Part shown: positions 1 to 64,000 of the stretch, one piece after another
How the letters are laid out: every line of letters begins with the position of its first letter
Position numbering within the stretch: the stretch's first letter is position 1
Source of the DNA: Nymphaea colorata
Lineage: Eukaryota; Streptophyta; Magnoliopsida; Nymphaeales; Nymphaeaceae
Direction of reading: 5' to 3'
DNA: 64,000 nucleotides
Assembly (NCBI RefSeq): GCF_008831285.2
Contig: NC_045142.1
Coordinates: 5,027,501 to 5,091,500, forward strand
Translations under genes and position numbers: made by a program
Notes under the pieces: generated by a model
Database searches by the model: none
Told to the model about the DNA's origin: nothing
Seen by the model: only the letters and a program-made list of their open reading frames with translations

Positions 1-540
1 AAGGATTACGTAAAGTAATTATCAACTATTGATTGACGGTTGACAAAGTTTCATACATAAAAATACAGGAAATGATAACCGAAGAGGTTATGAGCACAGG
101 GTGTGCAATGAACAAAATATCTTCATTAAATTAACAAAAAAAAAAAAACTTTACCAAAATATCTTCATTAAATTAACAAAAAAAACTTTTTGAAAGGGTG
201 AAAAAGGATTATGAAAAAGTTTAAAAAATCAAAATATTTTTATTAAAATTTCAAAAATACCCTCCACCCCATTGGTGCATACTTATGCATGCACAGAAGC
301 GTGTGTGCAACTCGATCTGGATGACAACTTCAGCTTTGATTTTGAAGTGCAATATCACACATGAAACCTTATTAAGCAAGATTAAGTAGATCTAACAGCT
401 TACTTATCACCAGGTTATATAATCTTTCTCTTCATATATAGACTAAGTGCATACAAAATTATAAATGCGGAGTAGTTACGGGTTGTCTGATAAATAAAGG
501 GTTGTCTGCTACGTATAATCGACGATCCATAAAGTGCCCC
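1..540. other. AT-rich intronic/intergenic DNA at left edge
   Basis: No exon is visible here. By position it should be the start of intron 3 of the minus-strand receptor-kinase gene that begins at 4061. A short direct repeat of an AT-rich unit (ATATCTTCATTAAATTAAC) occurs at about 118-142 and 160-180. The LRR, transmembrane and kinase exons expected for this gene are not present and would lie left of the window. Confidence 0.5.
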
Positions 541-541
541 A

Positions 542-618
<77 letters not shown>
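541..618. repeat. Compound (GT)n(GA)n microsatellite
   Basis: About 20 bp of GT repeat runs directly into about 57 bp of GA repeat. It lies in the presumed intron 3 of the left receptor gene, about 100 bp beyond the exon 3 donor. The paralogous intron of the complete gene also starts with a GA tract (about 44855-44880), so the tract predates the duplication and has expanded here. Translations of it (Leu-Ser or Thr-His runs) are not genes. Confidence 0.95.
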
Positions 619-619
<1 letters not shown>

Positions 620-713
620 TGGTTATCTCAATCTTATAAATCAATACTCAGGCCCAACAGGAACTTGGAAGTAAACAACAAACCGATAGACGATGGAGAG
701 GAGAGAGAGATAC

Positions 714-3700
714 CATCATTTTCGTTGGTTCCATTTGCAAGTCCTCTCTTGATCAATTTAAAAACTTCCATGGCATTGAGGATTGGAGGAAGGGATGCAT
801 TAGCTGTGTTGACCAAGGAAATGTTTGATCCAGCAGTCAGTCTCCGACCACGGTGATTGTAGTTACTCCAATATGACTGATAAGGTGGGATTATAGAACC
901 GTAGTCGTTAAGCTTTTCGCCATCAACAAGGAAATCGAAAGACCTGCTCTTATTTTGGTAAGCTGCCTCTAACACTTCGGAGAAATAGAAATTGTAGTAA
1001 TATGTATCATCTTTCAAATACAATGGGACTGTCAGAGTCGTGGCATTGGTCGACACTGGTGTTATGGCGTGGGCTAATGCCAGTCCCGGAATATCCGTGA
1101 AGTTTTTGATGAAGCTCATGTTATCTCTCGCTACAGTCACTACACCGTCGATGTCACCACTTGGATGCCAATAACGATCATAAGGGTCATCAGGATACCT
1201 GCCAACAAAAGACCGTCCATCAGAATAAGATGTAAATATAACCCCTTTGTGAAAAGTTAATATATTCAGGTTTGAATTCAGATTCGAATCCAAAGGAAAA
1301 AAGTCATATATGAATATGAATCCAAAACCTGATTTTAAAATCCAAAACCAACTCAAATATGATACTTGAATGCAATACACTTTTGAATCTCAATTTTAAA
1401 CCTAATGCAGCTGACTTTCAAAGTGGATACTGTAAGGGCATTGGATATTGAGTATTTGCTTGAGACTAAATCTGATCTGAATTTGAATGTGAATCCAGTC
1501 GGATATTTATGGGTATATTCTTACATCCTAATTTGAACTGATTTCTTAATTAAATATTATTTTTTTTATATTCGATCTTTTCAAAACAGTTGGCTGGATA
1601 TTAAATCCAAAATGGATAGATTAGCATCTCCAAGCGCAGGTTTCTCATCAAATTTCTGTAGAAGAAAAGGATTTATTAACAACCGGGGCTAGACTTGGAT
1701 TTTCCAAGAACCGTTGTTTTATTAGAAGACCGATTCATGTGTTTGCATACCAGTTACGAAACTTTTTTCTCTTACTCCATCACATGTTTTTTTTCTCTTC
1801 TTCTTCTTCTGTTTATTTAGAGAAGAGACTTGACAATCTGATCCTACATTCACCAACACAATATATATATATAAACCAATTTTACTGCCACTAAAACGAC
1901 ATCATGAATGGTATCATTTATTTCTCTCTTAATTTTGGACGTGTTAAAATGAGCATTAAAGAAGAAATAAATGAATTACAATGTCATCAATGATGCTAAG
2001 ATTGGTGATATATATATATATATAAGATTGGTGGTATATATATAGGAAAATTAAATGGTGACTCTAGCTTTTTAGAGTAACGTAGTTATCCAATCTACAC
2101 CGTCCGATCCAATATGATAATTGATTAAGAGATAAATAAAGAGAAATTGGTAATAGACATTTTTGTCATCTAATATCTTTTTACACATTTTTTTGCTTTT
2201 TTTTTTCTCAACCATTTGTGGTTTTGATTAGATGATTAAGTGGCTCTAGATAACTACAGTCATCATTCACTCACTCATTATATATAGATTCACTCAATGA
2301 CTCTAGTTATCCATATATAATGAGTGAATGAACAATAACTTGTTATCTAGAGCCACCCAACCACTTAATCAAGGCAATCAAATGTAAAGCAGAAGGATGG
2401 TTGAGAGAAAAATAAAGAAAAAGATGTGTAAATTAATATTAGATGATGAAAATGCCCATACCACCTTTTTTTCCTTATTTTTTTCTTAAACGTCTATCAT
2501 GTTGAATTGAACAGTACAGATTAAATTGGTTGAGTGACTCTTAAAAAGCTAGAATTACCATTCTATTATACATATAAGAATGTGTGTCCCTCAAATCCTC
2601 TTTTTCTCTCTTAAATAGTTTTAACTTTGAAGCTATTTTGGGTTCTTGACAATTAGCTGCATAAAGAAACACTAGAACTATACTAATGGATGAATATTAT
2701 ATTTTCGGATTATATTAATTATGATGCAAATAGGAAGTACTTTTGTAAAAATGGGTTCCTAAACCGATCTCCCTATTAGGTAAGCTAGATATTTATTCAA
2801 TTCATAAAGTTACTGCATTAATGAATAGGTCATTAATTATCTAGTAATTCATTCCAATTTGTTGTGAATTGGCAAAAACATTAACTGTTGTTCTTTAAAA
2901 TATTCAATAAAAATGCATAAAAATAATAAAATTTCCAGATTATCTAAAAAAGCTCGTTAAACACAGCTTTCCTCAACCTGCCACTTGATCACCAATTCCG
3001 ATAACATTGTTTTTTAACTACAAAAATTAGCTAATTAAATACTGCGAAGTGCACGCTAAACTGCAGAATTCATAGATATTTTGAACTTTTAAATCAGCCT
3101 TACAAACTAAGACCGATCGTTTGAAAGTTTACGGATATAACTTTAGTCTTACCTTACGAAGTCCGTCGCCCCAAAGGCTACCCTTTTCCGCCGTCGAAGG
3201 ACGTCTTCCGTGCCCTTCGTTTCATACATGCCCTGCTCAAATTCCTTTACTTCGAGAACAGAGATGAAGGGTATTTGGTCGGGCGACGTCTGAGCAACAC
3301 AGACGCTGATGTTGCCTCTCTTGGGCGCATATATTACTTCATAATAGTAGGACTCGCTGGATGAAGTCTCCACGGTCACCCAAGGGTTGCCATCAAATTG
3401 AAGATCGAAGGAAGGTGGCCATGACTTGTTGTCGTAGTTGCCATAGAAGAAGGATGCCCTTATCATGTGCTTCCTCCGCCTGGCTACGCCTGGTATCACG
3501 TAGCAGTTCTTCTTTTGGAAGGGAAAGTATCGGAGCGTCGTGTCTTCTTGGTAGTATGAATTGTTAACCTGGACCTTCGATGTTTGCCCTGTGTTAATAT
3601 AGTGGCCGTCGCCGATCCATTTGATGCCCAGCTCGTCAGTGCGCGTACTCGTCGGAGCTCCGCAATCGATGCTCAAGGACACTAGAGGAAACAAAGGAAA

Positions 3701-4061
3701 CTCAGGGGTTATGATTTATGAAGGGCATTCATTCTGGATGGCTCCATAGTTCATTGAAATCAAAATCTATCCGTGTGTGTGTGAGAGCTATCGATCTCAA
3801 AAAAATGAGAACCATTCGAAAAGTACTCCCTGCAGGAGGATCTGCCTCCATCGATTTTATTGAGCAACGAATGAGCTCCCGTTGAAAGCTAGGGAAATTA
3901 AACTAGAGCACTGATGGGCATCTTTACTCATTGATTAACAAATAAAAGAAAACAAGCCCTGGGTGAGATCTGGAGAACGCTTACGTACGCTTATCAGCAA
4001 GTCCTGAGAAAATTTGGATCGCAATGCATAAGCCGGCAAAAACGACCACGGATCCTGCCAT
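714..4061 (-). CDS. Malectin-like LRR receptor kinase, 5' part (exons 1-3 only)
   Basis: Exons 4061-3989, 3681-3153 and 1198-714 join in phase (73+529+485 nt) without a stop. Exon 1 gives a signal peptide starting MAGSVVVFAGLCIAIQ. Exon 2 encodes the first malectin lobe ([27 protein letters not shown], then an ISVCVAQT strand). Exon 3 gives the second lobe ([29 protein letters not shown]). This is the plant malectin-like ectodomain of LRR-RLK subfamily I; it should be a plasma-membrane receptor sampling the apoplast. Splice sites and phases equal those of the complete paralogue at 37374-46699, supporting the model. LRR, membrane and kinase exons would lie outside the window, so completeness cannot be judged. 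The start is shifted: the paralogue's Met aligns to an AAG/GAAGTT context upstream at about 4123-4130, and the Met used here lies about 20 codons inside the paralogue's leader. Confidence 0.85.
2055..2563. mobile_element. Foldback MITE with ~240-bp inverted repeats
   Basis: The left arm (from TGGTGACTCTAGCTTTTTA) and the reverse complement of the right arm (ending in AAAAAGCTAGAATTACCA) match over roughly 240 bp, with scattered mismatches. They meet at a central palindrome of CACTCATTATATATAG type near 2265-2330. No coding capacity is present. It sits in intron 2 of the left receptor gene. Its family and target duplication could not be fixed by eye. Confidence 0.75.
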
Positions 4062-6360
4062 CTTAAGATGATGAGCAACAAATACAAGTCGCCACGCTTA
4101 GAACAGTACTTCAGAAGCTGAACCAACTTCTTTTCTGCAGAGAGAGACTGCAAGATGTCCGGGTTGATATTTTTTCATTGAGGCAAGCTTCTGCAAGGCA
4201 GAAACGTAATGACATGTTTTTAAAGAGTATTCGAAAGTAATTAATGCAATCATTGTGCTAACATTCATCCGTATACTGGTGGGAAGTACCACAATCCCAA
4301 AGATCTTGTATCCTGGATTTAATTTTAGAAGACTAGTGACCGTCAATTACGTTCATAAAAAAATTCTTCAAGGTCATAGAATGTTTCTTCTGACTCAATA
4401 AAATGGCCCAGATGGCCTTGTCTGCAACCGATCTACACGCCAGCCCAGTACGTGAAGCTTGGCTTTGACTGGGATCATCATTTCGTGGAAATTCTTCCTT
4501 CCGCTTTTAAAAGGATAAATCATTTGAGTCACCTGATGATATGTGTTCATTTATCCTGGACCACGAGTCAGTAGCACAAAATTTTTTGTTTCATATCCCA
4601 GTTAGATTACGTTAAATAGGATCTTCTAGTCCATCTAGATGTGCTCAACTACATAGTGGTTGGTTCATATATATCAGAGCCAGATTTGCAGTCATATATT
4701 TTCAATTTATGGCAGTATGCATGATTTAAATAATTTCTAGCTAGTTGACCTATGTGTATGTGAACTAGAAAATATGAGCGCATGAAAATTGAGATTTGAG
4801 TTACCATGAATTACTCAAATCATCTTCAAAATAGGAACAAATGGGCATGTAATTTGTAGATTCTAATTTCCGGAAAAGAAGAAACATAGGCTGACCTTTC
4901 TTGCAGTTAGATGAAAACGGTGGGTTGTATCTCAAATTTCCGATTCCTCGTTTTCTGATTTGGCCGCCTCTCCTTAGGTGGCATTAAGTGGCATTAAGGC
5001 ATTAATCTCTCCCCTAGGGCTTAGAGAAAGTTCTTCTTCAATGGCGTCGGTTCTAAAAATTCCGTCATAGACAACTTTCAAAGACAATAGAGTACCGAAG
5101 AAGACCCACACACTGCATTTATGTTTCACTTTATTGGTATGGCTGTAGGGCAATTTACGTATACACGTACCTGTTTCTCTAAATTGTCCTAGAAGTAATT
5201 AAAAGCAACTTCCGGAAAAGCGGGCACATCAAACTCTTTTTGATAGAGCGACCATATTATCCCTTCCAACCCGTGTATATAGTACTTTTTACGTGGAGAT
5301 GACATCCCTAGTACATTTTTTTTTCCCAACGAAACTCCGGTAATGTCCACCAAAACTTATCAAAGAAGAGCTCATCTCAATTTTGATTTTTTTTACTTCC
5401 ATGAACTTAATTTGATGACCAATCTCGAAACCCATATCTCCAAAATTGCACACTGCCAAGGCAGAGACAAAAAATTTTACATGGACTGAACTATATTCTT
5501 CTATATCTGTATGGTGGCCAAATTGAATGTTTTAAAAAAATTTATAGTAAATAAATTTTGTTTTTCCAAGACATGAAGGGGCTGAAAATTAGGATCGAGG
5601 TTCTTTTCTTGCTCAACAATTTCAACCAGATGGGGAAGGTCAGGTTGTGTAGATGTGGAAGACGATCGACGACCAAACACTTTACAGCATTGGAGACGCC
5701 AGACAATGGAAGATGCTGTCTATTTAAGAACTAGTCTTCTCTTCGTGCGTGTGGACCTCCAAGGTCTTGTAGTCATCTTCACAGCTGTTAATGGGACCGA
5801 TATATGCGAGTGTTTTGTCCCTTTGTTTCTTTTAATGACGACGACAGTTGAGCAAAGAATTTCAGGGCAACGAATGCCCAGACAACTTATAGAACTACAG
5901 ATGTGAACGGTGCAGTGAATGCCAGTCAATTGCAAAAATCTCATAACTAATGATAACACATCTTATGCAAATGAGAAGTCATCATCTGTATGGGTGCATG
6001 ATAAGTTCTTCATCCCTGCTCATCACCTTCTAACTAGCTCAATCTGCAGGGTGTAAAGATTGATAGCAAAACAGAGCACAAAAGACGAGCTTTACATTGA
6101 AGCTTCGATTTAGATAAACTGCTTGCACATTTGACATTTCAGTTCAGAGACAAGAAATGAGAAATCTTTAAAGGGTGTGCGCAGCAAACCGCCCAACTTC
6201 TTAATTAACAGTTCAGATCAGAATCCCATATAACAGAATAACATGGAATGCATGCAGAGAAGTTGCAGGCAGATTGTGTCATGAACTTGAAAAGTTGCCA
6301 TCGAGGAGGTTAATGTTGGATTAGGTTTCACCTGATGCTTGACATTGCTGCACATTATTA
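4062..6360. other. Upstream/intergenic region of left receptor gene
   Basis: This holds the 5' flank of the receptor gene starting at 4061. The first 70 bp still resemble the coding leader of the paralogue (GGTTCAGCTTCTGAAGTA against GGCTCAGCGTCTGTAGTC) but no longer open with Met. Beyond it I see AT-rich DNA with no splice-supported exon. The open frames at 5655-5906 and 5720-5959 show no recognisable motif. Confidence 0.5.
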
Positions 6361-6389
6361 ATCACTTCAAGAATATTAGTAATGGCTGG

Positions 6390-6670
6390 GAGGAGACCTT
6401 GACTTGGTTGTGCTCCGTCCTTCGGTGATGGACGACTTCATTAGTAGATGCTGTCTTGACAGGGAGACGTGACATTGATGTGGCGATGCCCCGTCGACCA
6501 CGGTGATGGTCGGGTTCATTACCAGACGATCTTTTCGCTGTCAAGGGCGACAACTGGAGAGGAAATTCGTGAATCACTGATGGTAGCATTAAGCGGAACT
6601 GTCGTCGACCTGGTTGTGCTCTGCCGTGTACGTTAGGTGGTAGACGAGTTCAAGAGCGATGAACAAAACA
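6390..6670. repeat. Dispersed repeat, copy 1 (CTTGACTTGGTTGTGCTCCG family)
   Basis: A GC-richer block carrying degenerate repeats of CCTTGACTTGGTTGTGCTCC, GGTGATGG(A/T)CG and GCTGTCGCC-like words. The same family occurs at 47395-47690 and, duplicated in tandem, at 54290-54830, each time near a malectin-like locus. Open frames through it are shared between copies only because the DNA is shared; no protein family is recognised. Confidence 0.7.
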
Positions 6671-6737
6671 TAACAGGGCAAAAACAGAGGAAAAGAGACC
6701 GAAGCCGGCAGGAGGCACACCTCTCAGTCCATTTCAT

Positions 6738-6808
6738 TGCATACTTATGGTTATAAAAAAGAATGCCAATGCATACTTATGGTTATAAAAAAAATGCCAA
6801 TGATACAA
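6738..6808. repeat. Short tandem duplication, ~35 bp x2
   Basis: The unit TGCATACTTATGGTTATAAA followed by an A-rich stretch and ATGCCAA occurs twice head to tail. It lies inside the presumed LTR that precedes the copia fragment at 7.0 kb. Confidence 0.8.
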
Positions 6809-6839
6809 TACTAACAAATTCTGTTATACATAATTGTCA

Positions 6840-7003
6840 AGAGTGCACAAAATAAGCGGTGGGCCAAAAATATCTTGACCATGCGAAATATCTCCTTGGC
6901 AAAATATCCTTTAAGAACTGAAAAAAAAAAAAAAGATTTTAAAATAAGCTGTTGGTATAGATATGCTGGATCGATTCTGATATTTATCATACTCTTCTTA
7001 ACA
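6840..7003 (-). repeat. Presumed copia 3' LTR end and polypurine tract
   Basis: The plus strand reads CTTCTTAACA followed by TCCCCCCTTCAA at 7004-7015. On the minus strand this is a purine tract running into a TGTTAAG LTR start, matching the arrangement seen at 18540-18560. The outer end of this LTR could not be located. Confidence 0.5.
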
Positions 7004-7072
7004 TCCCCCCTTCAAAATGAAGCGTGTAGATTATACATGCTCAGTTTGGCACTTAAGAAACTATGCTGATCT

Positions 7073-7700
7073 TTAGAAACCGACTTTGAAAACAAATCTG
7101 TTGGGTTGGTTTTGTGAAGCAATATACTGAACTAAAATCTTCCCAGCAGTAACTAGATCATGCACAAGGTGACAATCCAATTCTATATTCTTCTTGCATT
7201 CGTACACGACAGGATTTGCAGCAATTTGAAGAGCATATTTATTATCACATAGTAGTGTAACTAGTTTTAAGTGACAAACCTGCAAGTCAGCCAACAAGTA
7301 CTTAATCCATGTAACTTCAGAACAGGTATCAGCCATTGATCTGTATTTTACTTCAGCAGAGGATTAAGACATGGTTGGTTGCTTCTTGGTTTCTAGGAAT
7401 ATAAACCTCCTCCTACAAATATACAGTAACCAATGGCAGATTTTTTTGTTTCCTTGCAGGCACCCAAATTTTCATCACAATAAGTTGCTAGTTGATAGTC
7501 TTCATCAAATGAAACTAATATGCTAGGCCTGGGATGCAACTTCAAATATCTAAGAACCCCAATGCTGCATTGAAATGTGAGGTAGTTGGCTGCTGCATAA
7601 ATCAACTCAGTGAGTGAACTGCAAAAACTATGTCTGGTCTTGTTGACGTCACATAGATGAGACGTTCAACCAGACACCTGGATCTTTTAGGCGTTTACCA
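7073..7700 (-). pseudogene. Ty1/copia RT C-terminus/RNase H fragment
   Basis: Minus-strand pieces read like the end of copia polymerase. There is an RLIYVTSTRPDI block (about 7650), then GVLRYLKLHP, a YCDENLGACKETKKSAIGYC RNase H segment, and LLCDNKYALQIAANPV with HDLV near the C-terminus. Frameshifts and stops break it into at least three frames. It belongs to the same broad copia group as the element at 18230-23196 but is a separate, more decayed insertion. No gag, protease or integrase is seen upstream, so it is truncated. Confidence 0.8.
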
Positions 7701-7799
7701 TCCAACGTCGTGAGTAATCTCCAGGGTGTAGTGTGAATAGTGCGTAATCAGCACAAGATTGAACAAAACCATGAGACTTTGGAGCTGAGGTTGTCTTAG

Positions 7800-7935
7800 C
7801 AAACATTTTCTAGGGGCCTGTTTAAAAATTTTTTTTGCCTATATAAAAATTGAGGAAATTTATATTTCGATTGCTATCAAAATTTTGAAATCATTGTTGG
7901 GCTCCCTTAATGAAAAATTCCTAGCTCTGCCCTTC
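7800..7935 (-). repeat. Dispersed noncoding repeat (GAGCTAGGAATTTTTCAT family)
   Basis: On the minus strand this reads GCAGAGCTAGGAATTTTTCA and then an AT-rich stretch with TTCAAAATTTTGA. Related plus-strand copies lie at about 9880-10000 and 10015-10130, and minus-strand copies at about 10375-10500 and 36600-36860. No coding content; likely an old transposon tail dispersed in this genome. Confidence 0.55.
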
Positions 7936-8221
7936 TATAGCTAACCAAAGGGATATCAAGATAACAATTGATTGAGGCGCTAGACCGGTGGGGCTACTGT
8001 CACATATATGTCCCACTTCAGGGGAGTGATGAAACCATAATATTGGCCAAAGTTCATGATATTCTAATTTATCATGTTATTTATCAATAATAAATTTGCT
8101 AATATAAACCGACAAGTTTTTTTTACCAAAATTTGTTAATGGCTATCATGGAAATATTGAAACTTCTCCTAAAATAAAGGAGAGGATTGGGATGTTATAT
8201 AACTTGTCACCTTTATGTTGT

Positions 8222-8988
8222 CAAGGCATCCAGTCACTGCCTGGGCACCAGGCGGTGCCTAGCACCTTGTTTTTTATTGTTGTTATGTTAACAACTACAA
8301 AATAAAATTATGTACTTATTGACTGAACTGTAAGGTTATATTTCATTTAAGTTTTGGAAAACTGTTTTGTTTGTGTTTACACGACAGACTCAGTACATTT
8401 CCAGCTTGTTTACATGCTAGGAAAAGTGTGATGGTCTGTTCTAGCTGAGGCCTTATTTTGATACACCAAAGAAGGCATGTCATTCTTGTTTACATACTGA
8501 ACACAATGCTTGCATTTCATATAGACTATTTCAATTATAAACCTGGTAGATTATTTCATTAGAATCATTTCAAACAAAAGTTGTATCAAATCAGTAGATA
8601 TAATATGCATTACAAGTTTACAACAGATTGTACATATAACATATAATATACATTATAGCAGACTGTACAAATCAGTACATATAATATACATCATAACAGA
8701 TTCAACTGCAGATGGAACCGCTTTAAAAATTGCTTTTGATTGTACTAATATGCATATATAAACATTAATATACAATACGTAAATATATAATATTTCAGAT
8801 TGTACATATATTATACATTACAACATATTGTACATGGATTAGACAATAAAATCAAAGGCCCTCCCATGGACTGGGCATGGCACCTAGTCCGGCCTAGGTG
8901 CCAGCACCACACCAAGTGATGGACTTAGGCGATGGGTGTGGACTGGCGCCTAGTCCACACCTATGCCGACCCTAGGCAACGCCTTAAT
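8222..8988. mobile_element. Candidate nonautonomous DNA transposon with GC hairpins at both ends
   Basis: GC-rich subterminal blocks (GCCTGGGCACCAGGCGGTGCC at the left; CCTAGGCAACGCCTT at the right) bracket about 600 bp of AT-rich DNA full of TACATATAATATACAT words. The right block contains two clean hairpins: TGGCACCTAG/CTAGGTGCCA (10 bp stem, 8879-8904) and GTGTGGACT/AGTCCACAC (about 8936-8960). This layout resembles hAT-like nonautonomous elements with repeated subterminal motifs. Termini and target duplication are not resolved. Confidence 0.4.
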
Positions 8989-8999
8989 AAAATAGTTGT

Positions 9000-9424
9000 C
9001 ACCATCGATTGATGTGGTGGAAATACCGCTCTCATGCCATTAGGTGATTCAATACATAGAACCACATAAATATTTCTATCTTCTCCCTTGGAACCTTCAT
9101 TTTGTATTGTTTGTGTTCCATCAAGGTTCATCCTTTGTAGTCTATTGAGATTCACCTTCTGCATCTCCTTTGAACTCAAGGGTCAGGATGGATCTGAAAA
9201 GGAGGCACAAAGCACTCAAATTTCTTGAGATCTCGACTCATGATTTTGCTCCTGCCTCTAGGTGTTCTCATGCATTAAGGATGTTGGGTAAAGCAGACGA
9301 GTGTTTCCTAGTATTTGTGCTTTTTTTTTTCAATTTCTCAATGATTTTTCTTGTTTACTGCACTTTCTTTTCAATAACCTTACGCTGAAATTATATGTGC
9401 ATGTGGTATTCTCGATCTAATTGC
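9000..9424. other. Unassigned intergenic DNA
   Basis: Two open frames (8961-9179 minus, 9170-9388 plus) occur but neither has a recognisable motif or splice-supported neighbour. I see no gene here. Confidence 0.4.
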
Positions 9425-9735
9425 TGCTTGGCAATACGTACAAGCATACAACCTTGAAATTAATCAACCTTTATAGTAATTGAAAAAATTCATTAACACA
9501 TGACAACCACTTTGGAGGTACTAGCACATGTTAATCCCATCTTGCACTACTTATATAATCAACAAATATGCACTTGATTGGATCTAAGATACAGGTTAGG
9601 TTCTAGATCAAAATTACAGGCCAAAATTGATTGGTTGCATTTCACTTCACTCCGAAATCCAAATTCTTGAATATAAAATCCAGATCTAAATATCAACCAA
9701 AACAGATTTATGTCAAAGGAAGACGTTGGATTTAA
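9425..9735. repeat. Internally deleted copy of the 13.4-16.0 kb repeat
   Basis: The left part (CAAGCATACAACCTTGAAAT, then ACACATGACAACCACTTTGG) matches 13451-13590. It runs straight into a part (GGTTAGGTTCTAGATC, CCAAAATTGATTGGTTGCAT) that matches 15895-16020. The roughly 2.3 kb between these segments in the longer copy is absent. Confidence 0.75.
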
Positions 9736-11200
9736 AAATTTAAATGTACAAAAGAAATCAGCAAATGTATCCAGAATATCTGCAACCCCATGGCCATCCA
9801 TGCTCTTGATTGGACAGTTCACCATATAGACCCTATAAATATCCAAGCTAGAAAAAAAAACCTTAGGCAGGAGCAAAGCAAAAAAATTTTCATGAGGAAT
9901 GCTGAATTATAGTTTTAAAATTTTGACATGGGTCAAAAAATTTATTTTTCAAAATTTTTATAGAAGGTAAGTATTTTTTTAAATTTAAATGAAAAATTAA
10001 AAAAAAAATCAAGTGGGACGGAGCTAGAAATTTTTCATGAGAGGGGCCAAATTATAGTTTCAAATTTTTGACAAGGGCCAAAATGTCATATTTTTCAAAA
10101 TTTTTATATAAAATAATTGAAATTTTCTGAAATTTACATGCAAATTTTATTGATGTATTGATGTTGTTTCCTGATGTGCAGCCTCCAGCATGCATTCCGG
10201 AATGTAGTTTAATCAATACCAACCGGCGACCGGGTATGCTGCTATTACAACAACATGTACTTTTTTCTACCTTATTTGGAAGTGGGAAATTAGAAGGAGC
10301 TTCAGTGTGAGAGACCCACCGCTCGAAAAAATTGGAAGCTTCAGACCCAAAATATGGGCCGCATGAGCCCTGGTGTAAATTTTAAAAAATTTAACTTGTT
10401 TTATATAAAAATTTTGAAAAATGATATTGAGCCTTAATCAAAATTTAAAACTTTAATTCGGTCCGCCACATGAAAAATTTCTATCTCCTCCCAAATCAGT
10501 ATGGTTTTTAATTCAGAGGGACATAGCATGTGCTCCATGAGACGACATTCCACATAAAGCAACTTCAGGAGCGGATCAAGGCATGCTTTGTCAAACTTTG
10601 CTGTAATTAATTTTATGTTATAAACATCTCTTAGTATTATTGTGTTTTGTCTTATGTGTACTGTATAGGCCCCTTGCTCATAGAGGCACATGGTTGATAC
10701 TGGTCCTCTTTTTTTTATAAAATAATTTAATTGAGAATATTCTAAATAAAATTTTGAATTCATAAAGATTTACAGCGATAAGACCCGATGCATATCGGCT
10801 GATACACCATGTTGGCGAGCAAACTGACATGGCGCCAGTACTGTTTTTTGTAATATTGCATTAATCGGATACTGAGTTGACTAGTATGTTGTGCTTAATT
10901 ATGTTTTCATGGGTGGTTCAATGGTACATGAACATTTGTTCTTTGTGCCCTTAATTTTGTAGTATTTCTTGTTAATGGCAAATTGCCGTTTCAACTTACT
11001 TTTCAAATCCAGACCCATTTGAAGGTAGAGTGAATGCCAATTTTTGTTGTATATATATTTTGTTGTTGAAATAAAAGGTTAGGGGCATTTCCTCCGACAG
11101 TTGTTCCGGAGGACCACATTTGAAAAAAAGTCATAAAATGACAAGTCACCCTCTAGTTTTGCAGTCTCATGGGAATTCAGGCAAAAAAAACCCACAAAAT
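9736..11200. other. AT-rich intergenic DNA with dispersed repeat tails
   Basis: This holds three degenerate copies of the ATTTTTCAT...GGGCCAAATT...CAAAATTTTTATA repeat family (about 9880, 10015 and 10375, the last inverted). Open frames at 9559-9876 and 10434-10763 run through these repeats and show no protein motif. Confidence 0.5.
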
Positions 11201-11208
11201 TGTAAGGC

Positions 11209-11292
11209 GGCACCGAGGCTGGGTTCGTAGTTCGCTCCACCATTCTAAACCTAAACCGAGGCACCGAGGCTGGGTTCGTAGTTCGCTCCACC
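11209..11292. repeat. Tandem direct repeat, 33 bp x2
   Basis: GGCACCGAGGCTGGGTTCGT plus the next 13 bases occurs at 11209-11241 and again at 11260-11292, identical by eye, with a spacer that itself holds ACCGAGGC. The identity suggests a recent duplication. Confidence 0.9.
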
Positions 11293-11670
11293 GTGCCCTA
11301 GCAGGTCAGCTAAAGACTGGGCCAGTACGCCAAACTTGATAATACATCCAATCAGTGGTTGAGTAAAAGATTCTCAGCCAAGGGGCACTAATTAAAACCA
11401 TTATAGATTCGTATGGGCACTCGTATATATGAAAGTGCAAAATTGCTGTTAAATGAATATTTTATTTAAAATAAGTTTTTATTTTATGTAATTATATTTA
11501 AATATTATATTGTATTTTTTATATTGTATTATAAATATTTTGTTCTAGCATAAGGCCAAGGCATATAACCGTTGCAATAGCAGCACGTGAAAGAAGTCAA
11601 GGCTTCCCTAACATCTCTTTGCCGCGTCACTAATGATGGTAGTTTTCAGGCTTGAAAGTTGAGAATATTT

Positions 11671-11905
11671 TACTGTCCCATGGATTTGCCCAAAAACTGA
11701 GGCAAAATTGACACTTTTAAAAGCATTACATTACATGAATCTGTCTCAATTTTTGGGAAAATACATGAGACATAAGAGTATGCTACATACTGTCCCATGG
11801 ATTTGCCCAAAAACTTGAGGCAAAATTGGCACCTTTGAAAGCATTACATTATATGAATCTGTCTCAATTTTTTAACAAATACATGAGACATAAAAGTACG
11901 CTACA
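11671..11905. repeat. Tandem duplication, ~118 bp x2
   Basis: Two adjacent copies begin ACTGTCCCATGGATTTGCCC and share AAAGCATTACATTA, GAATCTGTCTCAATTTTT and ACATGAGACATAA blocks. They differ at around a dozen positions. Noncoding. Confidence 0.85.
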
Positions 11906-13430
11906 CAGTTTGATATATCTACCCAAACTTTTTAGACAGATATATTGACAGTAATTTACTTAGACTTGCCCAATGACTCATAATGGTCGTCCATTTACCA
12001 TTTTTCTTTAAGTTTCACACTAGTAAATACTTGATTTCTTGTAGTGTGATATAGCAATCTTTAGGGATGTTAATAAATTTGATTTGAGTTACATATCAAA
12101 TAGAACTGCCTCAAAAAAATCAGACACGAAAAATAAAGTTGAACATTCAACTAAAAAGTCAGATTGAATTTGGATTTAAAAACTGATGTCCGATCAGATT
12201 TTATATATATGTGTGGATTTAAGAAATGAAAAGATAAATATCATTCGGATTTAGATTTTGACTGGATCAGATTAGTTTTGAATAAATATTATATAACAAA
12301 TATATATCCATACATTTTGAGTGTCAGCTTTTAACATATGCTAATGCAATTCCAATTCAGTATAAAGGTGGAAGTGGGGTGAGCGTCATCTGCCGCCCCA
12401 TGCGGCATGCTGGTCTGTTGTGGCCGTGTCCATAGAGTGAGGTATGGGTAGGAATGTAGAACGCTAGTTCAACTCGCTCGTATAAGCTTGATTTGAGTTT
12501 GACTAATTTATTAAACGAGTCAAGTTTGAGTTAGAACTCGACTTATAAACAAGTCGAGTGAATTACACAAGCTCGTTTTTTTTTTTTTTTGTCATTTCTC
12601 CAAGTAGGCCAATAGAGTAGGATTAAGCCAATAATTCCAATATTTTCCCACCTGGCCTAAGGATATGTACTTTGCCAACTGCACATACATACCGATGTAG
12701 TTATGAATATAATGGCCTTAAATCTATTCAAACGGTTCCTCAAGCTGTTATTTCACCAAATTCTCGTTTTCAAATGAGAGAAAAATTTTATGCGAAATGC
12801 ACAACAGCAATTTCAAGAATCATATAAAATACTGAATTGTGATAACGTAAAATTTAATGTACCCAACTAAGTTAATTCACAAATGATCCCCAAAACAATA
12901 TGGCACCAATATATTAATAAGAGGATCTAAAACAATTTCTCATTGTTGGTACATAACAAATGATTCCTAATCTTTTTCGAATACAAATAATGAAACGGAA
13001 ACTGTATTTATGCTACTTCATTATCTGAATATGATCTCGCATCATATCTAGATGTTGTAAACCACATGGCCTGTGCTAAAGTGACATGGCACCTTTGGGC
13101 GTTACATGCCAAATGCTGGAGTGTATGTCTCCTATTTGACCCTACTTAAACTTTGAACATTATAGACTCCCTTTCCGTAGCACACATCACTTCGATAAGT
13201 TTAAGTACAACCTAATATTGAACTACACATATAACGACGCAGAACACAAGAACAGTCATGCACTCTGCCGCTTTGGTGGTCACAAATGCATATTTGTTTA
13301 AGTCTTTTACCACTCTTAATTTCAATATTGTCCTTATGTATACTTGGTAATCAAGCAATCAAAATATATGCATTATCATAACATTTTACAAAGCAATATT
13401 CACCGTGTCATTATATTGAACAAATAACTA
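11906..13430. other. Unassigned AT-rich intergenic DNA
   Basis: No coding exon or complete mobile element is recognised. The stretch around 12090-12330 is a diverged GGATTTGGATTTAA-type repeat also seen at 1270-1520 and 42590-42780. A poly-T run lies at about 12576-12590. Confidence 0.4.
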
Positions 13431-13439
13431 CATGTAATA

Positions 13440-16030
13440 ATGCATATATACAAGCATACAACCTTGAAATTGACAAACCTTTATAATAATTGAAACAAAT
13501 AAGTAACACATGACAACCACTTTGGTGGTACTACTACATGCCAATCTTATCTTTCATTACTTACATAATCAACGTCAATAAACAAATATGCCTGGAATGA
13601 CAAAGTATGTTGAATATAGTCAACTAGCATGTATGATCATACTTTATTCATTCAAAGAAAAAAAAAAATCAACTACAGGCATTATAAATAAAAACCATGC
13701 ATAAACACTGTAAATGCAACAAATTTTGCATGCAATCAATGAATGACCAATTCTAATTTTCTACAATTAATCAGCTAGAAAACAACATAAGCTAGTTTTC
13801 TAAATAAAAACTGGTTGCTATGAATCCAATCTTGAATGTTCGTGAATTGGCTATAAAAACTTTAAGTTGGTTTGGCACCTTGTGAACCAATCCAACATTG
13901 TATGACAACAACTCTTTACTTTATGAACTAATTCAAATATTGTCTAAACTGGTTTATGACTCCATAAAATGGCCCAAGATGGTTTCACACCAGCAAAAAA
14001 TATTAATGAACCAGTAGAAAACTTTATGAATCAGGCTTAAATCTACATGGTGTCATCACAGTTGACAAGAAATCAATTCAAAACCTTACGAACTGACTTA
14101 AAGCATAACAGAAACCAATACCAATTAATCAGTTCAAAACTCGTTTATTGGCTAAATCGTTTTCCTATCGGATGAATTGGCCAAAAACTCCTATGGTTGG
14201 CCCAATTGGCCCAAAATAGACCAAAACCTATATAAGGGCATATAAATCAACAGTAGATTTCTGGAGACCAAATCCAATGCCCAGATGACTTTGTCTAAGG
14301 CGTCCTGTACCAGTTCCAAACCTTGTGTACAGGAAAGCAAATGAGCTGAAACAATGTCACAATCGTACGAGTTAAAATCACTCAAATGATCCATGAACCA
14401 AGACCGTGTTAACTGGTTCAGAATGCATTGGATTGGTGTCAAACCTATATAAACTGGCTTCAATACTATTGAACCAGTTTGAAATAATCTAAATGGGTTC
14501 CAAGACGTTATGAACCGATTTGAGAATTCCATATGCAAGTTCTAAAACTCCATGAACTGAGCAATGAAACCAAGAAATGCCATAAAACCTAGACGAACAT
14601 GAGCAAAAAAAGAAAAAAAAAAGTTCATGTAACACATAGACTAGGTTCTAGGAAGACCGAGCCAGCATAAGCAATAAGCAAACTGTGGAAGTCCATCTAT
14701 ACAGATTTGGGATTCCCTTAGACCAAAAAAAATTTATGACCCAGATCTTACTTTAATTGGATCTAATCCTTAATGGATCATCAAATCTAAATAAGATACC
14801 TGAGCCAGAACAAGCTGGTAGTATCCTGATCAATCCATCATCCAAATCCAGCTCACAATTAAATGAACCCTGGTTACAAAACAATTGAAATTTGGACTTA
14901 AGGCTGATCCATGATACCTTATTGGATTTGCCTTGGTAGTTGGCAAAAAAAAAAAAAACAATTACCTTTAATTCTGAAATCCAAAATCCAAGCATCAGCC
15001 ATAATCCAATCCGATTTGTCAACTTTATAGATCCAATTCAAGCAAACCGGCAAGGTCCTACCCAAAAATCCAAATGGAAAGCCACAACTTAATCCAGATG
15101 TAAAATATATAATCTGAATCCATATCCATAATACTCAAAAATTGATCCATTACTATATGAAAATGGGCCAATACGGATCTAAATCACAAAATGTCTTGAA
15201 CCAGTACCAAGCCCTTATGAACAGTTCAAAGACTATAAGATCCAATTTATGAATTAAAAGAATCCAGTTCTGATGAACCAAGAACCAGTCCAAAATGCAA
15301 TAGATCAGTTTCACTGTATTGGTTCATCTGCTCTATATGGACCCTAAAGATGTTAGATACAAACTTTATGATCCAAACTCAATTAAACTGAATGAACCCT
15401 AAACATATTCTAGTATGGGACCAAAAAAATGGTGGACAGCTGGATCAAAAACAAACATGGATCCATACTAGAATCCAACATCCTTACTTTGATTTTTCAC
15501 TAAACGGCTCTAGATGCAAAGAACAAAAAACTGAATTCAGACACAAATCTGATCCATTATCCCTTATTGGATCTAGATTGCTAAATGGCTCTAGAAGAAC
15601 CTTTGTCCAGATCTGAATATGAGATCTGGTCCTTAAATGACTCGGGTAGATTCAGATGTACATGGCCCAATCATGATACATTTTACTTTATTGGATCCAT
15701 TTAGTTCAAGCTCTAATCAAGACCTGAACATGAAACCCAGATTCAATCCGGATTCAATCTTAATGCTGCATGTCAAGTCTCAATAATAAATCTAGACTAA
15801 GTTATGGATCAAGGATCCAATCTGAGTATAAACATTCTGGATATAGACCCCAATCTGATCCATAAAATTTTATTGGATCTAAGATAGAGCCTTATGTTAG
15901 GTTCTGGATCCAAATTGCAAACCAAAATTGATTGGTTGCATTTCACTTTACTCCAAAATTAAAATTCTTGAATATAAAATCCAGATTGAAATGTCAACCA
16001 AAACGGATCTAGGTCAAAGGATATCTTGAT
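13440..16030. repeat. Long repeat built of degenerate GAACCAGTT / GGATCCAA words
   Basis: Its two ends define the deletion derivative at 9425-9735. The interior is odd: from about 13850 to 15350 it is crowded with variants of TGAACCAGTTC and TTTATGAACC on both strands. From about 14700 to 16020 it is crowded with GGATCCAA/AGATCTGG variants. Open frames (14191-14538, 14753-15022, 15392-15616) look like products of these words and show no domain. The element class is unknown. Confidence 0.55.
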
Positions 16031-17030
16031 TTTGACCAAAAATGATCTATAACTCTTTCTTCAGATCTGAAAAAAATAACTTGAATTTGGACTAATTACT
16101 GATTTCCCAATCTATCCAATTACAAGCTGCCTCATGGCTGGTAAGTTGGCAACCATCAACAGAGGATGATTCCACATCCCCGCCATCAACTACCATCAGA
16201 AAATGAAGGTCCAACGTTGGCATGGTAATGGCCTGTTGTGGGTGCATCTGATGCCAGATTTCCATCTGCCGGAGGTCAGCACAACCGGACTAGAGGTAGT
16301 GAGCTCTCCACCTCCGCTTGGACAGTGGCGAAGCCAGAAAATTTTGGCTATGGGGCATTATTTATAGAAATTCTTAGTTTTGATGGGGCACAAGATATGT
16401 AAATAAGTAAATTATTATAAGATATCTGTGTAAAAATAAATAAAAATTTTGTAGCTGGCGTGGGCAACTGAAGACGCCAAATATTTACTTTCACTAATTA
16501 TGATGCCGTGAATGGTATCGTCTATTTCATTATTAATGAATCAAATGCTTTACAATGATTATTCGAATCATAAACGAATAATCTTTAAAGATAACGATGA
16601 TAGAGATCCAATTTTGCTATGTGTGTGAAGAGCTGAGTCGAACTTGAGCTCGGTCAGCTCGACTCAACTCAAGTGCAAGGTCAACTTGAGCTCGATGCGA
16701 TAGACTGGCTCCCAGCTCGAGCTCGACTTGTTTAAGGTTGTTTATTAACTTCCCATGTAATTCCATTTCTTTGATTTTAAGTCTGGAAATCACACGAAAA
16801 AAAAAAGAAAACCTAGATTTAAGGGCCCCTTATTGTTTGATGCTTGACAATGTTGATTTCAGGATTAACTTGTTGCAAATACAAGCTTAAACTTAATACA
16901 AAAGGATGTTTGCCAACGGCCGTTATCTTTTTTTCCATCTTTATTATTGGTTTTATTGAACACAAGCCGATGTTAGAATGATGGGAAAAAAAATCGTGGA
17001 ACTTTTACCCATGTCATTGACTCATACCCA
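16031..17030. other. Unassigned intergenic DNA
   Basis: A somewhat GC-richer patch lies at 16130-16330, followed by AT-rich DNA with a GCTCGA/CTCAACTC-rich stretch at 16625-16730. No gene is recognised. Confidence 0.4.
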
Positions 17031-17031
17031 T

Positions 17032-17190
17032 AGCGTCTAAGATAATGACCTCCTATGAGATAATGACTGGGTGTGAGATAACGGCAGAAGTATGAGAGAA
17101 TGATATGTTTATGCCATAATGTGTATAAGATAATGACAGAGGTATGAGATAACGTAGACCAGATAACATGGATATGAAATAACGACATGA
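17032..17190. repeat. Degenerate minisatellite of TATGAGATAATGAC units
   Basis: About eight variants of (T)ATGAGATAA(T/C)G(A/G)C occur at irregular 15-25 bp spacing. The open frame across it (16973-17188, minus) is a repeat translation with no recognised domain. Confidence 0.7.
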
Positions 17191-18229
17191 GCGAGACAAA
17201 AAAAATAAGACGCTTTTGTGCTGCTCAAAAGGATATATTGGTCATAGTGATATGCATATATGAACTGACACAAGTCATTCCATTTGAGCTATATCTAATT
17301 CCAACACCTTACTTTTTCAATTTCTTTTTTTGTCCCTATAAAAGTTCTTTTCCTATTAATAAGAACATTTTTCATCATGATTATATTGGCACACAAAAAT
17401 TTCAAGCACATTGGTGACGATTATAACCTTCTTCATAGTGGCGTACCTCAAAACATTGGCAAAGCTCGTGGTTGCACAAAGCACTGATGCCATTTTTTTT
17501 TTCTTTTAAACAGTTCGTATAAATAAGCATAAATATACTAATTGGTGAATAATATTTTTAAATTACTGTAAAAGAACTTTCATTTTTTAACACACACATG
17601 TATTATCATTTTCTGTGAACTAAAAATAGTTCATCTAATATATATATAAGAGAGTGAGGGGAGAGAACTATAACAGAAGACAAAATGCAATTTTCTAGTC
17701 ATGGCAAATCCGAAGAGTGGTTTGTCCAATGTTGTGAAAACTGGTTCAATAGTTGAATTGATTAATCAGCCGATTCGATGAATTGACCAATTCAATTATT
17801 TAGATCAATTGGCAACAAAATAGTACAAATATATTTTTATGAAATATTTGGGTAGAAAAAATATTTAATCATTTTGTTTTTAAATGGAGCTCACATATAT
17901 CCCCTGAGTTGGTCAAATCATGAGTGATACCACAAAACTTAGGTCTTCATAGTTTACCTTTTTCTTTGTGTTACCTTAGAAGGTCCTCTGGTCCAAAGGC
18001 TATCCTGCTCCTCCGTAAAAGAACAACTTCTTCGTCATCCGTTTCAAACATGCCCAGGTCAAATTCTCGAATTACAAGAATGGAGATGAAGGGTGTCTGG
18101 TTGGCCGATGTCCAAGCAAGACAGACACTAATGTTGCTGTCTTGCTTGGGTGCATATATGACTTCCCAATAATAGGACTCACTGGACCAAGTTGTCACGC
18201 TGGCCCAATGGTTGTCATGAAATTGAAGA

Positions 18230-18551
18230 TGTGACAGGAACTTGAAAAATGGTGGAAAACAGGGTATGTGCTCAGGAATATGGAGCAGAGCAAAAGATGG
18301 TTGAAAAGGCTTCTCATTATTCAAATGGTGGCCTTATGTATACAAGTCTGTTACAAATCAACGGTAGAGATAAGAAATACAGATATGTCCACAAGATTCT
18401 ACACTTTCATACACTTGATATACCTTTTTTAGACATTTCTATTACTGCAAATTAGACATGGTGATTGTCGTGTGCACACCTCCAGAACAAACTCTAAACC
18501 TGACTGGAAAATGAGCTTCATACACGGCATTTTTTCAGAATTGCTTCAACA
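18230..18551 (-). repeat. Copia 3' LTR
   Basis: On the minus strand it begins TGTTGAAGC and ends CCTGTCACA, keeping canonical TG...CA ends. The adjacent inner sequence is the purine tract GAAGGAGGAG (plus-strand CTCCTCCTTC at 18552-18561). Confidence 0.92.
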
Positions 18552-18639
18552 CTCCTCCTTCAAACTGAGCATGCAGATCACAAATGCTCAGTTTGGACTT
18601 CAACGACTGAAATTGATCTTTTAGCAGTGCCTTTGTAAA

Positions 18640-20110
18640 CAAGTCAGCTAGTTGGCAGTGTGAGGGAACAAAACTGGTTCAAATGGTTTTATTTTTTATC
18701 AGGTCACGAACAAGGTGGCAATTGATTTCAATATGCTTTGTTCTTTCGCGCAGTACTGGATTAGCAGCAATTTGTAAGGTTGATTTGTTGCGACACAGTA
18801 ATTCCACCAGTTGTGAAAGCAAGTATTTAACCATAAGATTTCACAACTAGGGCCTGCCATAGATCAGTGTTCCGCTTCAGCAGACGTCATTGCTCCAATA
18901 CGCTGCATCTTTGATTTCCATAAAATTAAGCTGCCTCCTAAGAAGATGGGGTAGCCTGTTATCGACCTCCTAGTCTCTTTAAATGATCCCCAATCAACAT
19001 CACAATATGCGGTTTGGAAATTTTCATTTGATGGAAACAATAGTCCTTGGCTAGGACTTTGTTTTAAATATTTAAACACCCTCGAACCTGCTTTGTAGTG
19101 TGCAACAAAAGGTTGTTGCATATACCACAAAAGTAATATCAGGTTTGGTATGGTTAAGTAAATTAACCTTTCCTACCAAACGTCGATAGGCTGTTGGATC
19201 CTTCAACAACTCACCACCATCCACTGATAAATCTTGTTTATGCTCCATTGGGACTTCAACTGGTTTTAAATTAATCAAGCCCGCCTCATACAAGACATCA
19301 TAGGTTTATTTTCGTTGCGACAAGAATATCCCTTTCTTTGATCCTGCCAATTCTAGCCCAAGGAAATATTTCAAGATGCCCAAATTCTTCATTTTAAACT
19401 GCTCACTTAAGTATTTCTTGAATTTTTCAACCTTCTCCAAGTGGTTCTCAGCAATTATGAGATCATCTACATAGACAAGCACTGCCATGATTATATTCTC
19501 CTTTTTGAAGATGAAAAGGGAGTGATCACACTTTGATTGAGCAAAGCCAAACGTTAACAATACCCCTGAAAACCTTGCAAACCAATTTTTACAGGCTTGT
19601 TTTAGCCCGTAAAATGATTTTTTAGCTTCCATATTTGTGTGTCTCTACCATCTCTATATCCGGGAGGAAGCAACATATAAATTTCTTCGTCCAGGTTGTC
19701 ATTCAAGAAAGCATTGTATATGTCCATTTGGTGAAGAATCCAATTACGCTTGGCTGCAATTGCTAGAAGACATCAGACCATAACTAACTTTGCTACTGAT
19801 GCATATGTTTAATTGTAATCCATACCCTCAACTTGTGCATACTCTTTGGCAACTAACCTTGCCTTGAATCTTTCAACCTTACCATTTTCTTTGTATTTGA
19901 TGCGTTAAACCCACTTATAGCCTATGAGTTTAATACCATTTGGAGGTTCAACTAGATCCAAGTTTTATTAGCTTCTAATGCTTCAATTTCAGTTTGTATC
20001 GCCATTCTGCAATTTGGATCAAGCTTAGCTTGGCTGGAGGATGTGGGTTCTAGAATATATGAAATGTTTAACAAGTATGCTTTATGAGCTGAGGAGAAAG
20101 CTGAAAAGGA
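18640..20110 (-). pseudogene. Copia reverse transcriptase and RNase H (degenerate)
   Basis: The RT starts with a MAIQTEIEALEANKTW block near 20000-20050 and continues with SFYGLKQACKNWFARF. The catalytic box LVYVDDLIIA (about 19480) keeps both aspartates. Downstream are KNLGILKYFLGLEL, the DPTAYRRLVGKVNLL block and an RNase H segment with DVDWGSFKETRRSITGYP and MTSAEAEH. At least four frame changes and several stops separate these blocks. In the family this enzyme copies the element's RNA to DNA. Confidence 0.88.
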
Positions 20111-20149
20111 GAGAACTTGTGAAAGGATACCTGGACAAGGACTTCTTTC

Positions 20150-21600
20150 AAGTAGATGAAAGGCTGGGTCCATCTAGCATGGCCAATCCACAGTAATACT
20201 CCTTTAATATAACAGAAGGTGTGGGCTTGAGGGTTGATCTTATGAGCATAGGTGGCTGAAGTGTAACAGTCAGATCAAGAGTTTTAGCAAGAGGCTCAGA
20301 GGGTTCAATGGAATTGGGTTCTGCTTCAGTGTTGTTTGTTGTTGATGTCAAATTTTCAATAGGTCCATGGCTCAATGAATCATGATTTTCTGCAGTCAAG
20401 GGGTCCACCTGAACTTCATCACTTGCATAAGAGTATCTAGTTTCAGCAGCATGAGTCTCATTAATTGGCAACAAAATAATTGAAGTTGGTGAACTAGTTC
20501 TTATTAATTTAAATGGAAACTTTGTTTCATTGAAAAATATATCTCTGCTAGCAGAAATTTTTTCAGTCTCAAGATTGTGCACCTTATATGCTTTTTGGCC
20601 AAATGTATAATCTAAAAAAACATATCTGTGTGATCTTTGGTCAAATTTAGATTTGGGATTTGGTTTTTTTGCAAAACAACCAAAGACATGTAGATGACAA
20701 TACAAAGTGTTTTTTTTTAAATAATTTTGCATAAGGAGTTTTGTTTTGTAAAGCACTTGTTGGGGTTCGATTGATTAAATACACAAATGTCAATACACAC
20801 TCGTCCCAAAAATATAAAGGCAAACCAGATTGGAATTTAAGGGCTCTAGCCACACCTAAAATGTCACAATGTTTTCTCTCAACTACACCATTTTGTTGTG
20901 GAATATAAACATGTGTTGATGAACAATAACTTTTTCATGAAAAGAATCATTCATCTCCCTTGAAAAAAAAAATTGACTCTATTATCAGTTCTGACAATTT
21001 TAACCTCAGCATTATATTGCCTTTCAATCATGTTGATAAAATCTTCTAATAGATGAGTAGTTTCATGCTTAAATCGCATCAAAAAACCCACACTGCTCTA
21101 GCATAGTCATCAACGAAGGTAATATAATAGTGTGCTCCAAAAAATAAGGCTTGGGAATATGGGCCCCAAATATCACAATGCAACAATTTAAATGGATGAT
21201 TTGAACAAGAGACACTTTCATTAAAATGTAATCTAGACTGTTTTGCTAGTTTGCAAACATCACAATAAAATGTTGACATTTTAATGCTAGATTCATGCTG
21301 AGAAAATAGATAATTCATAGCTTGTGATGGATGCCCAAGTTTAAGATGTCATAATCTAATTGCTTGAGACTAGAGTTCATTACCAATGATTCATGTGAAG
21401 AATCAGAGATCTTACATACGAACAGGCCATCTCTCAAACTACCCAGTCCAGTCATCATCCTGGAATTCATGTCTTGCGGGGACCAACCATTGGAACCAAA
21501 GATAACTTGACAATTAGTAAGTGAAACAAGTTTACTTACTGATACAAGATTGAATTTAAAATTTGAAATGTAGTCAACATTTTTTAGTAACAAAGACGGT
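20150..21600 (-). pseudogene. Copia integrase region (degenerate)
   Basis: A GAG-pre-integrase segment (FNLVSVSKLVSLTNC) is followed by CDVCKLAKQSRLHF, which keeps the CxxC of the integrase zinc finger. The core start LHCDIWGPYS and FVDDYARAVWVF come next, then the [18 protein letters not shown] and YLINRTP blocks and the [10 protein letters not shown] region. Frameshifts near 21060-20900 remove part of the catalytic core. The family protein inserts the cDNA into the genome. Confidence 0.85.
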
Positions 21601-21619
21601 AGTAGAGAGGCTTCACCAA

Positions 21620-22783
21620 TCTGCTAGCATGTACCAGTTCCATTTGATAGTTTTATGTGATAAGGTGATTGTAAGAGCATAACATTAGACAGAAAAGTAA
21701 GGGATGATGACATGTGGTTAGAGGCACCACTGTCAATGATCCAAGTGCCTGATTGTGAATATGTCATACTTGAAAAATGAGATTGACCATTGGGCGGTTG
21801 TGGTGCTAGAGTAGTTCGATCTTTAAGAAGTTTATTGTATTCATTAATAGTTAGAACAGGAGCTTGATCCTTGCTTGGATTAGGCGAAACAACAGACACT
21901 GAGGAATTAGAATGTATTTTATCTCCATCTGTGGCATTAGCACTATCTGCTCCTTTTTTTCCTCCATTGAAATTGGGAGGGTATCCATTAAGCTTGAAAC
22001 ATCTCTCCCTCAGTGACCTGCTATTTGGCAGTGAGTACAATAATATTGTTGTGACCTCTTCAAATTACGGTTTTTAATGTTTCTTGCTTCTCCACCAGAT
22101 GCAGTCAACCCAACGTGCTCAATTAAGTTAGTTCGGACTCTTGCTTCTCGTTGCTTTTCCTCATGAAGAACAAGCGAGAAAATCTTGGCCACAGCTGGCA
22201 GGGGGTCGAGCAATAGGATTTGCCTCCTAATGGCATTGTATGAGTTGTTAAGATCCATCAGGAACTGGATCATTCGATTCTCTTGCTGCTTTGCTGCAAT
22301 CAATTTCAGAGCACCACAAGACCACTCTGGTAACACGTCATAGGAAGATAACTCATCCTACAATGCTTTTAATTTTGTATAGTAAGCAGCTATAGACGTA
22401 TTTTTCTGAGAAAGATGACTAATAGACATTTTACTTTGATATTTTAAAGGTGGTATACTCTGTGTAAATTGATCTTTGAGATCATTTCATACGTCATGAG
22501 CAGTAGAGGTGTAGATTACAGTATCGTCAAGCTTCTTTAAGATGGAGTTGAGCAACCAGGATAAAACCATGTGGTTTTATCTTCTCCACGAAATGAAGTC
22601 TGGTGAGTTCAACTTCGGCTGAGGTCGACTGCCATCGACAAATGAAAGCCTGTTTTTTGCAGATAAGGCCATATCCATAGCGCGACTCCACTTTATGTAA
22701 TTGTCGCCTTTGAGAACTTGGGAGACCAGCACTGCTCCTAGGTTGTCAGAGTGGTGAAGAAAAAAGGGGTTTAAGTTGTCCAC
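21620..22783 (-). pseudogene. Copia gag and protease region (degenerate)
   Basis: Gag starts with the typical LVSQVLKGDNYIKWSRAM block. It then gives MIQFLMDLNNSYNAIRRQIL, followed by a zinc knuckle CTHCQIAGH that is broken by a frameshift just before its last cysteine. The protease box TWIIDSGASNHMS (about 21750) keeps the catalytic DSG. A stop and frameshifts lie around 22340-22570. Confidence 0.87.
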
Positions 22784-22861
22784 TGTGTTGTGATCAGCAG
22801 GTTAAGACGACGAAGAATTTGGGGTATTCACGAGTGCAATTTCGACAAGAACTTGAAACCA

Positions 22862-23196
22862 TATGACAGGAACTTGAAAAATGGTGGAAAATAGGGTATC
22901 CACTTAGGAATACGGAGCAGAGCAAAAGATGGATGAAAATGCTCTACTTCTCGTATTCAAATGGTGGCCTTATGTATACAAATCTGTTACAAATCAATGG
23001 TAGAGATAAGAAATTTGAGAAATATAGATATAGCCACAAGATTCTACACTTTTGTACACTTTATATATCCTTTTTAGACATTTCTATTACTGCAAATCAG
23101 GCAAAGTGATTCTCGCATGCAGGCCTCCATAACAAGCTCCGAGCCTAACTTTGGAATGAGCTTCATACACAATATTTTTTTAGATTTGCTTCAATA
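22862..23196 (-). repeat. Copia 5' LTR
   Basis: It is 335 bp against 322 bp for its partner. Both termini carry transitions away from the TG...CA rule: the minus strand starts TATTGAAGC and ends CCTGTCATA. That pattern is typical of decay by cytosine deamination. The primer-binding site TGGTTTCAAG follows directly. Confidence 0.9.
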
Positions 23197-23478
23197 GAAG
23201 ATCAGAAGATGGTGTGGTGATGACTTGTCATCGTAGTTGCCATAGAAGGAGTGTGCCCAAAAGCATATGCTTTCTCCTCGTGGCTATGCCTTCGATGAGG
23301 TAGCAGCTCTTCTTTTGGAAGGGAAAGTAGCATAGGCTGTTGTGCTCTTGGGAGTATATACAAAGATTCTGCACTTCGGCAGCTTTCCCTGCCTTGACGT
23401 AGCCACCGTCGCCGATCCAGTTGATGCCCAACCTGTCGGAGTGCTTGCTAGTTTCTTCACAATCAATGCTCAAGAACA

Positions 23479-25040
23479 CTGAAAGGAAACAAAAGTGATT
23501 CGATGATTATCATACATGAATCCGGAGGACACAAAATCAACTTTTTATCTCGGGTCTGCCAAAACCTAAAAATGATAAGCAATAGAATGTTGGGCCTTCA
23601 TGGTATGACAACAAACCAGATAAATTTTTAACCCTTTAAGGAAAGAGCTCATTTTTGAAGTCCAATATACAAAGAAACATAATCACTATACTATCATTAT
23701 ACATACGTCCATTCACATAACTTGTTATGGCAGTCCTTAGCATATTCCACAATAAATAGGGATTACTCAATAGCTACAATTAACATACTTATTAACCACA
23801 TTCAAATTCCTACATATTCATTCTGTTCACATTGATTTCATTTGCATTTGATTCAGTGAATTGATAGCTTCTGTAGGTGCAAAACACAGGCGCATGCATA
23901 GCACGGGTGACCAACAGTTAATAGACAACCCCATGGTAGTCCAAAACAATACGAATCTACACACATTGCAGCAATAAAGCAATAAACCAAGGATGCGTAA
24001 ATTCCAAGGGAAGGTGCTCCTTCCTTAAGACACCCAAGCTGGGAAGGCAGGAGCCCAAAGCTCTAAACACATCATATAATGATATCCTGGGGCATTGCGT
24101 CGCCTGTGCTCTGAGCATGAGAGACCAGTGGCGAGAGCAAGATGTATCCCAAACATATTGTCATATCTATTGTTCTTCCTTAATTCATTATTATTAAAAT
24201 GCACGTACAAGAAAGTTGGCTAGCACACAAGTCTAATTCACTTCACACAAGTGCAACCAGATTCCAAATTGCCTTCATAAAAAGGCCATACACTCAATCA
24301 ATATTTTTGGTAGCCAAACATTACTCTATGGGTACTTCTACCCTTTAAGTCCATTCAATCAACTGCCCAACAGCAACGAAATGAAATTCTCATAGCAATC
24401 AAAACATAACAATTACTTCATATGAAAACTTAGCCGAACCACAGAGAGTAATTTCAATCCGTGATTGGCTCGTAGTTATCCTACGAACATGCTAAGATGT
24501 TAACTAATGGATAGTCGAGGTCGATGAAATACTCAACTTGATACCCCACCTAAGCTATCTTAAACACATATACTTTCTACCATGCATATATCATCGTGTA
24601 ACATTTTAAAAATAGTCAATCAATCTTATAACAATTAATCTCACACATATATTCATATTTTAAGAATCACATCATCTCACATATCATGCAATAAGAACAC
24701 ATTCATAAGATAACATTCAAACCCACACTTGGGAATGCAACATTCAAACCCATATTTGGCCTCAACAAGAATTTGCCTGAAATGTAGTCATACATATTGT
24801 GCGTCTCCACAAAAACCCATAATCGCCTTGAGGTCAAATCCTGACACTCAAGGTTTACTCGATGTACTCGGTCCACTTGCAAAAACACTTAGAAATAAGT
24901 TTTCTATCCACTTCACTCTAAAATCTATTTAGGTAAGAAATATGTTTGCATCCTAAAATTTTCATTGGTTTTGGAGTGCTCCAGAAAAATAAGGTTTTTG
25001 TTTTGAAAGAGGAAAGAAAGGGACTCGACCGTCGGTATGA
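23479..25040. other. Unassigned AT-rich intergenic DNA
   Basis: The first ~60 bp resemble the intron upstream of exon 2 in the intact receptor genes. No signal-peptide exon is found. A small direct repeat ACATTCAAACCCA occurs at about 24715 and 24740. The open frames here have no recognised motif. Confidence 0.45.
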
Positions 25041-26621
25041 GGATCGACCGTTCCCGGCGCCTTTACCGGGGGTAATCAACCCAAGGACTATGTTTATCAT
25101 TGATGCATTTCGTTTTAACTAAAACATCTTTTTGATTCTATATGCGGTGTAGAAAATATTGAAAGTTTGGAGTTTCAAACTTTTGAAAGGGTTCTTGAAG
25201 AATTGCTTGAAAATGTGAAATGTTTTGAGGAAAAAGTGAAACTAGTAAATATCATTTGAAAAACTTGTGAAAACATTTTGAAATCACTTTAGTGTTCTCT
25301 TAAGACTTTAAGTAGGTTTGAGATTTTGCTCTAATTCGGTTACCACCTAGCTAGAGTTCCATCCCTTCTTGCTTAAGTTCCTTTAGAGATGTGTTTGTAA
25401 TCATAAGTGAAATAAAGTGGGTGAGAATGCATGAATGCATTTACCCTATATGATTGAAAAAAAAGTAAAACATTCCTACCACAACATTCATCTAATATCA
25501 TTCCTACCACAATATACATCTAAGATTTCGTTGTTATAATTATTATATATAAGAAGAAAAAGTTTTTGAAAATGGATAGAGATTGTAGACCATCAAGCAT
25601 GATTCCAATATTGGGTCATTACTTGATTTGTGGTCTTATTGAAGTTGGTAAATAGAAAGTTCATGAGATGAGAATGTTAAGAAGAATACAAGAGATAAAA
25701 CACTCTTATGAAAGGAAAGAGAGAGATATAGAGAAAGACATGCATACTTGTGTACATATCATCACATATAAAGAGAAAAAGATGTATTGATTCGAAGAGA
25801 AAGAGAGATTTTAGAGGAAAAGAAAAATATCATACGCATATATGGGTATGAGAAATGTTATAAGAGAAGATTTTTGTCTTGAAAAGAGGAATAAATATTT
25901 GAAAGAGAGGAGATGGAACACATGTACATACGTATTCATGCACATATAAAATTTATAAAATAGAAAGTGAAAGCATAGAGAGAGAAAGATGGGGGTCATC
26001 ATGTTGACATAAATGTATATAACATGTGTATACATCCATACCTTCACAAGATTAAAAAAAAAAAAAATCAAGGAACAACTTAAAATTACCAACTTCAAAT
26101 TTAATGTAGGCCGGAGGGGAGCTTGGACTCATGCAAGAGTCTAAGCTAAGTCCCTAAGGCCATATTAGATGGTTCTTTTTGAAAATGTTTTGGAAAATAT
26201 GATTTATATAAGTATAGAATGTTATTATTTAGTTTGTTGTAAGAGATATATTTTTCTTCCACCGTTGGGTATGAAAGAAAACAAGCAACATAACGAAGCA
26301 CTCGTTAGGGTTCCTAATGTGATGATTAAGAAGGAAACTAGCGCAAAATGCCATGAAAATGCATATTAACATGTACATTTTCGTGAGGGTTTATCCCGGG
26401 TTGGACAAGTCCCAACCTCAAAAATTAATATGAAAATAAAGAGTCTCCAAACCACACTCTCATTCCCGCCATACATTCACATGTAAGTAAAGAACCAAGC
26501 AACCATGCATGCATAATTTATAGATAACATTCAAGGAATGAAAGAAAGAAAGAGAATGATGGAAAAAGCAAAGTTCAATTAGGAGGGAAGACATGATGTA
26601 ACTATGAATTGATATACCACC

Positions 26622-27140
26622 TCATCTTCTCATGTTCCCGGTGCACTTGAGTATAGCCTCTTGACTCTAAAATAAAGATTGAGAGCTATCTCTTTTGGCC
26701 ATGGAGAAATGAGGAAGAGAGGAAAATAAGAGGAAACAAAAAAAAAAACAATAAGAATGTATTCATGAAAAGAAAGAACATGGCTAAAATGAAAGATCAT
26801 CTCATCTTTCCATGCTCCCGGTGCACTTTGAGTATAGCCTCTTGTCTCTAAAAAGAGATTGAGAGCTACTTTTTTAGCCATGGGGAGATGAAGATGAGAA
26901 GAAAATGTAGAAAGAGATACAATGTTATATTTAATAAAAGAAAAAAACATGATTCAATCATGAAACGAAAGATCCTCTCATCTTTTCACACTCCCAATGC
27001 ACTTGAGCATAGCCTCTTGTCTCTAAAAAGAGATTGAGGGTTATCTCCTTTGGTCATGGGAAGAGGAAGAAGAGAAAAAAAAATGAAAACAACAACAACA
27101 CTATGTTTAAGAGAAAGAAATAACATAATAATAAGAACAT
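26622..27140. repeat. Tandem array, ~175 bp x3
   Basis: Three copies start near 26622, 26796 and 26972. Each holds (T/C)CCCGGTGCACTTGAGTATAG, CCTCTTG(T/A)CTCTAAAA, AGATTGAGAGCTA and CCATGG(G/A)GA blocks, followed by an A/G-rich spacer. The spacing is not a multiple of three, so the open frame at 26630-26950 is not a repeated protein. Confidence 0.85.
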
Positions 27141-27406
27141 TAATGAAAAGAAAGAAGAGAGAAATGAGAGAGATGAAGATTACATACCTCTAATGGGAAA
27201 TAACTTAAGGAAGATGAACACATTCACTTGAAGATCCCATTTTGAATGAAGCTCCAAAAGTGCTTGCTCTAAGTTGGAGAAGGAAATGAAAAGAGGAAGA
27301 GGGAGAGAGAGAGAGAGCTCAAGAGAAACTCTAAGTCTTCAAGTGAGAATACACTAGAGTTTCTCCCAAGGACCAATCTTGCCCAAGAGGGGGGATATGG
27401 GGGGGT

Positions 27407-27414
27407 ATTTATAG
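27407..27414 (-). promoter_or_regulatory. TATA box candidate, minus strand
   Basis: TATAAATA lies in a GC-flanked setting (CTATAAATACCCCCC on the minus strand). A CT-rich stretch follows about 90 bp downstream. It resembles an LTR or plant core promoter. No coding exon is attached to it. Confidence 0.4.
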
Positions 27415-27457
27415 AGGATTTTGGAGCCAAAACCCAAAATTTGAATTTTTTGACCTA

Positions 27458-27736
27458 AAAAGACTAAAATCACCCTCCAAAAGGAGATTTTTTGGTCAAA
27501 AGGAAGGGCAAATGAGTCTTGTCCACCCAAAAAGACTAAAACTACCCTCTAAAAGGATGTTTTTTGGTCAAAAGGAGGGGTAAATCAGTCTTGTTTAAAA
27601 AAAGACTAAAATCACCCTCTAAAATGAGGTTTTTTTGTCAAAAGGAGGGACAAATCGGTCTTGTTTAAAAAAGACTAAAATCACCCTCTAAAAGAAGGTT
27701 TTTTGGTCAAAAGGAGGGGCAAATCGGTCTTAAATG
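27458..27736. repeat. Tandem array, ~70 bp x4
   Basis: Four copies of AAAAGACTAAAATCACCCTC, then TAAAAGGAGGTTTTTTGGTC, AAAAGGAGGG and AAATC(G/A)GTCTTGT run head to tail, about 68-71 bp apart. They are followed at 27743-27850 by three diverged copies of ATTTTGGATTTAATTTGGAT. The array lies just upstream of the minus-strand TATA box. Confidence 0.9.
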
Positions 27737-27859
27737 ATTGATTTGGATCTGAACTTGGGTTTTGGATCTAAAAGTAGTATTTTGGATTTAATTTGGATCT
27801 GAGAGTTCTATTTTGGATTTAATTTGGATCTGAGAGTAGTATTTTGGAAATCTTGTGCC

Positions 27860-28618
27860 TAAATTTGAATTTCGCATTTAGATAAAACATCATAGTCCTT
27901 TAGAAAAATTTGGGGTGATTACAAAATAGAACCATCAATTTGCAAGTTAATGACTCAAGCAAAAGCTGACAAGTTGAATCGGCCATAGAACCTCCAATAA
28001 GTTTTTTCAATTTTAATGAGGTCATGATCGATCGATTAAAACTACAAGACCATGCTTCATCTGATCCATCGTATGAGCAATCATGTTTCTCTTTCGTCAA
28101 TTCAATGATGATGACACAAACTCATTTGTAAGAGCATAAAATTAATCAAATCCACATGAAACGAGCATTATTATCGCACCTTAGTATATGTGTGAACCAT
28201 AATGATTTACATGTTCTATCATCCCCTTCAAATTGAAATTTTGCATGCAAATCAACGTATGTACTCACTTTCCACATGGGTCGACAAAATCCAACAAAAT
28301 ATACATAGATGAACACCTTCCAAAACAGTCCTAGTCCTTCTCCAATGTAATAAAATCTTTATCTTGTGCCCTAAATCATTCAATGTTGATTTTAGCATTC
28401 TCAATAATAATTATTGAAGCACTTAAAGATAAACATTGGACAAAATAGGTTCAATTAGTCTACACTCACCCCTCATATGGAGTTCAAATTGTTGCAGGTG
28501 TCCCCCGACAGCCACCTCACGTGCTTTACTAGCCACCAATTGTTACCGAGAGTCCACTGCTGCAGTCCACAACTTCCTCTAATCATTGGAAAAAGAAAAA
28601 AAAAACATATTCCTCCAG
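27860..28618. other. Unassigned intergenic DNA left of second copia
   Basis: No domain or exon is recognised; open frames such as 27900-28100 have no motif. The last five bases before the copia element form its left target-site copy. Confidence 0.4.
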
Positions 28619-28623
28619 CTGCC
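28619..28623. repeat. Target-site duplication CTGCC (left)
   Basis: The five bases CTGCC directly before TGTTGGCGTTCTC match CTGCC directly after the far LTR end at 32503-32507. Together they fix both ends of the internally deleted copia element. Confidence 0.85.
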
Positions 28624-28636
28624 TGTTGGCGTTCTC

Positions 28637-29650
28637 CCTTGATTCTACTAGCTACACCAACGGCATACGAAAGATCTGGTATTGTGTAGAGAAGATACCT
28701 TAGACATCCGATGACTCATTGATACTCTGTTGCATCCACCGGCTGTCCTTCGGGATCCTTGTACAGCTACGACCTTGGTTCCATAGAGAGTTTTGTTGGA
28801 TTGCAGTCAACCATGCCAAATTAAGTTAACACCTTCTTGGCATAGGCTGTCTGCTTGATCCGAATACCGTCTTCGCCTTGTGCCACCTCAATCCCAAGGT
28901 AATAGGTGAGCAGGCCGAGGTCGCTCATCTCGAATTCAGCCATCATCTGCTGCTTGAATGTTGCGATCGCCTCTGAATCCTCCCCTGTTACAATTAGATA
29001 ATCAACATAAACTCCGATGATGACACCAGTGCGGTCTTTTCCCCTAGTATAAATGGCTTGTTCCAGTGCGCACTTTGAGAACCCAAGGTGCTTCAAGCTC
29101 CAATCTAGGTGCGTGTTCCAGGCGCGTGGTGCTTGTCGGAGACCGTACAATGCCTTGCTCAATTTGAGTACCATATGCTCCTTGTTTTTCACCGTGAAAC
29201 CCTCTGGCTAGGTTACATAGACCTCCTCCTCAAGTTCGCCGTTGAGGAATGCAGATTTGACATCGAGGTGATGGACTTGCCACCCACGGTTGGCTGCGAT
29301 GGGAAGGATGACTCGTACGGTGTCGAGCCAGGCGACCGGCGCAAATGCCTCCTCGAAGTCGATCCCTTGCCGCTGGACATAGCCCTCGCGACTAATCTAG
29401 CATTGTGTTTGATCACCTCTCCGTCTGAGTTTTTCTTCAATTTGAACATCCATTTGAGTCTGATTGCTTTGATTCTGGTTGGTAGGGTTGTCAGCATCCA
29501 GGTCAAATTTTTCTCAATAGATTCAATCTCCTTGGCCATGGCTTCCTCCCATGCCGGTTGGCCGATTGCTTCTTGGTAACACGACGGCTCCTCTGTTGCC
29601 GCAAGCATGACCTCTTCTTTGACGTTTTCATCATGAGCTTGACACGCCAA
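28637..29650 (-). pseudogene. Copia reverse transcriptase (degenerate, RNase H missing)
   Basis: QPAWEEAMAKEIESIEKNLTW, LPTRIKAIRLKWMFKLKK, LSKALYGLRQAPRAWNTHLD and the FEMSDLGLLTYYLGIEV block are clear RT landmarks. The active-site box reads VYVDYLIVTG (28998-29009 for YVDY), so the second catalytic aspartate of YVDD is lost. Stops occur after the AYAKKVLT block and again near 28760 and 28715. The reading ends at the deletion junction near 28637. Confidence 0.9.
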
Positions 29651-29914
29651 TCGTCTCGCATGATATCATCGATATGTCTGTACCAAACGGGTCCGTCATT
29701 ACTGTACTCCATCTCCGAGGCCACGGCAGTTTCATCCACTAGAAATATCCAAGCCGGCGTCACCACGGGCATTGCTTCGCCACCCATCGGTGTTGATGAA
29801 TAAGCTGGGTAGCCTAGCTCCATGGATAACGACCTTCCTACTTGTCCGCTTGCAACTGAGTTGTCCACTACTGACTCGGTGTTGGATTCATCCTCAACAG
29901 TGAAATTTGACGAC

Positions 29915-30890
29915 TCACTGCCTCCTGCATCCATGTTCCAATTCCACTTCAAATTTAACATCATGACTTACATGGATTCTTTTGCGCTGTGGATCGAAAA
30001 GTCGATGTGCCTTGCAGCCGTCCTCGACATCGATATACGCCATTGGCTGGCTGCGATCATCGAGCTTCTTCATGTGTGGCGTCGTCACCCTGACATGCCC
30101 TTTGCAACCGAATAACCGAAGATGCGCAAAATCCGGTTTCATGCCACTCCAAGCTTCAAATGGTGTGCGTTCGCCCATGACCTTCGTAGGCAAGCGGTTC
30201 AGCAGGTAGACCGTGTGCCGTACCGCCTGCCCCCAAAACCTTCCCGACATGCTCATGCTCTTGAGGAGAGATCTTGCCATCGCCATCACCGTCCTATTCC
30301 TACGCTCCACCACATCGTTTTGTTGTGGTGAGTATGGCACAATGAGGTGCCATGCAATGCCAGCCTGTTCACACACAATGGCAAACTCGAGAGGGAGGAA
30401 TTCGTTCTCGGCACCCGCATACAGATTGGCAAACCCCGATCGGTCCGGAGCGTCTTGACGCGATGCCTGCATACGTTCTCGGCCAGCACCTTGATCCTCA
30501 TTTATGTGGAGCATGCTTGGTCTTTTGTTCTGGGCAGACACAACCACATCCAACGAGAGAAGTCATCAACGATTAGTAAGAAATAACTATTACCGGCAGG
30601 GGTGGGTGGCATGATCGGGCCGCAAAGATCAGCGTGCAAGAATTCGAGTGGCTCCTTTACTCGATAGTTGGCTGCCGACCTGAATGGCTGTCTCGACTGC
30701 TTCGCCACCAAACACTCTCGGCATAACTGAGCGGGATGAGTGATCGGCGGTATCCTGATTGCCATCTTCTTGTTTACAAGCATCTTCATTGCTTGAAAGT
30801 TCATGTGGCCAAGACGAGCATGCCACAGCCAAGCCGGATCCCCAAGGTTTGCGAGGAGGCATACTGGCCTTGTAATCTACAGCTTGATGC
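29915..30890 (-). pseudogene. Copia integrase (degenerate)
   Basis: The zinc-finger remnant CRECLVAKQSRQPF is followed by LEFLHADLCGP, FLLIVDDFSRWMW, NEFLPLEFAIVCEQAGI and PYSPQQNDVVERRNRT, which carries the late catalytic glutamate region. WGQAVRHTVYLLNRLPTK, LRLFGCKGHV and the C-terminal HVSHDVKF complete the series. Two frame changes (about 30890 and 30530) interrupt it. Confidence 0.9.
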
Positions 30891-31458
30891 GGTAGAGACG
30901 ATTTGGTGTGTGTCTTACCTTCATGATCAGCTGCCATGGATTTTTGACGAACACCTCCAGTTCGTCTTCATCCATAACCACCTTGTGGCCTGCCTCAGTG
31001 AGTTGCTCGAGACTCACGATGTCGCTGTGAAGCCTTGGAATATAATATACTTCATGGAGCAGCCATTGATCATCATTTTTGCATTTAAAAAGAATTGAAC
31101 CCTTACCCTTGATCTGCACTGATGAGCCGTCGCCGAACTTCACCTTGCCGGTGATTGCCTCGTCCAACTCCCGAAACTTGATCTTGTCTCCGGTCATGTG
31201 GTTGTTGGCGTCGTTATCCAGGTACCAGGCATCGATAGTTTTCATGCCTTGCTCGGTTCTGTGCAGTTCCGGCCATACCTGCTTCTCATTCAGCAGGACT
31301 GTATCCTGCTGATCTTGCCTTTCTGGTGGTTCAAGTGATGCGAACACCACTTCTTCCAACTCTGCACGCAACAGGGCTGGTTCGGTGTCGTCAGCTTGTG
31401 TAAGATGCGCCTCCTCCTTCCTTTTAAGAGCCTTGCACAGGTTCACGTAATGCCCCAA
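30891..31458 (-). pseudogene. Copia protease / GAG-pre-integrase (degenerate)
   Basis: The protease box reads WYLDNDANNHMTG (31201-31230) where the family has D-T/S-G-A. The catalytic triad neighbourhood is therefore altered to DNDA and should be inactive. VKFGDGSSVQIKGKGSI, LHEVYYIPRL and NRLYRIKL follow in one frame, then a stop. Confidence 0.88.
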
Positions 31459-32355
31459 TTCGTTGCAATTGAAGCAATGGATGTGACTCTTGTCACGACC
31501 ACTGCTTTCAGAGCCACCTGCTCTGTCCTTGAGTGGGAAGTCTTCTCATCTGCCTCTCTCGCGCCCTCTGCCACGTCTGCTTCCACCCCGGCTACGAACT
31601 CCTCCTTCCCCGTGAGTCCTCTCCTTTCGGGTCAATGATGGGTCGCTGCCACTTCTCTTCTGTCGTGCCTCCCACTCGACCTGAGTGAGAAGCAATTGAG
31701 CATCACCGTTGCCACTGGTACCGAATGCTCGGGGACGCGAGCGTCCTTCGTAGGTCTTGAGTCGTCCCACGGCCTCTTCAAACAACATAGTGTCGAGGTC
31801 GCAAAACTGCTTTATGCCGGCGATTACACTGAGAAACCGATTTGGAACAGTGTCAAACAGTTTCTTCACCAGGGCGGCGTCGCTCAGGGTTCCCCCCAAG
31901 CTCGCATACTCGACGGACATTCTGGTGAGTCTGCCCGCATATTGATCCAACGTCTCTCCTTCCTCCATTCGCATGGCGTCAAAGTCGCTCTTCAATGTTT
32001 GTAAGCGCGCATTCCTCACACGATCTGCCCCTACGAATCTCGTCTTGAGGCAATCCCAGACCTCCTTCGCCGTCACCTTCTTTGCCACCTGCATTAGGAG
32101 ATCCTCCGGGAGGGCTTGGAGAAGAAGCGACCTCGCCTTCTTGTCCTTCCTCGTGTCGACAGCCACACCGGCCGTCGGCTCGATTGCCTCTCAGACGCCT
32201 TGATCTTCCATCATGGCCTGGACCCTAAACACCCAGCTGGTGTAGTTGGTCGCCGTGAGCAGTAGATACTGGAACGTCCCACTGGCGATCTTCCGCGCTG
32301 CCTCAGTTGTGATGATCGACATCGGTTGCTGTTGGAATCGAGGGAGCTTTGGCAT
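31459..32355 (-). pseudogene. Copia gag (one nonsense codon)
   Basis: It starts MPKLPRF just after the primer site, continues through LTATNYTSWVFRVQAMMEDQ, and meets a TGA where the family normally has Trp (about 32188). It then reads on through KEVWDCLKTRFVGADRV, ETLDQYAGRLTRMSVEYASL and an Arg/Gly-rich segment. The zinc knuckle CFNCNELGHYVNLC is complete, but a frame change near 31546 separates it from the upstream part. Confidence 0.9.
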
Positions 32356-32365
32356 ACAACCTGAC

Positions 32366-32377
32366 TTTGATACCAAA
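32366..32377 (-). other. Copia primer-binding site
   Basis: TTTGGTATCA follows directly after the LTR end on the minus strand. It matches the start of the usual plant copia site complementary to initiator Met-tRNA. Confidence 0.8.
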
Positions 32378-32502
32378 TGTTGGCGCTCTCTCCCTCTCTT
32401 TGCACATTCCCTCCTTAGTGTGTTGCAGCCTATGTCCTCCTCTCTCATTTTACCCTTACTAAAAGGGAAGGGATTAAGTGAGAATTAAGGGATAGCGCCA
32501 AC
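32378..32502 (-). repeat. Short copia 5' LTR (125 bp) with inverted ends
   Basis: The ends TGTTGGCGCT and AGCGCCAACA are perfect inverted repeats of 10 bp. The interior carries TTACCCTTACTAAAAGGGAAG. At 125 bp it is unusually short for copia and recalls the LTRs of miniature elements. The right flank is the second CTGCC copy. Confidence 0.9.
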
Positions 32503-32507
32503 ACTGC

Positions 32508-33060
32508 CAAATCCAAAAAAAAAAGAACGAGAATGAGCAAAAGAGAGACATCCGATGTGAGAGAGTGCAGGGGACTATGGGGAGCCAGTGAGAGGGTGCT
32601 TGGTTGAGGGACACGGGAGAGAGGGAGAGTGAGAGACAGTGAGGATGAGAGAACTCGGGGGAACAAGAGTGGAAGAGCAGAGAGGGTGAGAGAGTTCATG
32701 CAGGGAGAGTGGGAGAGTGAGAGCATGAGTGGGTGAGCATCGGGCGAGTGAGTGGGAGTGAAAGTTAGTAAGAAAACGAGAGAGACCGAACGTGAGTGCG
32801 TATGAGAGGGGGAGAATGAGAGAGAGCTCGGCAGAGATCGGGAAAACAAGGGAGAGCAAGATGGAGATTTCAGGCGAGGAAGATGAGAGAGGGTCAAAGC
32901 AGAGAGATGGTGGGAGAAGGAAGAGAGAAATTGAAAGGTAGAAGGGATTACCAAAACACTGCCACCTTTCGCCACCACTTCCTCAACCTTCGCCTTCCCC
33001 TTCTTCCTCCTCACCTCTGCTGTTTTCCCCGCCTCTTCTTCAACTCCTTCTGCTACTTCT
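32508..33060. repeat. Purine-rich (GA/GAGT) low-complexity tract
   Basis: About 430 bp of the plus strand are nearly pure G/A with scattered T (GAGAGTGAGAGAGT-like words), followed by a CT-rich stretch at 32960-33070. The long minus-strand frame here (32445-33014) is just the Ser/Leu/His-rich translation of this tract. Confidence 0.7.
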
Positions 33061-34690
33061 TCCTCTGTTCGACCTGAGACGACATGGGAGAGCCCTTAGC
33101 CGTCAGGTTCCCTTTGGTGCGCAATAATAACTCCAGGTCGGATCTGGACCGTCATCCAGACCCACCCAAAATTTCATACGCCAAAGTATCAGGCATTATA
33201 GCTAGTGTTCTTCCAGTCTACCAAATACTGGCAGATTATCAAGGATCACGTTTCCCCTTTCAATTTACAAAATATGTACATCTCATATTCTAAATGAAAC
33301 TCGTAAACTTATGATTAAGCTAATAGGCTGAATCGAACCAAAATTGGGATCATTTACAGATGGAATTGATTACTGTATATGTTTATAATTTTAAAATAAG
33401 AATACTTAAGAAAAATGAATGTGTAATTTGATAATAATAATAATAGCTTAAGGTTGCCAAACGATAACTTGATAATAGTAATAGTATTCTAATAATACAA
33501 GATTAATAAAAAAATAGAAACATTATGAACCTTGCTGTTTAGCCTTTTCATTGTCCACTGAAAGGCACATAGAAAAAAAAAATCTCTCCCAATTGCTATT
33601 AGAAAAATTTTTAAACGTCGTTCCCCTTATGTTCTCTCTCTCTCTTTCTCTTTCTATATATATATATATATATCGAGTGAGAGCAAAGCTTGGAAGGGGT
33701 AGTTTGTGGGGGCTCATTATCAGATAATAAGAGGAGTAGAAATGCACCTTAAAAAAAGTTACAAATGACCTCATAGACAAGGTAATTTAACGAAAAATCA
33801 AACATATGAGTTGATTTTATTGAAATTAGATAATCAAAAGCAACTGAACAGGACAGGCTGGCAAATGGCAGCACTATCACCAACAAAATCAGTTGAGCCG
33901 ATGACCAGAGCATCCAGCCAGCAAAGGTAGGATGCCAAATAGTAGTTGTGGTTGGAAAAGGAACAGGGAGGGGGCCAAAGAGGCTATTTGTGAATGGCTG
34001 GAAGCTCGCCCTGGTTGCCCAGGGTTGACCCCTTGGGCTGCCTGGGGTAGATTCCTTGCTAGCCGAAGTTGGTTCCCTAATTTTGTGGACTAAGTCCTGC
34101 ATCTTGGCTACCTTAGCCCTATTAGTCATCGGGCCATCTAGCCTGATTCCAAGCATCAATTTCATGTCCCAAGCCCAAGCCTCGCTGGCAATACTGGTCC
34201 CAGAAAAAAAGAAAAAGAAAAAAAAAAAGTTTATACTCTGAGAATAAGCCAGATATTTTCAAGTGGTTTTCCAAGCGATAGAGGTTCTGTGTTCGAAACG
34301 AAGTTGTCTTCAATGGTTGGAGGGCGAAATCAGAGCCGGGTAAGGAAAAGTAGGCAACAGTTGAGCAAGTAGAACAAAAAGCAAGATATAGTAAAAGTTG
34401 TGCTCCATCCATCTGAACATCTGCCTATATACGTTGAAGAGAGAAGAAAGAATTGTCTAGTCTGTGAAGAGTGTATTAAAGTGATGATGTTACACAAAAC
34501 ATTCTAAAAGAGGTAGTTCAAACCTCTTAAGCAACCGAGCCGATAGCTCCTGTTATTGGGTTGGAAGGGTTTAAAAGGGAAAAAAAAAGGCATGTCTATT
34601 TATAAACAATTTTGAACTGAAGCCATCTTCATAGCATGCTATCTTATGAATTGGACTCCTACTATTTGACTTAAAGGTAAATCTTTTACT
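33061..34690. other. Intergenic DNA, possible Ty3-type pol tail
   Basis: Mostly AT-rich with an AT/GA microsatellite at 33630-33675. On the minus strand around 34060-34165 the frame reads IRLDGPMTNRAKVAKMQDLV, which recalls the DGPMTRARAKR tail of plant retroelement polyproteins. The frame then drifts into nonsense. Low confidence. Confidence 0.35.
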
Positions 34691-34699
34691 TCACACTTT

Positions 34700-36500
34700 A
34701 ATAGAAAGTAAAGTTGGCATTAATCATCTGAAAATATTTGGGACCAAGGTTTATCGTCTAATGGACAAATCTGAGAAAGCAAAACTTAGTTTTTTTGTTG
34801 GCTATTCAACAAGAGGTTATAGGTGCTATCGTGTTGATGAAAAAACCTTTATATTTCAAAAGATGTGAAGGTTTTAGAGTCAGCTCCATTTTCTGTAGGA
34901 TCATACATGGAATACAATGATTAGCCACGGGGGGTGGGCTGGTAGTTCTTCCCGACATAAGCATTTTCAAATGATTTCGTAGCTATTACTGAAATCACAA
35001 CAGTGTGCACAAGTTGAAACCAAGGATCTCCCTCAAATAGAAAACAATAAAACAAAAATATGCATGGAAGTGAAAGTGTTGTTGAACTGTGGAGATCCAA
35101 AAGCACAAGTCAAGCATAAAGTGTACTGGAGATTATGCCCCTTATAAAGTCCTGGTAAACAAGTAAGACTTGATCATCTCTCCAGACCTTATATTTCTTT
35201 TTTCACCTTGCTAGGGATACATATGGAATTTGTAGCATATGAGGAGACTAAGGAAAACCATATTTGAGCCAAGGTCATAAAAAAGAACTTGATGCACTTC
35301 ACGTAATTAAACATGGGAAATAACTAAGCTTCTTAAAGGAAAGCGGGTTGTTGCATGTCAACAAATGTGCAAAAAAAAAAAAATACAATAAATGATGAGA
35401 CCATTGAGATACATAAAAACAGGCTCATTGCTAAACGATGCACCGACCCAAGGTTTGGAGTCACAACAATGTTTTTTTCTAGTGGCCAAAATAATTATTT
35501 CATGAATATTGCTTTCAATTGCTTGTAACTTTGATTGGCTCATATTTTAGTTGGATGTCAATATGATTTGTAGGAAGAAGTCGACATGAAGTTACTCTCA
35601 AGACATCCAGTCAAGAATCCTCCTTCCTAATATGTAAACTTAGAAAAATGTATATAGGTGGATTAAATTAGTCTTCTCAAACATAGCATCTCAAGCAAGG
35701 CTAGGTTTTCAAACAACACAATTTTATTCAAAGCAAAATAGATAAATTATTATTTATTAGTAGAGATAATATCGAACAGTTTCACTTCTATGTCGGTGAC
35801 ATCATTATTATAGAAAAAAATTGTAATATCAAGATTACAAATGCTAAAGGGCTTCTCCATGAGACTTTTAACGTAAAAGACTTGGGGAAGCTTCAATATT
35901 TCTTTTGCATTAAAATTGTTCATTGCAAGAAATGCATGTTCATATCACAAAGAAAATGTGTTCTAAAATTGTTGAATGAAATTTGCAAATTGGGGTGTCG
36001 AGCAGCTGATGCACCTGTCAGTCCCAATTTCAAAGTTACCATAGGAAACAAACTAGTTCTGTTGATGTCTCAAGATACCAATAATTGGAAATTATGTGTC
36101 TTCCTATCACAAGGCCAACCCATGTTTAATTCTTGCAAAGAACATTGAAGAAGGTAGAAAAAATTTTCAGATATCCAAAGAAAGCCCATTGACAACGATT
36201 GTGGCATTAGAGAAATGAACATGTAAATATTGAAGGATATTCAGATATTGCTTGGAAAAGCTTGGGTTGAAAACCAATAACTGATTATTGTATATGTGGG
36301 AAACGATTTGGTGACCACAGAGAAATAAAAGATTATCTGCAAATCCAATGTAAGAGTAGAGTATCGAGCAATGGCAGCAACGACTAGTGAGATCACATGG
36401 ATTCAAAAAAATAATGATAGAAATGCAAAATTTAGTACTCCCACTCCTTTGCATTGGCAGCACTTTACAAAGCAGCAAATTCAGTCTTTCATAACATAAT
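34700..36500 (+). pseudogene. Highly decayed Ty1/copia integrase-RT-RNase H
   Basis: Plus-strand relics occur in family order. An integrase C-terminal part (KAKLSFFVGYSTRGYRCYRV, about 34775-34845) is followed by an RT active-site region reading FYVGDIIIIE (about 35790; YVDD changed to YVGD) and KDLGKLQYFFCIKI. The RNase H end gives EYRAMAATTSEITWIQ (about 36360-36410). Stops and indels lie between all blocks. It is on the opposite strand to the two larger copia elements. No LTR was recognised. Confidence 0.75.
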
Positions 36501-36599
36501 GAAACAGATCAAAGTTGGTTGTCCTCTTATAAGAGAAAAGGCTCAGAACGGTGAGATTTGCATTCCATACACAAAAGACTCTAAACAACTCGGATATTA

Positions 36600-36865
36600 C
36601 CAAGGGTAGAGCCCAGGGGGAACCTGGCCCCTGGGCTCTAGCAAGAGCCTTGGCCCCCCTCAAATGAAAAAAGATCTACATGTAATTAAAAAAAAATCAT
36701 TTTCCCTATATAGATATTTTAAAAAATTAATAAATCAATTGATGCTTATTATATACAAAATTCCAAACTATGATCTGTATTTAATTTTCAACCCGAAGCA
36801 AAAAAATATTGCAACTATAGAAAGTTTATGGAAATTCAGTTATAAAAAACTACTCTTTCAAACTA
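36600..36865. repeat. Hairpin plus dispersed noncoding repeat
   Basis: TAGAGCCCAGGGG (36607-36619) and CCCCTGGGCTCTA (36628-36640) form a perfect 13-bp stem with an 8-base loop. The following GGCCCCCCTCAAATG and AT-rich tail match the dispersed family seen at 7.8, 10.0 and 10.4 kb. Confidence 0.6.
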
Positions 36866-37373
36866 GGTAGGTGATTAAGCATGCATTGGAGAAGGACCAC
36901 AAGCCCTTGCAGAGCCACTGGGCTCATGCTTACTCTCATCTCCTTAAAAATACCAACCTCTAAGCTCTTGCAAGGATCAACCATCCCTTGAACGTTCCAA
37001 CCTAAAAATCTAGGCTAACTATGCATTCTTTTCTGCTAAACACCAAATCAAATAGTGACCCTGCCCATTCAAGGGAATGTTGTCAGTTTGGATTTTCTAC
37101 TAGAAAGTAAAAGCCTTGGGAATAAAAGAACGAGCAACTTAATTTGTCAATTGGCATACACGGCCACTTTGTATTGTTTCTTAAATAAGTCAATTCTCAA
37201 GCAGCAAGGGATTGACAAATGTTTCAATGAAGCTTTGTTTATTTATTATAATGTTGATATCAACACAAATTTCTACCGTGCTAATGGATGTTTTGGGTGA
37301 TTTGTAGACAAGATAGGTATTTCGAGTAAACACACCGAAGTAATCATCACTTATATCACTAAAATAGGAAGCA

Positions 37374-38997
37374 TTAGTAACCAGTCTCCATCTCCATCGC
37401 CTCTTTCAAGTCCTTCACAATATTATGCATGTTTGGTCGCTCAATCGACCTTCGTACAGTACATGCTAATGCTATATCTGCAACCTTCCACATAGAATTC
37501 ATTTTGTGCTGCCCTTTAATCCTTGGATCAATAATGCTCTCTATGTCGCCCCTGACAATCTTTGATTTTGCCCATTCAACAATATGAAAATGCTCCTCAA
37601 GACTGCCAAATATGGCTTCCCGACCACATATAAGCTCAAAAAGAACCACACCAAAGCTATAAATATCACTCATTTTTGTGAGAATGCTTGTTTCTGAGTA
37701 CCTGCAAAACGAAAATATGTAATGACCTTTTGTTCAAAGTTAATTTAGAGGCAGTCATCATGGCTTGCTTTCATTGTAGATCAACAAGCTGTTATCATTG
37801 AAAGTCTACCAAAATTTTGGAAGGATTTAGTATTATTGTTGGTCAAAAGAGCTCTTCTTAGCTATGTTGTCATGTTGAAGATATTCTAAATAGGTGTTAT
37901 TTGTCTTCTTTCATGGTTTTCTTGAATTTAATATGATCTATTTTCCTACTTCTAGTTATTTTCTTTTTAATATTGAAGTGGACAATTGTATAGTTTTATA
38001 AAAACAAAGTAGGTACAGTATATGAAAGTAGAATATATGCATCTTGAGTATTTGAAAATAAGGAACTGGACATGCAGAAGGGTGCCAATAGTGCTAAAAT
38101 GCAGCCTAGGAAGGCAGTAGTAAACAATTTCTTGACTATGATTCATAAGCATGATTTGGTTACCAATTGAGCATGTGGCAACATACCAAAACATGCATAG
38201 CCAACAACTGCACTTTCTTAGTTTCTAATACAAAATACATATACATTACTTTAAGAATATTTTGAATAGTTTTCTTGTTTTAGCTTCTTTGTTCTTCCAA
38301 TCATATCATATTTATCTAGTTGGCTTGGTCCTTGGTCTTGAGCCAAGTCTAATAGAGCCAACATTTCACATCTGCTCTAGCTATAGGAGGGACTACTAGG
38401 TGAACTAGTCATCACTTACTGTACAACACAAAAATATTCAAATGCTTATCAAAGAAGGTCAAACAACTGTAAAAACAAAAAAGTCATACTCAGGATCAAT
38501 GTATCCAGGTGTGCCGACAACCATTGTTGATATTTGAGTCTTCTCATCAACTCTGGAAATTCCGAAGTCTGCTAATTTGGCTTCTAGCCGTTCATTCAGA
38601 AGGATATTTGTACTTTTTATGTCTCTATGGATTATGGGAGGTTGGCAACCTGAGTGTAAATAACTCAAACCTACATGCAAACTCAATTTTTATCATCAAT
38701 CACAAATGACTGTTAAAGATGATAAAGGTGTAGGGAATAAATGATACTGGTTTGCATACCTGTCACAACATCCAAAGCTATTTGCAACCGCCTCTTCCAC
38801 GTTAAAGGTTCTGTTGTGATTCTTTTGCCTGCATGTTATTAAAACAATCTATTAGTAGTTAATCTTCTGATTTATTATAATCATACTCAAGATGACGTGA
38901 AGCATCATTTGCCCTTGTATGAACTATGTAAACAATATTGTCTTAAAAGGTTTGAGGGCTTAAAAAAAAAGGTGCCTTCAGTTCTAGAAGCTGTGTG

Positions 38998-39039
<42 letters not shown>

Positions 39040-42000
39040 TGTTTTCTTACCAAGTATTTTCTTATGAACAATTCTTCTCCCAACAGATCTACACACACTG
39101 TAGTTGCCTCTTTAAGCAATTCATGCTGATAGCGAAAATGTCTAAAAGACATAATAGCAAAAGCTCCCATCAATGCTAAACAAATGGCTTCCACATTTCT
39201 GCTATGCCTAGAAGTGTGAAACATTCTGAATGTCGGTGTTCGAAACTACCTAAATTCTTAAATGATCATCCCTATGTAATGAGTAGGAATTCAAATCACG
39301 ATCTCATATAACCAGATCCTTTAAGACTTTTTAAAGTGATCATCTAGTAGGTTATGCAAGTCCTTAACATATTCTATGCAACACATTTTATGACTTGATT
39401 GGCATGTTGTTTTTGTAATTTATTTAGTATAATTCTAAATTCATGACACACTATAAAAAAGAAAATTTAACTAGATTTATACCTGATAAGATATCTCTCA
39501 AGCTTCCATTCTGCATGTGCTCATAAAGAACAATCATATTATTTCCTTCATCACAAAATCCAACAAATGATACAAGGTTTTTGTGATGGACTGTCATTAA
39601 TAAATTGACCTGAAATGTTGGACATGAAAACTTGAGTTCATTCATGAAATTATGGAAATAAAACAAGCACAAACAATTAAACAACAAACATAATCCATTC
39701 TAACCTCTGCGACAAATTGTTTGGATCCTTGTTGTTCCAAATCTTTCAATACCTTGACTGCGACATCATTGCCATTATTTAGACGACCATAATAGACAGA
39801 ACCAGATCCTCCATCACCAATAAGGGTTTGAAAGTTTCTTGTGATCTTGACAATATCTTCATATGTGAATATATGCTTTGACCCCAGCTGAATGGAACCA
39901 GCCTGTTGCTTCACATGATTCTCTACAATTTCACATGACAATTCCTTAGCTAATCATGCCTGTAGTTTGTGTCTTCATGTGGCCATGTCTCAAAAATCTA
40001 TTTCTTGATCCATTACTTTAAAAAAATTTTGTTCCATTCAATTTCATGAAGTACAATGCATTCAATTGATTTTGAATGCATATAAATTTGGGAGAAAATA
40101 CATTTCCTTTCATCATCATTGTCATTTCAATTGTGCAAGAAATTTTTTATTTCCAAACAAGTTAAAGCTGTATCCATGTCGGTACTGTAATGTGGACAGT
40201 TGTAAAACAACTTGAGTGCCCCTCCCAACCCAAGGAGACACACCTGGCACACCTTATGTAAGGAGTTGATGTCCATGGGAATTAAATGACTGCAATTGCT
40301 TGAGAGCAATCGCCTACTCCCATTATTCCAACCTGTTTTGGGTTTAAGTGTGCGACAGTTTCTTAAATACTTATTTCGTTTCAATTTGAAAGGAGTATGC
40401 CAACCACCTCTTTTCTTCCTTCATAACAACAATTATAGAAAACATCAGTTTTAGCTAATTGATGTTGATTGTGTTGCAAATATGATGAGGTGAGTTACTG
40501 AAGGGGAGGATCACTATGCAACCTTGAAAAAGTTGCCACCAATACAATGCTAGGCAATAAACTAGTGAAGAATCAAACACAATAACAATGATCATATATG
40601 GAAAGAAGGATTACGTGAAAAAGTTAGGGTTTAACTTCCAAGTCAATGTCTTACTCTTCTCAGAAAACAACTATTTATGAACAAAAGAATAAAGAAACAA
40701 GCTGAAATTTCAAATAGGGTCTCATGTCTGGATATTCAATGCATCCACTTATAGTTCATCACCTAAATGAGGTTCAAGATCTGCAAGTGGAATGGCCCAT
40801 GCCATGACAAAAAAACAGAGACCAAGAAAATGTACATTTGCTTTATATTAAGAAGCAATAGAGCATGCTTAATAGATCAGTTCTACATGGCCTTTTTTGT
40901 TGGAATAAGGAACAAGCTTATTTCCGTGCTGTCTAACTAGTTGAAGACACTGACATTATGAAGTATGAAAGAAATGTTACATCTAGGCAAATAAAAATAG
41001 CAAAACATGGTACCGAAAGATACAAAAAGTACATCCTTAGGAAAGACTTTGAGGAGCAAAAAGTATTTGATTAGAGCAAGATGCTCTCCCTTACCTTCCA
41101 TAGGTTTCCCAAGGAAGAAATGGAGCTTCTCTCCTGAGGTAGGAAGCTATGGCAATTTGCTATTGGCAATCAACTTAATTTGAGCATATTGAGGCACATT
41201 TGGAAATAAAATGACTTACCTACATTATTCTCGAATACAACATTCGGTGATGCTCTAGGACGTTGGCTTCGAAGGCATGCATAGATGAAGCAACCAACTA
41301 GCAATAGAAATAAGATAATCGAGCCAAGTGATACTCCAATAATGATCGGTTTCAAATTTCTTTCGCCATCTGTCGCGGGTGGACTTGGATTCTCTTCAGT
41401 GATGTTGTTTCCCTTTATACTAAAAAGAATAGACAATTAAAGAGATTCAAAATGCTATATATGGATGAAATGCTACGGCTCAATTATAGATATCATACTT
41501 TTAGTTTGGTATACTATGGATGGGATACCATCAACCAATTTCAGTTATCATATCTCTTGTTTGCCTATCGATGGCCTAGAGAAGCTATCTAGGTTCCCTT
41601 TATCACCCTCTTTCTACCATACACAAAAATATGGTCACAACTGCATTTCCTTTTGCAAAAAAAAAAAAATTCTACTTACTTTAGTATGAGGTTCTTGTTG
41701 CCTGCTAGTGACGTGGGTAGAGGTCCAGTGAAATTATTGTCTGCCAAGTTCCTGCAACAATCAATGGAAATCTTGTCATACTAATAGCCAAAGGAGATTA
41801 AACAGGGCAGCTTGTAGATCGAAACTGAATGATTGCCCTCAGGTGGGGGAACAGAAGATTCAACACACTGAAATTTCCATATAACTAATTGACAAAACTG
41901 TGGTTACCTTTCTCTGGAAAGCAAACAACTAAGCCCATATTTATGGGTTCCTTCCTCCATGAAAGAGCAATAGAAACATTCCACAAGAAGTCTTGTGATT

Positions 42001-45000
42001 AGTTCATTAAGAACCCATAGAGAGGGTTATGCAACAAGCTCAACAAACCAAAGAACACCCATTTGATGCTAATACTGGATTCATTTGGGTAGCTTTAGTC
42101 AAGTGGTGTTTAAGCTATCACGGTTCATCTGATCAGTTGCAAAGATGGCACACCACACAGATGCCTAAACTATGTATGACAAGCCATTTCACATAATAAG
42201 CTGAGGTTGTGAGCTTCGTGTCACAAGTTTTGAGTCATATTGTAAGTTTAAAAGGGTGGGGTCAAGATTATAGAAACAAGAAGCTAACAGACAGTGACAA
42301 AGAGTAACAACTAGTACTCCACCATGGACACTGTTTGGGGTCCTTACTTTGCTCATTTTTTCTGTTTGGCAATGTGTCGATTACTTTTTATCATGACTGA
42401 ATTATTGGATGTCCACATACTCATATTCCCATAAGAATGAAGAAAAAGTTTAAACTGTGGCTGAATCCAACTTTTAAATGTACAATTCAAATATGGTCTG
42501 CTGACTTGTAAATACACATACAACCAAATAACAACCACATTATGATATTCTAAAAATTTGTTTTAAAATGTATTTATATTCGATAAAGAATTTTTACTTA
42601 CAACTAAATCCAAATTCAATTGGATATATTTATTTAAAATTATATCTAAGTCCAACCTCGAGTGAATGCCATTTCTTAAATCCAAATGCAATTCAATATC
42701 TTAATCTGATGTCAAAATACGGTTCATATCTGACGTTTCTGAAGCAATTGATAGGATATCCAATCTGAAATATCTGATCCATTGATATCTCTATCTAGTG
42801 GGGCTTCAATATAATTAAAAGAACAATCACAAGACATTTTGAGGGCAAACAACCAAGACTGGAGCTAGGCTTCTATACTAAAAACTTTTTGAACTTGAAC
42901 TAATGAAAAAAAAAACTTTTAGCTGAACTAGCTTTGGCAATTTATTGAAGTTTTTCTTTTGGTATAAAAACTTACAGCTGTTTCAACCAAGGAAATCTCC
43001 CCAAGAACTCTGGGATCTGCCCATTCAAGCTGTTGTTACTTAGATCACTGCAAAATCAGAGTTCTCATTCAGCGAAACTCCATATAAAACTAAGCAAACA
43101 AAGAGCCAAGAATATTTATGCTTTACTCACATCATCTCAAGTGCAGTCAGGCTACTGAAGTCTGGAAGGGTGCTGTTCAAGCCAGATCCATTAAGGTGCC
43201 TAAACCAGCAAAGAAAACAGGAAAGATACTCAAAAGTGCCTTAAGATGAGAATATTAATTTTTTATGCGAGTTGGAAGAAAAAGGATTTGTATCCTTGAA
43301 TCCAAAGTATTGATCATCAATATAATCATCCGAGTTTCAACTGGGAGGAAGATATATGTATTAATTAAGTAAAGGTACTTTGATCCGATGATCATGTGCT
43401 ACTCACAGTTCAGTAATGCGTGGTGGATCGTCAGTATTGCAGTTGAGCCAATCCCATGTGGATCCATCGGGAAGGCATGGATCACCTGCCCAAGATTGGA
43501 GTTGTTGGTATTGACCTTGTAACACCTCCAATGCTTTCACTGCAAACAATCGCCACAAGAAACAGGCAACTTTTTTCAAATTTCTTGCAGTTTAAAGAAT
43601 TGAGAACAAAAGGGCTGTCATCCCTATATTCACCAAGTTTTCAGAAACATAAAGATCTGGGATGTCCCTATATGCAATGGTTTTGTAACTAAAAGTAACA
43701 TTTTACCTCTTTCACTTGCTTTTGGATGGGGAATGAGTGAAGAAATAAACAATGAACTTATTACCTGTCCTTTTCTGAGGTGACAGTGCAGTAAAGATGC
43801 CAGTCAGTACTCATATAGGGGCCAAAATTTATCGCTGTCCTTTTAACTCAAATAAAAATATTAGCTAAAATTAGAAAAAAAAAGTCCAAAAGTAAAAATA
43901 TATATCCATCAACTTAACCAATGGACAAAATTAGAGAGAATGAAATCTCGCCTGTTCGTGCAAAATTAAGAAGGTTGACACGCCTTCTTTATAGTTGCCA
44001 GCAAAAGTAAAAGTTAGTGATGAAGCCCTCCTTTTGCTATATGCTTCTAAATGGCATTCTCAAGCCAAAAATAGCTCCCTGCCAACTTTTACTCAAACAT
44101 TCAAATTCGACGACTATCTCTTCTCATTTAAAGGGAAGCCGATTAAAGGGGCAGGCAGGGGTCATGGCATTCAAGAGAATTTTTTTAGAAAAAAAAAATA
44201 TCTGTTACAATTTTTAGAAATTTTTATTTGTCCCTTTAAAAGTTTTAAAAATTATAGTTTCATCCTTGCAACGATATTGAGAAATATGCTTCGTGTCCCT
44301 CAAAAAAAAAAAAAAAGATATTATATCCTTCCCTCTGCCCTATAGAGAAAATTGATTGTATGTATTTTGACAGCCAAAGACTAAGCTTCCATGTCGTACA
44401 AGGAGTGTAACCGGGTTTCGAACTGGAGGCTGCTCCTAAGCCCTCCAGTTTGCCCTATGTCCCATAAAGGTGTGAACCGTGATAAATATATTTTCAACCA
44501 AGACAGTCTATTCCAAAAGAACATGATGGAGCGAACGAAAACTTCGGCACAACCAAGACATTCCATTCATCCACATGGACCGCTTTAATATAAAGGCCGA
44601 CTTCGATGTTAAGGCCATGAGAGGGACGGAAGAAAGAAAAGGTGCCATAGGTAAATTACTACATCAACTATGACTTTGAAGTATGACCTCGCACATGGCA
44701 GCTTTGTGAGCCGAGAATTAAGTGGATCAAACAACTCATAAATCAGGTTATGTAATATTTTATCTACATATTAAATATGTAACCCATATAGGCTATGTAC
44801 TTTAGTTATGAGCTATCCAATTAATATGATTGCTTTCACTATTTTCATATGAGTGAGAAGAGAAAGAGAGAGAGAGAGAGACCATCCTGTTCGTTGGTTC
44901 CATTAGCGAGTCCTCGCTGGACCTTGAAAACTTCCATTGCGTTGAGGATTGGTGGAAGGGAGGCATTAGCTGTGTTGACCAAGGAAACGACTGATCCAGC

Positions 45001-46699
45001 AGTCAGTCTCCGACCACGGTGATTGTAGTTACTCCAATATGACTGATAAGGTGGGATTATAGAACCGTAGTCGTTAAGCTTTTCGCCATCAACAAGGAAA
45101 TCGAAAGACCTGCTCTTATTTTGGTAAGCTGCCTCTAACACTTCCGAGAAATAGAAATTGTAGTAATATGTGTCATCTTCCAAATCCATCCACGACGATG
45201 GGAGTGCCAGTGTCGTCGCATTGCTCGACGCTGGTGTTATCGCATGGACTAATGCCAGTCCCGGAATATCCGTGAAGTTTTTTATGAAGCTGATGTTATC
45301 TCTCCCCACAGTTACTACGCCGTCGATCTCACTACTTGGATGCCAATAACGATCATAAGGGTCATCCGGGTACCTGCCAATTGATCACAACTGAAAGTTA
45401 AACGGTCTTTACCATGTCAATTACATGAATTGGTTGTGACTTCGGAAACATACTGAAAATTATTTTTTTGGTAAGACGAAATATGCAAAAGCAATTGAAA
45501 AAAGCAAAGTTAACACGAATCATGATTCCACTGCTCTCTAATTTATTTCAAAGCCGTAAATGTTATGAAATAAAAGTTAAAAAGTTGCATGAAATAAAAG
45601 TTAAAAAGTTGCGTTTCTTTTAACTTGTTAAATCGGGCTGACATACACCAACTTGGTCGAATAGGTTATACCTCAAACCCGAGCTCCTCCCAGTTTATCT
45701 TTCACTCTTACCTTACGAATTTCGCCGCTCCCAAGGCTGTCCTGCTTATCCGCAGAAGAACATCTTCTTTGTCGTTCGTCTCGTACATGCTCGTTTCAAG
45801 TTCCCTGATTTCAAGACTGGAGATGAAGGTTATCTGGTCGGGCGACGTCTGAACGACACAGACGCTGATCTTCTCTCTTTTCGGTGCATATATTACTTCA
45901 AAATATTGGCCCTCACTGGATGAAGTGTTCACTTTCATCCAAGAGTTCCCATCAAATTGCAGATCGAAGGACGGTGGCCATGACTTCTTGTCGTAGTTGC
46001 CATAGAAGAAAGTAGCCCGAACCATGTGTTTCTTGCCCGTGGCTACCCCCGATATCACATAGCAGCTCTTCTTTTGGGAGGGAAAGTAGCGGAGGCTGCT
46101 GAGCTCTTTCCCGTATACGTCAAGATTCTGGACTTGGGCAGCTTTCCCTGTCTTAATGTAACCGTCGTCGACGACCCAATTGATGCCCAAACGGTCGGTG
46201 TGGTTGTCCATTCCTCCACAGTCAATGCTCAAGAACACTGGCAGGAAACAAATTAATTAGGAAACTCCCCGGTTATAATGCATAAAGAGCATCATTTACG
46301 ATCGGAATGGGTCTAAAATTACTTGATATAAAACAAATTCTGGCGCCCCAGTATGATAGCTATCAATCTCCAAAAACTTGTCCCTTTGGAAAATTGTTAG
46401 TTTCAAATATGTAGGAAAAGTTAACCAATCAGATACTTGTGCTTGATGTTATTCCTGGAGGAAAAACTAAGACCACGTATTCGGGCTATACATGTAGGAA
46501 TGCCCATTTCTTTTATTAACAATAAACAGAACAAGCACAAGGTTAGATCAAGCGAGCACTTACGTGGTTCAGCAAATCCGCAGAAAACTTGTATTGCAAT
46601 GCATAACCCAGGAAGGACGAGCGAACTTGCCCTCTTGAAACGGTGCTCGATCGGCGCAATTTCCCATAATAAGGAGACTACAGACGCTGAGCCACCCAT
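37374..46699 (-). CDS. Malectin-like LRR receptor kinase, complete, 13 exons, 882 aa
   Basis: Exons: 46699-46564, 46237-45712, 45373-44883, 43539-43407, 43199-43131, 43047-42976, 41751-41680, 41419-41220, 39949-39705, 39609-39483, 38828-38760, 38670-38490, 37701-37374. All introns are GT/AG, all phases agree, and the 2,649 nt end in TAA. Domains: signal peptide/leader 1-45; two malectin lobes 46-384; linker with [16 protein letters not shown] to ~428; three LRRs, one per exon, 429-499; membrane span 524-548; kinase ~606-882. The kinase keeps the glycine loop GDGGSG (611-616), K632, HRD (728-730), N735, DFG (748-750) and [10 protein letters not shown]. It should be an active RD Ser/Thr kinase, typical of LRR-RLK subfamily I, whose members act in cell-wall or immune sensing. 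The ligand is unknown. It diverges from the malectin loci at 47-60 kb. Confidence 0.94.
39005..39042. repeat. (GT)n microsatellite in intron 10
   Basis: About 19 GT units with one interruption lie between exons 10 and 11 of the complete receptor kinase. The Thr-His frames at 38905-39224 (minus) are translations of it. Confidence 0.95.
44850..44882. repeat. (GA)n tract at the exon 3 donor
   Basis: A GA-rich run (CT-rich in the sense strand) starts directly after the donor of exon 3 in the complete receptor kinase. The left paralogue has the same arrangement, with the tract expanded further downstream. Confidence 0.8.
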
Positions 46700-47095
46700 T
46701 TTTCTTGGGTGAACTTTGCCTGGAGATGGAGACTATAAAGAATCCCGATCAGAAGCTGTCCTTAGGCACGAAACCTAATGACGTTTTTCAAAGAAGATTG
46801 CAAAGTCACCGCCGTCAATAATTGAAGTCTTCGTTTAATTATTCTTATTCGTCCTTCCCATATGTTCTTTCCCACCTTCTTCCTCACCCCATGGGCCAGG
46901 TTGACCTGGCTAACCCTCAGCAGATTTCAATTTTTTATATACGTGGGGGCTTGATTAATCACAACCCCATCTTATATATATATATATATATATAGCGAGA
47001 GAGAGAGAGAGAGAGAGAGAGTTCAAATCTACCAATGCTGGGTGTTGTCCAGACTACTAAGAAAAAAGGTCCGTTATTTCTAAGAAGTTCCCACG
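46700..47095. promoter_or_regulatory. 5' flank of the complete receptor kinase
   Basis: This is the upstream side of the minus-strand start codon at 46699. It includes a weak TATA-like CTTTATAG (minus strand, 46732-46740) too close to the ATG to be convincing. A compound (TA)n(GA)n microsatellite lies at about 46974-47021. The region separates this gene from the divergent malectin pseudogene. Confidence 0.4.
46974..47021. repeat. Compound (TA)n(GA)n microsatellite
   Basis: About 20 bp of TA repeat runs into about 27 bp of GA repeat in the divergent intergenic region. Confidence 0.95.
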
Positions 47096-47394
47096 AGAGG
47101 ACCATTAGTGATGATTTACAGTACAGGAACGGTTCATGGTAGTTAATATTTGTAATGCACTTAGTGAATATTAATAATTTTTAACTATCTAACAACTATG
47201 CGACATCCCGCACATTTAAATTTTCCTACGTGTCTATTACAAGTTCATAATGTAGAAAATTCAAGATAGTGGTAGGGACCACCCATATTAATGGGAGCGA
47301 TCATACAGCTCAGAAATGCAACTATGCTTTGCATTACTTGAAGTATTTTTCACTTGATACTTGGCACAGTCGGGCATATTAATCGCTTAAAAGA

Positions 47395-47690
47395 GTAGAG
47401 TACTGCCGAGGAGAAGACCTTGACTTGGTTGTGCTCCGTCGTCCACGGCGGTTGACGAGTTCTTTGCAAGACAATGCTCTCGCCATCAAGGTAGAGTGGA
47501 GACAATGCAAGGGACACTGACGCGTTTGTCCGGGAGAGGAGAAATAACGGGGACCTTGACCTGGTTGTGCCCACGGTGGTGGAAGTCTCCGACTGCGAGG
47601 CTTGAGGTCTTCATGACCTGATCCGGTGCAACTACTCTCCTTTGGACTTAAGCGCATGGGTCCGCCCAAAGCTTCCTAGACCTTGCCATT
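47395..47690. repeat. Dispersed repeat, copy 2 (single unit)
   Basis: Same family as 6390-6670 and 54290-54830: CCTTGACTTGGTTGTGCTCC, GTTGACGAGTTC, GACACTGACGCGTTTGTCCG and GAAGTCTCCGACTGCGAGGC in this order. It is one unit of the array found twice in the other duplicate, and part of the segmental duplication. Confidence 0.88.
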
Positions 47691-48917
47691 GGAATCAATT
47701 ATACTCTTAGTATTCTTTATTTGAATTTTTCTTGAAAAGTAAAATTTGGGGCACTTTCGTTTGTGTGACCGCGTGACGACATTGACGCCCATTCCGTGCA
47801 CTGGCCTGTTAAATTTTGTTCACTGTTATGGCCCCCTAACAAGGAAGCATGTGTTGTGAGTTAAAAATAAACCCCAAAATGCATTCAAGAAACTCAGGCA
47901 TGAAGAAATCTAACATATTCAGCACACCTGGATGTTACAGTCTCTTTTTTTTTCATAAATTAATCGTATATGTTCATCTTCTTCTAGGTAACCTGAATTT
48001 GGAAAATTAATTTCATTTGGTCAGTAACAGAAAAGAATGTTTTTCTAATCTAAACAAATAAACTAAATGGGAGTTAGATGCTGAGATTTGCATGGAAGTG
48101 AGAAAAACTATATGATGGACTAAAAGAACGTTAATTCTCGATGTATAGACAAGACTTTACGGGCTTGAAAGTTTTGACGGACGATTGATCTTTGTTCTTC
48201 ATATAGTTCTGTTTGTACATCTAGATTATGGATACATCTTCTTTTTATGGTTTGGCTTGTGAGAAAAATGATATATATATACCCGGCCATGCTTTTGTTG
48301 ATTGGGAACTGTTTGTAACTATTTCATAAATCTACCTCAAAAATTAGTGCAAATTAATAACACGCTTTTTCATGAATATATCACAATCTTTAGACCATTT
48401 TTATAGAATTGTTACATACTGTTTGCCAATTAAACCATTTTGTCCTCTTTCAATTATTATATAATTATGCCCGATCTTTGCGGTCATGTTTACTTCTCTT
48501 TCTTCAGGGGCAGGCATCAAGCATAGCATGTGGGCAACTGATCATTCCACTGACTCGAAAGAGAATTACTGGGTAGGGGACTATCAATTCATTCAATCAG
48601 GATCCTGCGGTTTACGAGCCCAGATGCTCCAATCCTGTCCACCATCCGTTACTTCTCTGATGGAAACACGGATTGCTACACAATCCCTGTCTTTACTCGG
48701 GTATAAAATCGTAGTCATTGCCATCTTCCAGTATGGTAAGTACGATCACCTGGCACTGTCACCTTCCTTTCTGCTCCTAAAGTGGGCAGACGTTGAGACT
48801 TCAATGGATCTGGATCTGATAGGGTATGGGATGGCCTACTGGGCTGTGGCTAACACGGTCAGTGTGTGCCTTGCCCCGGACAGCACTGCACTCGTTCGCT
48901 TCATTTCTGCCATATAA

Positions 48918-49200
48918 ACCAGGGATGCTCCCCATAATTCGATAACGGGCCCGATGCCTGAAACATGAGTTCGGACCCAGTTCGGGCCCTGCAAAATAAA
49001 AATACATTTTTTAAATATAAATTAAATTTTTTGTATAAAAAATATATTTTTAATAATAAAATATATATTATTAATAATAAAAAAAATTAAAAGTTATTAG
49101 GCTAGCCTAAACCGATTTTTTCAAGCTCCCGATTAAGCTGGATACCGGGTATTCATTGGGTGCCTGGCCCGATTTCTAGGACTATTTAAAGGTGTCATCC
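48918..49200. repeat. GC-ended AT-rich insertion
   Basis: CGGGCCCGATGCC and CAGTTCGGGCCCTG at the left and GTGCCTGGCCCGATTT at the right flank about 120 bp of AT-rich DNA. The piece has no counterpart at the same place in the intact duplicate and looks like a small nonautonomous insertion. Exact ends are not resolved. Confidence 0.45.
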
Positions 49201-49489
49201 AAGCGCACCCTAAACTTGCAAAAATCCCAAGATGATGGTACTAAGATTTTTTGACATTGATTCTTTCTTTAACAGCCAAAGTCCATTTGCACTAACATTC
49301 GTGGGTCAAGACAAAACCTCATGGCCTTGGGAGCCCACGTTTGCTTATGTTTACACGGTAGTTTGTACTGTTTGTGCCTTTGAACAAATTGATCACCTCA
49401 GTGTGCCTACTCTCTCTATTTTTTTGAAACTAGAACTGGTCTCTCACTGTATTCCTTGCTGATGTAAATGTTTGCTTTGTTGCATCTAT

Positions 49490-49790
49490 TTGAGTAGTGC
49501 AACTGGTCCAGTCAGGTGGCATGTATAACTCTCTCTCCAATGGATAGTGCAACTAGTCTGACCAGGTGGCATGTAGAGCTGTCTCTCCCTCTCTCTACCA
49601 AATAATCTCTCTGCCTACCGAATAATGAGTAGCACAACTGGTTGAGTCAGGTGGCGTGTATAAGTATTGTCCCCTATTCAGTTCCCAGGGATTCGACCTT
49701 TTGTATGAGGATGACGACTCAACCTTGGGGACCCGATTTTTAGTATAGTTGGCCTTCAATTTCTGCCTCCAAGAATGCCACGCTCGCATC
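49490..49790 (+). mobile_element. tRNA-derived SINE-like sequence with repeated 5' part
   Basis: TAGCACAACTGG (49630-49641) fits a polymerase III A box, and GGATTCGACC (49689-49698) is close to a B box. Two further copies of the A-box part, each followed by AGGTGGC(A/G)TGTA, precede it at about 49495 and 49545. The third copy is the only one followed by a B box. Tail and target duplication are not resolved. Confidence 0.5.
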
Positions 49791-50929
49791 CAGAATTAAG
49801 TCAGATCCCAATAGCCATTGTACGGGGAAGACATGGACTAGGGGCGGAGATACGTGCCAGAAGAAATTGTCACAATAGAACAATATTAATATTTCAGAAT
49901 AATTTTTGTCATTTACATGTTGGTATCTTTTAAAAACTAATTTTAAACAAACGCTCCTGAATTTTCTTGTTCGGACTTATGCTACATGCAGGGATAATAA
50001 TGGTAATTCTGGTTCTGGTACGACGCAGATTTGGGATGATGCTCATGCAGGGACTTAATGCACATAACATGGTGCTCTTATCTCTGCAACAACGCAGATT
50101 TCGGAGAGTGAAACAATCGGCTCTTTTTAACCGACATCTCGTAACTACTCCAGAGCCTTGGCCACTTAGCTTTGTACATTGGCCACCACCTTATGAACTC
50201 TGCCTTTGATTTCCACGTCCCACTCTCCTTACCTTTTTTTTTTTTTTTTTTCCTTTTTGGCATTGACAATTTGTTTTTCTTTTTTGTTGAACTTTTTGTA
50301 CCTTTGATTTTCCACTTCGTCTTCACACACTCTCTCTCTTTCTTTGCCTCTACATCACCTTCATTTGCTCTACCCTTTCAAACTCACCTTCTACTATGTC
50401 ATCGAGGTGCAGGTACGGATGGTGGTACGAGAAAGAGAAAATAGGTACGGGTACGCCGTTTTGCAAATCATGATAGGGGTACGGGTTTCTTTAATGCGAT
50501 AATATTAAATTTTTAATTAAAAAAAATTATAAATTTCGAAATGATTATGGAGGAACCCACAAAACTAATAAAGTTCCTTATCATAGGAGAGTCGTCATGA
50601 TGTGGGAAAAAATGTAGTCTGGAAATATACAGTATATGTAGCTGGAAAAAAGAGGGAAAATGCAGGAAATACAGCATATGGAAGTGTCGCAGCCCGCCTG
50701 GATTCAGAAGATTCACAGAAAAAAGAGGGAAATGCAGGAATCGAGAACAGGAAAGGGGAAGGAAGGAGGTGATTACAAAGGGGAAATAGCCGCCTGCGTT
50801 TTTGACTCGACCAATGAAGAGGACCACCTCTCCTTCTCTCAACGGTCTACACCCAGCGTGAAGGAGAACCGGAGAAGAAGACGAGCTTCGGGCATAATGT
50901 TAGGTTTTATTTTTTGGTATTAAAACATG

Positions 50930-50966
50930 GTTTGGATCTGGTTTCAACTCGAAACCAGATCCAAAC
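50930..50966. repeat. Perfect 16-bp inverted repeat
   Basis: GTTTGGATCTGGTTTC, a 5-base loop, then GAAACCAGATCCAAAC. A diverged version lies at 58643-58679. Confidence 0.9.
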
Positions 50967-51421
50967 GTACCACCGCTTTCTCCGTACCAAAGTACTAGTA
51001 CCGGTACACGGGTCACCCAGGCGTGGTGATATAAACCTTCCATTTGCCTTCTTTTCTTCTTTTGTCTTTTCTCCTACTTACTTTTTTCCTGAGGTCGTGG
51101 AAGTTGTGGCTCATTTGGAAAAAGCACAACAACATAGTTTTTAGGGGCACTTTCTCACTGTCGAATTATGTGGCACGGCTTATGCAGGGAGATGTCTACC
51201 TTGCTATTCAGCTACGGCACCGTCTTTCGTTTGCTGTTGGGTGACTCTGTCATTCTGCCTATCCACTATATCTCTGTCCCTCTTATTTTGTTTTATTGTG
51301 TTACTGCCTTGTATATTTTATTCTTTTATTTTGTTTTTGCGGTTTGGTCTTGTATCTTGAGGACATTTATTGTTCCCAAATTTTGTATGCGTTCCCATTT
51401 TATTGGTTCATTTCTTTTTCT

Positions 51422-51423
<2 letters not shown>

Positions 51424-51464
<41 letters not shown>
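51424..51464. repeat. (TA)n microsatellite
   Basis: About 20 uninterrupted TA units. The Tyr-Ile run in overlapping frames is an artefact of it. Confidence 0.95.
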
Positions 51465-51468
<4 letters not shown>

Positions 51469-51935
51469 AGACCTTTGATCTTTTGTTAAAAAAGAACATG
51501 CTCTTTGACTCAGGTTGAAATGTTGGTTTTTTATTATGATATCATGGGTGCCGTCCGTTTTCTCTTACTATAAAATCACCATTAAAGTCTAACAAAATGT
51601 TCAACTTAGTATATATCTTGCATCAACCCATCCTTAAGATCATATTTAGATTGCAAATAAAGATATTTTAAAATTTAAATCAAAGGGTCTCCAGCCATCG
51701 GGATGCATCCAGCCCACTTCGCTTCCGGATATATGTGTGTGGCCAGATGGATGAATGGCCGTGGGATTTCAGTATACGTATATGTGAGTATATGCTCAAA
51801 TATCGGCAGTCGAATGTTTGATGGATTTTTTTCAATATGTCGTTAAAAACTGACGCAGCGTCTCCGTTTTTCAAGGCTTTTCTCAATTGCAGGTAAAAAT
51901 TTATCCACCATCCCTTGGCAGATACCGATGCAATA

Positions 51936-52094
51936 CTATAAACCATCATTGATGGTTTTATAGCGGCAGATTTTTAGCAATAGCGGATTTTTTATTTTTT
52001 CAAACCCAACATCTGGTAGATTAGATAACAAAAAATAAGAAATCTACTATTGCTAAAAAGCTGCCGCTATAAAACCATTAATGATGATTTATAG
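51936..52094. mobile_element. Foldback MITE, 65-bp inverted repeats
   Basis: The left arm starts CTATAAACCATCATTGATGG and contains TTTTATAGCGGCAG. The reverse complement of the right arm differs from it at about six of 65 positions. TA dinucleotides border both ends, compatible with a TA target duplication. No coding capacity. A sequence like its right end (ACCATTAGTGATGATTTACA) also occurs at the start of the other duplicate near 47100. Confidence 0.8.
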
Positions 52095-52231
52095 TAAATG
52101 ATTCATGGTACTTTTTCTAAAGATTTATCATGCTTTTAGCAAAATATTATTGATTATCTAACAACCATGCGGGGTCCCCCAACATTTAAACTTTCTTGTC
52201 TATCTGTTACAAATTAATAATGTATCATTGT

Positions 52232-52970
52232 TGTTTCCTAACGAAAATTCAAGATTGCTGAAAATTCAACTGTACACTGGTGGGAACCACATTGTATTGC
52301 CGAAGAAACTTCAACCACGAGCATGTATTTCTATATTTAATTGGAAAAGGGTACTGCCAATGTTTCATCAATAATTGCTCTCAGTTCGTTCCTCGTAATT
52401 GAAACAACACCATCTTGATAGGATTGTTTTGATCTGATCTGAAAACTCATGGAGAAGAAAACCTTGAAGACAACCGTTCAAGGAAATATTGGAGATCAAT
52501 TCGTCGAACGCTGTAGTTGCCTACGAATGAAGAACGTCAAGGAAATATTGGAATAGTTTTTCCTTAACTTTTACTTGCATTACAAGTCTCTTTCATCTAT
52601 TGTTTCCTTACGAAAATTCAAGATTGCTGAAAATTCAACTCTATCTGGTGGGAACCACATTGTATTGCCGGATGAAACTTCAACCACGACCATGTATTTT
52701 TATATTTAATTGGAAAAGGGTACTGCCAATGTTTCATCAATAATTGCTCTCAGTTCGTTCCTCGTGATTGAAACAACACGATCTGGATCTGATTGATTTG
52801 ATCTGATCTGAAAACTCATGGAGAAGTAAACCTTGAAGGCTAACGTTCAAGGAAATATTGGAGATCAATTCGTCGAAAGCTGTAGTTGCCTACGAATGAA
52901 GAACGTCAAGGAAATATTGGAATAGTTTTTCCTTAACTTTTACTTGCATTACCAGCCTCTTTCATCTATT
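52232..52970. repeat. Tandem duplication, ~370 bp x2
   Basis: Copies at 52232-52600 and 52601-52970 share TGTTTCCT(A/T)ACGAAAATTC at the start and CTCTTTCATCTATT at the end. They differ at only a dozen or so positions. The left flank of copy 1 also matches 47175-47285, so the segmental duplication with the pseudogene block includes this area. Noncoding. Confidence 0.92.
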
Positions 52971-54247
52971 TTGGTAAAAAAACCGTTGCTTTTGTCACCT
53001 ACAAATCCGTCGGTTGAGACTTGTAACAGGTTTCAAGAAAATTGTCTGTAACTCACTCAAGGGATTCAAGTTTCGAATCTTGTATCGCTACCATGTTTTG
53101 TTGTGTATAACGAGCATTATTTTATGGCTGTTGGTCGCCGCTTTGTCAAATGCGATCGTCATCATTTTCAAGTCATGTACTTCAACGAAGAATTTGAAAG
53201 TTTTTTTTTTTTTTGTCAATAACTATCATGATATGTACGTTTAGCTATTTTTAAAAACATTCTAAACATTTTTATATGGTTTATATCTAGCAAATTTTAA
53301 GTTTACTCTTTAGTTATGTTTTTGTATTCTTTATAATTGGTTGATGTTATTCTTTATAATATATGGATTTTATGTCATTTATATTTGAGAGAGAGATAAA
53401 AAAAGAGAACAAGAATGAAAAAAAGACGGAGTATTTTGTTGGTCAGTATATTTTAGGTTGCATGTATTTGTAGGGACGGAAAGAGCAAGAGGGAAAGTAT
53501 TTTTTGTTAACTTAGATTTTTTTTTTACATATTTTATTTGATTTTTCATTATATGTTGATTTTAAGTTCCTCATGCATAGAAACAGAAAAAGAAAACGAG
53601 AGTGAATACTTTTATTTGTTTGCATTATTTATATGCTTTTCAAAATATTTTCCTTTGTCATATGTGAAGTTTTATTGAGAAAAAAAATATTTTTATTAGT
53701 TTATATATCTTTCATTTGTTTTATCATGTGTTTTGGAGAGAGAGAAAGAAACATATAAATATAAAAAAAATGCAAAACATGTATTAAACTTGTTCGCCTA
53801 TTCATTAATGCAAACAACAGAGACACGACAAGTTGAAAATTTTGTCCTTATAAACAAACGTTAGACAACATTACAGCTTGTCCATATGGACAAGGATTAT
53901 TTTTTCTTAAGACACTTGTTCTAAAGACTAAACTTATTGGTCTACTCATTAATACAAATGATAAAGAAGACAAGTTGCCTTATAAACAAAGGTTAGACAA
54001 AATTATAGCTTCTTCAAATGAATAAGGATTTTTTGTTCTTAAGACACTTGTTCTAAGACAAGACAAGTCTCCTAGAGCAGTTGTCCTTGCCACCAAACTA
54101 TAACTATAGGTCCGTCCGTGTCTTGAAACATTAAAGAATGTGACCATGAAAATTTTATGTAAAGGAGGTTTGGCCTAAGTAAACATTAAACGGGAAAAAA
54201 AAACGGTTGACATGCCTTACCCGGAATCGTTCGTGCATGGGGTCACC
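52971..54247. other. AT-rich insertion region between duplicated segments
   Basis: No gene is seen. This stretch has no counterpart in the pseudogene copy between 47285 and 47340, so it was inserted here or lost there. It includes an imperfect tandem repeat of about 120 bp at 53825-54060 (TTATAAACAAACGTTAGACA, then TTCTTAAGACACTTGTTCTA). Confidence 0.6.
53825..54060. repeat. Imperfect tandem repeat, ~120 bp x2
   Basis: The two units share GACAAGTTG, CTTATAAACAAA(C/G)GTTAGACAA, ATAAGGATT/ACAAGGATT and TTCTTAAGACACTTGTTCTA blocks. Confidence 0.75.
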
Positions 54248-54289
54248 AAGTGTTTTTCACTTGATACTTGGCATCATTAATCGCTTAAA

Positions 54290-54830
54290 AGAGTAGAGTA
54301 CTGATGCGGAAGAGACCTTGACTTGATTGTGTTCCATCTTTCACGGCGGTTGACGAGTTCACTGCAGGACAATGCTGTCGCCTTTCAGGTAGAGTGGAGA
54401 CAATGTAAGGGACACTGACGCGTTTGTCCGGGAGAGGAGAAACATTAATGACTGATGAAAGTACTCCTGAGGTAGAGGTGGCCTTGACCTGGTTGTTCTC
54501 TGTCGCCCAGGGTGGTGGGAGTCTCCGACTGCGAGGTTTGCGGTGTTCATTACCTGATCCATACAATTAGTCTCTCCTTCGGTTGACGAGTTCACTGCAA
54601 GACAATGCTGTCGCCGTCAAGGGAGAGTGGAGACAATGTAAGGGACACTGACGCGTTTGTCCGGGAGGGGAGAAACATTAATCACTGATAAAAATACACT
54701 TGAGGCGGAGGTGACCTTCACCTGGTTGTGCTCACGGTGGTGGAAGTCTCCGACTGCGAGGCTTGCGGTGTTCATTACCTGATCCATACGACTGCTCTCC
54801 TTCAGTCTTAAGCGCATGGGCCCCCTCAAA
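54290..54830. repeat. Dispersed repeat, copies 3 and 4 in tandem
   Basis: Two head-to-tail units of about 260 bp each contain GTTGACGAGTTCACTGCA, GACACTGACGCGTTTGTCCG, ACCTGGTTGT and GTCTCCGACTGCGAGG. The corresponding block in the pseudogene copy has one unit. The open frames here are repeat translations with no recognised domain. Confidence 0.9.
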
Positions 54831-55105
54831 GCTACGTAGACCTTGCCATTGGAATCAATTATATTCCTAGTATTCTTTATCTGAAACTTACTTGAAATTT
54901 AAAATTTGGAGCACTTCTGCTTTGAGTGACAATGTTACAACATTGATGCCCACCCCGTACACTGGCCTGTTAAATTTTGTCATATGTTATGGCCCGCTAA
55001 CAAGGGAGCATGTGTTATGAGTTAAGATTAAAGCTCAAAATCCATTCAAGAAACTCAGGCATGAAAAAATCTAACATATTTAGCACACCTGGATGTTACA
55101 GTCTG

Positions 55106-56739
55106 ATAAGCGTGTTTCAAATCATGCGGTAGATTTATGAAATATTGTCACAAGTGTTCACGAGTAAGCCACATTTTTGAGTGCCTCTTCCCATATTATT
55201 AACAAAAAAAAAAAAACAAATACAAAATAATATTACAAAAAACCTCCAATCTGCTTAAATGGCAAGGGCGAGAGGGTAAAAAAGAACTCTTTTCCAAAAA
55301 AAAAGTTCGATAAATTAACTTGCCACTTAAAACTTAAAATGACACGCTTTTCAAAAAAATGAAAAAACGTGTTTTTAACGCATTTTAAAAGAGTTTTTTT
55401 ACGTTATTTCACTTTTCCATTTCTTTTTAATGTCAATTAGTTTTTTTTTTCTTCATTTGTTGTAAATCTACTTTATTTTTTTATGTTTGAGAGAGACTCC
55501 CATGCAGAAAACGTGTTTACAAGAGCATTTAAAGATAAGAGTTGTAAATTAAACCGGAAACATAGAGTTACAGTTCCTAAACTATACACTTTTTGCAATT
55601 GCAAAATAAAAGGAACTGCCCATCCCCTGTTTTATGGACAAACAAAAAAAAATCTTCAAAGGATTTTACGCAGCAAGTAGGCGTTGCAATCATTTAGATA
55701 TTACCATCTTGCACGGCAACAAGATTGAAGATATGTGCACAAAAATCTTCAGTTGTCCTCCTGTTACCATAATCTGCAACTCTAATTACTGCCCTTAAAA
55801 TAACCTTCTTTCTTTACAGCCTGCACCACGGTCGACTGAATCATGCCATCAGCCGATCCAAAAGAGGGCGAGGCTGTGACTTTATAAAATAAACACCTAT
55901 ATTAATGAGCTTCACCAATAAAAAAAATGGCTTTTATTGATGTGAAACAGACAATAATACATATAACAAAATTGTCAATCAAACCTTTACTGACGTTTCC
56001 ACCAATCAGAAAAGATTGTGAGTCCAGACGACGTCACTGGTACCTTCAGTAACGAAATATGATCAAGTCAATACCTCTCCATATTGCTTACATTTTTAAG
56101 AAATAAGAATATAACAAATGAAGTGTTAAGACGAGCTGATGCTTACCTTGTATGTCTACGCCTTTACTGATGCTTGACAAACATTACAATTCTCAAAGAA
56201 TCACTCCCGCAGGTAGATTTACTTTTACTGACATTTTTTTCCATGTAACTGTAGATTTTATATATATATATATATATATAAAATATGTACAAACGTTATT
56301 TGTATATACCGATTCACCAAAAGCTAGCTGCAGAGAATGAGGGAGTACAATGAAGAGGCGTTGGAAGGTCCTGATCTCAACCTCAGGGTGTTAACAATAA
56401 TGTTAAAGGTTTTGAATAAGTGAAAATACGAGCCAATTATTGATTGATGAAGCGCAACATATAAAGGGCCGATTTGAGATTAACAAGATCGAACCTCCGA
56501 TCCCTGGTTTTGGGAAAAAAAAACAAATGTATTTTGCAGTTAAATAAAAATGGTGGGCTGCATATGAAATTTCATTCCACTTGCTATCTGATCTCAAAAG
56601 TACAAGATGCATTACTTGTGATGATTTTTCCATTTGTTCGACTAGACCTAGTCGTCTTCTTAAGTGTTTGATGCTTCTGACTTGGTCTTAATTTATTTAT
56701 CGAGGAGAAATATTAGAAATTATGGCTGCCGTTCCTCTT
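55106..56739. other. Upstream region of the malectin gene, absent from its duplicate
   Basis: This is mostly AT-rich noncoding DNA. T-rich stretches with GAAAAAACGTGTTTTT-like words lie at about 55290-55440 and recur at 60340-60470. It contains a (TA)n tract at about 56258-56281. It ends at the core promoter of the intact malectin gene, and the pseudogene copy lacks all of it. Confidence 0.5.
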
Positions 56740-56745
56740 TATAAG
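56740..56745 (+). promoter_or_regulatory. TATA box candidate of the kinase-less malectin gene
   Basis: TATAAG in the context CTCTTTATAAGCGACC lies 73 bp before the last base preceding the start codon, which allows a leader of about 45 nt. This is a plausible plant core promoter position. Confidence 0.5.
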
Positions 56746-56817
56746 CGACCCCAGTATACTGCTTAAGGCCCATTTCTCGTGAGCAAACTCAGTCTCTATT
56801 CCACTCTCTTGGTAGCG

Positions 56818-59772
56818 ATGGAGAAATCATTTCTCATTCTCTTCCTGCTTATGCTCACTCTAATTAATTTCCTGCATGTGACTCTAGGTAAGTCTGATCT
56901 TCCACACCTGAATCATGTTAGAAGGCTGATTCTCTAGCGACTTCGATCTCTCTTTTTTCATAAATTAATCGTATATGTTCATCTTCTTCTCAATGGCTGT
57001 AATATATCTTTATTATATCCTTTTCAAAGTGTGGACGTATGCATCCTTTCATCTACGTCCTTCTAGGTGACCTGAAATTGGAAGATTAATTTCATTTGGT
57101 CAGTAACAGAAAAGAATGTTTTCCTATTCTAAGCCATGCGTTATTAACAAATAAAAATGGGAGTTAGATGTTGAGATTTGCATGCAAGTGCGAATTTTTT
57201 TTTTGATGGACTAAAAGATCATTAATTCTCGATGTATAGATGAGATTTTATGGGCATGAAAAGTTTGACGGACGATCGATCTTTATTCTTAATATACTTC
57301 TGGTTGTACATCCATATTATTAAAATACATTTTTCTTTTATATTTTTCCACATATGGATACATCTCCTTTTTATGGTTGGGCTATTGAGAGAAATGCTTC
57401 ATATATATATATATATATATATATACTTGTTACCCAACCATTCTTTTATTGATCGTTTTGAACCCATTTGAAAGTTTGTCAATTGGAATGTAAATATTTC
57501 ATAAATCTACCTCAAAAGTGGGTGCACATTCCTAAAACAACTTTTTAAGGTGTTCCATAAATTTATCTAAATCTTTGGACCATTTTTATAAAATTGTTAC
57601 AAAATGTTCTCTTTGCCAAATGAACCATTTGGTCCTCTTTCAATTATTATATAATTCTGCCCGATCTTTTGTAATCATTTCTATTTCTCTTTCTTCAGGG
57701 GCACATGCAGACATCAACATAGCATGTGGGACAACTGATCCTTTCGCTGATTCGTATGGGAATTACTGGATGGGGGACGATCAGTTCATCCAATCAGGAT
57801 CGACTGCAACGGTTCAGAATACGAGCCAATATTCTCAACTCCTGTCCACCGTCCGTTTCTTCGATGATCCAAACACGAATTGCTACACAATCCCTATTCT
57901 GACTCAGACGAACAAAATTGACGTCGTTGCCTTCTTCCTGTATGGTAATTACGACGACAAGGCACAGCCACCTTCCTTTAAGCTCCAAATCGATGACAGT
58001 GAGTGGGCAGACGTTGAGACTTCAATGGATGATCTGGCAGCGTATGGGATGACCTATTGGCCTGAGGGGAACAACGTCAGTGTATGCCTTGCTCGGAACG
58101 AAACTGCAGGCGTGCCCTTCATTTCTGCCATACAAATGAGCACAAAGGCTCCTTCCCCTGATCCGAGCACGGAGGCTCCTTCCCCTGATCAGAACACGTA
58201 TGCGACACCAAAACTCCCTCTTTCTTTCTCTTTTTAAGTGATGGGTAGCACAAGTAGTCTTTGGTTGGAAGATAAAAGAGCGCTCAAAGAGCGCTCTGTA
58301 AGCACCTTAAGCACTATTTTATAAGCACTATTTTATAGGTAAAACAGGGTGTCATAAAGAGGGTGTCATCCAAGTAGACATGGACTAGGGGCAGGAGCTA
58401 TGTCACAATGGTACGGGTAGGGGTGGGTACGGCAACTATTACATATAAATAATTCAAAAAAATAATTATTATATATAATTAAACCACAAGTTGTAACAAA
58501 ATTACCAATAAAAAGAGGTTTATAATGAATAAATTATCAATGTTTCATCGTTAACAATGAGATTTCTTATGTTAAAGAATAAAAAAAAACAACAAAAAAT
58601 AAAAGATAAGTAATATTTTTGAGTTTTTTAAGTTATAATGTAGTTTGGATCTGGATCCGATCTGAATCCAAATCCAAACGTACCCTACCGTACCACCGTA
58701 CCGGTGCTGGTACGCCACTAAAAGTGGCGTACCACTGTCACTTAGGGCGGGAGCGATTGTCCACAGACCAAAAAATAAAAAATAAAAATATTAATACTTC
58801 AGTATAAATTTTCTCATTGTCTTTTAAAAACTAATACTAATTTTAAACTAACGCTGCCGAATTTTCTGGGTCCACCGTGTCACCGTACCGCTTACTTTCT
58901 TGTTCGGACTTATGCTACATGCAGGGATACCAGTCCGCCAATAATAGTGTTTAACAACATAATATTGGCTCCTGCAAAGGCCAGCCCAAATGCGAGCGAA
59001 AATCCGAGCCCAAATGCGAGCCCAAAGGATAAGTTCGAAGAATTCATTATTCTGGTCACTCTCCTCCCTAGCGGGACCTTCATCACCCTTGTTGTCTCTG
59101 TCATTGCTTGGATGAAGAAAAGAAAGAAGAACAAGAAGGCTCATATAAACAGCAATTCGGATGTCGCAGGTAACTCCATCTTTCTCAAATATATCGCAAA
59201 TATTAATTGGGGGAGGGCTTGGTGCCAGGAAATTTATTATCGTTGGAATTTGAAGATAAAAATTTCTTAAAATTTACTCGTCAAAGCCATTCAAATGCAT
59301 GTGTTAAATAGTGAACCCCCTCTGAGGGGCTAACCATTTAAAATGTCGAGACACAAGCCAACCTTGATTGTTAAGGGATTAAAAATGTAAATGACTGAAT
59401 TTAAAATGTAAACCAAGAGGTTCTAATTAGTCGTATGCAAGCTTAGTCAACTTGACTCAACTCGACCCATATATTATGTGGCTCGAGCTCAACTCGTTCT
59501 AATTATTTATATATTGATGCTTCTTTAAATTTTAAAATGTATTACTAGCGACGCTTAGCAAAAAAAAAAAAAAAAAAAACTTTGCTCTTGCTCCAAGCAC
59601 TCCTCTAGAAAAGAAGTCTTTCGTTTAGACACTCGTATAACTCCAGGCAGTTCACCATGTACACGTTCTTTATCTTGACATGCTTATTTGCTTCATGCCT
59701 GTAATTCAATGTCTAGGTGCTGCAAACCAGCAGAAGTCTGAGGTAGAGGATAAAAGCAAAGATGAAGTTTAG
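56818..59772 (+). CDS. Malectin-like receptor-like protein without kinase, 4 exons, 289 aa
   Basis: Exons 56818-56887, 57699-58197, 58925-59169 and 59717-59772 have GT/AG borders and matching phases (1, 2, 1), total 870 nt, ending in TAG. Signal peptide about 1-27 (MEKSFLILFLLMLTLINFLH). One malectin lobe about 28-170 aligns with exon 2 of the receptor kinases: INIACG, YWMGDDQFIQSG, FFLYGNYDDKAQPPSFKL, VSVCLARNET, FISAIQ. A stalk at 171-226 carries two APSPD units and PNAS/NPSP words, likely hydroxyproline-glycosylated. Membrane span about 230-253, then a basic stop (MKKRKKNKK) and a 36-residue tail ending KSKDEV. No second lobe, LRR or kinase follows. It should be a type I plasma-membrane or cell-surface protein. 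Role unknown; decoy or co-receptor is possible. Exons 3 and 4 rest on splice signals only. Confidence 0.82.
57400..57425. repeat. (AT)n microsatellite in intron 1
   Basis: About 13 AT units lie between the signal-peptide exon and the malectin exon. Confidence 0.9.
58277..58297. repeat. Small hairpin AGAGCGCT/AGCGCTCT
   Basis: An 8-bp perfect stem with a 5-base loop just downstream of exon 2, in intron 2 of the kinase-less malectin gene. Because it is intronic it may have no function. Confidence 0.6.
58398..58745. repeat. GTACGG-bordered repeat with diverged palindrome
   Basis: It starts with GGTACGGGTAGGGGTGGGTACGG and ends with CCGTACCGGTGCTGGTACG; the centre is AT-rich and includes the palindrome relative of 50930-50966. 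It resembles a nonautonomous element and lies in intron 2 of the kinase-less malectin gene. Confidence 0.5.
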
Positions 59773-59872
59773 GGGACGGACAACTGAAGGTAGTTGCCTT
59801 CTATACAAGCAAGTATAACTGCTTGGGCCTTCAGAAGGTGCCTTCTTGGTGGAACTGTGCTGGGTTTTGAAT

Positions 59873-60015
59873 TATAGCTGTTACTTTGCGGCTGAACTTT
59901 TGTCTTGGCTGTTACATTGGGGCTGAACTTTTGTGTTGGCTGTTACTTTGCTGCTGAGCTTTTGACTTATGGCAGTTACTTTGCCACTGAGCTTTTGACT
60001 TATAGCTGTTAGACT
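59873..60015 (+). repeat. Minisatellite, ~32 bp x4, in the 3' region
   Basis: Four units of (C/A)TGTTACTTTG, then C(T/G)GCTGA(A/G)CTTTTG and an ACTTAT or TCTTGG ending, follow the stop codon of the malectin gene by about 100 bp. They may be part of its 3' UTR. The frame is closed in places, so they are not extra coding repeats. Confidence 0.85.
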
Positions 60016-62638
60016 GCATAAGGAAGTTATGGGGCATCTTTTGCTTTCCAGCAACACATATATTTTATATATACATAGTCACAAATAATGTTTTGGAGTT
60101 TTAAACGACAAGGTTTTTCTTGGATATAATACGGTGAGCTTGAAAAAAGAAGAAAAAAAGAAAAAAAAAAGATAAATTTTTAAAAATTTTAAAAAATTAA
60201 AAATAAAAAAAATAAAATAAGTGAGAAACTAATAACACAAATATCAAAAGATAAGTAGATTTATAACAAATAAAAAATAGAAAACAAAAAAACTGTTGGC
60301 ATTAGAAAATAAAAAAATTGGAAAAGTAAAAAAAAGCAAAAAATGCATCAAAAACACATTTTTTGTTTTTAATGTTTTTTTCAAAAAAACGAGTTTTTTT
60401 TTTAAGTTTTAAACGATAATTTAATTTATCACGTTTTTTTGAAAAAAATGCGTTTTTTTCAACTTTAATCAGGTCAAATTTATATACATATTATTAGCTT
60501 TTTGCATATGTTATTATTAAGTGATACCCGGTGGACAGTTATATGCACACATGATCACTTTTATTTTATAGATGTGTCTTTGTGCACTTGTTACATGATT
60601 GATACCTGCAAGATATTGCTAGAAGGCATGTTTTTTTCCATAACTGAACTTTTACATGGAATAACGATCCATACAGGAGAATGACATGTCTATGTTTTCT
60701 AAGTATGATGATGACATGTGTTTCATGAGGATGACATGTTTTTTATGAATATAATACATCATTGCATGTGGCATATGCTAAATGTTGCGATGTGTTGATA
60801 GCATGTTTAGGAACACATGTTACCGGCAGTGCATAGACTTAAAAATGACAATATAATATATATGTATATAGAAGCAAAAAAACAAATATAAACCAACATA
60901 CTTTAGTTCCGTGTTAACAGAGAGAGATCCCGTCAAACAGTAGTAGAAACTGGAAAGTAAAAAACACATACACACATACAAGGGAGGAAATGTTGGGCCT
61001 TTGCGAATAGTTGGTTTTAGGTCATGCTAGATATATATGTGCATGAATATAGTCATACATGTTGGATCTGGATCGTGCTGGTATTAACATATGCATATAT
61101 GATCATGTGATATTCTAATGGATGTGCATGGATCCATTTTCAAGATGCAAATTGTTAAGGGGATTGAATTAATGCATGTGAGTACATGCATCATGTTGAC
61201 GAAAATCTTGTTGCTGTCATTTTTTCTGCTTTTAGTAAGTAGCTTATTATACTCAGATGTGCTGACATGCATGATTAAAGAAAAGACATAAACAAATTGA
61301 TATCCTAAGGTAATTAGTTAATGTTTATATTGATTAATGTATAATCTAGTCCCACCATGCGCGGTCCGCACTACTTGCACAACACGGTGGCATGAGGAAG
61401 GAGGTTGTCCTTCCACCTGGGTGGGTCCGGGTAAGCCCTTGCTATGCTATCCATGTTTTTGTTGTTTTGCAGCGTGTCTGCCTATAATTTGGGTGTGCAT
61501 ATCATGGGGTGACCTGTTGTCCTGGCCACGAGATTTAGAGAACAACCGTCCATGGGTCCCTTTTAAGGGACCGGTTAAATAGAAAAGACATTGCGCTGAT
61601 CTGTGAGTCTAGTACTAATACGTGTTATGGTTGACATATTGTGGTGGTTATCTGTTGTCTAAAATTACCACTATCGGCTGAACCTCCTCCCTCATAGTGC
61701 CGGCATTGAATTGATAACAGAAATTTAATTATGGTTCGGAACATGCCAACAGATAATAAAAGTGAAAACATGTGTACTTATATCTATAGATGTCTTGTAT
61801 GAATCTGATTGTTAATTGTTCCTTATTATGGTTATGTGCATGAGTTGACGAAAATTGACATGATCAGTTACTCGTTCTAACAAGATTTCCATAGTCGTAT
61901 ATTCATTTGCTTGATCTATGGTTTGCCTGTCTTAAGCTGGATTGCAAATATGTTTTAATTAGAAGCTGGTAAACCTTAGAGTCTTAGACACTCATCATAT
62001 TGACAACTTTTCCAAATTCTCACCCTCATATCTTTTTCAGGTGATTGCAAATAGAAGGAAACAGTGATGTGGATGTTGTGCTCTCCTGATAGTTTATGAT
62101 GCCCAACTCAGTCTCAATATTTTAGGAATTAGATGTTGGAAACTCTTTATTTCCTTTGTTTTCTCTTATCCTCCTATATAATGTCAAACTTATTCAGTTT
62201 GTTTGTTATGGTGTGGTTGTAGTTGGTATTATGTAATGAATGCTAAATGTTTTAAAGGGTCGATCGATGTTTATTGTTGCATATAGTGCTTTCTTAATAA
62301 AAAATTCTTTGTAAACTTAGGATCGTTACAAGAGGAGCGGCAGAGGTAGAATCTATGTTTTGATTCCACAATAACTACTCTCACTTGGACCAGCCGGCCT
62401 TGGGAGTAAGGAGTCTTAGACTCTCACTCAAGTGGTACATTTCCTCACCATCAACAGAAAATTTTTTTGGAAGAATGTGAGTTGCAAACTGCGCCTAAAT
62501 CGTGGAAAAGAATCCCGCCTCTCATAAATAACCAAAAAGTTAAACAGAGGTGTTGTATTTTACTAAAATGTTATTGGAGGTCAACAGTTTATCAAAAGTT
62601 TGTTCCATTATAACTTTCAAATAAAATGATCGGCAACC
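60016..62638. other. Unassigned intergenic DNA
   Basis: A/T homopolymer-rich from 60120 to 60480, sharing AAAACGAGTTTTTTT/ACGTTTTTTTGAAAAAAATG words with 55290-55440. The open frame at 61337-61582 (plus, Cys/Trp-rich) has no motif or splice context that I recognise. No gene is supported. Confidence 0.45.
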
Positions 62639-63107
62639 TGTTGGGATTCCTCCCCATAACGTATATACAAAACCAAACGTATATACCCTAAACAGGATCA
62701 TGCTTATGATAAATCATTGAATTAAACAAAACCTTAAACTAAAGCGGAAGCGTACCTGAATCCATCTAAACTGGTGCATGAGAAGATCACAGCAGGGTCT
62801 TCCCAGGTACGTGCGGTGCGCGTGAGGTCTCTCTCAGATGGGGAAGAGAAAACCCTAGAATCCAAAAGCAACTGTTCACACGACCCCAAGAACCACTACC
62901 ATTATATAATGAGGACAATTACAGATTCAACCCATCAAAGAGTCCGTAATTGCATACTGGTATATATACATTTCAAAATTACCTCATACCATTTAAAATG
63001 ACGTAATATCCCAAAATGCAATCACTTAAGCGGATATTTACATTAAGACAACAATAATGTTTGAAATTCCTTATAGACATATGTCGGCCCACCAAATGAT
63101 CTTATAA
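62639..63107 (-). repeat. Copia 3' LTR of an element running off the right edge
   Basis: On the plus strand it starts TGTTGGGATTCC. Its inner end (CTTATA) is followed by ATCTCCCACTTGG, a purine tract CCAAGTGGGAGAT on the minus strand. A TATATAATGG box lies inside (minus strand, about 62898-62910). The inner terminus has a TG to TA change. Confidence 0.75.
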
Positions 63108-63539
63108 TCTCCCACTTGGGCCAAATATGTCTTTATACATTTAGACATTACATAAAGCCTTAAGAGTTCATAACTGTTATCTTATTACACATTATTTTTA
63201 CCAATCTTATCCATTATCATATCAACACAGAACCAAAGCGGCTTTCGCTATATCAAAATTAGCTAAACCTTCAATGATCACAAATGTTAACATAATCAAT
63301 GATATAGATCTGAACATGAGAATTACATGTAATGTGATTACAACATGTCTATTCTCAACTGGTCCAACTTTAAGACCTTATGAAGATCAAAATATAAACA
63401 CAGAATGGAACCAAAGAACTTTAAACTTTATTCTATAGAAAATTGAATACCTGTCCATACATTAGAGCAAACAAAATACAAACTCTCACTAAACCAGCAC
63501 ATCATTCAAGGATAACACCCCAATATAAACAACATGTTC

Positions 63540-64000
63540 GTGAAAGACCTTATATGTTAAACCCTTGGTAAGCGGATCCGCAAATTATAGAGTTTGTCCT
63601 AATATGCTCTAAAGACACCTGACTATTCTGTATCCCCTCTTTAACAGCCCAAATACTTAATGTCGATGTGCTTCGACTTTGACAAAGTGTGGCTGTTATA
63701 AAAGTACATGACTGCTGAATTATTATCACACAACAACCTTAGTGATCTTTCTATACCATACATAATGCGTAATCTCGTGACAAAATTTTGCGATCACAAA
63801 ACCTGATTGGATGCCATTATCTTGGCACCCAACAAAGTCAGAATATGAATACCCAATGATCTCCCACTGGTCTGACTTCCTGTATGTGAGCATAAAATCA
63901 TATGTTCTTTGTAAGTACCTCAAAACTCTTTTTGGCTGCTTTCCAATGATCCATACCAGGATCACTTAAGTATATGTCTAACATTCCAACGATAAATGCA
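63540..64000 (-). pseudogene. Copia RNase H and C-terminus (partial, at edge)
   Basis: PKRVLRYLQRTYDFMLTYRK, then IIGYSYSDFVGCQDNG, an LCDNNSAV-like segment (about 63720) and SKSKHIDIKYL (about 63660-63690) are the usual end of copia polymerase. Stops and frame changes show it is inactive. The purine tract and LTR at 62639-63107 follow at the expected side. RT and everything 5' of it lie beyond the right edge. Confidence 0.82.

Follow-up and report, generated by a model that had tools for sequence, protein, structure and literature searches.

A kinase-less, single-lobe malectin gene in a receptor kinase cluster of Nymphaea colorata: anatomy, relatives and possible role

The window analysed here, 64,000 nucleotides of the Nymphaea colorata genome (C5:5027501-5091500), contains on its plus strand, at 56818..59772, a gene for a malectin-type protein with a single lobe, which will be referred to as gene 56818, and on its minus strand a complete malectin-LRR receptor kinase gene. 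The locus raises the questions of how such a gene could have arisen, whether it is likely to be functional, and what a malectin lobe could do in the membrane without a kinase. Related loci are designated below by L numbers.

Gene structure and domain order

The exons of gene 56818 are 70, 499, 245 and 56 nt long, all of them (4/4) bounded by GT donors and AG acceptors, and the introns have phases 1, 2 and 1. The four exons, which had been predicted to agree in phase, add up to 870 nt in frame and encode a protein of 289 aa. The gene has the following features:

56740..56745, plus strand: TATA-like box TATAAG, 78 nt upstream of the start codon; a candidate by motif only
56818..56887, plus strand: exon 1, start codon and signal peptide; followed by intron 1 (phase 1); a 70-nt exon 1 is also present in L022 and L031
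57699..58197, plus strand: exon 2, malectin lobe and start of the stalk; followed by intron 2 (phase 2)
57719..58138, plus strand: single malectin lobe, residues 31-170 (positions 1-145 of 331 of the PF12819 profile)
58138..58198, plus strand: 27-nt tandem repeat, 2.3 copies, encoding the APSPD stalk motif (repeat scan)
58925..59169, plus strand: exon 3, stalk, membrane span and basic stop-transfer; followed by intron 3 (phase 1); counterparts in L021, L022 and L023
59043..59111, plus strand: membrane span FIILVTLLPSGTFITLVVSVIAW, then MKKRKKNKK (hydropathy)
59717..59772, plus strand: exon 4, encoding the charged C-terminus and the stop; L021, L029 and L031 have a similar tail exon

The sole Pfam match of the 289-aa product at E up to 0.1 was PF12819 (Malectin_like; E 1.9e-27, 96.8 bits against a curated cut-off of 24.5), and it covered the N-terminal lobe only, not the full two-lobe profile. 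PF11721 (ER malectin) gave no match at E up to 0.1, and comparison of the lobe with the malectin fold was no more than compatible. By hydropathy, two hydrophobic stretches were found, the signal peptide and a second one with its 19-residue maximum within residues 228-253, the membrane span being placed at about residues 230-252. The stalk is rich in Pro, Ser, Ala and Asn and is partly built from 27-nt and 12-nt tandem repeats, and the protein has five N-glycosylation sequons and a lysine-rich tail with a pI of 9.7. Pfam and hydropathy thus bear out the domain order of the original prediction: signal peptide, one lobe, Pro/Ser stalk, membrane span and lysine-rich tail.

In the 5.8 kb rightward of exon 2, up to position 64000, no second lobe, LRR or kinase was detected, the only match there being one of 34 aa to lobe 2 with an E value of 0.085. 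A second lobe or a kinase further right had been named as the result that would speak against a protein without LRRs and kinase, and this prediction withstood the search. The alternative that exon 2 is a piece of a larger, misannotated receptor was rejected, because neither the window nor the 5.8 kb to the right supplies the lobe 2, LRRs or kinase of such a receptor, and because the relatives of gene 56818 have the same structure. That paralogues at other places in the genome have the same exon borders and phases confirms, at the sequence level, that the gene structure is beyond chance.

The protein has the features of a plant malectin receptor-like protein (MRLP or Malectin-RLP), namely a malectin-type ectodomain, a signal peptide and one membrane span (both from hydropathy), and no kinase. 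It does not have the two lobes, LRRs and kinase of the MLD-LRR receptor kinases (LRR-RLK I); the intron phases of the signal-peptide, lobe-1 and membrane exons of this group are 1, 2, 1 in gene 56818 and in the receptor gene of the window alike. CrRLK1L genes, which are described as single-exon genes (PMC5485988) and have a kinase, differ from gene 56818 with its four exons and no kinase.

Relation to the neighbouring receptor kinase gene

The comparison with the receptor gene of the window involved the following features:

37374..46699, minus strand: MLD-LRR receptor kinase, 13 exons, 882 aa, with PF12819 1-331, LRRs and kinase
45712..46237, minus strand: receptor exon 2, encoding lobe 1, with phase 1 at its start and 2 at its end; corresponds to exon 2 of gene 56818
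41220..41419, minus strand: receptor exon 8, encoding the membrane span, with phase 2 at its start and 1 at its end; probably corresponds to exon 3 of gene 56818

In the receptor gene the phase is 1 after the signal-peptide exon, 2 after the lobe-1 exon, 2 before the membrane exon and 1 after it. Phases 1, 2 and 1 of gene 56818 are those of receptor introns 1, 2 (or 7) and 8, a match that would by itself arise by chance in 1/27 of cases. Receptor exons 3-7, which encode lobe 2 and the LRRs, total 837 nt and have phase 2 at both sides, so that their removal preserves the frame. The alignment between the membrane exon of gene 56818 and that of the receptor was better than 1976 of 2000 segment-wise shuffles, in which the composition of stalk, span and tail was preserved separately. 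To judge from this anatomy, the gene 56818 family is most likely an LRR-RLK group I receptor gene minus exons 3-7, ending before the kinase.

A recent truncation of the adjacent receptor was considered as a source and rejected. The lobe of gene 56818 is 37% identical to that of its neighbour and is positioned in the tree outside all 17 receptor-type lobes (see below), which shows that it did not arise as a recent half-copy of the neighbouring gene; that the two would share a ligand is not supported by the sequence comparison. The original prediction placed the single-lobe gene beside a full receptor kinase. The 882-aa receptor is real, but in view of the identity and the tree position the pairing between the two is looser than was supposed, and rather than being adjacent to one receptor, gene 56818 is one of ten such loci among the 29 receptor-type matches listed.

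Relatives in the cluster and their rate of change

When the genome (407.8-Mb assembly, 783 contigs) was searched with the lobe as query, at least 105 matches were obtained. Those listed for a 0.7-Mb cluster (C5 4.59-5.31 Mb) comprise 29 receptor-type matches on the minus strand and 10 single-lobe loci on the plus strand, counted after merging of split matches and including gene 56818 and its local duplicate, copy A. To the receptor-type lobes among the matches listed, the lobe of gene 56818 is at most 46% identical. In a tree built from 25 lobes, the 8 single-lobe and the 17 receptor-type sequences fell on opposite sides of a branch supported at 100/99, with a long-branch warning for L029, and for L009 and L020 against the single-lobe group. 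Lobe 2 was seen in 7 of the 17 receptor-type rows (the window receptor, L004, L008, L009, L011, L015 and L020), and the other 10 were followed to 1.5 kb only.

Ten stretches, and then four more, were examined. With matches accepted at E up to 0.05, the plus strands of L021, L022 and L023 yielded neither a lobe 2 nor LRRs or a kinase; L023 has one minus-strand lobe-2 match of 22 aa (E 0.021). L024, L025 and L027 contain receptor pieces, in every case on the minus strand, and at L026 a single plus-strand stretch weakly resembles the membrane exon of the receptor (E 0.017). In L022 a 70-nt exon 1 is followed by the lobe exon and the membrane exon, the phases being 1, 2, 1; its last exon is uncertain. 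In L023 the lobe and membrane exons are open and exon 1 is missing, a duplication breakpoint lying directly after exon 1. L021 has kept the membrane and tail exons and has a frameshifted lobe exon; in L029 exon 1 can still be recognised, as can parts of exon 3 and exon 4, and the lobe contains stops; and L024, L025, L026 and L027 are broken or partial. Together with copy A, 7 of the 10 loci are thus broken or partial, and one further locus is open through exon 3. Gene 56818 is the only lobe-bearing member that is complete in all four exons. An eleventh locus outside the lobe matches, L031, is open and encodes 145 aa in four exons with phases 1, 2, 1; it has lost most of its lobe but retains the signal peptide, the span and the tail. 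A genome search with the membrane exon of L022 returned five matches: L022, L023, L021, gene 56818 (E 0.55) and one on C9 (E 0.45). Nothing in this search, an insensitive one in which gene 56818 itself surfaced only at E 0.55, points to family members outside the cluster.

The local duplicate is decayed and consists of three parts, which span 47341-49996; positions 55105-56952 of the intact gene have no counterpart there:

47341..47943, plus strand: copy A, upstream flank, matching 54248-55104
47948..48918, plus strand: copy A, remnant of intron 1 followed by the lobe exon, which carries frameshifting deletions and a stop; neither exon 1 nor the promoter is present
49879..49996, plus strand: copy A, last part of intron 2 with the exon-3 acceptor; similarity is lost afterwards

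The stop sits at the end of the lobe, and the lobe matched PF12819 with an E value of 4.7e-4 and 20 bits, under the cut-off. At 49 amino acid differences for which a receptor residue was available, copy A had changed in 17, gene 56818 in 6, and 26 were undecided (p 0.035), a count that includes residues beside alignment gaps and may inflate the share of copy A. In strictly receptor-conserved columns copy A alone had changed in 9 and gene 56818 alone in 3 (p 0.15). Between the two copies dN/dS was 1.17-1.44, the comparison of codon positions 1+2 with position 3 gave p 0.15, and that of exon 2 with intron 1 gave p 0.087.

Receptor lobes served as the control for rates of change. Of their 136 pairs, which are mutually non-independent, 106 had a dS of 0.03-1, with a median dN/dS of 0.316 and a maximum of 0.71; as judged from these ratios, the receptor lobes are under constraint. 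For the single lobes dN/dS was 1.3-2.3 among open copies and 0.4-1.4 against broken ones. Exon 2 of gene 56818 gave 1.31 and 1.51 against L022 and L023, and the lobe alone 1.37 and 1.29 against L002 and L003 (Fisher p 0.24 and 0.31). Between L022 and L023 the ratio was 2.07 for exon 2, 2.33 for the lobe only and 2.29 for exons 2 and 3 together (Z -2.86, Fisher p 0.018). Exon 3 alone gave 0.73 (gene 56818 with L022), 0.53 (gene 56818 with L023) and 2.79 (L022 with L023). In lobe pairs with the broken L012, which is the L021 gene, dN/dS was 0.91, 0.62 and 0.42.

Intron 2 of L022 and L023 is 10.7% different (about 0.115 after correction), and for the same pair dN is 0.133 and dS 0.058. As the intron divergence is close to dN and twice dS, the high ratio may be due to a low dS, and much of the fast change may be accounted for by relaxed constraint. 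Diversifying (positive) selection on the lobe is possible on these figures. Taken together, the loci make up a small family that changes fast and has mostly broken members, set within a large cluster of related receptor kinases.

Possible role and comparison with known proteins

With moderate confidence, we favour the reading that gene 56818 encodes a type I membrane RLP with one N-terminal malectin lobe, which belongs to an exon-loss family and acts as a modulator of receptor complexes. A malectin-LRR receptor kinase of LRR-RLK group I would have lost its lobe-2 and LRR exons, the protein ending before the kinase, and the single-lobe family would then have spread by duplication within the receptor cluster, with many of the copies dying. 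The protein of gene 56818 would reside at the cell surface, its lobe carried by a glycosylated stalk. Having no kinase, it might associate in the same membrane with full-length receptors or with a shared adaptor kinase, and it could tune the abundance, assembly or ligand response of receptors, the lobe presumably being the fast-changing recognition part. A modulator is favoured over a pure ligand sink because published kinase-less malectin proteins act through other proteins. We suggest only tentatively that the plus-strand half-malectin proteins are interleaved and co-evolving with the minus-strand receptors as fast-changing partners, either co-receptors or interfering subunits, adjusting the specificity of the receptors encoded around them, so that the cluster would hold matched receptor/modulator sets.

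Weighed against the modulator is the reading that these genes are non-functional remnants, truncated receptor fragments that happen to be open and are being lost. The seven broken or partial loci, the lack of exon 1 in L023 and a dN/dS of at least 1 among the open copies agree with it, and since the change is near the neutral rate as compared with intron divergence, a slow loss of function may apply. Gene 56818, however, has four open exons with signal peptide, span and tail, the frames are open through exons 2 and 3 in gene 56818, L022 and L023, and the dN/dS of 0.42 between L003 and L012 (Fisher p 0.003) is a sign of past constraint. In stop-only neutral simulations at K 0.41, the synonymous distance between gene 56818 and L022, exons 2 and 3 stayed open in 0.3% of the runs, and exon 2 alone in 1.3% (3.9% at K 0.25); with indels, in one lineage at 0.091 substitutions/site, the lobe stayed open in 1.5-6.3% and the whole CDS in 0-0.6%, all these simulations beginning from copies picked for being open, which somewhat overstates the case. 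With that reservation, open frames are an outcome that free drift would not often give, and we regard the remnant reading as unlikely.

The protein may serve as a decoy or a co-receptor, as was originally suggested. That a membrane-held lobe titrates the ligand of a full receptor and keeps it from signalling would fit the missing kinase and the location in the same cluster as full receptors, and a decoy role has been proposed, as a proposal only, for the kinase-less SYMRKL1 (PMC10630511). Nevertheless, half of the two-lobe domain is missing, and with 37% identity to the lobe of the neighbour, at most 46% to the receptor-type lobes listed and a place outside their tree group, a ligand in common with the receptors is not evident. 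Moreover, THE1 protein without kinase is gain-of-function and the rice protein OsCBM1 is a positive regulator (PMC8651890), so that a ligand-titrating decoy seems improbable to us. Retention of intron 2 or an early RNA end would yield a secreted, soluble lobe without the membrane span, as the exon-2 frame continues beyond the donor and meets a stop at 58237 after 13 codons; the donor, the acceptor and the exon for the membrane span are nevertheless present again in L021, L022 and L023, which makes this a very unlikely product. An ER lectin-like factor in glycoprotein quality control, as animal malectin or rice OsMLD1, is equally hard to reconcile with the data, given the lack of a PF11721 match, the fast change and tandem cluster, which are unlike a housekeeping factor, and a cytosolic tail that ends in KDEV and by eye has no KKxx or KxKxx retrieval signal.

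Kinase-less malectin proteins have been reported in immunity, drought response and fruit ripening (PMC8651890, PMC13143284, PMC12406564), with either a tandem domain or, in the accounts available, a lobe number that is not resolved, and both positive and negative regulators are described among them (PMC8651890, PMC12406564, PMC9144812). A single lobe on what appear to be the signal-peptide, membrane and tail exons of a receptor amounts to a natural domain-deletion experiment. With such a family one can examine if an isolated lobe 1 is able to recognise a ligand or partner, and if in-frame exon loss is a way in which receptor clusters produce modulators of their own.

The original prediction regarded the protein as a candidate for an undescribed component. 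This was too strong, since malectin with a membrane span and without kinase is a described class. Malectin-RLPs share with the gene 56818 protein a malectin ectodomain, a membrane span and the lack of a kinase; they occur widely among land plants (n = 294, against n = 324 for LRR-RLK, in an embryophyte comparison), and the passages concerned do not sort them by one or two lobes (PMC10834447). In the open-access literature, outside which most subscription journals lie, we found no plant malectin protein described as one lobe plus a membrane span. OsCBM1 (OsMRLP15), one of 17 rice malectin receptor-like proteins, has, like the gene 56818 protein, only a malectin-like domain and no kinase; it is described with one malectin-like domain, the passages concerned giving neither a number of lobes nor an exon structure. 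It is located at the ER and the plasma membrane, has OsRbohA and OsRacGEF1 as binding partners and increases ROS (PMC8651890). According to secondary accounts (PMC12406564, PMC9144812), tomato SlRLK-like, also a malectin-like membrane protein without kinase, interacts with LeEIX2, dampens the response and alters LeEIX2 abundance and localisation. It belongs, however, to the CrRLK1L/THE branch, a family with two malectin-like domains, and is not an LRR-RLK I derivative. NtRLP4, which associates with the adaptor kinase SOBIR1 (PMC13143284), and SYMRKL1 (PMC10630511) likewise have malectin and no kinase and are both at the cell surface, but both retain LRRs; SYMRKL1 differs further in its tandem malectin-like domain and predicted GPI anchor, and besides the decoy role it has been proposed as a hetero-oligomer partner (PMC10630511).

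Among full receptors, the MLD-LRR receptor kinases (the one in the window and Arabidopsis OAK) share lobe 1, signal peptide, membrane exon and intron phases with gene 56818 and differ in possessing lobe 2, LRRs and kinase. The OAK cluster resembles the present one in being a tandem cluster with truncated members, but there the second malectin-like domain is described as the variable one, whereas in gene 56818 it is lobe 1 that remains (PMC3136440). Truncated LRR-RLKs were present in every genome surveyed in PMC7318236, and the strawberry groups named MRLK are described as having mostly members with only one malectin domain (PMC5042409). Kinase-less malectin proteins such as OsCBM1, SlRLK-like and NtRLP4 are thus already known, and gene 56818 is a variant of that class; it is unusual in having only one lobe, in an anatomy of in-frame exon loss, in belonging to a multi-copy family and in lying, with that family, on the strand opposite to the receptors.

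Strand layout of the C5 cluster

Among the matches listed in the genome lobe search, all 29 of the receptor-type lobe matches (lobes like those of full receptors) at C5:4.59-5.31 Mb were on the minus strand, and the single-lobe loci of the same interval were on the plus strand (10/10). The layout looks as if a divergent pair, consisting of a receptor and a single-lobe gene, had been duplicated as a unit. Further pieces of receptors belonging to the cluster were found in the window:

697-1206, 3138-3733, 17965-18549 and 22846-23493, minus strand: receptor pieces, compared by identity with the window receptor (37374-46699)

The lobe-1 pieces were 52-66% identical to this receptor and the one lobe 2 among them showed 87% identity; some of the pieces were only partial.

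A near-lobeless relative, flanking duplication and repeats

L031:945-3710 (C5:4663944-4666709): four-exon relative, open frame, 145 aa
Window 34650-34868; 35705-36148: remains of retroelements, with SH3_retrovirus matched at E 3.3e-8 and an RVT_2 match slightly under its cut-off
Window 52231-52970: 369-nt unit, two head-to-tail copies, ~94-95% identical

The product of the L031 gene has a signal peptide, a membrane span and a tail similar to those of the single-lobe family, with the lobe almost absent. The upstream flank (window 54248-55104) of the intact single-lobe gene at 56818-59772 is internally doubled compared with its decayed duplicate, copy A, the two internal copies sharing 86% identity across 237 columns.

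Malectin-lobe matches outside C5

Among the matches listed, additional malectin-lobe groups were located on C6, at 1.33-1.49 and 6.57-7.15 Mb, and on C1, at 27.86-28.01 Mb. The two loci examined among these groups, L009 and L020 (C6:1.3 Mb), each carry lobe 2.
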